DNA of 64,000 bases from Diploscapter coronatus (taxonomy: Eukaryota > Nematoda > Chromadorea > Rhabditida > Rhabditidae). The notes beneath the pieces are model-generated. The model was not told where the DNA came from and did not search any database. It was given only the letters and a program-made list of their open reading frames with translations. The translations under genes and the position numbers were made by a program. The stretch spans positions 53,095,201 through 53,159,200 of the forward strand of contig OZ038422.1 in the NCBI GenBank assembly GCA_964036155.1. Direction: 5' to 3'. This document shows, piece after piece, positions 1-64,000 of the stretch (the stretch's first letter is position 1; every line of letters begins with the position of its first letter).

Positions 1-102
1 AGGGAGAAAAGCTGTCATTTGTAAGATATCCAGAATTAAAGTCCTGGAGATGGTTAGATTCTGATTAAAATATCAAAAGAATAATCTGGGGATCTAATGG
101 AC

Positions 103-1579
103 TCATTTTTTAGCTAATTTCTTTCGTGTTTTGTGCCGACAAACGGAAGAAAACTCGCCTCCAGCGGGTCCTGGCTGAAATTGAATAAAATTAGAATCAA
201 ATTCGAGGATGAATTAATCAAAATCTTACGGGTCCTGGTGGGCCGTTGTTTCCTTTGCCACCTGGCTGTCCTGGGGCCTTAAGTTAAATTAGCATAACCT
301 CTGAAATGTATGGTTCCAGCTTACTCCAGGGTGTCCCTAAAAAGTGAAATTTAGTGAAAATTCTGGAATAAAATTAGCTTACAGCAGGTCCCATATGTCC
401 ATCAGGTCCAGGACTTAAATCATTTGTTGATTAGATATTGGTCAAAGAAATAAAAAAAAAACTAGGGAACTTACGGTCCTGGTGGTCTGAAATTACACGG
501 ATTAGTCGTTCAGAATGACAATATGAATGAATAAAACCCATTAAACGTCATATTTGGCTTGACAATTGTACTATTGAATTATATTATTTTATCAAATAAT
601 ACCGATATGCATCACATTATACGCCTCATTATTGGATACTTTGATCCTTTTTTCTTACTTTCAGATACTAGATTTTTCAAGCCAAATAACTGAGATATTG
701 AGAAAACTTACCCTCTTGGGCATTTCTTGCAGTCGCTGGGTGGAGCTGGGCAAGAGATGGGTGGATGGACATGGTGGTTGTCGGCTCCAGGGTTTCCAGG
801 GGGTCCCTATTTTCGGTTCATTCAAATATAATTCGCAGGAACACATCACCAGTGAATATTATGTGTTTTTTCAGGATACAATATGTAAGTTATCCCGAAA
901 AAATATATTAATATCACTGACAATAATATGCAAATTATATATGGAAATAATTCTCACAGGATTTCCGGGCTGTCCAGCTGAAATGGTATATGATTAACTA
1001 TTGTAAGCAGTAAATGATTGAATATCACGCATTTGCTCTTTTTCACAACTCTCGCATATCTTCTGATAATTCTATTGTGTAAAATGGTTATTAGCACCGT
1101 CAATGTATGTTAAATTTTCAGATTAAATGTCGCTCTCTTCTCAACTTCTTTAGGAGATTTTAAAAATCAGAAAGTCGAACTTACGAGGTCCAGGGGGTCC
1201 GGGAGGTCCTCTGAAATTGAATAGATTATTATTTTTCGTCATAGCAATTAGGATAGGATACTAACGGTGGGCAGTGGGCGACTGGAGGAGTGCACTGGCA
1301 CCAAGATGGGAGTCCGCCGTACGACTGACGCTTCTGACGGAAGACCGAGGCGAATGGGTTCTCTCTGGGCTTGGATGGAGGGGTGACCAGGACTTGGACG
1401 TCCATCATGTCGGCCCAGGCAGTGTCGGTCTCCACACGGAACACGTTGACGGAGTCGATGACCTCATCGTGGATGTCGTTGATCTCCTTGTAGATCGTCG
1501 GGATGACGATCATGCAGGTGATCACGGCGATCAGCGAGCAAGTGGAGGCGATCCCCACGAGGAGCTTCTCTTCGAACAT
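103..1579 (-). CDS. Cuticle collagen, short, nine exons
   Basis: Structural extracellular-matrix protein of the worm cuticle. Exon 1 (1266-1579) encodes the nematode cuticle-collagen N-domain: a membrane-like helix, the conserved IxDxxxE/FRVET block, an RQKR-like furin site and a CxC cluster. Short exons follow at 1185-1210, 958-977, 712-806, 475-486, 383-413, 325-336, 230-277 and 103-174. They keep both the Gly-X-Y register and splice phase throughout, giving 209 residues and a TGA at 103-105. The exon at 712-806 holds a non-collagenous interruption with three cysteines. The C-terminal tail is basic and not collagenous. About 209 residues is short for a family that usually runs near 300, so an exon could be missing, but no phase is broken. 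The acceptor before 806 (AAAATAG) is weak. Family assignment is sure; the exact exon set less so. Confidence 0.9.
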
Positions 1580-4500
1580 CCTGTAAAGGAAATCAATAAG
1601 TAAAATGAAGTTAATTTAGAATAGAACAAAATACACGCGAATAGGTACCGTAAGTCCTAAAATAAAAGTCCATGGGATTCAGTTTTTCGAAAAAAAATAG
1701 AAATTTTCAAACCGTCGTATTTTATCATATGATATTTGTAGAAACTTAATCTAAATATTCTAAAGAATGCATAAGTAATCCCCAACATGATTTGAACTGA
1801 GTCATGGACAGTTTTGACAACTTCAGTTGTGGAATTATATTTTAGAGGCTTGTATTTTAGACTTTACGGTAAGTGTGAATAATGGGAGAAGAGAATGAAA
1901 GGATATGATTAGTGAATATGAATTAGAAAAGATCATAAGATGAATCTTTCAAAATATTTAGATAGAACTATTGTCTTGCCCTAAATATTTTGCTATTTCA
2001 GCTAATGGTTGACCCATTAGCTGATTTGAGAATTAAAGCAATTCAATTTTAGATGACCCTAATTTAAAATCTAAAATGATAAGCAAATCTCTTAAGTCGA
2101 AATGAAGGAAGAGACGATGTGACCCGAGAACCCTGAAAGACGAGACCACTAGGGCCTTTTATATGAAGTAAGGTGCGGCAGGGAACTGTAGCGGGAAGGT
2201 AAGAAAAAGAAGCAGAAGGAAGCGCGTAGGCAATGAAAGGCTCCACCCATTTCTTCGCATTTCGAAATTCAATTTCTTTTTTCTCTGTATTTTGCACACG
2301 AAGGGTTCTATGACCTTGACTGTTATAAATAACGACATTATCAGAGTCAATAACACCAACCACAAGTTGAGGAATGAAATGATTTATTATCATCGTAGAT
2401 CCCAGTCAGATCATCAGTAGATCATAGTTCTGACGGTCCATCACTGGTCGCAGACTACTCGCTTCATTCGAGTGACTACTCAACTCAGCCGAGAGTCTCT
2501 CGCCTTGTAACTGACAAGAGTCGCCCAGTGGCGCCACCGCTGGCGAGTAGGAGTATTTATACTTCTGACCCGACTGCTTGTGATAAAACGAAACTGGATA
2601 ATGACGAATAGCAGACTCATTCTGATTCGTCAACTAATATCTTAGATAAGACAGTCTGAATGCTAATTTGGCTCTACCAAATTGTCATCATTACACTTCT
2701 GTGTATCTGATATCAGGTTACCACAATACTAAGTTTCTACTTGTCTCCAGCAGTATCCCTAGAATTAACTATAGTAGTTCAAGGAATCTGACAGAAATAG
2801 AGATTTTTGAGAGGTGTAATTTCAGAAGTATGTCATAGACCCCTAAATCGTCTATCAAAATGACCATCTGGATGTGATATATCTATTCTTGAAGTCTGTG
2901 GGTAATTGCATCTATCTTTTTGGTCATTGGGCTCGCTCATGTACTAAAAATGATGAAACATTCGCTATAAGGCATATTCGAGTGACCGTGGTGATCTAGA
3001 ATATATCCGAAAAGGGTCGTTCATAGTCTGTATTTCATCTGTGATGTCAGTACTCCTAATATCATGCCTCAATCACCATATTTGGATATGTCTGGCTGAG
3101 TTATGAGGCACGACCGGAATAGGTCATTTTAAAAATAAAAAAATGATCTACTTTCAAGAAATCTTTTAAAATCATGTAGGCATACTTTCGCGAAACTTTT
3201 TCGACAAATTAGCGTGAAACTATATTATTTTGATAAACAATCGTCGAAAACCCGAAAAAATCGCTTTAGAAACAAGGAGAATTCGCGATTTGCAACGAGT
3301 ACGAAATTATCGGCCTGACTTGCGTCCACTTTTTGCCTGGTTGCCTGTGATAAACTGGACTATTCGAGAAATTATCTGACAAATTTTTAGAATCGGTATT
3401 TGGCATTCTAATGCGCCATCAAGCATGAAAGTTGGTAAAGATTCAAGTTGGTTAAAAAGTCGAAGTTCAGTAAGTTCGGCGCTTCACGTTTTGAAGCCTG
3501 CGTTGAACATCATCAAGTGGCATGCGAAAATAGACAATTGGTTCAAGTTTAAAATACCTTTGAATAATTCTGGTAGTTTTCGAACGAAATTTCAGCGCGG
3601 GGGTTTCAGAATCCATCACGTCAATTTTCCTTATATAAGGACTTGGTACGTTTTCGCGTTCCTCCTGTGCTTTAGGAGTAGAGTTTCTGCACATGTTCGG
3701 TCTCAAAATTTCTGAAATTGCTTCTATTTTGATATTTGGCTGAAATAATTGGGTGTAATTAACTTTTTTGCTGCTTTAATTGTGTTTTCCTCATGTCGTG
3801 CGGTTTTCCAGTTGCTCTTTATTCTTTATTCATTTTGCATAATTAAATCAAATTATTAATTTGATTATCTTGAACAAACTAGTAGAAATTGAAGAAAAAA
3901 ATGAATTGACTTCCATCAATCTGATTCTGATACTGAATCTGAAATGGGAGTGAATATGGCAAGGGAAAAGTAATGAAAAGAAAAAGAAAAAATCGGAATA
4001 TCACAAGTTTATTACTTCATTTTCTATCCGTTCTTTTCTTCTCCTCCACCCTATTCTATGCAGTTTGTACACGGCAAGCATAGCAGAATCGACCTTGAAA
4101 CTGCCCATTTCATCTAATGAAATGATGAAAGTAGAGAAAATTAACAGAAAAACAACAAAAAAATCGAGAAAAGATAGAAATTGGGCGAACTATGATTTTC
4201 TGCAAAATAAAAAGAATCGGAAAGATTGCGCTCTGAAATTAAAATGTCCGGTTTCAGTTGTCTCTCGATCTTTAAAGATGCCCCCCGAATAGCGCGAAAC
4301 CACCGCCCTTCCCTCATCCAAACTGACAAACAACTGAAATTGGATAAAAATCGACGATACAGGTTTTGAGAAATTACGACTAACCAATTCCACTTTATCA
4401 TCGGAAAGAGGGATTGACAAAAATGAGAAAAAAATCTAAGAAATGGAAATGGATTTTGTTGAAACTGGCAGAAATTTTCGACTGACTGAAGAGTTTTTAC

Positions 4501-5084
4501 ATGAAGTTACTTATTAGTCGCAAAAGTTATCTCTTACCTCTACTATATAATTTAGTAAGCGTTTTTCAAGGAAGGCCAATTTTCAAATTTCAATTTCAAG
4601 ACCAGATTCTCAGGTAAACTGCCCAAATCGACTATGGAGATTTAAAAAATAAAACCTATTTTCAACTTCAATTTTAAAAAATGGTCGAAATTAGTATAAA
4701 ATCGATTTTTAGAAACTCCGTACTTTCATGCAAATACGGGACTCATTCGACTCACAATGAGTATCTTATCAAATTAAATCTTAATTGTCGTGCAAAACTC
4801 GCAATTTTTATTTTTAAGTACACCTTCAAATTTACGTTTCTAATGATAGGATTCGATACCATGAAAATGTTGAGTGTTCATAAGGAATAATTTTTATTCT
4901 CTCAATGGTCAAATTTTGAGAAAGACACTTTTAGAAATTCTTTGAACAGTCATACAGGTTCCTCTAGTTAAGGGTCCAAAATGAAAAACAATCAGACAAA
5001 TTTGTTAAATTAAATAATTTACAATATTTACATATCTTAAATGCCTTATAAGTTCTAGTACCGCAAAATATGAATAAAAACAAA
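1580..5084. other. Intergenic, 3.5 kb, no gene supported
   Basis: This stretch separates the collagen start from the stop of the 7TM gene. I read it on both strands and found only open frames without family resemblance, signal peptide or consistent splice context. The part just right of 1579 should hold the collagen promoter. A GC-richer block at about 2410-2600 contains small palindromes around an ACTCG..CGAGT core and could be a transposon or LTR remnant, but I found no matching second copy in the window. Confidence 0.5.
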
Positions 5085-5645
5085 TTAATTTCGAGAATTC
5101 TTTGAACTCCTGAATAAGCTATTTGACTTTGGGCCATTCTTCGTTCGCTGCTGCTGTCTTTCTAGTCGCTAAAAGTTTATTTTTTTTTTCTAAAATAATA
5201 TTTATTTGTTTGATTAAAAATTTATTAATTTTTTTATTCGATTACATTACCATGATAGCATTCCGCGACAGAATGTAGAGTGTGATTAACTGTATACAAG
5301 GTGCATATCCCGTAATGAATATGCTTATGTACTAAAATTGATTAATTCAAATTTAAAATACTATTTTAAAAATGTGATTTTATAAAATTTATAATTGAAA
5401 AAACTTTTTAGAAATAATTCTTGCAGTTAATTATTGGCACTTACATACAAATCAATTACATTCGAACCAACAGAAGCAACAGGATTACGCTTTACTCCAA
5501 AGTATGATAGCAATATTAATAAATTATTTGTAACAAGTTCACAAATTGTCTGAAATCTATTCTCCATTATGAATGAGATCGCCCCTGCGTGAAAGGGCGG
5601 AACAAAAGTAATGCGAACCAAGCGTTCCTTCTCGCACTGCGTCCC

Positions 5646-5696
<51 letters not shown>

Positions 5697-7235
5697 TTTT
5701 AATAGTCTTACACACAACAGTTCTCCCTTCCTCTTCACGCAAAGGTGATCTCATTTATAATGGACAATACAAAGGAAAATTTTTAATTAAATAATTATGA
5801 TTACATGTGCAATTAATCGTCGATTCAAGCCCGTTTCATCCTTGCGTTTTTCGGATTCCATTTTATTGTAGTATTTTCGCACATTAACCAATAAATATAT
5901 CGTGCAAATGATTAATATCGGAGAAATAACGATATTGGAGATTTTGAGTTGAATTTCAGTTATGTAATACTATAATATTTATCATTATTCAACTTTAGAG
6001 CAAATTAATAATTTATACGTATGATATGATATGACATGATATAATTCAATAAATAGTTACCTCATAATAGATGATATAGACTATTAAACCATTAACGTCA
6101 TCTAATGTATCAGCAAAAGCGAAAATAATATACAATACATAGCCATAAATTTCGAAAATAATATACGCCACATATGTTAAATTAAATATATATTTTATAA
6201 TTTTTGTTACATTTTCATTAGGCAATCTGCAAAAGATTTAGTTCTAAATGCTATGCTAAAAATTATTTTACCTGCCGAAAGTTCGAGCTCTATGTATTGA
6301 CATTGCGCAGGATACTATTTTCGATAAACACCCGATATGAATAACTGTCGTGTCCAATATTTGAAAGTATGGCTAAATTGTAAATATCGTATTCTCCGCT
6401 AGAGATGGCCCCTTGCAAAGCGCGATGGAAAAGTGAGCAGAAAGAAGGAATTTTAGGCCAAAAACGCCATGTCTTGTTATTGTTTTTTTTTTTTTTTTAT
6501 ATTCAAGTTAAATTTATCAAACCAATCAAAAATATTTCTGTTAAATATATATAGATATACTTACAATAAAATCCCAAACTATTATGCAACATTTCTGTTT
6601 CAGGTGCAGGTAGATTTCAGCAATAATCTAAATTAAAAATTAACTATTTGTATAATAGCTAATTTATTTAACTTACACCCAACGGAGCGCCAATCAAATA
6701 TAAAATTTGCAAAATTAATAGTAAGAGCAGGAATTTTTCAAAAGTTGTATAAGCATCGCGTTTGCTTCTCAAAGCTCTGACCATACGAACAACTAATGGA
6801 GTCGGTATGATGAATATGGGCACGAGAAGTCCTTGGGTGAAATAGTCTGAATAAAAGAGATAAATATTACTTGATATTTCATATGATATGTAACAAATCG
6901 ACTCAATACAGATGATTTGGAAAAGTAGCCATGTAACCACCAGAAAAGTGGTCACCTTAGGAGAAAGTGTGTAGAAGGCAGGGTAAAATTATTTTCCCTA
7001 TATTTTACTAAAATGGCTATTTTTTCAAACTATCCTCAATATGTCAATAAGAATATCAAAAACCCACAGGATGGTTCGTCAACCAAGCTCGTGAAAAGTG
7101 CTCCAAAATGCGATGAGCATTCTGTTAAATCTGAAAACCCAACTAGAATTAATATTTGAATTCCGCAATATTCATACCAAGACAAGTCTCATTTTTGAAT
7201 TCGTCGTTATTAGGGTTTAAATCACAGCTATACAT
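5085..7235 (-). CDS. 7TM serpentine (chemoreceptor-like) receptor
   Basis: Ten exons join in phase to give 382 residues: 7178-7235, 7084-7130, 6677-6955, 6565-6627, 6272-6372, 6061-6226, 5805-5969, 5445-5549, 5251-5331, 5085-5168. The short N-terminus has three cysteines and an N-glycosylation site (NET). Hydrophobic segments lie at roughly residues 36-60, 70-95, 105-125, 150-175, 190-225, 245-275 and 325-345. An H-R-A-R stretch after helix 3 may stand in for the DRY region, and helix 7 is followed by a basic, Gln-rich tail. This is the layout of a nematode chemosensory GPCR, but I cannot place it in a named Sr family. The start is the first ATG after a TTTTATAG splice-acceptor-like site, fitting trans-splicing. 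The second intron (6956-7083) is the least certain joint. Confidence 0.72.
5649..5693. repeat. (CT)n microsatellite
   Basis: An almost pure run of about 22 CT dinucleotides. It lies inside the intron 5550-5804 of the 7TM receptor gene. Open frames crossing it encode only Arg-Glu repeats and are not genes. On the minus strand it is a long GA tract far enough from the acceptor at 5550 not to serve as its pyrimidine tract. Confidence 0.97.
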
Positions 7236-8846
7236 CTATAAAATAAACCTTTCAAAATAGCTATTAATATGGCACCGTATACACCACCTACAGAATTTAG
7301 CGATTCGATATTAGTTAGTGATTAATATTCCTAATGTAGTCTGTAACAACATTATATATGTTACTTTGCCAGCAAAATGGTGTTATTCAGTGCCGCTTCA
7401 CCTGTAGCTTATGCATCGTATTGCATTTTAGATTATTTGTTTCGTCTGGAAAAAGCTGATTACAAGCCTGTGATATGCTTATGTGATTTTGCATTCTCAC
7501 TAACTAATGAATTCAGTGTAATTATATGAACAATTGGAATAACAATTAACACCTGCTTACCTTTGAAAAATTTGCTCAAATTATCTAGTGAACTTGAAAC
7601 GTAGCACTTTGTAGACCACACTATGTGTATAGTTGTGCAAATTTAACGAGATGTAATAGCTTTTTGTCAACAGTTTTCCAAAAATTTAATCATTCAAATA
7701 ACGTATGATTTAATATTTTGATTCTCATTAAATATTCCATTATATTTTCAATATCATATATTCTAATGACACTAAAGTAACTAACTATCCAAAAGTGAAT
7801 GATGACTGTAGCTTACAATAAGAGAAAACTAAATGGTAGCAACATAACAAGCTACGAAATGGTGTAAATAGAGAAAGCTATAAATACATCTTTCGGCTTC
7901 ATAACATTTTATAAAATGTTACGTTACAATGCTATTATTTTCCAAATTATTAATGAACAATCTGGAAACCACACGACATACGGAATAGCATCAATTTGAA
8001 GAGAGTTATATCATGCATCTTTCTTTTCTTCATACCATTTTCATTTTATGCATGCCACGTTGTCACGTACTTTCCAGATTGGCAAAAATTGTCGGTATTT
8101 TAGATGTCGCTCCGAATCGAGAATGATATCCCTCAAATGTCGTGGGACTTCGGGCGAGTTGATATGTACAGGAGTTTCGATAACTGCGCCCCATATCAGT
8201 GGGTGTGGGCGTCGAATGGGTGTGAATCACAAATGGTCGTATATTTGGCTATTTAAAAATAATTTAGGATTGAAATTTAAAAATATGTAAATAAAAAATA
8301 CTTATCAAATTTTCGAAAATTTTAACCTCATAATTGTTTGAATTTTGCATTTCGTTGTTGATCAAAGATTATAAAGAATAAATTGGGAAATCGAAGAAAG
8401 AGGTCTTATCTCAAGAGAACAAAATTTATCAAATAATCACGGAGAGTTGGCATTTGCCTTTTGTGTGGTTTATAGCCTTAAGCAGCGTTATCAGACAAAT
8501 CATGCAAAAGTGCAGTCTAATTGATTCATCGATTTCATTCGTAAATTCCAAATTCACATTGATGTCATAGTTGTCGATCTATTTCTTGTCTACTCATTAT
8601 CGAAGATACCCCGCCATTTCCATTTATGAATTTATTCTTATCTCACCTTGTGATTGTGATGCTAGTAGTCCGCATGAAATTCTCTATTTATTGCGAGAAT
8701 TTCGCATTTATCAGTGAAGAATCCAAATTATTTTGCCAGACGCTTTCAATATTTCCTCTCGTGTTAGTGTATTAATATTTTTAGTTATATATTCCACAGC
8801 CTTTCATTCCATTATTTCATTTTCGAGATTGCAGATAAACATCAAA
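7236..8846. promoter_or_regulatory. Divergent intergenic region, 7TM / arrestin 1
   Basis: The 1.6 kb between two divergently transcribed genes should contain both promoters. I see no conserved motif that I can name, no RNA gene and no coding exon. An open frame at 8048-8290 on the plus strand has no signal peptide, splice context or family likeness. The last 100 bases before 8847 are pyrimidine-rich and include a TTGCAG at 8829-8834 that could be the arrestin's leader-acceptor site. Confidence 0.45.
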
Positions 8847-11290
8847 ATGCTCTCAATTGAATTCACAAACAGTCCACGCGGAGTCTATTATCCAGGAAGC
8901 GTGCTGGAAGGAGTCGTCAAGTTGGAGCTGAAAGAGCCTTTGAAGGTTTTTCTTAATTTCTTTTATTTCTTCGAAACTCATAATTCGGCAATCTTGTAGT
9001 TTTAAAACTTAAGTATGAAAAACGCTAGAAAAATTCGCTGTTTTCGATATTCCACAGTAATTATATTATTATAAGTAATAAAGATAAAATTTACTATGCC
9101 ACGAAGGATGAAATTCCAGATTCGAGATATTAAACTTTGTATTGACGGACATGCAAAAAATCACTGGGACAGAACAGAATCTAGGACTGTTTCGTAAGTC
9201 ATAATTGTGAAACATTTTAAAATAAAGATGAATTTCAGGGACGGAGAAGGGTACGTAAGGAAATTTCAACGAAGATCACCCTTTTTCCAAAAACTAGTAG
9301 CTAATGTGCTATTTTAGAGGAACCAAGTCTGAGAGTTATACTGTCAGCTACAGTGCGAAAATCCAGTATGCCGACGGGCATAGCACCATCTGGACGAATA
9401 AAGGATCAAATTTGCCTGTTGGAAAGCACACCTTTCCATTCAAATTTCAAATTCCGATAAACTGCCCGCCAAGCTTTGAAGGTACGGATTTTTGGGACTA
9501 TTTAAAGGAAATTTCTGATGCGCGTTTCGGCGAAATAACATTGATAATTTCATTATCATTTTTTTATAAAAAAAAAATTGAAATTTTCTGATTATTTTGC
9601 TGAATGCATGAATTTAGGTCATTACGGACATATCCGGTACCGAATTCATGCCGAAGCTGAACGAGCGTGGTGGTTCAACAAACGAGCTCAGCGACTCTTC
9701 ACAGGCAAGTTTTAATTTGACGACTTTTAAAGTTTCATATTTTCAGTCGCCCCTGCATTCGATTTAAACACGATTCCTCGTTGCGCAATTCCAATGAAAC
9801 AGGAGGTTTGCAAGAAGACAGGATTTGCGTTGAGAAGACGAGGGAATATCACTTTGGAGGTAATTAAAATTGATTAGCAAAAATTTTTATAACTATTTTA
9901 GACTCGCCTGCAAAAATCCGGATTTGTTCCTGGAGAAATCATATACGCAGAATGCTTCGTCAACAATGAAAGCTCGAAGAAAGTATTCAGGGTAAATAAT
10001 TTGCTTGATTCGTTGACTCAAAATATTTTATTTCAGCATATTTTTCAGAAAATTCAGAAGAAATATTGACTAAGCTGATAATAAAATTTTGAATCATTCA
10101 TCTGATCTTGTATTTTCTGATGATTTTTTTTTCCAAATTTCAGGCCTCTGCGGAACTCTTTCAATGTGCTGAGTTTATCGCATATGAAGGCGGATGTGGA
10201 AGTGCTACGTTTCACAATCACAGATACGTTGGGTAATTCCAATTATTAACAAATCTTAGAAAATACTCAATTAATTTAGAACTCATGAACAAAAGAGCTC
10301 AACTTCCACAATCTCATGTCTAAATCAATCGATCAATATTCCTCCCAAGTCGAAAGGATCTTTCGTCATCAAGCTGCCCGTCAGAGCCACAGTCTCATCA
10401 TTCAATTGCTGTCCGATCACCAAAGTCGATTACTACCTCAAAGTATGTGACTTTTAACAGTTCATGGGTAGAATTAGGAGAATAGTCATCAAACATTTTA
10501 TGCAATTCATTTTATACGAACTTCACTTTATAGACGTTAACGCTAGGTATAATCAGAATAGGTTTTTATTTGATTTTTCTCCGATATATTAAAATTTTCA
10601 TAGTTTAGGTAAAAATCGAGTCTGAAACGAGTGTGTCGAACACGATCAAGAACAGATTTCCAATTATTATTGGGACACACCCCGTTCGTTCTCAGGCTCT
10701 TACATTGGCTCCGTTGGTCATGCCGGCAAAGGGCGATGACTCTTCGTCTTCAGCAACCAACCCAACAGCACCTCCCGAATATCCTCAGCCAGCCCCGCAA
10801 CCGACTAACTTGCCAGATCGTAAGCTTATAAAAGAATAAACAAATTTTAGATTGGGTTATTTTGAATTGGCGTTTTTGTCATTCACTTATCATCAAAAAT
10901 CAATTAGGACGCGTTAAAATTGTGATTTGTTGAACACCAAATTTCTTTATGAAAATTTTAGTGAACGAAAAAAAGAAATGATTTTAAAAATTACATTATA
11001 AAATTTGAGAAGAAATTCAAAATTATCTTAGTGCCTCCGCCAAGCTACGAACAGGCTGTGTATGGAAATACGAGACCAAAATCCGATGAGCTCGACGTAA
11101 GATTTTCTCGAGTTTTCTTTTTAGAATTTTGCGAATTGAAATGTAAAAATTCTAATTTTATTTGAAATCGAAAATTCAGGGCTTCCTACCGCGCTATCCA
11201 GTTTACCCAAATCTGGACTCCTATTTGGGAACGAACAATGCAACGAAAGAAGAAGAAGATTTACCATCCGTTTCGACGATCAAATTGTAG
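8847..11290 (+). CDS. Alpha-arrestin (ARRDC-like) 1, PPxY-bearing
   Basis: Adaptor of the arrestin-domain family, cytoplasmic, expected to link membrane cargo to ubiquitin ligases. Twelve exons in phase (8847-8945, 9120-9193, 9239-9250, 9318-9481, 9618-9704, 9747-9859, 9902-9991, 10144-10232, 10280-10442, 10609-10819, 11032-11096, 11180-11290) give 425 residues. The N-arrestin lobe shows the Y-x-P-G-x-x-L-x-G-x-V signature and a P-P-S-F-E-G turn. The C lobe shows the S-G-F-x-P-G-E stretch and the IKLP / VDYYLK block. The tail carries two PPxY motifs (PPEY in exon 10, PPSY in exon 11), known ligands of WW domains of Nedd4-type E3 enzymes. One intron (9705-9746) has a GC donor and one exon is only 12 bases. 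The paralogue at 14968-17055 has the same exon order. Confidence 0.93.
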
Positions 11291-11752
11291 ACAAATCTTG
11301 CCATCGAAATTCAATCGATTGTGTGAACGCACTAACTAACTCGTTTCAAGTACTCTTCAGTATAATTGAAATCGCGCGATATAATCAATCAAAAATGTCA
11401 TCTTTATATTGGCGATGCTACTTTGAATTGAACCCAAAATGAAAAGATTAGTCTGCCTGTTCTTTCTACGTGCAATTTAACATTATTAAATTATTCGTTT
11501 TTTGTTTCAAATTTTACGAAAGTCTATTTTCGGTTTGTACTAAATAAATGCCTTCCATTCTATTCATTTCATGTTTAGTGAACACATTATTTGAAGAGGT
11601 GAATTCTACTTCTAATGCCATCTTGAATGCTTGAATTAAAATTCGATCAGCGTTTTGATCAAGTCATAGTTGTGCGTACTCTTTCGGGAGTCTAATTCGT
11701 AAATATCGCTGGATTCTACTCGAATTTCTTTTTTAGAATTTATCTATTTGTT
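11291..11752. other. Arrestin 1 3' region and SLC6 upstream region
   Basis: A poly(A) signal AATAAA lies at 11543-11548, about 250 bases past the arrestin stop, so the left half is a likely 3' UTR. The remaining 200 bases should hold the SLC6 promoter. A TTTTTTAG acceptor-like site ends at about 11736, 17 bases before the SLC6 start. Confidence 0.55.
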
Positions 11753-14413
11753 ATGGAAAAAGCTAATGAAGAGAAGCTAATACGAAAACCTGAAGTTGAT
11801 GGAAAAGATGAATCGGATCGGTTTGATTCTTGTTTTGAAGCATAATTTTAGATAGCGTTTTAGAGGTCAATGGAAGGGGAAATTCGACTTCTTGATATCT
11901 ATGATTGCGTATGCCGTCGGCCCAGGCAAGCGTCTCAACCTTTTTCAATCAAAGAATTTTCGACCACAGGAAATGTTTGGAGATTCCCCTACATGTGTTT
12001 CAAAAATGGAGGTGGTTCGTTTTTGGTTGCCTATGCGGTCTTTTTCACATTTTCCGCAGTGCCGATTTTCGCAATGGAAGTCACCGTTGGGCAGTATTTC
12101 CAAAAAGGATCAATGGAGATTTGGACAGAATATGCACCGATCTTCAAAGGTAAGAGTATTTTATTTTATTGAGTTTGGAAGTGAACTTCGATAATTTCTG
12201 AATCACACATTTAAGAATTTTTGAAAAAGGAATAAAAATCTTTAAATCTCTACCCTTCAACAAATTTATACTTTTATCCTAGGGGTTGGAATTGGTAATA
12301 TGCTGATCTCATTTTGGTGTACAACTTATATTTGCGTGATCATCGCATGGTCACTGTACTATTTGATCCAATCGTTTAGCTATACGTTTCCATGGGAGAC
12401 TTGTGACAATTATTGGTAAAAAAACGTTATCCGAAATTTTCGAATTTTCCTTCAGGAATAACGCGTATACATGCATAACTGGAAGAGAAAATGCAAGTCA
12501 GTTGGCACAAATCAAGTTTCTAGCAGCTCAATCCAATGTTTCGACTCAAACTTCGGTGGAACAGTATTGGGAGTGAGTTTGGAATATCAGAATTACTAAA
12601 TTAAAATTTTTTGAACTTCATGTCATCGTAACGGGATTTTTCCTCGTCGAAATTGTCTGAGATAGTCAACATCTAGGAAAAATTGAGGTATATATTCAGA
12701 AATCGCGTCCTTCAGCAAACTGACAGCATCGATGACTTCGCTGGGATTCAATGGGAATTACTTCTTCTTCTACTGTTGGCCTGGACGATAACTTATTTTG
12801 CGCTATGGAATGGCATAACCGAAGCGAGAAAAGCAAGAAAATCGAGTTTGCCTTTCTTCAACTGTAATTTTAGTTTGTATACTTCTGTGCGCTGTTCCCC
12901 TACTTTTTGATTGTGGTTCTTTTGATTCGCGGGTTGACGTTGAAAGGAGCCTCTACTGGGATCTATTACTATTTGAAGCCAGATATCACTCGACTAATGG
13001 GGACTCAAGTCTGGCTGGACGCAGGCACACAAGTAATTATTCCTCGACGATTCCAAAAATCCTCCCAATAAATCAACAATTCAGGTGTTTTATTCCTATG
13101 GACTTGGGTTTGGTTCACTGATTGCATTAGGATCTCATAATAAATTCAATCACAACTGCATCAGGTAACTTCAATTTCACTAATTTTTTGAGGTTAATGT
13201 TTAGAGATGCAATCGTGATGTGCTTCATCAATGGGTCGACCTCGATTTTGGCGGGATTTGCAATATTTTCAGTGCTGGGATATTTATCAGTAACCTCTGG
13301 AAAAGATATCGCTGAAATTGCAAAGCCAGGTCAATTTTCATGTATCGTATATCGTTTTCACATTAGAATTAAGTCCGAAATTACTAATTCAGTTTCTAAA
13401 ATTTTCAGGCGTCGGCTTGGCCTTCCTCGCCTACCCAGAAGTGGCCAGCAATTTGCCGATGAAGCAATTCTTCGCATTCCTCTTCTTTCTAATGCTTACT
13501 ATCCTTGGGCTTGATAGCAATGTAAATTCAATTTTTTCTTAAACGTATCTAATCTGCTATCAGGTTTGCACTTTGGAAGGACTTGTAACTTCAATTGAGG
13601 ACAGATTCCCAGTTCTGCGAAAGCACAAAAGGATATCACTTGGAGTCATCTGCCTGATTTTCTTCATTCTAGGACTGCCAATGGTTACAAGGGTATTGAA
13701 TAATTTGAGAATTTTGAAATAAAAATCGCGGTGCAGAGATGCAATATCACGGAATGTTCATTCACATTTTATTCACGATATTCACGAATTTCTAAAGATC
13801 ACCCGATTTTAGAGCGGAGTTCACTGGCTAACGTTGGTCGATGCATACGGGTGCTCCGGATACGCTTTACTATTCGTTGTATTTTGGGAGGTCGTCGGTA
13901 TTTCATATAAAATCGGTCTTTGAAAATTCAGCAAAAAAAATTGATGGAGTCATTCTAGGGATGAAAAGAATAAGGCTAGCTGTGAAAGAAATGATTGGAT
14001 TTACTTTGCCGAAAATAGCCGACTTCATATTAATGATAGTTTCACCAACCATTAGTTTGGTGAGTAATCGGAATAGTTATTTTAGTTCAATTCGTTTTCG
14101 ATTTATGAAAATGTTTACTCTATAGATTCTCTTTATCTTGTGCTTGGTTTATTACAAGCCGATCAAATACCCCAATGGAGCAGACTATCCACTTTGGGCA
14201 ATAATTCTTGGATGGTGTCTTTCGCTATCTTCGATTCTAATCATTCCTGGATACGCCATTTACTATCTACTTGGCAAGAAAAGAAATCAATCGTTCGAGC
14301 TGGTATGGCATTTTGATAATCGCGAAATCGAAGAAATTCCAGAATGTTCGTGGCAGTCGTGGAAAATCGCTGGTGAATGGAAACGATATTTCAAATGCAA
14401 AAGCAAAGAATAA
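11753..14413 (+). CDS. SLC6-family Na+-coupled transporter
   Basis: Twelve-helix plasma-membrane symporter of the neurotransmitter/amino-acid transporter family. Fourteen exons give 599 residues, the usual length: 11753-11820, 11864-11925, 11970-12149, 12283-12415, 12456-12572, 12700-12832, 12874-13032, 13085-13164, 13205-13329, 13409-13521, 13564-13692, 13813-13897, 13932-14059, 14126-14413. Helix 1 contains [16 protein letters not shown], the most conserved block of the family. The extracellular loop 2 Cys pair (ETCDNYW...YTC), the helix 7-8 region and the GLAFLAYPE and GLDSN segments are all present. At the site where monoamine carriers have Asp (VDLGN) this protein has Gly (VGPGN), which points to an amino-acid or GABA/glycine-type substrate; this is inference. 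Two introns (11926-11969, 12833-12873) start with GC. The joint 13897/13932 is abnormal (see findings). Confidence 0.93.
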
Positions 14414-14967
14414 AGAGGAACCACTACTAGTTGAAAGCAATAACTAAATTTGACGAAATTAGGATGTCATTGTTATTAATTCGACGGCCTAATTTATTGT
14501 TTCAACGCACTGAAACTCAATAAATATGTTCAAATTTGAAAGATTGAATGGAAAAACTAAGACAAAACGACAAAAAATAAATAATTTCTGATAATATAGC
14601 TGCAATGGTAGTCTAAAATATCATGCAAATAAAAACCAACTGGTGCTAGCTTAAATTTGTCAAAATCATATCGAAGTTTACTGACCTAAATTTTGGCAAA
14701 TTCCCCATTCTCAATTAGCATTTATTTATCTATCAAACTTCACTCTTTTCACAATAAGTTGACGACTCGACGCGTAGCAGCTATGATCAGTTCCGTTTCT
14801 TATCTAACTGAAGAATGTGCTATTTTCGATTATTCATCGTGTTTTATCGATTTATTTGCTATATCGATCATGCCTCTTTTTTCTGATTGCAAATTTTAGA
14901 AATTTTCGCACTATATTTCTCAATGGATAATTTGATTTTGAAATGATTATGTTTATTTCTGATTTAG
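14414..14967. other. SLC6 3' region and arrestin 2 upstream region
   Basis: AATAAA at 14519-14524, about 105 bases after the SLC6 stop, is the likely poly(A) signal. The rest is AT-rich and should contain the arrestin 2 promoter. TTTCTGATTTAG runs directly into the arrestin ATG at 14968, so the start codon sits right at a 3' splice site, as expected for trans-splicing. Confidence 0.55.
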
Positions 14968-17055
14968 ATGGATCCGAAGAAGATCAATATCGAATTCACG
15001 GACATTTTCGAGGGTGTGTACAGGCCTGGAGATGAATTGCGTGGAGAGGTTCGATTTCATTTGAATCAGCCAGTAAAGGTATGATCATTTTTGCTGACTT
15101 TTGGGTAGCTATTCATTTTCGATAAAAAAATTGACTGTGTTTGTCGACGGTTTCGCAGAAAATCAATGGACCTGTAATGAGGAACGACAGTTTATGTTAG
15201 TTTAGGATAATTTTAATCTGAATTTAATTATTTTAATTTCAGTGTTAACGAAGGGTATTTTTACATTTGTACTTTTTAGGTAGTTTTTCCTTCGAATTTC
15301 TCATTTTAATTTAGAGGCGTTAAAAAGACAAAGACGAAAATCGAGCATGTAGTCTATTCATCAAAGATTCAATATTGTAACTCCAGCTTTAATCTGTGGG
15401 AAGGAGATTACTTACCCAGCGATGATTACACGATGCCCTTTCGATATACGATCCCTGCGAACTGTGCGCCTAGTTTCGAAGGTGAGTTTTCGCGTAATTA
15501 TTGTAGTTGACGAAAAATGATTGGAAAATGTTCTGATTTTGAAATTTCGTGTTCGATTTTCACTCCTCAAAACTCAATTTACCTCTCATTGATTATGAGT
15601 AACATCTATCATTTCATCTTAGGACAATACGGATCCATTACCTATAAGGTGATCGTTAAAACTGACCCAATATGGCGCTCGAAGAAGCAATGTGAGAGGT
15701 TATTCACAGGTGAATTATTTCTTCTTCATTCTAGTACTTGGGTCTTTTCAGTGCTACCCTGCTTCGACTTGACGAAAGATCGGAGGTTTGCAAATCCAAT
15801 ATCCAAATCCGAATGTCAAAACACTGGGGTTCCTTTGTTCAGATGCGGAAATGTTGCAATAGAAGTATGTGCTAGCTTCTTTTTTAATTTCTCAAAATTA
15901 ACAATTTAGTGTAAATTGTCGAAATCCGGTTATGCATCTGGCGAGGATATTCTAGCCGAATGTTCCATCGATAACGGATCCACCAAACCTGTGCAACAAG
16001 TTAGTTTTCCTAGCTCTGGACAATGACGTAAATTTTTGACATTGTCATCAGAGCTGAGACGAAATTTCGATTTCTAATTTGAAAATTTCAACTTCGTTTC
16101 AGCTCTGGTTGTCATCATACAGATTGATGACATTGATCGACTTTCCTAATTTTACATCTTCATTTTTAAGACTAATTAATGTTTATCTAGGCTAAGGCTG
16201 AGCTGATTCAGCACGCCAAATTCATAGCTTATAAAGCTGGCAATGGGACGGCGACGTTTTTGAATAAGAAGGAGACGACGTATTTTTAATTTTTTTCCCA
16301 AATTTATTATGGTTTGATAAATTTAGACAAAATGAGATGAAGGAGCACGATATTTTGGTTTCATCGAGTGTCAAAGACAACATGTCCATCATGCCGAAAA
16401 CGAAGCACGACTTCATCATCAAATTGCCCGTCGTTCCGACTGTTCCTTCGTTCGAAAAATGCAAAATCATCAACGTTGAATACTATCTGAAAGTGCGTGA
16501 ATTTTATTTCACAAGTATTTTTTCGAAGTTTCCAAAAGTATTCATTTGTGTAGTGGTGCGTACGAACACAGATATTGATTTCAGTGTCCGCGTCCGAAAA
16601 GTGTTCAAAATTTTAAGTTCTGCATTTGATTTTTCCCTTGCATTATTCTGGTTTTGCGTAAATTTAATCAATTAATTTTTTTTTAAATGGGTAAATTCTT
16701 TTCAGATAAAGATTAAAACGGACGCGCTGATGAACAATTCCATAGTGGTACAAATTCCAACCACCATAGGGACAGTTCCTATCTGGCCTGCAGAGGCGCC
16801 AAATCAACCGGGCCAACCGTCCGCTCCTTTCTCGGAAAATGCGGACCGACAATACGAAATAGTACCAATGCCTCCACCTACCTCTACGATTCCATCGACA
16901 TTCCCACCAGTGCGTTCAAACTCGACTGAGCAACCCCAAATCGGATGGTCCCAAATTCCGATGAGTGCAGGTACGATTTATTCAACCAATTCATTTTAGT
17001 TAACTATCCCTCTTTAGATTTTCCACCAACATATGATGAGGCAACGAGGGAATAA
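14968..17055 (+). CDS. Alpha-arrestin (ARRDC-like) 2, possible exon-2 frameshift
   Basis: Paralogue of the arrestin at 8847. Exons 14968-15078, 15109-15195, 15243-15254, 15315-15481, 15623-15709, 15752-15864, 15910-15999, 16191-16279, 16327-16492, 16706-16970 and 17018-17055 match the first gene one for one, including the 12-base micro-exon, up to the last three exons. About 407 residues. The Y-R-P-G-D-E-L-R-G-E-V signature, the A-P-S-F-E-G turn and the IKLP / VEYYLK block are intact. The Pro-rich tail ends with FPPTY, a PPxY ligand for WW domains. Exon 2 is one base too long to stay in frame: the only usable acceptor (15106-15108) leaves a 30-base intron, and a run of seven A (15124-15130) would fit if it were six. 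This could be a sequence error, a polymorphism or a disabled allele. All other phases fit. Confidence 0.85.
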
Positions 17056-17301
17056 GTTATTCGAGTTGTGAAATATAAAATTTGTGTTCTTTGCTTGTTC
17101 TAGAAATTTTCAACTATTTTATTGGCATTGCAGATTGATCTTTCACAATTATTTTCATTGGAGATGTGTATTCATGATATTTTCACCACTTATTTTATTT
17201 CAAAATTTCCCATACAATTCTTCCAGATATTTGTTGCGAACTATCATAATATTTGTGAATATTTGAATAAAAATTGCCCTTTTATAACTTTTATTCGAAG
17301 C
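17056..17301. terminator. Convergent 3' ends of arrestin 2 and receptor A
   Basis: Arrestin 2 (plus) and receptor gene A (minus) converge here. A plus-strand AATAAA lies at 17266-17271 and a minus-strand AATAAA at 17290-17295, so the two predicted transcript ends overlap. The minus-strand signal is only 7 bases past the stop of gene A. Confidence 0.6.
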
Positions 17302-20300
17302 TCAAATCACAATATTCTTTCCTCTATTGTTAGATGCTGTAACTCGCTTTTTCTTCGTAAATCCTTGGAATGAAAAATGAATCAGAATCGCACACAGCGT
17401 ATAATTCCAGCGGTTAGCTATCAGAGTTGCCTGAATATTCACTTCAACTCTCTACATATTTCTATTGGGGTATTTTAATCTTACAATTTTGAAAAATGCG
17501 CGAATTTTGGCATCCATGTCACGCGTATCACTAATTCCTGGAAAAACTTTCTTTAAAATCGTACTGGTATCATAACGGTAGTCAAGTAGCTTGAAGGATA
17601 TCAACAGACACATGAAATTAACTAACGCCTAAATTATTTCATATCGAACTTATTTTGAAGAAGACAAATTCACCTGCGCCGCCAACAAATTGATCATTTT
17701 TCGCTGCATTTTTCGAGTTGCCGAGATAGAACTTTCAAAAATGTGGAAGTGAACTTTGAAAGATATTACAGAAAATAGGCACAGGAATACCGAAGTAATG
17801 CCTATATTGAAATTATCGGGACGACCCTAAATATTACATTTTGGAATTTGTTCAGAATGGATAGATTACATATTCCGGCTGAATTATTAGAATACAAGTC
17901 GTAGAAATTAGGCTAGCTCCAAGTAAAAATATGATCCCAGTTGTTATCTTTTTCAGCACCGACTCACTAAAATACAATCAACAATTATGAATTCTATGAT
18001 ATCTTAGAATTATCAATAATTTGTCACGTGAGAACTTCGCCTATTACTATGAAAATAGGTTGAGAAAGGCCCTAAATTGCCTACCCTGTTGAAATGGCGA
18101 AATTTTTACGTGATAACTTTACCTAGAATCTCAACAGAATTTTTTTTTTATCAATTTTTGAAGAATGTATAATTTAGAATTCTTGAATTTTTTATTTTAG
18201 ACATTCTTCTCTGATAAAAATTGATCATCATCGGAAAAGTCCACTTTAAAGAATATGCACTTTCTCACAAAGAGATTTCAAACTTTCAGAAGAAAAATGT
18301 AATTATTCATTGAAATAGTTGGTTAAATCTAACCTGATCATATAAAACGATCGTCGAATTGTGATGACAGCTTCTACGATGAAGAAGGTGTCGAAAAGTA
18401 GATATGACCAATCTTTGAGCTTATTTTTGAAGCCATTTTGGGTCTCCTGATAGAGTTGTTCATCGTAAATGTAAAAATACTAAAATAACAATCTCGATAA
18501 CTCAGTTTTTCCCAAAATAAAATGCTTACTTCTGGAAATAACCCATTTATGATGACGATAACTAGTCCACAAGCAGCCTCGAAAAATACGAATATCAGCA
18601 ATGTGTTGCCTCGAATTTTATTATTGATCCATATTCGATAGAGAAAAAGTGAGTATGATACAACTCCAACTATCGCGCAGGAAACAATTTCGATTATTTG
18701 CAGAGTGAGCGAAATCGGTGCGAGGTAAAAATCTAGAGTATAAACTTTTGAAAAGAATAAATCGAAACGACAAGTATTTTTATCTTTTTTAAATCAACGT
18801 AAATTCTATTTTACATCCTCGAAGAAATTTTTTACTCTTTTTCTCGACATTCAGAAGAATAGACTTACAACAACTATTAAAGTTTTGTCGAAGTTCGATG
18901 GGATTTCCATTGATATCGACTATTTTGCAAATATTCAACAGATCCAATTTAGGGTTGTTCTCGGCGTGCATCAGAATTACCGGCTTGAATTCAGTAGTAT
19001 AGTCAATGTCGAATTTGATTGAGGAACTAATCATAAAAGTTGTCAGATTGTGGTTATTATCAATTTGAAACAATCGGTAGAGCTTATCATTTGCTACCAT
19101 AATTCGGAGTCTGATAAATTGAAGGGAGGTGAAATTCAATACTTCCAAGTTTCTAAAATAGGAATGAGAATTTCGTCATATTACGATTTATGTTTATTCA
19201 CTTTGTTCCTTTGACAATTATCCTTCCATAAACTTCGTTTAGCGATGATAGTTTTTCGTTCGTTATGAAGTGTTCAGTAAATTGAGTGATTAATAGACTT
19301 TCGGTTAAAATTTGACAATCATTTCGCTCCAAAAACTCATCGAGATTGCAGATGATACCTTGAATTTTGATAATTCTCTTAGTTGTCAACCGAATCTCAC
19401 GTTTTTCTCCACAAATAATGGCTTCGTGCATGTAACTATGCATGTACAAATTATAGTATTCGTTCAGTGTTAAGCAAAGTTTTGAATTTCCATAGATGTA
19501 TATAGTCAATAGGTCTACCAACTTGTCAAATCCTAATCTAGTTAAATTCAGATTATTCGCGATGTAAATTTGCCATCCGTCTGAAATCTAGGAATGTATC
19601 ATCAAGTCTAGAAAGCATACGTCCTCGACTTGCTAAACCGCCACCAATACTTTCGAAATTCCTAAGGAAGCTGAAGTTTGAATGAGTTAAATAAGACAAG
19701 GAAAGTCCTCCGGCAATCGATTGTACTTTTGAAAATTTCTTCTCCAAATCCTAAATTTCTCCTCCTATTATTTGATAGACCTTTTACTTCTTATTATTAA
19801 CATCTATAGAACTAAGTCTCTATAAGTAAATCTTATTTGCAGTGGCGTTCAAGAGTTTTGAAGCCCCTATTAATTTGCATTATGCTGATTTCGTTACGTA
19901 AAATACGCTGATACATATGAAGTTGTGCAAGATTATTGTGATAATCTCGACAACAAAAGCCGGCAAAGCTCAGCTCGAACGCAACTTCGCAAATATGTCA
20001 ATTAGCGCACATAATCACAGTGATCAAATTCATTTAGTTCAAGCATATATAACTCAATTTTAAACATTGCTACCTGATATGGCTCATCTTCAACTATAAT
20101 ATATCCAGCTTCAATGGAATTACATCCATTCGGGAGTTTTAATGAACTCAGAACACTAGTCGTACTTGCGTAGCACGATTTATTGCCGTTGTGCTAAATT
20201 TCGTCTTACATTCTTATATTTTTTGCATTCATCCCTCAATTTTCGATATGAATGAAAGGAATTCGACCAAAATGAAGTAGCAGAGTTCAAAATTGGTTTT

Positions 20301-20510
20301 GAACATTTTCACTACATATGCAGATTGCCTTTTCATTTTTCTTTTGCAAAATTTAGCATACTTCTTTCAAACCGAAAATCGAGAAAATTTCTGCCATACA
20401 TTCTCGATTCGTACTTCTGAGTTGCTAACAACTAGTTTTTGTTCGTTAGTAGCATTTACTTTAGAAATATCATAAAATAGAAAAGGGATAATCACCAATA
20501 GTTTATTCAT
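17302..20510 (-). CDS. Receptor A: L-domain ectodomain + 7TM (subtype 1)
   Basis: Twelve exons in phase, 635 residues: 20400-20510, 20074-20193, 19621-19750, 19401-19580, 19202-19358, 18815-19152, 18530-18732, 18334-18479, 17870-17966, 17674-17826, 17485-17628, 17302-17430. A signal peptide (about residues 1-20) precedes a secreted part (to about 345) built like the receptor L-domain of insulin/EGF receptors: C-x-x-I, then G-G-L-x-L and F-L-R-N repeats, a second module opening at I-C-N-L-D-E-F, and a double Cys (CC) near the end. Seven hydrophobic segments follow (about residues 352-625). Helix 3 ends in I-R-R-S and helix 6 is preceded by R-K-M-Q-R-K-M-I-N-L-L, as in nematode serpentine chemoreceptors. 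Likely a cell-surface sensor with a protein or peptide ligand; ligand and G-protein coupling are unknown. Closest relative in the window is C (24437-27303). Confidence 0.82.
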
Positions 20511-20650
20511 AGAAAAGATTAGGGTACACATATACAAAAAAAAGTTATAACCATGAAAAAAATCAAGTTTATATAGCTCCTTGGTAATGACTAATAAACT
20601 TCACACAATCATCTGCTCATTTTTCATTATCACAAGATTTACACATCGAT

Positions 20651-23600
20651 TCATTCTCGTGTAGACTTAACATTATACAACTTTACGAGACACCGAACCA
20701 GAAGAATATCAATAGTTGTCGTAATAATGTGATGAAACGAGTTGTATGACGAAATTAACTAAAGTTTTGTATATTGAAAATTATTGAACGTAAAATTCAT
20801 ATAACGATTTTTCTCTGTTATTACTTAAGAATCTATACATTGGCGATCAAAAGTTTAAAAAAATGCGTATTTTTAAAAAAAGATTGATTATCGAATCTTT
20901 TACAGTTGAAATGGGTGAAACTTAGGATATAAATATCAATTGATATCGTCTAAAAACCTCAAAAGGTTGTATCATCAATAGAATTCTTAGGAGAGAATGT
21001 CAGTAAGAACCAAAGTCGATATAAAAAGGGGTCCGCAAATAGGGCTGGTTTTCGCATATGTTGTTCAGTTTTTCACGCTGATTCTCATAGTGATAACCGT
21101 TTTTGTTGAAAATCGACTACTGTAGCTCGAAAGATTTTCAGACCCGACCTCGGAAAAAAATCATAACTTTCTTATTTCTAAACCAAATTCGTTGATTCTT
21201 TTGTTATTCGACAACATTTAGTTCATAGGTTATCAGGCGATAAAAGAAGAGTTGGTTGAATTTCTCTACACCACTGTTTGCAAATTTTGATTATCTTATC
21301 CTTGGATAATCTAGGAATTTACAAACTTACGAAATTAAGCTCTGTCAAAATCATAGGCCATCTATAACCACGTATCGAGTCCCTCCATATCAAGTAAATT
21401 CCATTTCCACTTATGAAAATCAAGCTTGAATCCGTTATCGCCTAAATTTGACTCGCATATTATCAGCATTCCAGTTCAAATTCAGTGTTTCTGTGCTTCT
21501 TTAAAATTTTCATTACTATTGCTGATTTTGGAAAAGAAATCTGATTTTCAGGCTGCACAAATTTTCAATTTTACTCAATGTGATTTGAAATTTTCAAAAT
21601 TGAAATTCTGAACACATTCTATTGCACTCATTTTTATCAACATTTGCGATATACGACTTTGGAAATTTTCATTTTTTACCTTAACTGTGCTCAAGTGGGC
21701 TGTTTTCATTAGTAGAGCCCTTTCTTTATCTTTTATCCTTGAATTTAGTCTTAGCAATATATCGAGTGCGATATGAGAAGAGCAAGCAAAGAAGAGTTGA
21801 ATCACTGATACGATTATACACAACGTTGAATATTCCTATGAATAAATATTCTTTGCTAAAAATCAACTAGAAAAATTCTACGTTCATTGAAAATCGGGAA
21901 GTTCTTGCGTAAAGCGAGAGTTCAGGCGGTAGATGGTCGTCTGGATGGCTGTCTAGTTGGGATGAAGTCATTGTTGCCAAAATTGAAACTACGATCACAA
22001 AAATATCCACACATGCTCTATAATGTAGTTTGATATTGAATGGATTTGGTGATTCTCTAAAAATTCAACTTTCCTAATTAATTTTAAAAAATTCAACCTG
22101 CTATAATTCCGATATCTCGAAATACAGAGCATTATAGCCATAGAAAATTTGATAATCGTTAGACAATGAATGACATTGATGAATGTTTCATTTTTGTTCA
22201 ATTGTAGATTAAGTATAGACTTTTCGTAAATTCCAAACTTCTCGTCAATGATCTAATTTAAATACTCATTAGGCATAGGATATTATTTAGCTGACCGTAA
22301 ATGATAAAGTTCGGCTAAGGCAGAGAATAATATCCAGCAGAAACATCTCAAGAATGAAATCATGTTTCAACAATTTTGTGCACTTGATAATGCACAAAAT
22401 TAAATATGTGCAAAGTAAAATTGAAACTACCGCATGTACACACGAGAACAAGTATTGGAAATATTTTCGGATCTTCGATGGAAATCCTTCTAAAAATTTG
22501 TGTAAAATATCTATCAATAAAAATGATCTTTCAGTGGAGATTTCTAAAAATAATCATGACTTTATACAGCTTGAATTCAAAGCTACTCCAGACTAGGAAA
22601 TATTATTTTTGAGTTACTTCATTCCTTTATGCTATTTCACCAATGATCATCAAATTTTAATATTCATCTGATACAGATTTCTTGGCAGATTAGACAATTT
22701 CGCAATCCAATCCATTCTATCAAATCGGAGCGGGTTCAATAAACTTGCACAAAATGAAATTTCACTCACCACAATCTGCTGCATTTAGGCTCTCATCAAC
22801 ATCTCCATAATTCGATGCAATTACTTCACAAACCGTGGATTCTATTTTCAGCTTTGGATTATTCTTTACAGTTAACGTCGTTTGTGCATTCATATAATGA
22901 AAATCGTTGATGCTTTTCAAACTTGTCATCAAAAATGAGTTTAGATTCTTATTGTCCTGAATGTTGATAGCGCCACCAAAATTAAAATCTTAATTTTTTT
23001 TTTATAAGACTCGTCGTTTTTGACTAAATTATAATCATCACTCACACGCAAAATTTCGTTGTATGTAAATCGTATGGAGTTTCGGAATGGTAAAATTTTG
23101 AATAGTCGTATTTATCATTAAAATCTCCCCCATGATAATTTCCGTATTTGATAGAAGCTGAATAATAGCCTATAGACTAGTATGAAAAAATCAAACTTCT
23201 TGGGCTCTTTCATAGTTTTCGTCCTTTATAACTATCGATCCAATCATCATTTTACAATTCGTGACGAGTTCTACGAGAAAGTGAGACAGTAATGTGAAGC
23301 ATTGGTACATAGAAAAATGAGATTTGACTTTTCGAGACGACCAAAACTAGTGCGTTGGTATCGCCCATTTTTGCAAAAGAAAAATTAGCATATGTAACGC
23401 GTTTCTGGGACTTCTCTGATCATATCCACTAGTTTTCAGCCCGAAAAGTGAACTTTATTTTTATGTACCAAGCTGTTCACTTTCTCGTAGAGTTCGTCTT
23501 ATATCATCCAAGGTAATACTTTCCATTTTATACCAAAAGCATTGATTCTCTGAAGTTAAATTACGCGGCTAAATTCTCGATTACTCAAAATCACCACCAT

Positions 23601-24211
23601 AATCACATATCTTGACTTCGTTCAGTAAGTCCACCCCCTGGCTGACATATTTGTTCAATTCTTCTATCGAAAGACATAGTAGGGGTGTGTTGTAGAGTTG
23701 CAAAGTCGTATGTCCGTAAAAATTCTCTAATGATGATAGTCCTAGTCGCTCAAGATTTATCGCATCGTAGATGAATATTGATACGCTCCAATAACCTATA
23801 ACCAGTAAACGAACTTATTTCTAATTTCTTCCATACTCTCAGCAATAATTGTTTTCATGTTTCGAAGGAACGATAAATCCTTCCCCTCATATCCCATTAT
23901 CAATAAGCTACCATAGATTATCTCAACTGATGACAGCTTCTGTTCCGCCTGGAAATTAGAAATAAATGACAGTTTTGGAAGGTAATAATTTCTCACTAGT
24001 TCTGCATTCCATCTCGTAATTCTAACGTCTCCTTCCAACTCTGTGCAATTGTATGGGAAATGCTTATAGGATATTGTTTCTGTCACGATGCATCCTTATA
24101 TTTGTCATGAACGATAATTTGATAAAAATGCTTACTTTTTGAATCTAGTAGTGAAAAATTTTCCAACAATAATAAGGAAACTAGGATCGCATTACGCATG
24201 TTAGCTGTCAT
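20651..24211 (-). CDS. Receptor B: L-domain ectodomain + 7TM (subtype 2)
   Basis: Fourteen exons give 606 residues: 24136-24211, 23997-24094, 23837-23948, 23595-23795, 23520-23549, 23197-23270, 23046-23157, 22770-22988, 22296-22489, 22098-22252, 21882-22056, 21680-21835, 21331-21441, 20651-20758. Signal peptide, then an L-domain start (N-C-T-E-L-E-G-D-V-R-I), F-L-R-N repeats, a second L domain (G-G-A-I-N-I), a closing A-D-C, and seven hydrophobic segments from about residue 322. Helix 3 ends in S-R-Y-R. Exon structure matches D (27514-30053) except that one D exon is split here by an inverted-repeat element whose end supplies the acceptor. The last intron also holds a repeat fragment. Because both insertions can be spliced out in frame the gene may still be active; without RNA data a decaying copy cannot be excluded. 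Confidence 0.78.
20985..21240 (+). repeat. Diverged fragment of the fold-back repeat family
   Basis: Lies in the last intron of receptor B (20759-21330). Its core TTGTTCAGTTTTTCACGCTGATTCTCAT and the following stretch up to a CGACCTCGG(A/G)AAAAAAT box match the left arm of the large fold-back element at about 56856-56970 and, inverted, its right arm near 58255-58385. Only one arm is present here. Boundaries are approximate. Confidence 0.8.
23263..23498. mobile_element. Inverted-repeat MITE inside receptor B
   Basis: About 236 bases. The left end GACGAGTTCTACGAGAAAG and the inverted right end GACGAACTCTACGAGAAAG differ at two positions, and the similarity continues inward through GGTACATA to ACTTTTCG, so the whole element can fold into an imperfect hairpin. 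No transposase. No clear target-site duplication is visible. The paralogous exon in D (29240-29364) is uninterrupted, so the insertion came after the B/D duplication. The minus-strand end reads TTTCTCGTAG and serves as the splice acceptor in my model. Confidence 0.85.
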
Positions 24212-24436
24212 GAATATTTTAGCAAAATCAGCTAGTCCCCGTTTAAGATTTTCTTATTTTGTTAGTTTATGCGGTGCTTTTGATCAATATTTTCTACTTA
24301 CAAGATATCACATTTTCACCTGCGTTTGAAACCATTTTGCAAATTTAGAAATCCTATTAAAATATACTTTCATGCATCAATATTATAAATTGAAAGAAAA
24401 TATCATGTGAGGGGGCTAAAATATTTATTTTTGAAC

Positions 24437-27303
24437 TCAATTAGACACAATTTTGGAATCCCTAAGAGTTATGACAGAGTTATTTCTCTTCTTCGTGAAT
24501 CCTTTGAAGGAGAAATGCAGTAGAAGTGAACAAAGTGTGTAATTCCAACGATTCGCGGTATGACTTGCCTGAAAATTCATTTTTCGTCAACCTAAGACTA
24601 ACTTTTGACCTACAATAATAATAAATGACTTGATAAAGTCAGCGGAATTTCTTATGAAATTGAGTTTTAAAGATATCGCATCGATATATTCGGGCAGTTT
24701 GAATGAAATCAATAAGCATGTCAAATTGACCAAAGACTAAATTATTTTGGGTTATAAAATCAATAAAATTTTTATCCTATCATTGGAACACCTGTAAAGT
24801 TAGTAAATTGATCATTTTCCTCTGTTGTTTTCTGGTGGATGAAATTGAGCTTTCGAATAAGTGAAAATAAACTTTGAAGGATATTACAGAAAATAGGCAT
24901 ACGAATACCGAAATCATCCCAATCGAAAAATTATTAGCATCATTCTAAAGAAGATAACTATCTTTTGAAATTTGCTTATTAGTTCTCACGGCTGATCCTG
25001 TTAGAATAATGCATAAATTTGAAACTAAACTTGTTAGCATCAAAACTATAACCGAAATCGTAATATTTTTCAACACACCATCGCTAAATTTAAATCTCAC
25101 TCTTATATTAATACGAAAATAACCTTACCTCATCATGCAAAATGATCTTCTCACTGTAATAATAGTTTCAATTATGAAGAACAGACTACATAGCAAGTGC
25201 GAAACATAAACGCTATTGCCAACGTTTTCAATTTTTTCTAGTCTTTTGTAGGTTTTTTGATGGTTATAATACTGAATGAAACGCATTGATTAGTTATTCT
25301 TTTTAGAAATATCTTACCTTTGGAAATACTCCATTCATTACGACTATTAACAACCCGCATATTGCTTCGGGAGCCACGAATTTCAACAGATTATTGTATC
25401 TGATATTATTGTTTTTAAAGATTTTGTACAAGAATATCGCAAATGATATAACACCAATAGTTGTGCAAATAAGAATTTCGATCATTTGTAGAGTCAGTGA
25501 AATTGGTGATTTGTAAAAATCTGAAGTTTCGTAATCATGTTTACTCCGAAAAATAGTCCTACAGCAATTATTCGCATTTCTGGACAATTTAACTGGGTGA
25601 TTATGAAAGTTGAATATTCCACAGATGTTCGATAAATCCAAGTTAGGGTTATCTACCGCATAGAGAAATATCATTTCCTCATCACTTCCTTCAATCATAA
25701 TATGGTGCTTATATACTTGCACGACGATGGATTCGTTCATAAGAATTGCTTGTAAATTTGGATTATTCGCGACTTGAAACATAATGAATGAGACTGTTGA
25801 AAACATAGCAGCGATTCGTGGTTGAAATATTTTAAGTGAGGATAGGTCCAGAATTTTGAGATCTCTAAAAGAATTCTAATAGTCTAATTCAATTTGTAAG
25901 CGATTTGGATTCTTTGGCTATTTCAATGCCCAGAAATTTGAAGTTTTATATTCTAATCAACGAAAAAGTTCGCTTCTTCATTGCTATTTCGTCTATGTAA
26001 AATTTCAAATCGCAAAGAATCCAAGTTGCCTATTTTATAGTCAACAGACTTTGTATCGGATACAACTATTCTTCCATAGATTTCTTTCAATTTGGATGAT
26101 TTTTGTTGCGTTATGAATTTCTCGGTATCAGGACTGATAAGCAAGCTCTCTGTTAGTATTTGGCAATCGTCCCGACTTAGAAACTCTTCGAATGTACAGA
26201 TAGTGCCTTGAATTAAAAAATTGCGAAATATTAACATATTTCACTTACGATTCCTCTTATCGCATATGAATGCACCATCATTAATATAACTCTTTTTGTA
26301 TAAAGAATTATATTCTTTTTGAGTTAAGCAGAGTTTCGGATTATCACTGAAATACATGAAGTCGATGTCATCCAAATTTGACATTCCGAATCTAGTCAAA
26401 CCATGGTTAGACCCAATGTAAATATCCCATCCGTCTAAATGATAATTTTCGATAGTAATTTATTCGCTATTATTTGTCAGAAGAAAAAAAATGAAATTAT
26501 CGAATGTTTGCATAAACCATGATAATAGAAAATTTTACAAGTGATAAAATTATAAAGATTCATGTTTATGCACTGCATGACTATCGTGTCTATTTTAATA
26601 TAAGCGTAACCTATCTCTCGATAATTATCTGTATATTCCATGATAGGTGTATTGAGAATTTTTAAAATCAACTACAAAATTCGAGGTCATATATATGTTC
26701 GAGCTTCATAAATTGGAGATTAGAATCTCCAAAATCGTCAATTTCATAACGAGAAAAAATAGGGTTGTATTCTATTAGAAGAAATACGTTGTTTAGATAC
26801 TTACAGCCTCGAACCATTCTATATCCAAATACGTTCTTCAAGTTTCGAAAGAAACTAAAATTCGACACTGATAGATTTGTTAACGACAATCCTCCTTCAA
26901 TTTCGATAACTTTAGAGAATTTCTTCTCGAGATTCTAAATTTTACTACTAAATCAAACATATAGGTTTTGTAAACATCAGAAAAATATTTTCATTGGAAA
27001 TTTTGTTCTAATCTACTAGTACATTACTTTATATAGTTCATCTTGGACTACCAAATAACCCGTGCTGATAAAATGACACCCATTGGGTAAGGCTAATGAA
27101 CTCAAAACTGCATCTTTTTCAGTTTTGCAATATTTCTCTTCTTTCTTTGTCTAAAATTAGTCATTTTAGATTTACAAAAAATTAAAAATTCTGCATACAT
27201 TGACTTGAACCTCGGAAGAATTATTGATAGTCCTTCGCTCCTTGAAACCGTGAATGTTGAAGATGCTGTTTATCAAGTTAATCAATAAGAATAATTTATT
27301 CAT
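24437..27303 (-). CDS. Receptor C: L-domain ectodomain + 7TM (subtype 1)
   Basis: Eleven exons in phase, 630 residues: 27199-27303, 27028-27150, 26805-26934, 26249-26434, 26050-26206, 25318-25864, 25129-25271, 24990-25083, 24792-24944, 24614-24736, 24437-24568. Same order as receptor A: signal peptide, L-domain modules with F-F-R-N and D-N-P-K-L-C-L repeats, I-C-T-F-E-E-F, a C-C pair, then seven hydrophobic segments. The 547-base exon 25318-25864 encodes, without interruption, the end of the L-domain ectodomain plus helices 1 and 2, which is direct evidence that ectodomain and 7TM region belong to one protein. Helix 3 ends in V-R-R-S; helix 6 is preceded by Q-R-K-M-I-N-L-L. The donor after 26050 (GTCTGT) is weak. 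An in-frame 24-base block (25518-25541) bearing GT and AG ends replaces an intron of A. Confidence 0.85.
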
Positions 27304-27513
27304 CAATTAGAGCACGTCGTACAACAAGCGTAGCGATACTTTGCAAAGCATATCAAATTAAAATTTTGAACACTACTTTAGGAGAAAAAAAAGAAATGTA
27401 ACTAGAAAATATGAACTTAAAAAAACTGGGGAATGTTGTTGAAGTTAGATTACAATTTGCAATTGCATCTGTCATTTTTGTCAGCACGAGAATTTTCGAA
27501 GTTTCTTATTTTT

Positions 27514-30053
27514 TCATATCGATAATTTTGCAATGCATCTAATCAGCCGGATTTCGATAATAATAGAAATCGTGTGATGGAACGTTTGGTACGAAGACAT
27601 TAACTGAAATTTCGCAATATACAGCACCTAGAACAAATATTTCATATCGTGATATTTTGAGAGAACGTGGTTCAACTTTTTTAGTTGAAGTCACTTTACA
27701 ATAGTTTATTCATATGCATATTTATTATTTAGCTTTTTCAATAAATGGCTCTTTTATAAACTTACAAAGTTAAATTCGGTGAGAATTCGAAGCCAATAAT
27801 AGCCAGGCAAAATAAGAATCAAGATCGAATAAATTCCGTTGCCACTGATAAAACCGACGCTGAGATCCTTTCCTGCCTAAAAATTGTCATAATTATCTGA
27901 TCAAAATGATGGCACTCTTATACTTTGAGTGTGCACAGATATGATGATTTCATTATAGATGTTCTCTGAATATCGTTCATCTTATTGTTCGTCCTTATCA
28001 AAGTGTCAATTGCAATGTGAGATGAGCAAGCGACGAAGAATTGCACTGTTGAGATCGCAATACAAACAGTTGAATATTCCTACAAGTATTTGAAATGCTC
28101 CACCAAAATATTACATCAAATTTTTACATTTAAAGAAAATGTGATACGACGCAGATCTATATAATCACCAATGTCTTCCAATACATAAGTTGTTGCAAAT
28201 TGAAAAGCTAGAAATATCGACAATCCGATAAAGAGCATGTCCAAACATATCCTATATAATATTTTGTTTTTTACTAAATGCATCGTATTTCTAAAATATG
28301 GGAAAATCTGATTAAATCTAAGTCTATTTTATCACACTTCTTATGAGATGCATATCTCACAATAAAATATCCTGAAGATATTAAAAACTGGATGATAACA
28401 ATTGATTGGATAATGTGCTGGGAAAATTCATCGTCGTTTAATTTCAAACCAAAGAATGGTTTTTCATAAACACTAAATTTCTCGTCAATGATCTAAGATG
28501 TTAAACATTTTTTTAAAAAATTGATTAAATTTTACTGTGAATGATATTGTTGCACGTCCAATACACAGCGTAATGTCCAAGAGGAACATTTCGAAAAGGA
28601 ATTCATATCTGAGCCATTTGATATTCGAACACATCAGAAAAATCAAATAAAAGCAAAGTAAATATGACACCAAGATATTAAAGTAGACGAAAGAATATTG
28701 GAAATATTGTCGAAATTTCAATGGAAATCCCTCTAAACGTTAAATTTGAGATTTTTTTCAATTTTAATCGTTTCGCAAACCGCAATCCGATCCAGTTCCT
28801 TCTTCATTGATGTGTCCATAATTCTCTGCAATCACATTACAAAACGAGGATTCCATTTGCAATTTCGGATTATAGCCAAAGTCTATAAATAGTTGAGCTC
28901 TATCGTGTATGTCGTGAATTAGCTTTATATTCGGAATTGATAATGAACGCAGTTTTGGATTTTTGTAAATATTGATTGAACCGGTAACTGAAAGTACTTA
29001 TTATCATGATTTTTTAAATAAATTTTATTTGATATATAATATTTTTAATTAAAATCATCATAAATAATTTTACATGAATATTTTCTTTGCGTGAATATAG
29101 TGTGCAGCTTAGGAAGCGAAAAATTCTGGATATCGGTTTCCTCAATATAAATCTGCCCAACTAGAATTTCAACATTTGACAAGAGCTGAATTTTAAATTA
29201 GTTTCCTCTTTCTTTCTTTCTTTCTAATGCTTGGGTTACCTTTTGAACCTTTTCATAGTTTTTGTCGTTTATTTCAATAGCCCCAATCATAACCTGGCAA
29301 TTCAGTGTGTCAGATGCGTCAGCACTTTTTTTCACTTCATACCAATCGCACTGTTTTTCCGAGTCTTTAAATGTTCATATCTTCTGAAAATAATACTGCA
29401 AGAATACCGTAATCGCATAGCCAGGCCTCGTTTAGCATATCGATCCCATAATTTGTATATTTGGCTAGTTCTTCGATCGTTAGGCAGAGCCTTGGGGTAG
29501 TGTACAGTTCAAAGGCCCACATTACATCGAAGTTTACCAATGAAGATAAACCAAGTCTCTCGAGATTAACGGCATCGAAAACGAATATCCCGATACTGTC
29601 TCCATCTAAACTTTAGAAAATAAGAAAAGCGAGTCAGGAAACTATCCCTCCTCACCATCAGAAACGATAGTCGTCAGATTGCGAAGAAACGACAGGTCTT
29701 TTCCATCATAGCCAAAAATCATAAGTGTTCCGTAAATTGCTTCGACTGAAGAGAATTTTCGTTCAGCCTTAATATTTTTATTCTTCGATGGCAAGATTAT
29801 GGAATAGACCAACCAATCTTGAATTCCGTTGTGTTATTTGTACATTTCCCTCTAGTTCTGTACAATCGTCCGGCAGATATTGCAATGCCATGTGCTCTGT
29901 CATAATGCATTCTAAAACTGCTCACTTCTTCTGGCGTTAGATCAAGAAGATCCACATACTTTTTCCATGTGATAGTGAAATGAGTTGGACTAGAGAAAAT
30001 ATAAACTGGATGAAAAGATGCATTTTAGGCATCATAATTAGATCATGAATCAT
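27514..30053 (-). CDS. Receptor D: L-domain ectodomain + 7TM (subtype 2)
   Basis: Thirteen exons in phase, 605 residues: 29960-30053, 29814-29911, 29656-29767, 29408-29605, 29240-29364, 29074-29185, 28781-28987, 28536-28732, 28338-28492, 28128-28290, 27924-28079, 27766-27876, 27514-27603. The N-terminal ATG could also be one of three further in-frame ATGs within ten codons; all leave a signal peptide. The ectodomain has D-C-T-E-L-E-G-N-V, F-L-R-N, N-C-Q-V-M-I-G and G-S-I-N-I-Y-K-N-P-K-L modules typical of receptor L domains, closing with S-D-C. Seven hydrophobic segments follow from about residue 322. B is the closest relative, with every shared exon boundary and phase conserved. Spacing to C is 210 bases, short enough for co-transcription, though this is only inference. 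Confidence 0.83.
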
Positions 30054-30332
30054 CCGTGGTCAATATTAGAAAAAAAACTTTAGTTTGATTTACTTCGCAA
30101 GTATTCTTGTTATTATTACCATGCTCTTGAATACTTCGAAAACAATTTTCAGCTGCGTTCATTTTAATTGTCGTTTTATTTCTTCGGAAATTCAAATCAC
30201 ATGAAGTTTGTGTTCTTGAAAACTTGCAGATAAAGTGAAAGTGATTTAATAAAATAATTTATTTTCGAGATGAGCACTTTTCACAACGCGCAAATAATGT
30301 ATTGAGAAACGTTTAAAAATAAATTTGATATA

Positions 30333-33300
30333 TTATTCCAGCGTTTCAAAATATTTTACAACTTCAGCATCAGAATATTTCGATGTGACTTCCGTATACA
30401 TTTTCAATTTCTTTTCAAACAGAGCTCTGAAGAAAGGTATGCTGAGACGCATTTTCTCCAGGTCCCAGAAGAGTTGATTCACCTAAAATTTTAAAATCTC
30501 TCATCTCAGTCTTTATAAATGGAGAATAAAAGTTTGGAACAATACATGATGTTTTAAATTATCAATTTCCGGAGTATTTATGAAGCAATTTAGATGAACT
30601 TTTCGGAATCACTTTTACTTGATGTTTTCTTTAAGCATATAAATTTAAGAAGCGTTATTTCGATAAAAACTAAGGTAAGGAGAATTTAAAAATCATGAAT
30701 TGTTAAAAATATTTGTGCGTCACTGTATACAAAAGAATACATAAGCACTTGCACTTTATCACACTACTATTTCAAACCAAAATAATTTCTTCTGAACTAA
30801 TCGCTTACTCGTGGATCTGCACTCTGGAACTTTTTCACCGTCTTTTCACAATCTTCAATATTCTTTTTCACGTTAGTCTTAGCCTTTTCCTAAAATGAAA
30901 TTGAATTATATTTTGGTTAAAACGAACATACCCAGATTTCTTCAGCTTCTTTGGGTGTCGACTTTTTGTACATTATCAGATCGCTTATACGGATAACAAT
31001 TGGTTTGGTTCCTAATAATTTCTCTTCCAGAGACATTCCATTTTTATTATCACATTCGATGTTCACTCTCTAAATATTCAGTTAGAAATTTTGCTTAATT
31101 TTATAATAATAGAAAAGATTTTAATTAAAAAAGCTACGCTACCTTGCTAATGAGAGACACAATTTTTGGAGAAAGGGAGATATGCCTTTTATGATAGTAG
31201 AGTGCATGAGCTAAAATTCGGATATAATCTCAAATAAGTTAAAATATCTTACAGAAAATTCCCATAATCCGTTTTCCGTATAGGGTAGCAAATCTCGTGT
31301 ACTAAAATCAAAATATTTTCTCCTGTATTTTCTTTCAACACATAATCATGTTCATTGACATTTCCTTATCACTCTTTCTCATTCTCTATAATGCTATCTT
31401 CGAAATTGCTTGAAAACTGCATAGTAAATGATTAATTGAAAAGTTAACTCGAATTTGTTGCGGCATCGCTACATTAAGGAATACTATTCAAAGTGAGAAT
31501 ATTTTCCTACCCTTTTCATGTTCTAAACCTTTTTTAGTTTCATGATAAATTCAAATCTTTGAAGAGAAGAAATTATATTGCCAGAATCATTTTCAGACTT
31601 ATACGATACTTTTATCAATTTTAAAAAGAATGATAAATTTCCATTAAACTAAAATATTTCGCTAAAATCTTGTATCTATCTGACTCCTCGATTTTATTTT
31701 TAAAGCATCCCGAGGTTCCCCTGCCTAATAATTTCTTTTTATTTTGGCTGAAAGTCTGACTATGTGTGATCAGGTTGAAGTGATTCAATGATTGGAAATA
31801 TGTACCTCTCTCCCGGTGAAGAGAGTGTCCCAAAAAAGAAGATCCTCATCCGAGTAAGCTTCGGCTGTTTGCTTTATCATTGCGGTGGCCGTTTCTAGAT
31901 CGGCTTCATAGAATTCATGTGAGAAGTGAACCTTCAGCATTATCCGACTAAGTTCCCTGACCTGAAAATATTCTGATTTAGTTAGGAAAATCAATTTATG
32001 AATAATAGAATATCTGGTTGACACAGTAAATTAGTTCTAAAAATATTTTTTTCTGAATAATTCTAATTTACGAGCAAAATCTAATGAAATTAATACTAAT
32101 CATACCCTTTCAGGAATTTCATTTTGAGCCAGTCTCTGCAATTTTCTGCTAGCAAAAATAATATCCTGTAGTTTATATTCTATGACATTTGCCTGAAAAG
32201 TATTACATTTTGACGAATTCAAAATTTGACTCAAATATCCTTTTCGGATATTGTTAATATTTTATATCAAAAGTTAAAAGATTTTCGAAACTAAAATCAA
32301 TATTCTTGTGCTAAGATTTGCAAAGTTCTTCGTACCCAACTAGAATTAATCTCCTTATCGGTAATGGACGAATTCAGGCTCTTTTGATCAGCAAAATAAA
32401 GTTCTTTTAGCATCTGAAGTTTCTCATCCTCCGATTTTCCTTCCATGTAGTTAATAGTGTATACCTGAATGCGAAAGAATGATACTGCCAATCTCTCGGC
32501 ATTGTGGAGTTTCCGCAAAAAATACGCATTGCGGATTGAATCGTTTGAAAATTTGAATTCAATAATAAATGCAAAATAACACAGCAACTCTACAGGCAGG
32601 CAGCGCTCTCTTATACACTTTATTAAAATGTCCTTCCTTTGGCTGCGTTGATATGGACTAATGATGCAAAGGGCCTTTGATAGAGTTTTATAGCTAATGA
32701 ATGAATTGAGAGTATAGAGGAACGAAACGGGACAAGTTCAATTTCAATTCGCACTTTTTAGGGAGACTCTACAGTGCCGAGCGATCGACAGCATAAGTTT
32801 TGACATCGTTTTACGCACTTTATTCCAATATTCTATTCTATTTGGAGCGACGTCGTCGTTTTCTCCATACCAAGCCTTTGCAATGTCTAAAAATAAAATG
32901 ATTAAATTTTTATTTCAGAATTAGAACACGTGCTAGTCTAGAGTAGATTTGGGAAAAAATCAAAAGCAGCGTTTGAATAATCCAAAAGTTGTAGATTCGG
33001 AGAAAAAGAAACTAACAGGGAACTGATTGAGGATAATTTCACATAAAAACTCACTTTCCAGCATAATGTCTCTGTAGATCAATTGGTTTGGCTGAAAGGT
33101 ATTATTTTAATTTTGAGATTTAATTTTTCTAACACGTCTTTGAAAATGTCTTCTGGTGCCGTCTATTTTTTTTTCTAATTTTCGACTTTGCATACTTACC
33201 TTCGTAGTTGCAGGATAGAGTTTCGCGGTAGTTGAAAATTGTGCATCATCAAAAGCTGTAGTGGTAGATAGTTCAGCTTCTGTTGTAGTTGGCATCGCTG

Positions 33301-34390
33301 TCGCTGTTGTTGTTGTCATCAACGGTCTTGTCGTCGTTCGGATGTTTTCAGATTCGGTCACGCTCGGAACTCTGGTTATAGGATCGATCGTTTCAGCTAG
33401 GATCACTGAGTTTGTTGTAGTAGGAACAGGACTATTAGGTGGTGGTGTCACTGCAGGGGTAGAAGCAAATACTGGGGGACTTTGTACCTGAATATTTTAA
33501 TGGAATTATAAATAGCTGTGAATACAACAAAATTGAATTGAAAATTTGCTTCAGAATATTTATCAACCCAATGATTTTTTTTTCTAGATTGATATTATCA
33601 TTTTCTCATGTTTAGTCCAAAATGTCAGTTAACTTTCATAACAACTCACATGGTTATTATTCGTCCATTGTGCGGGATTGTTCGAGTAAACCTCATTCCA
33701 TAATTGGGCCCATTTGGCAACCACGAATTCGTTATAGCCCCTGAGAATCGACTGGAATAGCTGGACGACGTAGTTTCTGCCCAGATAATAGGTGTCTTGC
33801 CGTAGATACAGTCCCTGGATTTCGGCATTCAATTGCTTTACCTAAAGTTTCCCTTTTTATTAATTCAAAAATAATCACATTGTTACATCATAGGATACGT
33901 CTGGTAGTAGGAATCTAGCGACGAACATGTCATTTTGTCGAATTAGATTCGTGTACCGTCTACCATATTCCTGCTGAATTATGCCCAATTCAAATTACAT
34001 TCATTTTTGAGCAAACCCAAATTTGCTGATCATCCTGCCATTTGCTATTAAAGTTTGTCCTCCTCACAAAGAGAATCAGCAAATTCTTGACGTCTTCTAG
34101 TCTCTGTTCGTTCGGTAACAGACTATTCTTCATGATGTAGTTTATCTAAACATGAAAATTTTCAAATAAAGAAATAATTTAAAAATACTTTTCGTATTAT
34201 CTCGACATCCTGATTCGAAAGCGAATATTGCTCAGGGAAATCAGACGCTATTTCTGAAATAGTTTCTCGAAAATCAGCCATTTTCTCAAATTGACTTACG
34301 ATTTGCAATTTGATATGGTTCAAATTCTTCGATGCAAAATACACCTATAAAATAATTTAGAAAGAACGCAATACAAATTTTCGTCTGCAT
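30333..34390 (-). CDS. LIYRD-family secreted helical-repeat protein P10
   Basis: First (leftmost) of ten tandem paralogues of a family I do not recognise. Signal peptide at 34300-34390, then a first helical repeat (about 33650-34260) ending in a long exon with YYLGRNYVVQLFQSI. A Thr/Ser/Pro-rich linker of about 100 residues (33190-33490, runs of TTTT) looks O-glycosylated. The family motif QLIYRD follows at about 33060-33092, then repeat 2 (about 31810-32890, closing with A-Y-S-D-E-D-L-L-F-W) and repeat 3 (30333-31310), which has the Cys pair I-E-C-D / E-D-C-E and ends K-Y-S-D-A-E-V-V-K-Y-F-E-T-L before TAA. About 680 residues, around 13 exons. No transmembrane segment or GPI-like tail is seen, so it is probably secreted. 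The repeat 3 opening (YTRDLLPY) is degenerate compared with YT..TPYGKR in siblings. Confidence 0.72.
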
Positions 34391-35097
34391 TTTGAAAATA
34401 CCCTGAAAGTCGAATTTTTGCAGGCTTATCAACGATGGGAATTTTATGGAGTAAAATTCGTCGAAGCGACGTTTTCTGAGTGAAAAATGCTGCGTTCGAA
34501 TAGCATGACTCTTTTGCGCTCCTTAAAAGGGATAAGATAATCGTTGATCAATTTGGTGATCAAATTCGTCTCTCAATTTGTTTCTTTTATTCAATCGTTC
34601 TTTCGAATTTCTAATAATGACGCGATTTTTGACAGTTGTTTGACAGGGTTACTCAGGACTTGCTATGGTGCAATGCAATGAAATTCTTGATAGTCATGTC
34701 TAGACACTATAATTACCTTCTGCAGAGACAAAATGAATGAACTGACACGAACTAAAACACGTTCATTTCTCCAACCATTCCATCGCATGGAAACATCGAG
34801 AATTCCTGACATCATCTTAATTTTTTCGGCTAACTACTCGGGAATCACCTGATTTTTTAAGATTCAGAGATTAAAGAATGGGTGAAGGGAAAGTTATTGA
34901 TTTGGTGGAAAAGAATTTTTCATGGTATAGGAAGTTATGCATTTTTTGAAATATAGATTTTTGGTAAACTTTGATATAGCAAGTTTCTTCGATTCGAATA
35001 AATTTATAGCAAAACTTTATTTATGAAAAGATAAAATAAATGACACATAAAGCTTATTGATAGATTATTTCAAAAATGTAGATCTATCTTCTATTTA
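34391..35097. other. Intergenic, no gene supported
   Basis: About 700 AT-rich bases upstream of P10. It should contain the P10 promoter. I see no RNA gene, repeat or exon in it. Confidence 0.5.
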
Positions 35098-35253
35098 CTA
35101 ATCTTTAATTAAAGTTTCCCAATATCGAGCGACTTCTTCTGCTGAATGTTTTGCTGTAGCTTCTGCAAACATCTGTATCTTATCTTTCAAAGTAGCTCGG
35201 TAGAATTTTTCGGAGAAACGAAGATCTTCAATGTCTTTGTATAAACCATACAT
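35098..35253 (-). pseudogene. Relic last exon of a LIYRD-family gene
   Basis: The frame encodes the terminal repeat-3 helix pattern (L-Y-K-D-I-E-D-L-R-F-S-E-K-F-Y, then A-K-H-S-A-E-E-V-A-R-Y-W-E-T-L and TAG), homologous to the last exon of P5, P6 and P10. The expected TTTTTATTCAG acceptor reads TTTTTATTCGG, so there is no AG at the boundary. No other repeat-2 or repeat-3 exon lies between here and P9, so this looks like the stump of a full-length ancestor of P9. Confidence 0.7.
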
Positions 35254-35377
35254 CCGAATAAAAAGTAATTGTTCAGGTTATAAAATAAAGTTGGCTTTTT
35301 CTCCAACTTTTCATAACTATTTAAGCCTATTTATGATAATATGAGTTTATTTTGACTAACAATAAGATTATTCTGTA

Positions 35378-35560
35378 GGTCGATGGCCGGAGCGGTATCC
35401 CGTTTGGGTCCGCTGCGAGTGGCTATTATTTGTAAAACTCATGTCTCACAGTCAGGGTTCGAACCTGACCCCTCACCTCTCCGGAGCGTGTTGCTTTGCC
35501 ACTACACACTATGTGAGCATGGTTGCCTAGCTGAGAGTCAGCTTACGTGCCCAACTACTC
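35378..35560 (+). mobile_element. tRNA-like SINE
   Basis: Contains TGGCCGGAGCGG (35384-35395), close to a tRNA A box, and GGTTCGAACC (35456-35465), a perfect B box flanked by CAG..CTGAC so that it forms a proper T-arm (stem TCAGG / CCTGA, loop GTTCGAA). Spacing of about 70 bases fits a class II (Ser/Leu-like) tRNA. The remaining cloverleaf is not convincing and unrelated sequence follows to about 35560, which favours a tRNA-derived SINE or tRNA pseudogene over a working tRNA. It sits in the collapsed region between P9 and its relic exon. Confidence 0.65.
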
Positions 35561-35631
35561 CATAATTACTTCCGAAACAATAACCAACCACTCAGGCGTT
35601 CAAATAAAAAGAAGTTTATTAATATCACACT

Positions 35632-36601
35632 TCAAACTTTAATAATATTTACCGGAAAAGTAATTGAATGTTTGGATGAATTATTGTAGATTTCTTTCCG
35701 AAGTTCGATCCATTTCGCAACTGTGTGCACTGAAGACGCCCTCACAATCGACTGGAACAATTGGGCGACGTAATTTCGACCCAAATAGTACGCGTCTTTT
35801 CTCGTGTACAGTCCTTGAATCGCATCATTCAATTGCCTCACCTATAAAAATAAGAACATAATCTTTTTCAAAAATATCGCGTATTCGAAAAAAGCAATTC
35901 CGTGAACAATTTTTAAAGATTGCACAACATTTAAACTATCCTTAATCTGAAATAATACCTCGTAATTAATATCAGGCATCAGCATCCTTGCCACAAACAA
36001 ATCATTCTTTTGAATCGACTGCTCGTATTTCCTTCCATATTCGACCTAAGGAATTTTTTATTCCTAAAGATTTTATTCACCTATTCGAACCCAAATCTGG
36101 TCATCTGATAACCATTTGGCATTGAAATTGGTTCTTCGAATAAATGGAATAATGATGTTTCGGATGTCGAATAGCCTCTGTTCCCTAGACATCAGACTGT
36201 TTCGCTCGATGAAATTCATCTAAAATGGTCGTAAATTATACATCACTCATCTTTAGTCATAACTGACATATTTCTGATAAGTTTTTGACGAAAGAGAATA
36301 AGATATTTTAAAATTTATGTCGTTTATTTACGAGTGATTTGACACCTTAGGAATGGGGAGATCGCGAGCGATTCTTTCCTTTAAATTTGAGCAAACATAC
36401 TTTTCTGACTGTTTCAATGTCGACTTCAGGAAGCGTAAATTTTTCAGGAAAATCGGCTGCTATTTCTGAAAATTCAACGAAATTCTAGTAAAAGTCATAA
36501 ATTAGCTTACTGTTTGCAATCTCAAAAATTTCCGATTCATCAACGGCAAGAATTAAATATAACTGACAAATTATGATAAATAATAATTCAGGAAATTTCA
36601 T
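35632..36601 (-). CDS. LIYRD-family protein P9, truncated to one repeat
   Basis: A signal peptide (36530-36601; I-I-C-Q-L-Y-L-I-L-A then V-D-E-S-E) is followed by E-I-A-A-D-F-P-E, a first-repeat helix block (R-R-T-N-F-N-A-K-W-L-S-D-D-Q-I-W), a M-L-M-P-D-I-N-Y-E segment and V-R-Q-L-N-D-A-I-Q-G-L-Y...YYLGRNYVAQLFQSI, closely matching P6 and P10. The frame then ends in TGA at 35632-35634. About 190 residues. A possible donor (GTAAAT at 35652) just before the stop suggests an ancestral splice to downstream exons, of which only the relic at 35098-35253 remains. Function as a single-repeat secreted protein is possible, as in P3; decay is equally possible. Confidence 0.62.
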
Positions 36602-37124
36602 TTTCGTCGAAAACCCCTAAAATTGATCGTTTTCGAAAAGTGATAAACCTATTGAAAACGATTGGTAAAATCGATTAGTATTTTGGTGCTGAATTCGCGT
36701 GTTCTATCAATTTATTTCGATCATTTCTTAAGAAAAATGCCTTGTCAATGGGTGACGGAGAAATCGCTAATCGCTGAATTTATTGAACGAAATGACTTAT
36801 GGGGAGGGTCTTGTTTCGCTCGACGAATTTACTATGATTCATTCGGATATCATAAATACCGACTTTATGAATTATTAGAAATTTCTCTAGTTAGGATAGA
36901 ATTAAAGTCATAGTTGAATGTTCCGAGTAATTTCTAATAGTATTATTCCATGTAAGTGAACAATTCATGACTCAAAATGATAAATCAATATCACAATCCA
37001 TGAACATAAAAATTGATGATCATAAACCTAAGATGCTACAATCTTACGCAATACGATAAAACAAAACAATTTATTCGTTTACATTACAAATAAATAGGTG
37101 CATTTTGTACATGAATGATTGCAT

Positions 37125-39645
37125 TTATGCTTTAGCTTTCGGAAGAGTTTTTGTTCTCTTTTTCAATGTTTCGGCATATTGAACGACTTCATCGTCAGTA
37201 TATTTCGCCGTTGCATTCATGTACATTTGTAGTTTCTTTTCAAGTGGGGCTCGGTAGAAGGTATTTGATAATCGAACATTTTCTATATCCCAATATAGTT
37301 GCATCACCTGAATAGTCGACAAAATGTATGTCAATTAAAATTTAAGTTATGATTTTTCATAGTCAACAAGATATTGAGTTGATGTAAATGGGAAACTTCG
37401 AAATCATTTGCGTTTTTATGCTCATTCGTATTATCAAATAACCTGTTACTTTTGAAATGTACTAAAATTCCAAAAGAAGCTTATGGATATTGGCGAACTT
37501 ACCCGTGGAGTAGTTTTCTGAAGAAGCTGCTTTTCTTCATCGCACATATCGATGGAAGCCGTTTCGTTTATTTTCTTCTGGTCCTAAAATGATAATTGCT
37601 TGACTGTATCAATATAAAATTTAGAGTGTTACCCAAAATTTTTCTGCTTCAGATGGACTCATTTTACGCTTCAGCCAATCGTTTTGTGATTGAATGTAAT
37701 TCTCTTTGAGTAGCCGCATTTTTTCATCATATGTCAATTTTGGATCGCACTCAAGTTTCCTTCTCTGAATAGCACTTAGTTGGGGGGAGAAAATTAAAGA
37801 TAAATACCGTAAAAATCAACATTGCAATTCTTGGCGCCCAGTGAATATACTTTTTATGTGTGAATTTACAATTTCCTAAATTCTTATCATTTCTTTTCTG
37901 TAAATTGCAAGAGAAATACTGTGTACCTCTGAGGAATTGCACCCGCTTTCCGTGTGTTGTTTCGTTATCGGTGTACTAAAATTTTGTAGTAAATAGTCGT
38001 CGAACCCATCATCAGTATTCGATAAATTTTATAATGCAGGGAAAATTTTAAAATAATTAAATCAAATATGCCTTTTATTTATTTTTCTCGTTGCTCAATT
38101 CAGGTAATTTACTTAATAATAGCTCAAATAATTTCATACTCACCCAAAAATTTGTATAAGTCGTTTCCCAGATCATTAGTTCCTCGTCCGTGTAAGGCTC
38201 CACCGCCTTTTTCATCATATCGGTAGCCTCTTCGAGAGTTGATTCGAAAAATTTCGGCGACATTTTCGTATCAATTATAACTCGATTTAGCTGCCTTACC
38301 TATAATTTCGACCATTTTTATCTCAAATAATTGATTTTAGAACTTACTCGTTCGGGGATATCCTTTTCTGCAAATCTTTGCATTTTTGCACTGAACGATT
38401 GAGTTATGCTTATTTTGATTTTTTCCACCTCCTTCTAAATAAAACTTCATACAACTTATATCTAGAATCTAATTTCGCAAACTTTTGCAACATACCCATT
38501 TAGTCTCCAATTGTTCTGTTGTATATGTACTAGATAGCAACTTTAATTCATTTATATGATTTTCTTTTATCATTTTCAACTTCCCTTCAAATGGTATATT
38601 CATAAACATCAGAATGACAGTTTCCTAAAAGGGGCATTTTCATAGGATCACAATTTTTGAACCTACATTATTGAATAGCGGAAGAAGTATTGGCATAACG
38701 TTTGAAAATTCATCATAAAATCTTTTGGTATGATCTAAAATCGTATTTTAATGCTGACAGGTAGATTAAAGATGACTTACCCGCAATCAATTTATCTCGA
38801 TAAATCAATTGGAGACCATATTGAGCCTGAAATTAGCTAATTTTAAACTATGTTTTAAGAGTGATTAAATGTAGAATGACATACCTCAGGTTGAGACTGG
38901 TATTTATTATGAGTTTCAGTGATTTTCATTTCTTCTGATGTTCCACCGGAAAATTCGTGTTTCAATTGAATATAGCGAGTTAGTGAAGATTCAGAAAATT
39001 TCCTGAGCATCCTCTTCAACTTGTTGAGGACGTATTCTTTATCCAATTCGAGCATGTCTCGTGAAACTTTCAATTGTCTAATCTGGTGCTCTATTTCACG
39101 AACCTAAAATAATAAAAAATTACATCATTTTTCTATATTCAAACCTTTTTTGGAACATCGGGTTTGATCAGTCTGAAATTCCACTTCATATTCATCTCGA
39201 ATAGTTTCGTATAAGATGATATTTGAGGCGACTAAAATTGAACAAATAAAGTCTTTTACAAATGAATTCCTAAATGCTTACGAAAATTTGGTCGTCTGTT
39301 AAACCATATGCTTTGACACCGAGTTTCTTCTTCATCACTGGCAACATCAGAGCCTTGATATCTTGCAATTTCTGTTCATTCGTACTGAACATGTTATTCG
39401 AGATCCAGAAAACTCTTCGAATCACATCGTAGGTTTCTTTTAGCAATGAATCGGCTGAGCTACCCAAGTGAATGAACTCCTTGGATAATTCTAAAAATTG
39501 TTGAATTAATATCTCTAACTTGAATCATTTACATCATTACATTATTAGAAACATTACCTGTCGCAATATTGTGAACTGTCGTCTCTTTATCAGAATACGC
39601 GGTTGAAAAGTTGCACAGTATGAGTAGTAATATTTTCAGTGACAT
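37125..39645 (-). CDS. LIYRD-family secreted helical-repeat protein P8
   Basis: Start ATG at 39645 opens a signal peptide (M-S-L-K-I-L-L-L-I-L-C). Repeat 1 follows: V-I-R-R / F-W-I-S-N-N-M-F-S-T-N-E-Q-K-L-Q, the D-D-Q-I-F exon end, and the V-R-E-I-E-H-Q-I-R-Q-L exon ending R-Y-I-Q-L-K-H-E-F. The QLIYRDKLIA motif is at about 38795-38820. Repeat 2 runs to I-W-E-T-T-Y (38160-38270) and repeat 3 opens with Y-T-D-N-E-T-T-H-G-K-R. Repeat 3 carries the Cys pair L-E-C-D / D-M-C-D. The last exon (about 37125-37310) ends K-Y-T-D-D-E-V-V-Q-Y-A-E-T-L plus a basic tail and TAA. About 590 residues. The central 1.4 kb is nearly identical to P7, while signal peptide and 3' exons differ. Confidence 0.74.
38205..39591. 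repeat. P8 copy of the P7/P8 near-identical tract
   Basis: Exons and introns here match 41563-42926 almost base for base, apart from a less similar stretch around 38690-38930. The right edge falls inside exon 1, exactly where the mature N-terminus meets the signal peptide (shared D-K-E-T-T-V-H-N-I-A-T, different leader). The left edge lies within a repeat-2 exon. Confidence 0.9.
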
Positions 39646-40297
39646 TATGGCGATTTTTTGAAAACTGAGAAGAAACGTGTATTATTATTTGAAATAATTA
39701 AAAACTCAGAGAAGAAAAAAAAACTCGTCGAATTTTCAAGGATCACCATTAATGCGTAAATTTTCGAGACTAATCGAGAATTTCCCTGATGTCAACTTCT
39801 GACCTCTATGAATCAGCGTTGAGTAACTTGGGGGATCGATAATCAACGAACTTGTCTGAATTGTCTGCAGAAATGGTTGTTATTGAACGAGTAAGTCATT
39901 TACACTCCGTAATTTCGAAAAGAAAAAAACTAGCGCAACTTCGCCCTTTGGTCGTTATTTCTCCATTTACTAATTACTCACATTTTCGAGGTTTTAAAGT
40001 CCGATTAGATCAAAATTGGTCATTCCATGATAACCGATTGAACGAAATTCTCTCGTCATTCTAAATCAGCAATGATTTGTTTCTTCGCAAATATTCAAGT
40101 TTTAATTTTATCATGGAAGTTGACGTGATTTTGTGAAAAAAATGATTGAGTGAATAAAATAAAGTCAATCAGCACTTGAACCAAATAATAAAATGCGATT
40201 TTACTTAAATTGGTAGTTTAAACAAATTTATTAAATACAAACGAATATTTTAAATGGTCCACAAGTTATGGGTACTAATAATTAAGTAGATGTGTTT

Positions 40298-42980
40298 CTA
40301 AATTATCCTAAATTTATTTTGTATCTTCATTCGTATCTCCTGATGTTGAAGAACTTCTTCATCTGTATATTTTGCAAGAATACCCGTGAACATTTGCAAT
40401 TTTCTTTCAAATGGAGCACGGTTGAATTTATTTGTCAATCGAATATTTTCTGCATCCTGATATAGTTGGTTCAGCTAAATTCTACCATAATTAATTTTTA
40501 CATTGGCACATGTTTTATGGGATCTTCTAAACTGGCAACCTGGAAAAGTAGTAATTGTAGTAATGCAGTAACGCAAGAAATAATATGAAGAAAAGATTTA
40601 AAAAAAAAAAAAAAAAAGTAGTATTCCTCCCTTGCCTAACCTAGACTATTTTATCTATTACCATATTACTACTTTTTAAATTGCCGTTTAATATAAAGTT
40701 TATTCATTTCGTTAGTTAAATATGTGGAAATTTGATCTTTGCAAGTTCATAGTGGCCTAGAATAAAATATGCCTACCCTGTATCCGCTCCTTTGGAAAAC
40801 GTCCTTTTCTTCTTTGCACAATTCGATGGCAATAGTTTCGTTTACTTTTATCTTCTCCTTAAAAGTAAAAATTAATCCTTCCAATCTTTAAAATTATTTG
40901 TTTGATTTGAAACTTCAGCGTTTATTTTGGCGTAACTAAAGTGGACAGTTAAGTAAAATGAGAACAACGTTGCATTTTCAATCATTACTCTTCTTCACAG
41001 GTTTTTACCCAATTTGAATCGATTTCAGATTGATTCATCTTACGCCTAAACACTTTTTCCTGCACTTGAACATAATTTATCTTTAGTAGCTTCATTTTCT
41101 CTTCATTGGTTATGGATGAGTCGCAATAAATTTTTCGTCTCTAAAATGAAAATAATTATTAGACGATAATTTTAGGATTACGACCTTGAAAATAAACATG
41201 ACAAGTTGAGGTGTCGTTCTCAGGTAACGTTTATGAAGGAGTTTGATAGTTTCTGAAATGTCAAACTGGGCTCGTGAAATTTATATTAGGTAAGGCAATA
41301 TTTGTTACCTTTGATGGTTTGTAAACGCTTTCCATATGGCGTCTCGTTTTCAGTAAACTGAAAAATGCAATGAAAGCGATTATTGATTATTTTCTTTTAT
41401 CATATAAATAGTCAAAAGCGATTGGATTGATATGATCTTGCAAGACGTTCAAGATATGAACTTTTTCATGTTTAACTCTTCCCTTAGTTTGAGTTTCTCA
41501 CCCAAACATTGAGAAACGTCGTCTCCCAAATCATTAGTTCCTCATCTGAAAATGATTCGACTGCCTTTTTCATCATATCGGTAGCCTCTTCGAGAGTTGA
41601 TTCGAAAAATTTCGGCGACATTTTCGTGTCAATTATAACTCGATTTAGCTGCCTTACCTATAATTTCGACCATTTTTATCTCAAATAATTGGTTTTAGAA
41701 CTTACTCGTTCGGGAATATCCTTTTCTGCAAATCTTTGCATTTTTGCACTGAACGCTTGAATCGTGCTTATTTTATTTTTTTCCACCTCCTTCTAAATAA
41801 AACTTCATACAACTTATATCTAGAATCTAATTTCGCAAACTTTTGCAACATACCCATTTAGTCTCCAATTGTTCTGTTGTATATTTACTAGATAGCAACT
41901 TTAATTTATTTATATAATTTTCCTTGATCATTTTCAACTTCCCTTCAAATGGTATATTCATAAACATCAGAATGACAGTTTCCTAAAAGGGGCATTTTCA
42001 TAGGATCACAATTTTTGAACCTACATTATTGACTAGCGGAAGAATTATTGGCATAACGTTTGAAAACTCATTATAAAACTTTTTGGTATGATCTAAAATG
42101 ATCTTTTTAGTCTTGACAAGTAGATTGGATAAGACTTACTCGCAATCAATTTATCTCGATAAATCAATTGTTCATTAGATTTAATCTGAATCTCTTCGAT
42201 TTAGATTTGAAAAATAAGAATTAATAAATTACTTACCCCCTTTTCAGTTTCAGTAATTTTTATTTCTTCTGATGTCCCACCGGAAAACTCATGCTTCAAT
42301 TGAATGTAGCGAGTTAGAGAGGATTCAGAAAACTTCCTGAGCATCCTCTTCAACTTGTTGAGGACGTATTCTTTATCCAATTCGAGCATATCTCGCGAAA
42401 CTTTCAACTGTCTAATCTGGTGCTCTATTTCACGAACCTAAAATAATAAAAAAATTACATCATTTTTCTATATTCAAACCTCCTTTGGAATGTCCGGTTT
42501 AATTAAACGAAAACTCCACTTCATATTCATCTCGAATAGTTTCGTATAAGATGATATTTGAGGCGACTAAAATTGAACAAATAAAGTCTTTCACAAATGA
42601 ATTCCTAAATGCTTACGAAAATTTGGTCGTCTGTTAAACCATATGCTTTGACGCCGAGTTTCCTCTTCATCACTGGCAACATCAGAGCCTTGATATCTTG
42701 CAATTTCTGTTCATTCGTACTGAACATGTTATTCGAGATCCAGAAAACTCTTCGAATCACATCGTAGGTTTCTTTTAGCAATGAATCGGCTGAGCTACCC
42801 AAGTGAATGAACTCCTTGGATAATTCTAAAAATTGTCGAATTAATATCTCTAACTTGAATCATTTACATCATTACATTTTTAGAAACATTACCTGTCGCA
42901 ATATTGTGAACTGTCGTCTCTTTATCGGCAAATACGACTGAATAAAAGTAGAGGAAAATCAAAGACAATTTCAATAACAT
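40298..42980 (-). CDS. LIYRD-family secreted helical-repeat protein P7
   Basis: Closest sibling of P8. ATG at 42980 opens a different leader (M-L-L-K-L-S-L-I-F-L-Y-F-Y-S) that joins the same mature N-terminus. Repeat 1 (about 42200-42900), QLIYRDKLIA (about 42155-42180), repeat 2 (41530-42010, ending F-S-D-E-E-L-M-I-W-E-T-T) and repeat 3 (40298-41370, opening T-E-N-E-T-P-Y-G-K-R) are all present, with the repeat-3 cysteines (I-Y-C-D, E-L-C-K). The last exon ends K-Y-T-D-E-E-V-L-Q-H-Q-E-I and TAG at 40298-40300. About 580 residues; no tail anchor. A run of 19 A at about 40600 lies in an intron. Confidence 0.73.
41563..42926. repeat. P7 copy of the P7/P8 near-identical tract
   Basis: Partner of 38205-39591. 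Introns are as similar as exons, so identity cannot be due to protein constraint and a recent duplication or gene conversion is needed. Confidence 0.9.
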
Positions 42981-43635
42981 TTCCGAAAAAAAAAACTAGT
43001 GCCTAAATTGTAAAACTAGATTAGTAATTAAGATAATAAACTAAATATAAAGCCTTTGTGCATCAACATTTCTACGTTTATTTTTCGAAACTAGCCTAAA
43101 TGACATTTGCGAATTAACTCTTGATTGGGAAATTTGAAAAAATCAATAATCGGTGAAATAATGAGTAATATCCCGACTGAACATGCCAGACATTATTGCA
43201 TGTCTTCGTCATTTTGAAGAGAACAACATTGCACAACTTTACTCTTTGATCATTTTCTCTCGTCACTCACTCATTTTTGCGTAGTCTTCACTTTTTTTTA
43301 CCCAAATTCGATTAATTCGAAAGATACAGACTCAGATTTGATTGACCAAAGTCGCGTGTAATTCTCCCGTCATTTTAAATCAGAGGTCAGTTCAATTGCT
43401 TTAACGCTCTAATTATTAGAACTATACTCGGATTAGGTGAATTAATTTACTTTAGTTTTGTTTAAATTTACACGATAACTTTGAATTTAATGGATTGTCA
43501 GAAGTTAGATTAAACCTGATCATACAAATAAATGAATTGTACTTTGATTAGAATTACATATATTAAAAATACGATCAAAATCAAATAACACTATTCTCAT
43601 AAAAAAACTCTTTATTTACAAATAAATTTATTTAA

Positions 43636-46600
43636 TTACAAAGTATTCCAGAATGTTATGACTTCTTCATCAGTGTACTTCGCCGCAGCGTCTGTGTACA
43701 TTTTGAGTTTCTTTTCGAAATTCGCTCGATAAAACGCTCTGCTCAGTCGTAGATCTTCAATATCTTGGTACAATTGATATATCTGAATCAAACTATCGTA
43801 TTTTTATTTTAGAAAATGTGAATTTCCTACTCTTTGTCCAACATTCTTGAATTTCTTAATTTGAGCTTGACATTCTTCAATCAATTTTCGTTCATTTGGC
43901 TTCTCTTTTTCCTAAAATATAAATTTAAGTTTTAAAATTATAAACCTTTGACTCTATATCTTTGATTATAAATTATTCGAAGCTTAGTCTTTGAAATAAA
44001 CTTGCAATTGGAGACCATATGTTATGTGCGAAATAATGCTTCGTAAGAGAACGGGTTAAATCGCCTGCGTCGTATGTAATGCTGGATATGGTTTCTCAAA
44101 GTCAAACATTGTTTGAAATCAGAATTTATACCCAGAATTCATCGGCCTCCTGTGACGACTTCTTCTGGTTCCGCCAAGCCTCCTCACTCTGGATGGACAG
44201 ACCCTTGATTCCATTCACGATTTCATCGACCGTCTTCGTGTCATCGCACTCCATCTTCCTCTTCGAATTCACTGCATTCGTGAATTTGGGCGTCCAAATC
44301 GCGTATCGTTGATGGTAGAATTTAGTGTTTTCGAAGATAATCTGAGTTCGCTTTCCGAATGGAGTGTCTCGGTCCGTGTACTAAATAAAAAATCATCGTC
44401 ATTAGGGAAAAAAGACAAGTTTTTTTTTCAATTTGTCAGTTAATGAATTTTAAAATTTCAAGATAGATACATTTTTCTCTAGCCTTCCTTTCAGAAATTC
44501 AAATAATATATGATATTTTTCTCTAAATAATTATCTCTAGAAAATTAGAACCCACATAAGTATTGAAGAACAAGGACTCCCACATCAAGAGGTCCTTGTC
44601 GGAATAAGGATCGATTGCTTCTTTGAACAATTGAGCAGCCTCTTCCGTCGAGCTAGTCTCGTAGAACTTTCTCGAAAGTCGCAATTTCATTATGGCTTTG
44701 TTTACTTCGCGAACCTAGAATGTAAATTAAAAAAACAATATATATATATATTATCTTCATTAACTTACGCTATTAGGAATTTCCTTCTGGTTGAATCGCT
44801 TCATTCGTTTGTTGATGAATATGATGTCATCTTCTTTCGATTTCCTAGCCTCCTTCTAAATAGGATTTTTTATATTGCGAAAAATCTGATTTCGAATTTA
44901 AATATGTCAGAAATTGAATCAATTTCTCTTTGAATATTCGAAATATCATAAATATGGTGTTGAATAGTATATTTTTCATTCAAACGAATCGGTAATACCT
45001 TGCTTTAAGTTTTGCATTTTCTGAAACTTTGATATTTATTATTTGCCAAAATTAATGAAATCTGATTGATATCACTCTAACTCACCCATTTATTTTCCAA
45101 CTCCTCATTCGACAAGATTGTATCCGAATTGGCTTTCAATTCATCGAAGTAGTTGTCTTTGAGCATTTTCAGCTTGATATCGTCTGGCTTCTGCTCGAGG
45201 TAGATAATTCTGTAGTTGTTGTTCCAGAAGTCCGCAATGGACGGAGAGAGTTCGTTGTTCTCGTTGAAGAAATTCTCGGCCCAGTCTGAAATATGAAATT
45301 TCATTTCAATTATGAAAAGATCGACTTACAATTGATCATCTTGTCGCGATAGATGAGCTGTTTGGGCTAAAATTAAGAACATTTCATTGGTTGATAACTA
45401 TTGCTCATTTCCCTATGAATGACATAATCTTTGGGGAATATAACATGAAGACAGTGTGTAGGGCTTGAGGATAGTAAGGAAACACTCGAGATTCCATTCT
45501 TCATATCATGACACTTGGCAATTCAAGTCTCGGTAGAAGTATTTTCATTCTCACATTTCACAATGATTATTTTGTTCCTTACTTACACTAGTTGTTTGAG
45601 ATGATTCCGACTCAGGCGTAGTCGTTTCCTCAATCGCTCTCGGTTCGGTTGTCATTGCTTCAGTTGTTGTTGTTGTCGTCTTGGAGGTTGTTGTCTTGGG
45701 GGTTGTTGCTTTAGGGGTTGTTGTTTTGGGGGTTGTCGAGACGACAACAATTATCGGTTTGACTGTGGTCTTCGGAATTGGTCTTTTCGTAGTTTCAGGA
45801 ATCGGTCTGGTCGTCGTCCATCGCGGATTCGGGTTCATTGGGGGAACGATTGTTGAGACTCCGATCACTGGCGGAGAAAGTGGAGAAAAAGTAGGCTGAA
45901 AGGTCAAATATTGATTTTTGAATTCGATTCCTTTATATAATTTACAAAATTCGCATTTTGGTTGCATAACCTTATTTTGTTTAACCTCTCAGAAGCATAC
46001 CCGGAAATTGGTTTTTCCACCGAGTTGATTCTGATTACTATAGACCTCGTTCCACAGCTCTGCCCACTTGTTGACTACATTTGACGGCGCACTTCTGATG
46101 ATCGAATGGAACAATTGCATCACGTAGTTTCTGCCCATGTAATACGCGTCTCGGTGAGAAAACAGACCCTGGATTTCATCGTTCAGTTGTCTGACCTGAA
46201 TGTTTTCTTATTATTTGATTTGAAAAAAAACTTGTAAAGTTAATTCCTTATGGCAAAAGTATTTCTAAAGAGCTATAGGGCATAAATTTAAAAAAAAAAA
46301 AAAAATGAAAGATGTAATATCTATACCGTACCTCATAGGAAATATCTGGCATGAGCATATGAGCTATTAGTTGATCATTATGCCTGATCGCAGATTCGAA
46401 TTTTCCTCCATACTGAACCCAGATCTGGTCGTCGGTGAGATATCGACTGTTGAAGTTGGTTCTTCGAATGAACGGAATCGTGATTTGCCGAATGTCGTAG
46501 AGACGACGTTCGCGTGAAATCAGCGCATTTCTCTCGATAAATTTGACCTAAATTTAAAAATCTAGCTTATTATTTAGATTTTCCATAATATCGCAGTATA

Positions 46601-46890
46601 AAAGATTTATATTTTTATGGCAAAGTAAAATATATTTTGATCAGACTTTGTGTTGCAACAGCGGAAAAAATAGTTTTTAGTCATACCCGTCGAATCGTTT
46701 CAGTGTCAAAATCCGATAGAGAATATTGCTCAGGAAACTGAGTTGCTATTTCTGAAAATGAAAAATCAGCAATTTCTACTTCAAGGGATTCCTTACGATT
46801 TGCAATTTCAAAAATACCATACTCATCTACGCAAAGTATCGATTGAAATTGATGTAGTAATAGGATAGATAATATAAACTTCGAAATCAT
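43636..46890 (-). CDS. LIYRD-family protein P6 with mucin-like linker
   Basis: Signal peptide at 46810-46890 (F-I-L-S-I-L-L-L-H-Q-F-Q-S-I-L-C) then V-D-E-Y, shared in style with P9 and P10. Repeat 1 includes R-R-T-N-F-N-S-R-Y-L-T-D-D-Q-I-W and Y-Y-M-G-R-N-Y-V-M-Q-L-F. A Pro/Thr-rich linker of about 115 residues (45560-45900) with K-T-T-T-P-type repeats follows, then QLIYRDKMIN (about 45335-45365). Repeat 2 (44550-45300) ends S-D-K-D-L-L-M-W-E-S. Repeat 3 opens Y-T-D-R-D-T-P-F-G-K-R, carries the Cys pair M-E-C-D / E-E-C-Q, and ends K-Y-T-D-E-E-V-I-T-F-W-N-T-L before TAA (43636-43638). About 690 residues. The linker suggests an extended, glycosylated surface or matrix protein (inference). Confidence 0.75.
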
Positions 46891-47622
46891 TTCGACTACT
46901 CTATTCGAAATGTGGGCCAGTTGATTCAGAATTGATTTTAGCAGTCCTTCTTGTATCTATGAGTGAATTTCTCGCGTCTAAGTAGTAATTTATCGACCAT
47001 CCCTTAATTTACGAGAAACCATAGATTAGTTCGAGAGGAGTAAGGCAAGAAATTGACAAAATTCGATGAACTATGACGCGAACTTGATTCATTTCACACA
47101 AGGACAACACCATGTCTGATGACACCATCAAATGATGGCTAGTCTGCAGACGTTCATTTGTGAATCATAAAACTGAGAAAATAGGAGATGTTATCGAGAT
47201 TTTGTGGAAACATCATATGGTCACTATTTCAGAGAGTTTGATTTGAGGGATCACAACAGAAATTATTAATTTAAAAATGGACGATCAAAATTTTTAATGC
47301 TACTTTCAGCAATAATTTTGGATTCAGTGATATATCAATTTGGTATTTCTATTTTTATGAAAAATATCAAATCCTTCAAGAAAGTTTATTAATTTTACAA
47401 GTATGATACTGTTGATAGAAGCTAAAATAAATTTATCATTAAATGGTTCCTGATTTAAAAAATACCCGTAAATAAATTTTATGAGAAATCAAGAATTAAA
47501 TTGGACGAATTATTTTGAGGCAATTTTTACAATAACAACCCGTATTTGATCTCAATACTCCTCTTCAGTTTTAAATAATATATTTACAAATAAAATTCTA
47601 CTAATAGTTGAAACGAGTTTAA
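46891..47622. other. Intergenic, no gene supported
   Basis: About 730 AT-rich bases between P6 and P5. It should contain the P6 promoter and the P5 3' UTR. No exon, RNA gene or repeat recognised. Confidence 0.5.
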
Positions 47623-49963
47623 TTATTTGGTATTAAGCGTTTCCCAGAATGTAATAACTTCTTTGTCGCTATAATTCGATACAGCTTCAGTGAGCATTCG
47701 CACCTTTCTCTCGAATGTAGCCCTGAAAAAAGCATTGCTCAGACGAATCTTCTCGACATCCCAGAACAATTGATAGATCTAAAAATTATAATCATAGCTC
47801 AATTTCCCATTAGTTTTGTCTTCTTTTGAAACAAAAAGTCACTTACTCTTGAGCCAGAATCCTTTATTCGCTTGACAAGTTTCTCACAATCTTCGACATG
47901 TTTCAGTTCTTGTCGTTTTTTTCTTTCCTGCATTTTGCGAATTTATTAAAACTTAAATTAAATTGAAATTTACCCAATATTTCTCCATTTCTCCTGAAGT
48001 TTTTTTCATCTTAATCCAAGTTTCAATATTTAACGTCTTCAACTCGATCATTCTCTGCTCGACGCTTTTGCTCTGATCACATTCTAGGTCTCTTCTCTGA
48101 AAACGTTATTTGATTTTTTTTTATTAAAAAGGTGATATTAACCTTATTAATCGTTCTATAAAGTTTTGGAGTCCAGGTGGCATAGCGGTCGTGATAGACT
48201 CTGGCATTTTCTGAAATTTTCAAAATTAAATTTCTACAATAAAAGCCATATTTTTAAGTCTTCAATATAAGATATGAAGCTACCCATAATGGTCAATCGT
48301 CTCTTCCCATAGGGGGTTTCATTATTCGTATACGTCTTCATATTCGATATCGCATCGTAAATCATGAGCTCCTCATCCGTATATTGTTGAGCGGTTTTAT
48401 TTATCATTTCGATTGCATCGAGTAACGAAGATTCGTAGAATTCACGAGAGAAATGAACGATCATCAACTCCTTGTGCAAGTTAAGCACCTGAAAATTTGA
48501 AATTCACCACTGAAATATTTTGAAATCTCTTACTCTTTTAGGCACGCCAGTCTTAGTGAACAATTTCAGCCTTCTGTTTACTAGTTTCAGATCATTGATT
48601 TTGTCCACGATGACTTCTTTCTAAAACTTCTATAGTTGAAATTAGCTTAGACAAAAATAATGTCTAACTAACCCATTTAGCCTCCAAATCATCGTTAGTC
48701 AGGTACAGCGCTTTAGAAGTAGCTTCGACTTCAGCGATGTAATTCTGCTTGAGTAGTTCGAGTTTCTTAGCGTCGGATGCTTCCTCGACGTGAAGAATGC
48801 AGAATTCTCGCAGGAAGAAATCCACTCGACTCGGTGTTGTATTCTCCTCGATTAGGCTGTAGAATTCTTTAGCGAGATCTGAAATGAGAGGTAGCTATAC
48901 AATATTCACAAAATAGCAGTATTTTCTTTCCAAAACATTTGCGACTTTGAGAACTTTTATTCGTCGATTCATAAAATCTAAATATTAAACTCACTTTCGA
49001 GCAATGAATCACGATAGATTAGTGTCTTTTTGGAGTTATCCTGGAACATCAAATACAAAGATGTTACTTTTTCAGTATTTTACCTCTTTCTTCAGCTCAA
49101 GAGCCGGTGCGTCAGTGGGTTTTTCGGTAACATCATGATGGGCACTGCCACTCTGTTCGTTCTTGTAAACCTCATTCTTCAATTGAATGTACTGAGTGAT
49201 TACTGCGTCTGACACTTTGCTCATGATCAATTTCAATGTTCTCAAAGCTCCCTCTTTGGTATGGCCATATTTATTTGGATCGGACCGAAGTTGGCGAATG
49301 CTGTACTCGAATGATCGAACCTAAAATGTATTTATTATTCAGTTTCATTAGAGGAATCTGTTTAAAAATGTAGTAATCTATGAACTAACCCAAAATAATG
49401 TACGAAAAATTAATGTTTTTAATAGAAAACCTACTTCTCTTGGGACATCTGGCTGAATTAGTCTCATCGAAAATCGGTTATTAGAATCGATCACATGATT
49501 GAGGAACGGTTCTTGTGAAGCCTTGAATTATAAAAGCTACGATAAAATATTTCTTTTAAAAATCCTACCCAAATAACATCCTCGTCAACTCCTTCTACCT
49601 GGTCACCTAATTGCTTTCTTATCAGTGGAATCATCAATACCTTCACATCCTCCAATTTCTGCTCTGAAGTGCTGAGCAAGTTATTCATGATCCAGAATAC
49701 CTAAATTTTATGAATTAATTTAGAAAACAATAACATTCGCAAAATCTTACCCTTCGCAGTCGTGGGTCATCTTTCAGTACTACCCCATTTGACATTTCGA
49801 ACTGAGTCAATTCCACAGCTAATTCTAAAATTTAATTTTGTAGAAAGAAGATGCTAAGAGACAAATTACCATCGGCTAATTGATCAATTTTCATTTGCTT
49901 GGTAATACAGAAGATGAGCTGTAATTGATTTAGAAGTAATAGTAACAATAGTTTTGATAGCAT
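47623..49963 (-). CDS. LIYRD-family secreted helical-repeat protein P5
   Basis: Leucine-rich signal peptide from ATG 49963. Repeat 1: L-R-R / V-F-W-I-M-N-N-L-L-S-T-S-E-Q-K-L-E, K-Q-L-G-D-Q-V-E-G-V-D-E-D-V-I-W (identical to P1 and P2), a R-L-I-Q-P-D-V-P-R-E segment, and the V-R-S-F-E-Y exon ending Y-I-Q-L-K-N-E-V-Y. TLIYRDSLLE lies at about 49000-49025. Repeat 2 (48235-48980) ends Y-T-D-E-E-L-M-I-Y-D-A. Repeat 3 opens Y-T-N-N-E-T-P-Y-G-K-R in the same exon, has L-E-C-D / E-D-C-E, and ends N-Y-S-D-K-E-V-I-T-F-W-E-T-L before TAA (47623-47625). About 600 residues. It is the cleanest full three-repeat model and has no tail anchor. Confidence 0.77.
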
Positions 49964-50960
49964 GATTACAAGCTACAAATTGATCGATTCTCGTACTAGT
50001 TTGATCAAGATTGTACGATCAATGTAACGGATAGGGCGTTTTTTATATTCTTGTTTTGTTGAAAAAAAAGTTAACGTGTTTCCTTTTTGATTTGAAGGCC
50101 GATTTGCACGGATGACGTGGTTTTCGATCATAATTACAAACCATTGCGTCTTTTTTATCGAATTTTACGAGGATTTTCTTCGACATTCTACATACACGCG
50201 AAATCGATTCGTAAATTGACAATTTGTAATTCGTTCGATGAGTTCAAACAATCACCCATGAATGAAACATTGACTATTCAGGAGGTTTTTAGTTAAAAAT
50301 GGTTTCTAAGTTATATTTTTAATTTTTGAGAGTATCGTATCGATCTTCAAGTAAAACGTCTCATCTTCTTGCTTTTATAGGCTCTTGTAGCATGAAAAGA
50401 GAAATTATGAAGATCATAATGTCTACGGAAAGTGATAATATTGAAATATCAAGAAACAGAATTGCTAATATTTAAAGTTAGCACATACAAGCAAACGAGG
50501 AAAATGTTATTGCTTGAATAAACGAGATCATATAATTTTAGTGTTGCATCATTATTCAGAGAAGTCAAGTCTCCCTCTTTCAAGGAAGAGAAAGGACGCA
50601 TGAAATTTTTCCGCCGTTTCAATTATCGTTAATTAGTTGATAATTTCATGAAGCAAAGATATTAATTAGGATAATAAAATGCGCTTGAAATGATGGCGTT
50701 GTTGATTTTTCGAAAAAGGCCTTCGGAAGGCATGAACGACGTCGGAACTCTAGTAACATAACTTTTGATAGGATGGACCGTTTTTGATAATCTAAAAAGT
50801 TTTGAGTTATTCACGACCTCAGCCATCATATTAGTATTTATTTTACCCAATTCAACCTATTATGGAAAACCATTTGGCCTCTATCGTTATTGGTCAAGAA
50901 TTGCATTGGACATTTTAGCTTAATTTAATTTATACCAAAATGTAAATAGAATGGATTTAT
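49964..50960. other. Intergenic, no gene supported
   Basis: About 1 kb between P5 and P4. Open frames here (for example 50662-50850 minus) show no signal peptide, family likeness or splice context. It should contain the P5 promoter. Confidence 0.5.
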
Positions 50961-53187
50961 TCAACAGGTTTCTGCTACATAGTTAGTCCTTCTTTTGTTG
51001 ATATCCAATTTATTGAATTCGTAACAGCCCTTGTCGTGAATCGCGAATGATTTCAAATCATCCAATTCCTCAGAATACAAATCGATTGGCCAACCTAAAT
51101 TATAATTTTTTCCTACTTTTTTTGCAACAAACGAATAATAATTTGCATCAATGGTAAATTCAATTTTTCAGGCTAAAAACAAAAAATGTATCGTTCCAAA
51201 TGTTACCGTGATTAGGCCAACATGCTGTATAGCCCGTACAATCTTCGTTTTTGCTGAAACAGACGGACCAACATTTCGGTGCATAGACGTATGCACTAGC
51301 AGGACTCGTAATATTGCATGTCTTCAAGTTATAGCAAACGTCACCTTTGAAGAAATTCATGATTGTTCCCTTGCCAGTGTGAGCTAAAATGCATCATTTT
51401 AAACCGAGAAAACTAAAGAAATCTCAAATTTTCTATCGAATAATTCCAGAATTATATGATTATTATTAGGAACAATTGTGTTAGGCCGATTTGGTGAAGA
51501 AAGCATGAAATAATCATCGTGTCCCTCGCCTATCGTATTATCTTTCGGATTCTGTCGGCATCTAAAAGCTATAAATAAATCTTATTTTAAATCATGACTG
51601 TTTACTTGAGTACATCAATATGAGATGTGGGTATTTTCGACAACGTCTTCTTGTCGTTGACCTGACAATGAATTCCACTTTGAATGGATATCGATTCAAT
51701 ATGCTTGAATCCGTCGTAACTTAGATCTATTGGATAGCCTAAATCATGCTCAAATATCCTGACAGCTGGTTATGATAGGTTTTGGTTTTTACAAATCGAA
51801 AAGATTTTATGTTGATCATTCCAAATTCAATATTGATTTGATTGAGAACTAAGAAAGAGATACCAAAGTTCTTCCAGCACGCATTGTAACTGGTACAATC
51901 TACAGAATCACTGAAACAAATACACCAATTTGTGGGGAGATATGTGATTGCGCTCCACGGCAAAAAGTTGATGCATTCCGTGAGCACATAGCAGATATTC
52001 TCACGGTAGAAATTGATCACCTTAGCAGTTCCTTGGTGATCTAAAATTCAGCTAGAATTCAAACATTGATGATTTTACTGACTTTTCTCAGGAAACAGGT
52101 ACAAAATGGCTTGTTTCTCGCTGCTAATTGGCATAGGTCTCTGATCGTTCTGTGAGGTGAATGCAGAAGTAATTAATGCACTAATGTCTCTATCATTAGA
52201 TGAATCGTCCTAAAACTAAAAAGATTACCCCTTTAAAGTATAAATGGTCCAAAGATTTTTTTCAGAAGAGGGACTATGCAAAAAATCAGGTCCATTCACT
52301 GTCATCACGTATTCGTAAGAAATCTATCTACCAACACTTGTCGACAACATAGAAGTGATTATTGTAACCTGGAGAATTTTCTCTCCTGTATCATCCTGCT
52401 TTTCTGGTGCTTTCTCGTTGAAATAAATCTCCCGTCGAAGTTGAATATACTGTGTTACTACAGCATCAGAGTATCTATTCATAGCCATTTTTAGTTTCTT
52501 TAGTGCGCCTTCTTTCGAATGGCCATATTTCTCAGGACTAGCTCTCAACTGTCTAATTTCATGCTCCAGATACCTAACCTAGAATATCTTTTCTATTAGA
52601 TTTTAAAATTATCAAATGACCCCTTTCTGAACGTCCGATTTCAACAGTCTAAAAGAAAAGCGCATGTTTTGGTTAAACTCATTCATCCAGATTGGCTCTT
52701 GCTGTGCCTGAAATCTGAATGGATAAAACATTCTGCAAACATTCCGTAAATGTTGATAAATCTCCTAACAACTGACAATAGTATAAATTAGCGATAAGTA
52801 TTCATTTTACCATACACTGTAATCGATATTTTGAACATACCCATAACTGGTCATCGGTCATTGAATTTCCTGCTAATCCCAGTTGTTGTCGAGTTATAGG
52901 GATCACCAAAGACTTGATATCTCTGATTTTCTGTTCATCAGTCGAGAATAAATTATAACTAATCCAAAATATTCGACGGAGGTCATCCTTATTCCGGTTT
53001 CGTATTTCAGTTCTACTATCGAATTTTGACATTTGGGTTGCTAGTTCTGAAAAAATTAAACTCCAAAATACAAACTATCAAGTCTTCGTTCACCTTCAGC
53101 AAGCGAGTTTATTTTCTCTTGCTTTGATTGACACGAAATCAAATGAATTTGAACTAGAAGAAAAATAGAAAATAATTTATCCATCAT
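50961..53187 (-). CDS. LIYRD-family first repeat fused to duplicated Cys-rich module (P4)
   Basis: Signal peptide (53090-53187), then a normal first repeat: F-W-I-S-Y-N-L-F-S-T-D-E-Q-K-I, M-T-D-D-Q-L-W, R-L-L-K-S-D-V-Q-K-G and V-R-Y-L-E-H-E-I-R-Q-L...Y-I-Q-L-R-R-E-I-Y (52340-52580). Repeats 2 and 3 and the LIYRD motif are absent. Instead a linker exon (about 52085-52209) is followed by two copies of a cysteine-rich module: G-T-x-x-x-N-F-(6)-C-Y-x-L-x-x-C, then C-x-x-C-F-S-x-x-x-D-C-T-x-Y-x-A-C-W, then G-(Y/W)-P-I-D-L and a short tail. Copies lie at about 51610-52060 and 50961-51395. I do not recognise the module; a distant beta/gamma-crystallin-like fold is a guess. The intron before copy 2 lacks a GT donor in the right phase, so copy 2 may be out of frame. 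Confidence 0.6.
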
Positions 53188-53517
53188 AGTTAAAAGAATT
53201 TTACAAGAGTAAGCTAATGAAATATAAAACTCGAGGACTAGCAAAACCTTTAGAGTATTGCTATTTTTCTTGGAGGTATGAAAAACTTGATTGGGTACAC
53301 ATTTTGAGTAAAATTTACGAATTCATTTTACCCTGATGTCATAATTACAAAGCATTATTTCTTCAGTGATATTTCCAAGTATTGATAAATTAAATGGGTA
53401 ATAAAATCATTTGTTCAATGTAAATTGTTTACAAGAATAAATTTGAATCATAAAGCGTCTAACATATAAAAATGCATTCATCAGATCACTTATATTACAA
53501 AACTAATTAGTTTGCTT

Positions 53518-54430
53518 TTATAATTTATTCTTTCCTGAGATTTCATGTCTAATTTGCATGTATTTCGTGATGACGACGCTCGAAAATTTGTTTAATGCTG
53601 TTTTAACCATCTTCACGACTTCATCTTCACCTAGACCAAGGATCTTCGTTTTGACCTTGATTTGACGTATTTCATGCTCTAACATTCGAACCTGAAACAG
53701 AAAATAAAAAAGAATGATCTGTCGATTGTAGAGAAAATTACAGACTTTCGGAAAAAACGAGCGAAAAATTACGTTATGTTTGAGAACTAAACGTTATAAG
53801 ATAAGACAATGAATAAAATAAGTGATATGTTTGAAAAAAAATTACCTCTTTGCTCACATCATTCTTCAACAATCGAACCGACATTTTCTGATTTTTATCG
53901 ATAAATTTCTTATAAACTTCTTCCTGTAGGGCCTAAATTCAAATAATTGATTGAATATGATATTCTTCAAAACTCACCCATAATTGATCATCGGTTGCAC
54001 GACCTGCAGCTGCACCCATATTCTTTCGAATTATCGGAAGGAGCAAGGTTTTGATATCAGTCAGTTTCTGTTCATCTGTTGATATGATATTGTTTGAAAT
54101 CCAGAAGATCTAAATTCATAAATCTATTTTTAGTTTATAAATCTGAAAATTTTATAATCATTCAGTATCTTAAAAATTTTATTCTTATCGGAAAATATAA
54201 AGTCTACCCTTCGAAGAGTATCCAGTGTGCCTTTCATAATTGTTTCATTGGGAAGTTCGACATTTATGAGTTCTTCAGCTAATTCTAAAATTATTAAATT
54301 AGTTTTCAACATGGATAAGAATAAGTGTACCATCCGAAAACTGAACAATTTTGGCATCTTTATCAGCATTGCACAAAATAAATTGCACTCGATTCAGAAG
54401 GAATAAAAATGGAACCAACTTTAGGAACAT
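53518..54430 (-). CDS. LIYRD-family protein P3, single repeat
   Basis: Signal peptide (54340-54430), E-L-A-E-E-L-I-N-V-E, then F-W-I-S-N-N-I-I-S-T-D-E-Q-K-L-T, A-T-D-D-Q-L-W, R-L-L-K-N-D-V-S-K-E and V-R-M-L-E-H-E-I-R-Q-I...Y-M-Q-I-R-H-E-I-S-G-K and TAA at 53518-53520. About 190 residues, corresponding to repeat 1 of the full-length paralogues and nothing else. No cysteines after the leader. Splice phases are all consistent, so unlike P9 this looks like an intact short member rather than a broken one. It lies 330 bases upstream of P4, which shares its repeat type most closely. Confidence 0.72.
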
Positions 54431-55280
54431 AATAAAAATAATGTATGAATAAAATAAGAAATTAGCTGAGTACTTTAAAAGCAACTCGGATCTATTTTAT
54501 ACTGCTTATTTTATCGCTGATCTATTATAGTCATCAGGTTCACTGAATCGAGTCGATGACTTATTTGGTCTGTTGTCAGAATTACGAATCATTATGTCGA
54601 TTGCAATAAACATCTTCACCAAATTGGTGCTGGTCATTCATCCATTGAACCTTGGCGATTTTTAAAAATATTAATAAATTCATTCGCTATCTCCAACTTT
54701 TCACCAATAAAATCAACATAAGTAGGTAATTACATAATTTATCATTTGCTAATTTTCAATTTGGGCTTGTTTATCACATTTTATGAATGAAAAGTGAATA
54801 GAATCAATATCGTGACGAGTTTCAATAACATCGATTATGTTTAGGTAAGTGTTCCTTATTGATATTTCTTAGAGGTTCGGCCTTTTATCATAGTTCATTT
54901 CGAGTTGGGATGGCAGGAATAGTCATTGATTGATATGATCATTTTCACTATCAGTGAACATAGCTGTGCTGAATACTGAATATGTTACCGATCATAATAG
55001 TGCATTTCATATAAAAAAAAAGTTCACGGAATTGCACGCAAAATGTACTCAAGTGGATCAAATTAAACACAAATCTTTAATCAGTTATTATGCCCTAAAA
55101 CTGAATGATTTTACTTCTTGCCAATCAATTAGTCAATTTAGGTAGTAATTATTAGCAAGTCTAACTGAATTGATAGCACTATTTTGTTAGAATTTATAAA
55201 GCTATTTTTGAGATCACGTTTTATTCGTTATGATGAAAAATGCATATAAAGATCAACATATTAAAATATCATTATGCATT
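54431..55280. other. Intergenic, no gene supported
   Basis: About 850 AT-rich bases between P3 and P2. It should contain the P3 promoter and P2 3' UTR. An open frame at 54954-55145 (plus) has no supporting feature. Confidence 0.5.
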
Positions 55281-58200
55281 TTATCGAGTTAATTTGAACG
55301 TCTCGTAGAATTTGATCACTTCATCGTTAGTATAATCCTTCGCAGTTTCCTCGTACATTTTTAGTTTCTTTTCATAGGATGCCTTATGAAATGCATCGCT
55401 CAAACGCATCTCTTCGATTTTCCAAAATAATTCGTTTACCTAAAATATCTTTCAAGCGTGCAACATTTTCATAAGAAAAATATTACTTTTGGATCAGCAG
55501 CTTTAAAATCACTCGCTGTTTTAACGCATTGTTCGATGGCTTTCTTCGTTGCTTCTTTTTGATCTTCCTAAATTTCAACAATGAATAAAAATATGATGGC
55601 CTATTTTTAAGTTATGTATAGGATCAAAACTAGTCCGTTTATAGTTGAGTCTTCTTACTCCAAAATGTCCGACATTCTATCACTAATTATTGAAAATCCT
55701 CTTACCCAAAATTTCTCAGCTTCGGGATTCGACATCTTGTTCTTGATCCAAATTTCGTTAGATGCAATAAGTTGGGGCTTCACATCGTTGAGTCGCTGCT
55801 CGACGCTTTTCGATGTATCGCAGTAGGTTCTTCTCATCTGAAACGGATGAAAATGGCAATATCGATATTCTGCTCTTGATATTATCACGATCGTGGTTCT
55901 TTAAAATAAAGTTCTGCTTACATCAGCTACTGAATGAGCGTATCTGTTAGTCCATTTTGATTCAGTGTCATGATAGAGTCGAGCATTATCTAAAATTACA
56001 ACATTTGAATAAATCTAAGAATTTCATTAAAAAAAAGATAGTTCAGATAGTACTACCTCGAAAAATAAGAATTCTTTTGCCATATGGGGCGTCGTGTTCC
56101 GTATACTAAATTCAATTTTTATTCGTTAATAAATAATAGGCGAAATTAGTCAATGAATACCATTTGTAAAAAAGAAAAAAGCTATAACAAATATTAAAAC
56201 CATTTACCGGCAAATTTCTCTCAGTCACCTCCCATATCATAAGCGTCTCGTCACTAAATGGTAGAGCGGCCTTCTTCATTGATTTCAACGCATCGTCTTT
56301 GCTTCCCTCGAAAAATTCTCGAGAAAATGCAGTCATCACGAACGCTGTGCTTAATTTTTTAACCTGAAACAGATAGCATAACTTTGTTCATTAAAAATGT
56401 TGACTGACGTCTGATGATATTCCGTCCTTTCGAAATCTCCGCAATTCACCGTTCAGATTCTTTATCATCTCCAATAACTTTACCGACATAACTTTCTGAA
56501 GATAGTGATTTTTATTAGTTTCAAGCAGAAATGCTCACAAATACTGCGAGTCATCTTCTACTTCCACTTTATTTATCAAATATACTTGACCTGTGAGCAT
56601 CCCTGTATTTGAGTCGTAAATTTCATGTTTATCTTGACTTCAGAGCTTCAAATTCAGGGATGGATGAAAGTCCGAATTTAAAAAATTCTTAACAGAAACC
56701 AAAAGTAATTTTCGACTTCTAAAAACTTCGAAGCCTAAACCGAAAATTACTGTCCATGCCTGTTTCAGCCCTTGTGTTAAGAGTGGATGTCAGGAAAAAT
56801 CAAAGTCATAAGGAAGGGGTGCGGAACAGGGGTCCGTCGATTTGGCTCATTTTCACATATATTGTTCAGTTTTTCACGCTGATTCTCATGGTGCTATCCG
56901 TTTTTCATAAAAATTATCGTATCCAGGACTACGGTAGCTTGAAGTTTTGACTGACACGACCTCGGGAAAAAATTAATAAATTCCTTATTTGTGGACCAAA
57001 TCGAATGGGGCTTTTAGTATTAGATAGCCCGTGAAAAACTCTACAAATAATGTAACCATGACGAGTCACAACAATCACCTATTTTGGCGGAGAATTAGAA
57101 TATTCAAAAATGTGACTTTAACATACCCCCAGTTTTCGATTTTTTTCGACCAGAAAGAAGTCCGATCGAAAGCGAAATATTAGCTCACGAGAAAGAGGAT
57201 TCAATTCTGCACAAGATATGATCAATTTTGGTAAAAATCAGCATGGTCGAAACCACGAAAAATGCGTCCGAACGCGTAAAATCAGGGTCATTATTCGGTA
57301 GTTTCAACTTTGATCCCCCATAAATTTCTTAATTATGAACCAAATTGAATGATTATTTTTTTATTTTGTAGATTTTGGGTAGGAGAATAAGGTAAAAATA
57401 AAAATAAAATTTTTAGAAATTAATTTTGGCGGGAATAAATTACCCGAAGTTACCCTATATACCCGTACTACGTTTACGCGTAAATGACGTTGGAAAAATT
57501 TGTACTTCCAGTATGTTGTGTAGAATGACATGGTGAACAACTTTCGTTCCAAGACTTATCTCGGATTCACATCGGTATGAACTCCAGAATTTTTTGAAGT
57601 TCAATGGCTAATTATTGCAAAGTGCCGTTTGGACAGTAAATTTTAAAAATTCATATCTCCCTGTGTGTGCACATTCTAGAATAAGTTCTGGAACAAAAGT
57701 TGATCAACTTGAACAGCTCTACAAAATTTCATGAGAAACTCCGGCGTTAATCGCATTACCTTTGTAAACACAGTACGGGTATATAGGGTAACTTTGGGTA
57801 ATTTATTCTCTCCAAAATTAATTTCTAAAAATTTTATTTTTATTTTTACTTTATTCTCCTATTTAGGATCTACAAAATAAAAGAAGAATTATGGAATTTG
57901 GTTCAGAAATAAGAAAGTTGTGGGGGGTCAAAGTTGAAACTACCGAATAATGATCCTGCTTTTACGCGTTCAAACGCATTTTTCGGGGTTTCGACCATGA
58001 TGATTTTTACCAAAATTGATCATATCTTGTGCAGAATTGAATCCTCTTTCTCGTGAGCTAATATTTCGCTTTCGATCGGACTTCTTTCTGGTCGAAAAAA
58101 ATCGAAAACTGGGGGTATGTTAAAGTCACATTTTTGAATATTCTAATTCTCCGCCAAAATAGGTGGTTGTTGTGACTCGTCATAGTTACATTATTTGTAG

Positions 58201-60086
58201 AGTTTTTCATCAGCTATCTAATGCTGAAAGCCCCATTTGATTTGGTCCACAAATAAGGAAGTTATGAATTTTTTCCTGAGGTCGTGTCAGTCAAAACTTC
58301 AAGCTACCGTAGTCCTGGATACGATAATTTTTATGAAAAACGGATAGCACCATGAGAATCAGCGTGAAAAACTGAATAATATATGTGGAAATCAGCCAGA
58401 TCGACGGACCCCTGTTCCGCATCACTTTGAATAATACTGACATTCACTCTTAAAGAAATGTGCTAATGATATTTATTTATGAAATTTACCCAAGTAGCTT
58501 CTATTTCCTCATCGCTCAAATCGACTTCAGATAGCTTCCTTCGAAATGCGAAATAGACCGGCTTCAGCATTTCGGTTTTTTGTTCCTCATTTTTATTCTC
58601 ACTCAATGCAATCGGAATTATCTAAAAAATAATAAATCAAATGCACACTATTGAGATGAATTATTCCTAACCTTGTCATAAAGCTCCACTTGACTTGGCG
58701 TCATCTCATTCACAGTTCGGTTGTATTCCTTATCCGTAACAACTAAATTTCTTATTTTCAGAAACAAAAAAGCAAAGAATAAGTTCATTTGGAGTTTCGG
58801 ATTAAAAATATAAGATGAGTTATAATATGAAAAAAAAAACTCCACAAGCTTATTTCTCATGACGAAAATTATCATGATTTGCAATAAAACAACAGGATTT
58901 TTACGTACATTCTATCAGCTTGTCACGATATATCAATTGTCTCGGGGCACTTTCAGAGCTAATCTTATCGCGTGGCTAAACGATCATTATGAAGTTGCCA
59001 AAATGAAATGCGTTTCTTACTTTTTCTTTCACTTCAACCTTCTTTGGAGCTTTCGATTTCTTCTTGCCCTTATAAATCTCATCTCGAAGTTCGATGTATT
59101 GATCGAGTGAAGAATCGGAGACTTTCGCCAGAACTACTTTCAATTTCCTTACAGCTCCTTCGTTTGTATTCCCATATTTACTTGGATCCACCCGCATTTG
59201 TCTGATCGTATGTTCTAATGATCTGACCTAAAAACTGTCCTTTTTACGATGAACAGTTTTAGTTATTTAGAAGCTATTATCTAAATTCGGAATTATTATC
59301 TAATTTTCATTTACAATACTGAAACAAGTTTCTGATAGGTCTAAAATGAAATGGAAATCGAACCAAGGCAATCACAAATTGGTATCATTCCTCTCATTCC
59401 ATAACCTGTGAATAAGTATAAATCCAAAACTACCCACTTCCTTATGAATTTCATCTCTAAGCAAACCAATGTTCCATCGGTAGTTCAGGTTGAAAAGTTG
59501 CGTGAACATTTGTTCTTGTGAAGCCTTGAATTATAAAAGCCACGATAAAATATTTCTTTTAAAAACCCTACCCAAATAACATCTTCATCGACCCCTTCTA
59601 CCTGGTCACCTAATTGCTTTCTTATCAGTGGAATCATCAGCGCCTTCACTTCCTGCATTTTCTGCGCATTTGTCGAAAATACATTGTTGGTGATCCAGAA
59701 TATCTAAAATCGTACAATTTTAAGATATGCCCGAATTTATCGAAACAATAACATGGACAATTTTTAAAATCTTAAGGAATAATATCGTAAAAAATCTCGC
59801 TTTTTCATTTAGTAATAAGATCAAACGTTTTCTATCATAATTTGATCTTAATGAAAAACGTCTGAAACCTTACTCTTCGAAGAACGTCTGGTTTATCCTT
59901 CAATATTACGTCATCTGATCGATCAAACTGCGTAAATTCAGTCGCCAATTCTATAATTTCAAGTTTGTAGAAAGAATATTAAAATGACAAATTACCATCG
60001 GCTAATTGGCCAATTTTCGCTTGTTTATTGCCATTTATGAATATCGATTGATTTAACAACAATGGTAAAAGTAATTTCACTACCAT
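55281..60086 (-). CDS. LIYRD-family secreted helical-repeat protein P2
   Basis: Signal peptide from ATG 60086 (V-K-L-L-L-P-L-L-L). Repeat 1: F-W-I-T-N-N-V-F-S-T-N-A-Q-K-M, the shared K-Q-L-G-D-Q-V-E-G-V-D-E-D-V-I-W, and V-R-S-L-E-H-T-I-R-Q-M...Y-I-E-L-R-D-E-I-Y with a Lys-rich tail. QLIYRDKLIE is at about 58905-58940. Repeat 2 uses exons near 58670-58745, 58490-58621, 56409-56495 and 56220-56365 (ending F-S-D-E-T-L-M-I-W-E-V). Repeat 3 opens Y-T-E-H-D-A-P-Y-G-K-R, has the Cys pair R-T-Y-C-D / E-Q-C-V and ends Y-T-N-D-E-V-I-K-F-Y-E-T-F before TAA (55281-55283). About 590 residues. The intron 56496-58489 is 2 kb because it holds a fold-back element. Nearest paralogue is P1. Confidence 0.73.
56777..58455. 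mobile_element. Large fold-back (long inverted repeat) element
   Basis: Two arms of roughly 690 bases face each other (about 56777-57480 and 57770-58455) around a spacer of about 290 bases. Outer arm sequence GCGGAACAGGGGTCCGTCGA near 56820 recurs inverted near 58405-58425; inner arm sequence around TTACCCTATATACCCGTACT (57450-57470) recurs inverted near 57775-57795. Arms differ at scattered positions. No transposase or other coding capacity seen. It lies wholly in an intron of P2 and would form a very long hairpin in the pre-mRNA. A single-arm relative sits at 20985-21240. Confidence 0.93.
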
Positions 60087-60598
60087 ATCAATAATTATAG
60101 CTAGAATTAACTAAAAGTGCAACAATATTTGTTAGTCTTTCCTTTGAAGTCGTTTTCAGTCTCATTTTATTTGTCAATCAGAATAGTATAGATTGATAAG
60201 ATTGTTAGCAATCAAATACTCAGTTTTCTGAGAATGCGAGATCATAATGACGAATTCAATTTCGAGAAAATATAAACACGGAAGAATTATTAACTTTGTG
60301 ACGGGTTGAAGATTTGTTTATAATTACCTGATTTAATAAGATAAATCGATGTAAAAATCGATTAGTGCATTGTGATTTTAAATTTATCTGTATAATAAAT
60401 GACACCAAATTCATTTCAGTTTGATTTAAACATTTCTTCTATATTAGAAACCCTTTATTCGAAGATTAATAAGTTTAAAACTGCTAATAAATGCTAAATT
60501 TCTAGCAATACTAAATCAAGCGATAGGGTTATATTAATATCCCACTATTAAGTTGAGTTCGAATAATCAACCCTCAAAAATATCAGAAATCATATTTT

Positions 60599-63500
60599 TC
60601 ACATTTTAAACTTTGACAAAAGATAGAGCAGCAGGCAAATTGACAAACTCGACCAAAATCCGACGTTTTTGGGTTGATATTTAGCTATTTGATTAAATGC
60701 TTTAGGCGCATTTTTTGCATCATAGGCAGCACTCCATTGCAGGTTTCCCCGAGTCAGATCCAACGTTTCTTGAAACTTGATAACTTCATCGTCACTATAT
60801 TTTGATGCAATCTGAGTGTACATCTTGATCTGTTTCTCATAACTAGCTCTGTGATATTCGTTGCTCAACCGCAGTCTTTCAATTTCCCGAAATAATTGGC
60901 GAACCTAAATTCATTAATCATAGAACAGAAAATCTTAGAAATAGGTGATAGTAAAACAATAGATTTGAAAATAGCCTAACATCATAGCAATTGGGAAGTT
61001 TTGAGAGAGGTAAGCAAACATACTCTTCCATACTCTCCTCGAACTATGGTGAAAACGAATAAAATCATGTCACAATCATTAATCTTCTCAAATTTATTCC
61101 ATGTCATGATGCCAATGTTATAATTAACTACGACTTTTTACTTATCAAGAAGATTTATTCTTTGGAAAAGAATAAATTAAAAATCCTACTCGTGGCCCAG
61201 CAATAAGAAAATCTTTTCCGTTTGATCACATTCCTCAATCGATTTCTTTACGCCAGTTTTTATACTTTCCTTAAATTGAAATTTTCAAAAATATATCTTA
61301 GCAACTATTAACGTTACCCAATATTTGTCTGCCTCTTCCTTAGTTAATGTCTTATTGAGCTGAGCCTCGTGATATGCCCTTGACAGTGGTTTGTTAGCTG
61401 TCAACCTTTCCTCGACAGTCTTGTTTCTTTCGCAATAATTCCTTCTCACCTAAATAAAATTTTAATTTACTCTACAATCCAATAATCATTTTCGGTTATT
61501 TATGGCCTTGGAGAATACTTTAGTTAGATTATTGAAGCATGTTATAAATAATAACAAAAACTAACATCGGAAGCGGCTCGAGCTAATTTGTTCGACCATC
61601 CTGATTCCGCATCGAACGTAGCTCGGACTTGAGATCGGATAATGAGAATTCGTTTTCCGTATGGTGTGTCATGCGGGGTATACTAAATTATGTGATAATT
61701 TCTATGGAAGTTTATTTTCTTTCAAAATAGATATTAGGAGGTATGACATACCGCAAAGTTGTAATTAATCACCTCCCATAGCATCAACGTATAGTCATCG
61801 AAAGGCTGGGCGGCCTTCTTGAATATTTTGATAGCATCTTCTCGGCTGCCTTCATAGAGCTCCCTCGAATACTTAGCCTTCGCAAATTCCATATTAAGAT
61901 TTCGTACCTATATTTAAAATTAAATTTAGTGTCAAAGATCGACAAATTGAGACAAAATAATGCTGAGAAATATGAAACTGTAATGTGGTCATTTTGAAAT
62001 TTCGTAGAGTGCACTGTAAGCTATGCGCTAATTATTGTGCTTTTTACTTTGTCTCAATTTATCGGTTGTCGACAATTATTGATTTATTCATCAATATCAT
62101 CTTAACCTCTTTGGTTATTCCAGCTTTTCTAAATCTTGCCAATGCTTGGCCCAAATTTTTTAGCAATTCGAGTAGTAATGGGGCTGTTTTACTCTAAATG
62201 TATAATGTATATATAAATGAAATAAATAGAAAATTTCTAAATTCACCCATTTCTTTTCTAAATCTTCTTCACTCAAAACGGTATCAGATTGTCTCTTTTC
62301 TTCTGTAAAGAAAACTTTTTTTATAAAATCGGCCTTTTGCTTGTCCGTCTTTTCGAAGTCAAAGGTAAGTGGGGCTATCTGGAACCATGATTGAATAAAA
62401 ACAATAAGAAAAACTAAATAAAGCTATTGGACAATAAGACAAATTATCTTCAAAACATAAAAAAATAAATATACAGGGTGTGCCAAATGTTTGATCTGGT
62501 TTTGGGTTTATTTCAAAAATTTATCACAGGATAATAGCGGAAAAAGTTTCTAAAAACTTTAATATTATCCTCTTTGATACCAATGCCTCTCATTTATAAA
62601 ATTTTATTCTATTTGGTCATGGATGGAAAGTTTTAAGCCTCGAAGTTTAATAGAATGTGGTCAAACTTGGAGCGTACTCTGTAAATAAAATGGGACATAT
62701 TTTTCCAACCTTTATACTAATACTCATTAGATTAGGTGGTATTGAAGAAGTCGTGTGATCATAAGCTTCCACTGCCAAGTCTGTAACATTTTATTTATTG
62801 CATTTTCAAGCTCAAGTTATTCTAGATAATTTGAAATATAACGAATATTAATTAATAAATGATGAAATTCTGCATTCGCATAAATACCTTCGATCAATTT
62901 GTCGCGGTATATCAAGGGTTTTCCGTTATTGACTGAATTTTTCTGAATCTGAATTAGCCAGATAAATATATCAAACGTCAATTATCATTACCTTGCTGCT
63001 CACTTCGGCTGGCTTTGGAGTCGTATTAGAATTAGAATCATTCGTCTTCTTGGCTCCTTTTGGTTTCTTTCCCTTATAAACCTCATCTCGAATTTCGATG
63101 TACTGATCGAGAGATGGTTCAGAGCATTTATTCATTGCTTCTTTCAATTTCTTCAGTGCGCCATCTCTCGTTCCCCCATATCTATCGGGGTCAATTCGCA
63201 ATTGTTTAACGGCATGCTCAAGCGTGCGTACCTAAAATTTTATGAGAAAAATTATCGAAATATTAGTAAAGTCTACTTCATCATGAACTTTGTCATTCAA
63301 AAGTCGCATATTCCAGCGATAATTCAAATTGAAGAGCTTCTTAAACATAGCTTCTTGCGATACCTAAAATGTTTACAAAAATTTTTTAAAGTATTAAATT
63401 TTATACCCAAATAACATCCTCGTCAACTCCCTCTACTTGATCACCTAATTGCTTTCTTATCAGTGGAATCATCAGCGTCTTTACTTCTTGCATTTTTAGA

Positions 63501-63834
63501 ATATTTGGTTTCAAAACATCATGAGTGATCCAGAATATCTAAATTTCATGATTTATTTTGATAAAAAAATACGTACATTTCTATCTGAAATAAATATTCA
63601 GTAACAGACATTCTCACCTTTTGAAGTGCATCTCTTTCATCTTTCAGCACCACATAGCCCGGCATATTTTTTGGAATAAATTCATCTGCTAACTCTAAAT
63701 TAATTTTCATCATAATATTTTTCTCATAGTATATCCGATTTACCATTAGTTAATGAATTAATTTTAGCCTGTTTGTTCCCATAAATAACTATAAATTGAC
63801 CTAGGAATGACAGAAGAAATAAACCCAAGCGCAT
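60599..63834 (-). CDS. LIYRD-family protein P1 with GPI-signal-like tail
   Basis: Signal peptide from ATG 63834, with a splice-acceptor-like TTTTCAG 9 bases upstream. Repeat 1: F-W-I-T-H-D-V-L (63420-63540), K-Q-L-G-D-Q-V-E-G-V-D-E-D-V-I-W, and V-R-T-L-E-H-A-V-K-Q-L...Y-I-E-I-R-D-E-V-Y (62990-63230). PLIYRDKLIE is at about 62890-62930. Repeat 2 covers about 61775-62800 (ending Y-T-L-M-L-W-E-V). Repeat 3 opens Y-T-P-H-D-T-P-Y-G-K-R, has N-Y-C-E / E-E-C-D and ends K-Y-S-D-D-E-V-I-K-F-Q-E-T-L. Uniquely, about 45 more residues follow, finishing in a 17-residue hydrophobic stretch (60599-60660) with almost no residues after it, as in GPI-attachment signals. About 590 residues. Likely surface-anchored (inference). 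Confidence 0.75.
62472..62700. mobile_element. Small CAGGGTG-ended element in P1 intron
   Basis: TATACAGGGTGTGCCAAATG at 62472-62491 resembles the TACAGGGTGTCCCAAAA termini common on Tc/mariner-type MITEs. A possible partner end (GTAAATAAAATGGGACATAT, about 62680-62700) is weak, and the boundaries are uncertain. It lies in the long repeat-2 intron of P1 and has no coding capacity. Confidence 0.4.
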
Positions 63835-64000
63835 AATTTTAACCTGAAAATTATAACTACACTCTAATAAATATTCGAAATAGGAAAACATTCATATTAT
63901 GGAGGTATCTCAGTTTGAAATGACTAGTACTTGATTTTGGTTTCCAGTGGTATTGGCTGAAAAATGATAGTAAGCATTACCAATGAGGTACTAACATTTT
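63835..64000. other. Upstream region of P1, window edge
   Basis: AT-rich sequence with the putative trans-splice acceptor (minus strand TTTTCAG, AG at 63844-63845) just upstream of the P1 start. No exon of a further paralogue is visible before the edge. Confidence 0.5.

Follow-up and report, generated by a model that had tools for sequence, protein, structure and literature searches.

Nematode chemoreceptors make up a very large set of proteins, most of which are small and of the seven-transmembrane (7TM) type. The insulin receptor (DAF-2) and the EGF receptor (LET-23) are single-pass kinases with Cys-rich domains, and the LGR proteins (e.g., the glycoprotein-hormone receptors) consist of a 7TM core topped by a large solenoid ectodomain that takes a protein ligand. 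The L-domain proteins of C. elegans are mostly without a recognizable transmembrane domain, according to a published survey (PMC3534327). IRLD proteins form a large family with no known ligands and with prominent expression in sensory neurons (PMC9262388). Literature searches returned, among the matches listed, no described family that pairs L domains with a 7TM region, in agreement with the original prediction, and no description of the family analyzed here (genes A to D).

The window, a 64,000-nucleotide stretch of Diploscapter coronatus contig OZ038422.1, was found to hold a cluster of four genes in the order D, C, B and A, all on the minus strand and inside positions 17302-30053. Four receptors had been predicted to fill this span; the gene content and the end of gene A, with its stop codon ending at 17302, were as predicted, but the two haplotypes have a common start of gene D at 30032 rather than at 30053. 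The gene models contain 12 to 14 exons, encode proteins of 598 to 617 aa, and each has a single terminal stop (4/4) and reads in the order signal peptide, two Recep_L stretches and seven-helix-type region. The splice sites were picked by eye and, thus, the open frames prove little by themselves; independent support comes from haplotype C2 and is limited to D and C, and the models of A and B are based on homology with C and D. A search of Rfam detected no match within the window.

Gene D (27514..30032, 13 exons, 598 aa) encodes its signal peptide and L1-L2 ectodomain in exons 1-7 (28781..30032) and its seven-helix region in exons 8-13 (27514..28732). The corresponding parts of gene C (24437..27303, 12 exons, 616 aa) are exons 1-6 (25563..27303) and 7-12 (24437..25520), those of gene B (20651..24199, 14 exons, 601 aa) are exons 1-8 (22770..24199) and 9-14 (20651..22489), and those of gene A (17302..20510, 12 exons, 617 aa) are exons 1-6 (18869..20510) and 7-12 (17302..18732). 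Ectodomains were assigned from the models and Pfam, and the seven-helix-type regions from the models, hydropathy and charge bias.

Alleles of D and C were compared between the two haplotypes. On C2, GT-AG was retained at all 23 introns (12/12 in D and 11/11 in C) and the reading frames were also retained, with intron length differing at 14 of the 23; the sole exon indel was 2 bp, located just ahead of the C stop. Allelic dN/dS was 0.20 (D) and 0.24 (C) for the ectodomain and 0.12 (D) and 0.17 (C) for the 7TM part. Both halves of D and C are, as judged from these allelic ratios, under purifying selection. No allele of A or B was found on C2, save remnants of A exons 11-12. Gene B harbors an insert whose inverted arms, of 22 nt each, are at 23263-23284 and 23477-23498 and which must be spliced out; most of the insert lies in the intron at 23271..23519, and the acceptor of the model falls inside one arm. 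Helix 6 of B carries charged residues (IWRDSIRGYRW vs. ILILILPGYYW in D), and gene B may be partly degenerate and decaying.

The ectodomain half was readily recognized. Recep_L_domain (PF01030) was matched in two stretches of each of the four proteins at 58.7-85.8 bits (E 2.9e-24 for D, 1.1e-19 for B, 4.2e-18 for C and 7.6e-16 for A), all above the curated cut-off of 21.8 bits, which confirmed by Pfam the L domains predicted for all four. Eight ectodomain Cys residues recur in matching order in 4/4 proteins. When Pfam was searched to E 10, only one weak DUF match (in A) was detected besides PF01030 in the four proteins, and neither a tyrosine kinase nor a furin-like (Cys-rich) domain was matched in any of them. 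Thus, by Pfam, A to D share with IRLD proteins the presence of L domains without tyrosine kinase or furin-like domain; they do not share the usual IRLD trait of having no transmembrane domain, as seven hydrophobic peaks were detected in A, B and D and six in C. The best row of a PDB search with D was LET-23, at E 0.3. In a homology search with C, 7993 predicted-protein candidates were scored and none was at E <=1, in a collection that may not include nematodes. Separately, insulin-receptor/EGF-receptor-type genes, with models judged by eye, were observed at two other loci of this genome (L034 and L038).

The two halves are joined at a common splice junction. In all four genes a phase-1 intron directly follows the last Cys of L2: at 28733..28780 in D (48 bp, after ..GSDC; 47 bp on C2), at 25521..25562 in C (42 bp; 44 bp on C2), at 22490..22769 in B (280 bp, after ..AADC) and at 18733..18868 in A (136 bp, after ..FNSC). 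The fusion had originally been argued from a single exon of C, 25318-25864, thought to run from the ectodomain through helices 1 and 2. This argument fails, since exon 6 begins at one limit of 25318-25864 and exon 7 ends at the other, with the 42-bp intron, which is in frame and had been taken as coding, between them; the 44-bp intron of C2 shifts the frame, and phase-1 introns occupy the equivalent place in A, B and D. The fusion itself nevertheless stands on the shared phase-1 junction, on the junction introns of C and D, so short on both haplotypes (42 to 48 bp) that there is no room for an intergenic region, and on the sequence ahead of helix 1, which in A, B and D offers no in-frame Met (start codon). 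As read from the splice junctions of the models, the L-domain ectodomain and the 7TM region are fused.

The seven-helix half was examined for topology and family. With a hydrophobic peak defined as a 19-residue segment with hydropathy of 1.0 or more, seven peaks followed the ectodomain in A, B and D and six in C, where the seventh helix was placed by exon homology with A; the predicted layout of signal peptide, L modules and seven segments thus held in full for A, B and D, and C fell one segment short. A positive-inside charge bias was found in 4/4 proteins, with the positions of helix 7 set by hand. No Pfam 7TM family, the 7TM_GPCR_Sr profiles included, matched any of the four proteins in a search where the filters of HMMER let through few matches with E above 0.1, and LRR, GAIN/GPS, 7tm_1 and 7tm_2 were likewise without Pfam match in 4/4; as a control, a Str gene model of the same genome reached 7.4e-55 in a Pfam search of the same type. 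Among the matches listed, none of the Str matches of this genome lies inside the window. Profile comparison with Str, all subgroups together, gave E 0.28, which is not significant, and an exon-anchored hhalign alignment gave E 0.46 compared to 0.21 for a reversed Str control, which was as good or better. By subgroup, hhalign against Str gave E 0.015 for A/C, at 2.9% probability, 0.11 for B/D and 0.6 for the others. Membership in the Str superfamily was not supported by sequence, with no Pfam match and with profile comparisons that were not significant.

Gene structure was also compared to Str, by intron positions and phases chosen for comparison after the data had been seen and with no formal criterion. 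Three Str models laid out exon by exon have intron phases 0, 2, 0 at corresponding places; a further Str model (L025) differs, with 0, 2, 2. Of 15 Str loci, close paralogues among them, 8 have an intron directly after an ALxxQ motif (ICL3 intron) and 7 do not. The same pattern occurs in a further orphan 7TM model of the window and, thus, is not specific. The topology and several intron phases that match Str models fit the prediction of a chemoreceptor-like 7TM region, but it was not supported by Pfam 7TM families or by the Str profile comparison, which was not significant. The gene structure of the 7TM half, as modeled, resembles in part that of Str-type chemoreceptors.

Predicted genes at four further L-domain loci of the genome (L035, L036, L037 and L042) have this junction too, and their first 7TM introns agree in phase with those of A to D. 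These loci were modeled with a gene predictor that, in leave-one-out assays at the best setting tested, recovered 37 of 51 exons exactly with 19 extra. Five predicted models at these loci, two of them close mutual paralogues, carry the phase-1 junction after the last Cys, as do 9/9 models when A to D are included. The last 7TM intron differs by subgroup: phase 0 in A to D, phase 2 in L036/L037, and not found in L035. No 7TM sequence similarity was detectable by hhalign between A to D and these predicted genes, and the three 7TM subgroups (A/C, B/D and other loci) gave no match among themselves (E 0.26-0.35). Since the 7TM parts do not match, kinship with the other loci rests on ectodomain, junction and intron phases. 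A further candidate fusion (L041) was rejected, as its 7TM intron phases differ and a GPI-like tail precedes the 7TM region; it is probably two merged genes.

We favor, with some confidence, the reading that A to D are single-chain L1-L2 receptors of the plasma membrane with a 7TM region, i.e., GPCRs whose head senses a peptide or protein. The predicted chain would run from the signal peptide through L1 and L2, of insulin/EGF-receptor type as in IRLD proteins, to the seven-helix region, with the N-terminus outside and the C-terminus inside. The L1-L2 pair would capture an extracellular peptide or protein, binding would be passed on to the helices as in GPCRs with LRR ectodomains, and the 7TM half, putatively derived from a nematode serpentine chemoreceptor, would couple to a G protein. 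Judged only from the analogous irld genes of C. elegans, expression may be in ciliated sensory neurons. Peptide or protein sensing by these putative L-domain receptors is plausible.

Less likely, though the most serious of the alternatives, the 7TM region may be a mere membrane anchor or trafficking unit that does not signal, with the protein sequestering ligand at the membrane like a secreted IRLD. The B ectodomain frame stays open while helix 6 erodes, and the 7TM subgroups do not match one another while L domains are still recognized by Pfam, which speaks for this reading; however, dN/dS in D and C is lower for the 7TM part than for the ectodomain, and seven helices are a costly anchor, whereas L040, L043 and L045, also predicted L-domain genes, have a single hydrophobic segment at the end. 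We regard it as improbable that A to D are ordinary Str chemoreceptors that sense small molecules in the bundle and acquired an IRLD ectodomain for dimerization or ciliary targeting: their intron positions and phases are Str-like, but the Str profile gave no match, the ectodomains of D and C are constrained, and the eight Cys recur in 4/4. More doubtful still is an inverted channel like the insect gustatory receptors in place of a GPCR; no GPCR family profile was matched, yet the signal peptide and the positive loops and tail inside fit an N-outside, C-inside topology in 4/4 (helix 7 set by hand), and the intron phases are partly those of Str GPCR genes. Least probable of all is that an IRLD-type L-domain gene and an adjacent chemoreceptor gene were falsely joined or lie in an operon, for although the predictor probably made such a join at L041 and the single-exon argument is lost, the short junction introns of C and D, the same junction in every model and the missing Met in A, B and D argue against it.

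Returning to the peptide-sensing GPCR reading, if true it would place the ligand-binding domain of insulin/EGF receptors on a chemoreceptor-like 7TM, a new kind of peptide-sensing receptor. A covalent fusion that is constrained and predicted at several loci would link the IRLD and chemoreceptor families directly (the Rosetta-stone argument) and would let the question of IRLD-domain ligands be tested with a built-in signaling readout. We propose only tentatively that A to D belong to a nematode family of L-domain GPCRs with dispersed members. Their ectodomains, of insulin/EGF-receptor type, would sit on chemoreceptor-type helices and not on kinases, G-protein signaling would read insulin-like or other peptides made by the animal itself or by others, and the secreted IRLD proteins would be kin or partners of such receptors.

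Compared to known systems, A to D are like the IRLD proteins of C. elegans in having Recep_L domains without furin-like or kinase match and in forming an expanded family; they differ in their multi-helix region, as IRLD proteins of C. elegans mostly have no recognizable transmembrane domain (PMC3534327). With DAF-2 and LET-23 they share L domains as ligand-binding modules (putative in A to D) but not the kinase and Cys-rich domains, neither of which was matched by Pfam. The Str superfamily (PF10326 and relatives) is similar in its seven hydrophobic segments (six peaks in C), in the N-outside orientation predicted for A to D and, in part of the Str models or loci, in phases 0, 2, 0 and in the ICL3 intron; by contrast, a large ectodomain is missing from the Str models of this genome, and no Pfam or profile match by sequence connects the two. 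The LRR-GPCRs (LGR) follow an analogous plan, with a large ectodomain on a 7TM core, but their ectodomain family differs, and LRR and 7tm_1 are unmatched in A to D; an L-domain GPCR would be a receptor architecture added beside them.

Four clustered genes of Diploscapter coronatus, all on the minus strand, were modeled by eye using both haplotypes and paralogues: D (30032-27514; 13 exons, 598 aa), C (27303-24437; 12 exons, 616 aa), B (24199-20651; 14 exons, 601 aa) and A (20510-17302; 12 exons, 617 aa). The original prediction that these genes fuse L-domain ectodomains to a seven-helix membrane region was found to hold in its main points, the one error being a single exon said to span the fusion in C. 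By Pfam search, the predicted L domains were detected in all four proteins, with Recep_L_domain (PF01030) matching two stretches in each and being the only family above the cut-off (A had one weak DUF match below it). Eight ectodomain cysteines were found in matching order in A-D. At hydropathy ≥1.0, all seven of the hydrophobic segments proposed for each gene were recovered as peaks in A, B and D, and six in C. Lys+Arg density was 0.20-0.24 in the predicted-inside loops and tail versus 0.10-0.14 outside, with helix 7 set by hand. No 7TM family, Sr-type profiles included, was among the Pfam matches of the four proteins; as a control, a gene model of the nematode chemoreceptor superfamily (Str) from the same genome matched the Str-type profile PF10326 at 7.4e-55. 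The two L domains (L1-L2) would form a putative ligand-binding head seated on a chemoreceptor-like 7TM core.

The supposed single exon of C (25864-25318) was found to be interrupted by a 42-bp intron (25562-25521) and reads open only because this intron has that length and contains no in-frame stop. This junction intron, between ectodomain and 7TM half, is 44 bp in the copy of C on the second haplotype contig (C2), shifting the frame, and a 136-bp intron occupies the matching place in gene A. Its donor lies in phase 1, directly after the last ectodomain cysteine, in 4/4 genes. The fusion of L domains to 7TM region was borne out by three lines of evidence. In C and D, the junction intron measures 42-48 bp on either haplotype, and thus leaves no space for an intergenic region. 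No Met was detected from the preceding in-frame stop to helix 1 in A, B and D, the genes to which this test is limited, as the C intron can be read through without a stop. Constraint is evident in both the ectodomain and the 7TM half of D and C, with allelic dN/dS of 0.20 (ectodomain) and 0.12 (7TM) for D and of 0.24 and 0.17 for C, values that cover these two genes only since A and B have no allele; a median of 0.12 across 6760 allelic pairs is reported for D. coronatus (PMC5483258). GT-AG is kept on C2 at 23/23 introns of C and D, 14 of which differ in length between haplotypes, and the sole exon indel between the alleles is 2 bp directly upstream of the stop of C. Within gene B, an insert with 22-nt inverted arms (23263-23498), possibly a small transposon, now makes up most of one intron.

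The genome searched comprised 169.7 Mb in 3 contigs (C1, 87.7 Mb; C2, 82.0 Mb), with the window at C1:53095201-53159200. Collinear pairing of PF01030 matches on C1 and C2, as found by profile search of the contigs, and ~91% identity of the cluster DNA suggest that the two are homologous haplotypes; a genome of 170 Mbp with 2n = 2 and 5.7% heterozygosity is reported for this species (PMC5483258). Only C and D are present on C2, A and B being without counterpart genes (window 17600-24200 versus C2:49791500-49791800), so that two of the four receptor genes are missing haplotype-specifically. Leftovers of exons 11 and 12 of A (78-95% identical) lie behind C on C2, and these remnants point to deletion as the route by which C2 lost A and B. 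The paralogous pairs A/C and B/D are 47-54% identical, a divergence far above that of alleles (90-95% identical), and thus the pair duplication is older than the haplotypes.

The cluster is flanked on the plus strand (7799-16999) by one or more arrestin-domain genes (PF02752, 7.3e-16) and by a gene for a sodium:neurotransmitter symporter (PF00209, 6.2e-143), which the gene predictor joined into a single model. On its other side (~30500-64000, minus strand) lies a tandem array encoding related predicted proteins, which begin with signal-peptide-like sequences and carry motifs such as LIYRDKL. Its members were merged by the predictor; one copy searched against Pfam gave no match at E ≤0.05.

At least 29 PF01030 matches were detected in the genome by profile search of the contigs, a lower bound because the four genes of the window gave only one match, an exon of B. 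Twelve stretches, representing 10 distinct loci (two from both haplotypes), were examined with a gene predictor trained on A-D, which by leave-one-out at the best tested setting recovered the exact limits of 37 of 51 exons while calling 19 additional ones, and was applied at a nearby setting. Predicted L-domain genes continue into a multi-helix region at 4 of the 10 loci (L035 gene 1, L036 and L037 genes 1 and 2, and L042), or at 5 of 11 with the window. Genes 2 of L036 and L037 are truncated by the stretch end. Because of the close paralogy between L036 and L037, three independent subgroups are represented at most. Peaks at hydropathy ≥1.5, counts less certain than those for A-D, numbered about six each for gene 1 of L035 and of L037 and five for gene 1 of L036. 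L042 gave four; a fifth helix was added there by hand, and the model stops short of helices 6-7. PF01030 matched the ectodomains of four such genes at 3.1e-11 to 7.7e-27, with two stretches in three and one in L035, the model of which is incomplete. GT-AG is common to L036 and L037 genes 1 at all 12 introns, and their single exon gap (2 bp) falls at a donor taken as misplaced. The object is probably larger than originally described. L-domain genes without clear 7TM were found at L039, L040/L045 and L043/L044. At L041 (C1:9519500-9528500, with an allele on C2) an L-domain gene is followed by a 7TM region that had no 7TM match by Pfam search; it was rejected as a further fusion, as the intron phases of this region differ, and the locus may hold one gene or two.

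Intron phases were taken from nine exon-by-exon models (A-D, genes 1 of L035, L036 and L037, L042, and L036 gene 2). Phase 1 at the junction and phase 0 after TM2 were found in 9/9, and phase 2 after TM3 in 8/9, the L036 gene 1 model merging that exon with the next. The intron in ICL3 is in phase 0 in all 7 models extending that far; the last 7TM-half introns are not alike across subgroups. In L042 (minus strand, ~2327), the expected ICL3 intron after ..LQLFK reads GC rather than GT, indicating either a GC-AG intron or a gene in decay. By hhalign, no match was obtained among the 7TM halves of the three groups A/C, B/D and the other loci (E 0.26-0.35), and thus intron phases are the main evidence for homologous 7TM halves.

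Among the literature matches listed, in a search covering few subscription papers, none described a protein that combines L domains with a 7TM region. According to PMC3534327, the C. elegans secreted families include 51 L-domain proteins, most L-domain proteins of this species are without a recognisable transmembrane domain, and further uncharacterised transmembrane members are allowed for. Two other D. coronatus loci, L034 and L038, resemble insulin and EGF receptors as judged by eye. Profile comparison with Str was not significant, reversed Str outscoring Str. An orphan 7TM model without L domain (7494-5005, minus strand; 372 aa searched, no Pfam match above cut-off) has phases resembling both L-domain receptors and Str genes, and the phase pattern is therefore no proof of Str membership. 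Str models L020, L027 and L032, resolved exon by exon, have phases 0, 2 and 0 after TM2, TM3 and TM4, whereas Str model L025 has 0, 2 and 2. GT directly follows the ALxxQ motif in 8 of 15 Str loci and is absent from 7, the 15 including near-identical paralogues and overlapping loci; the C and A introns that follow LLTLQ and LLAAQ, respectively, lie at this position.
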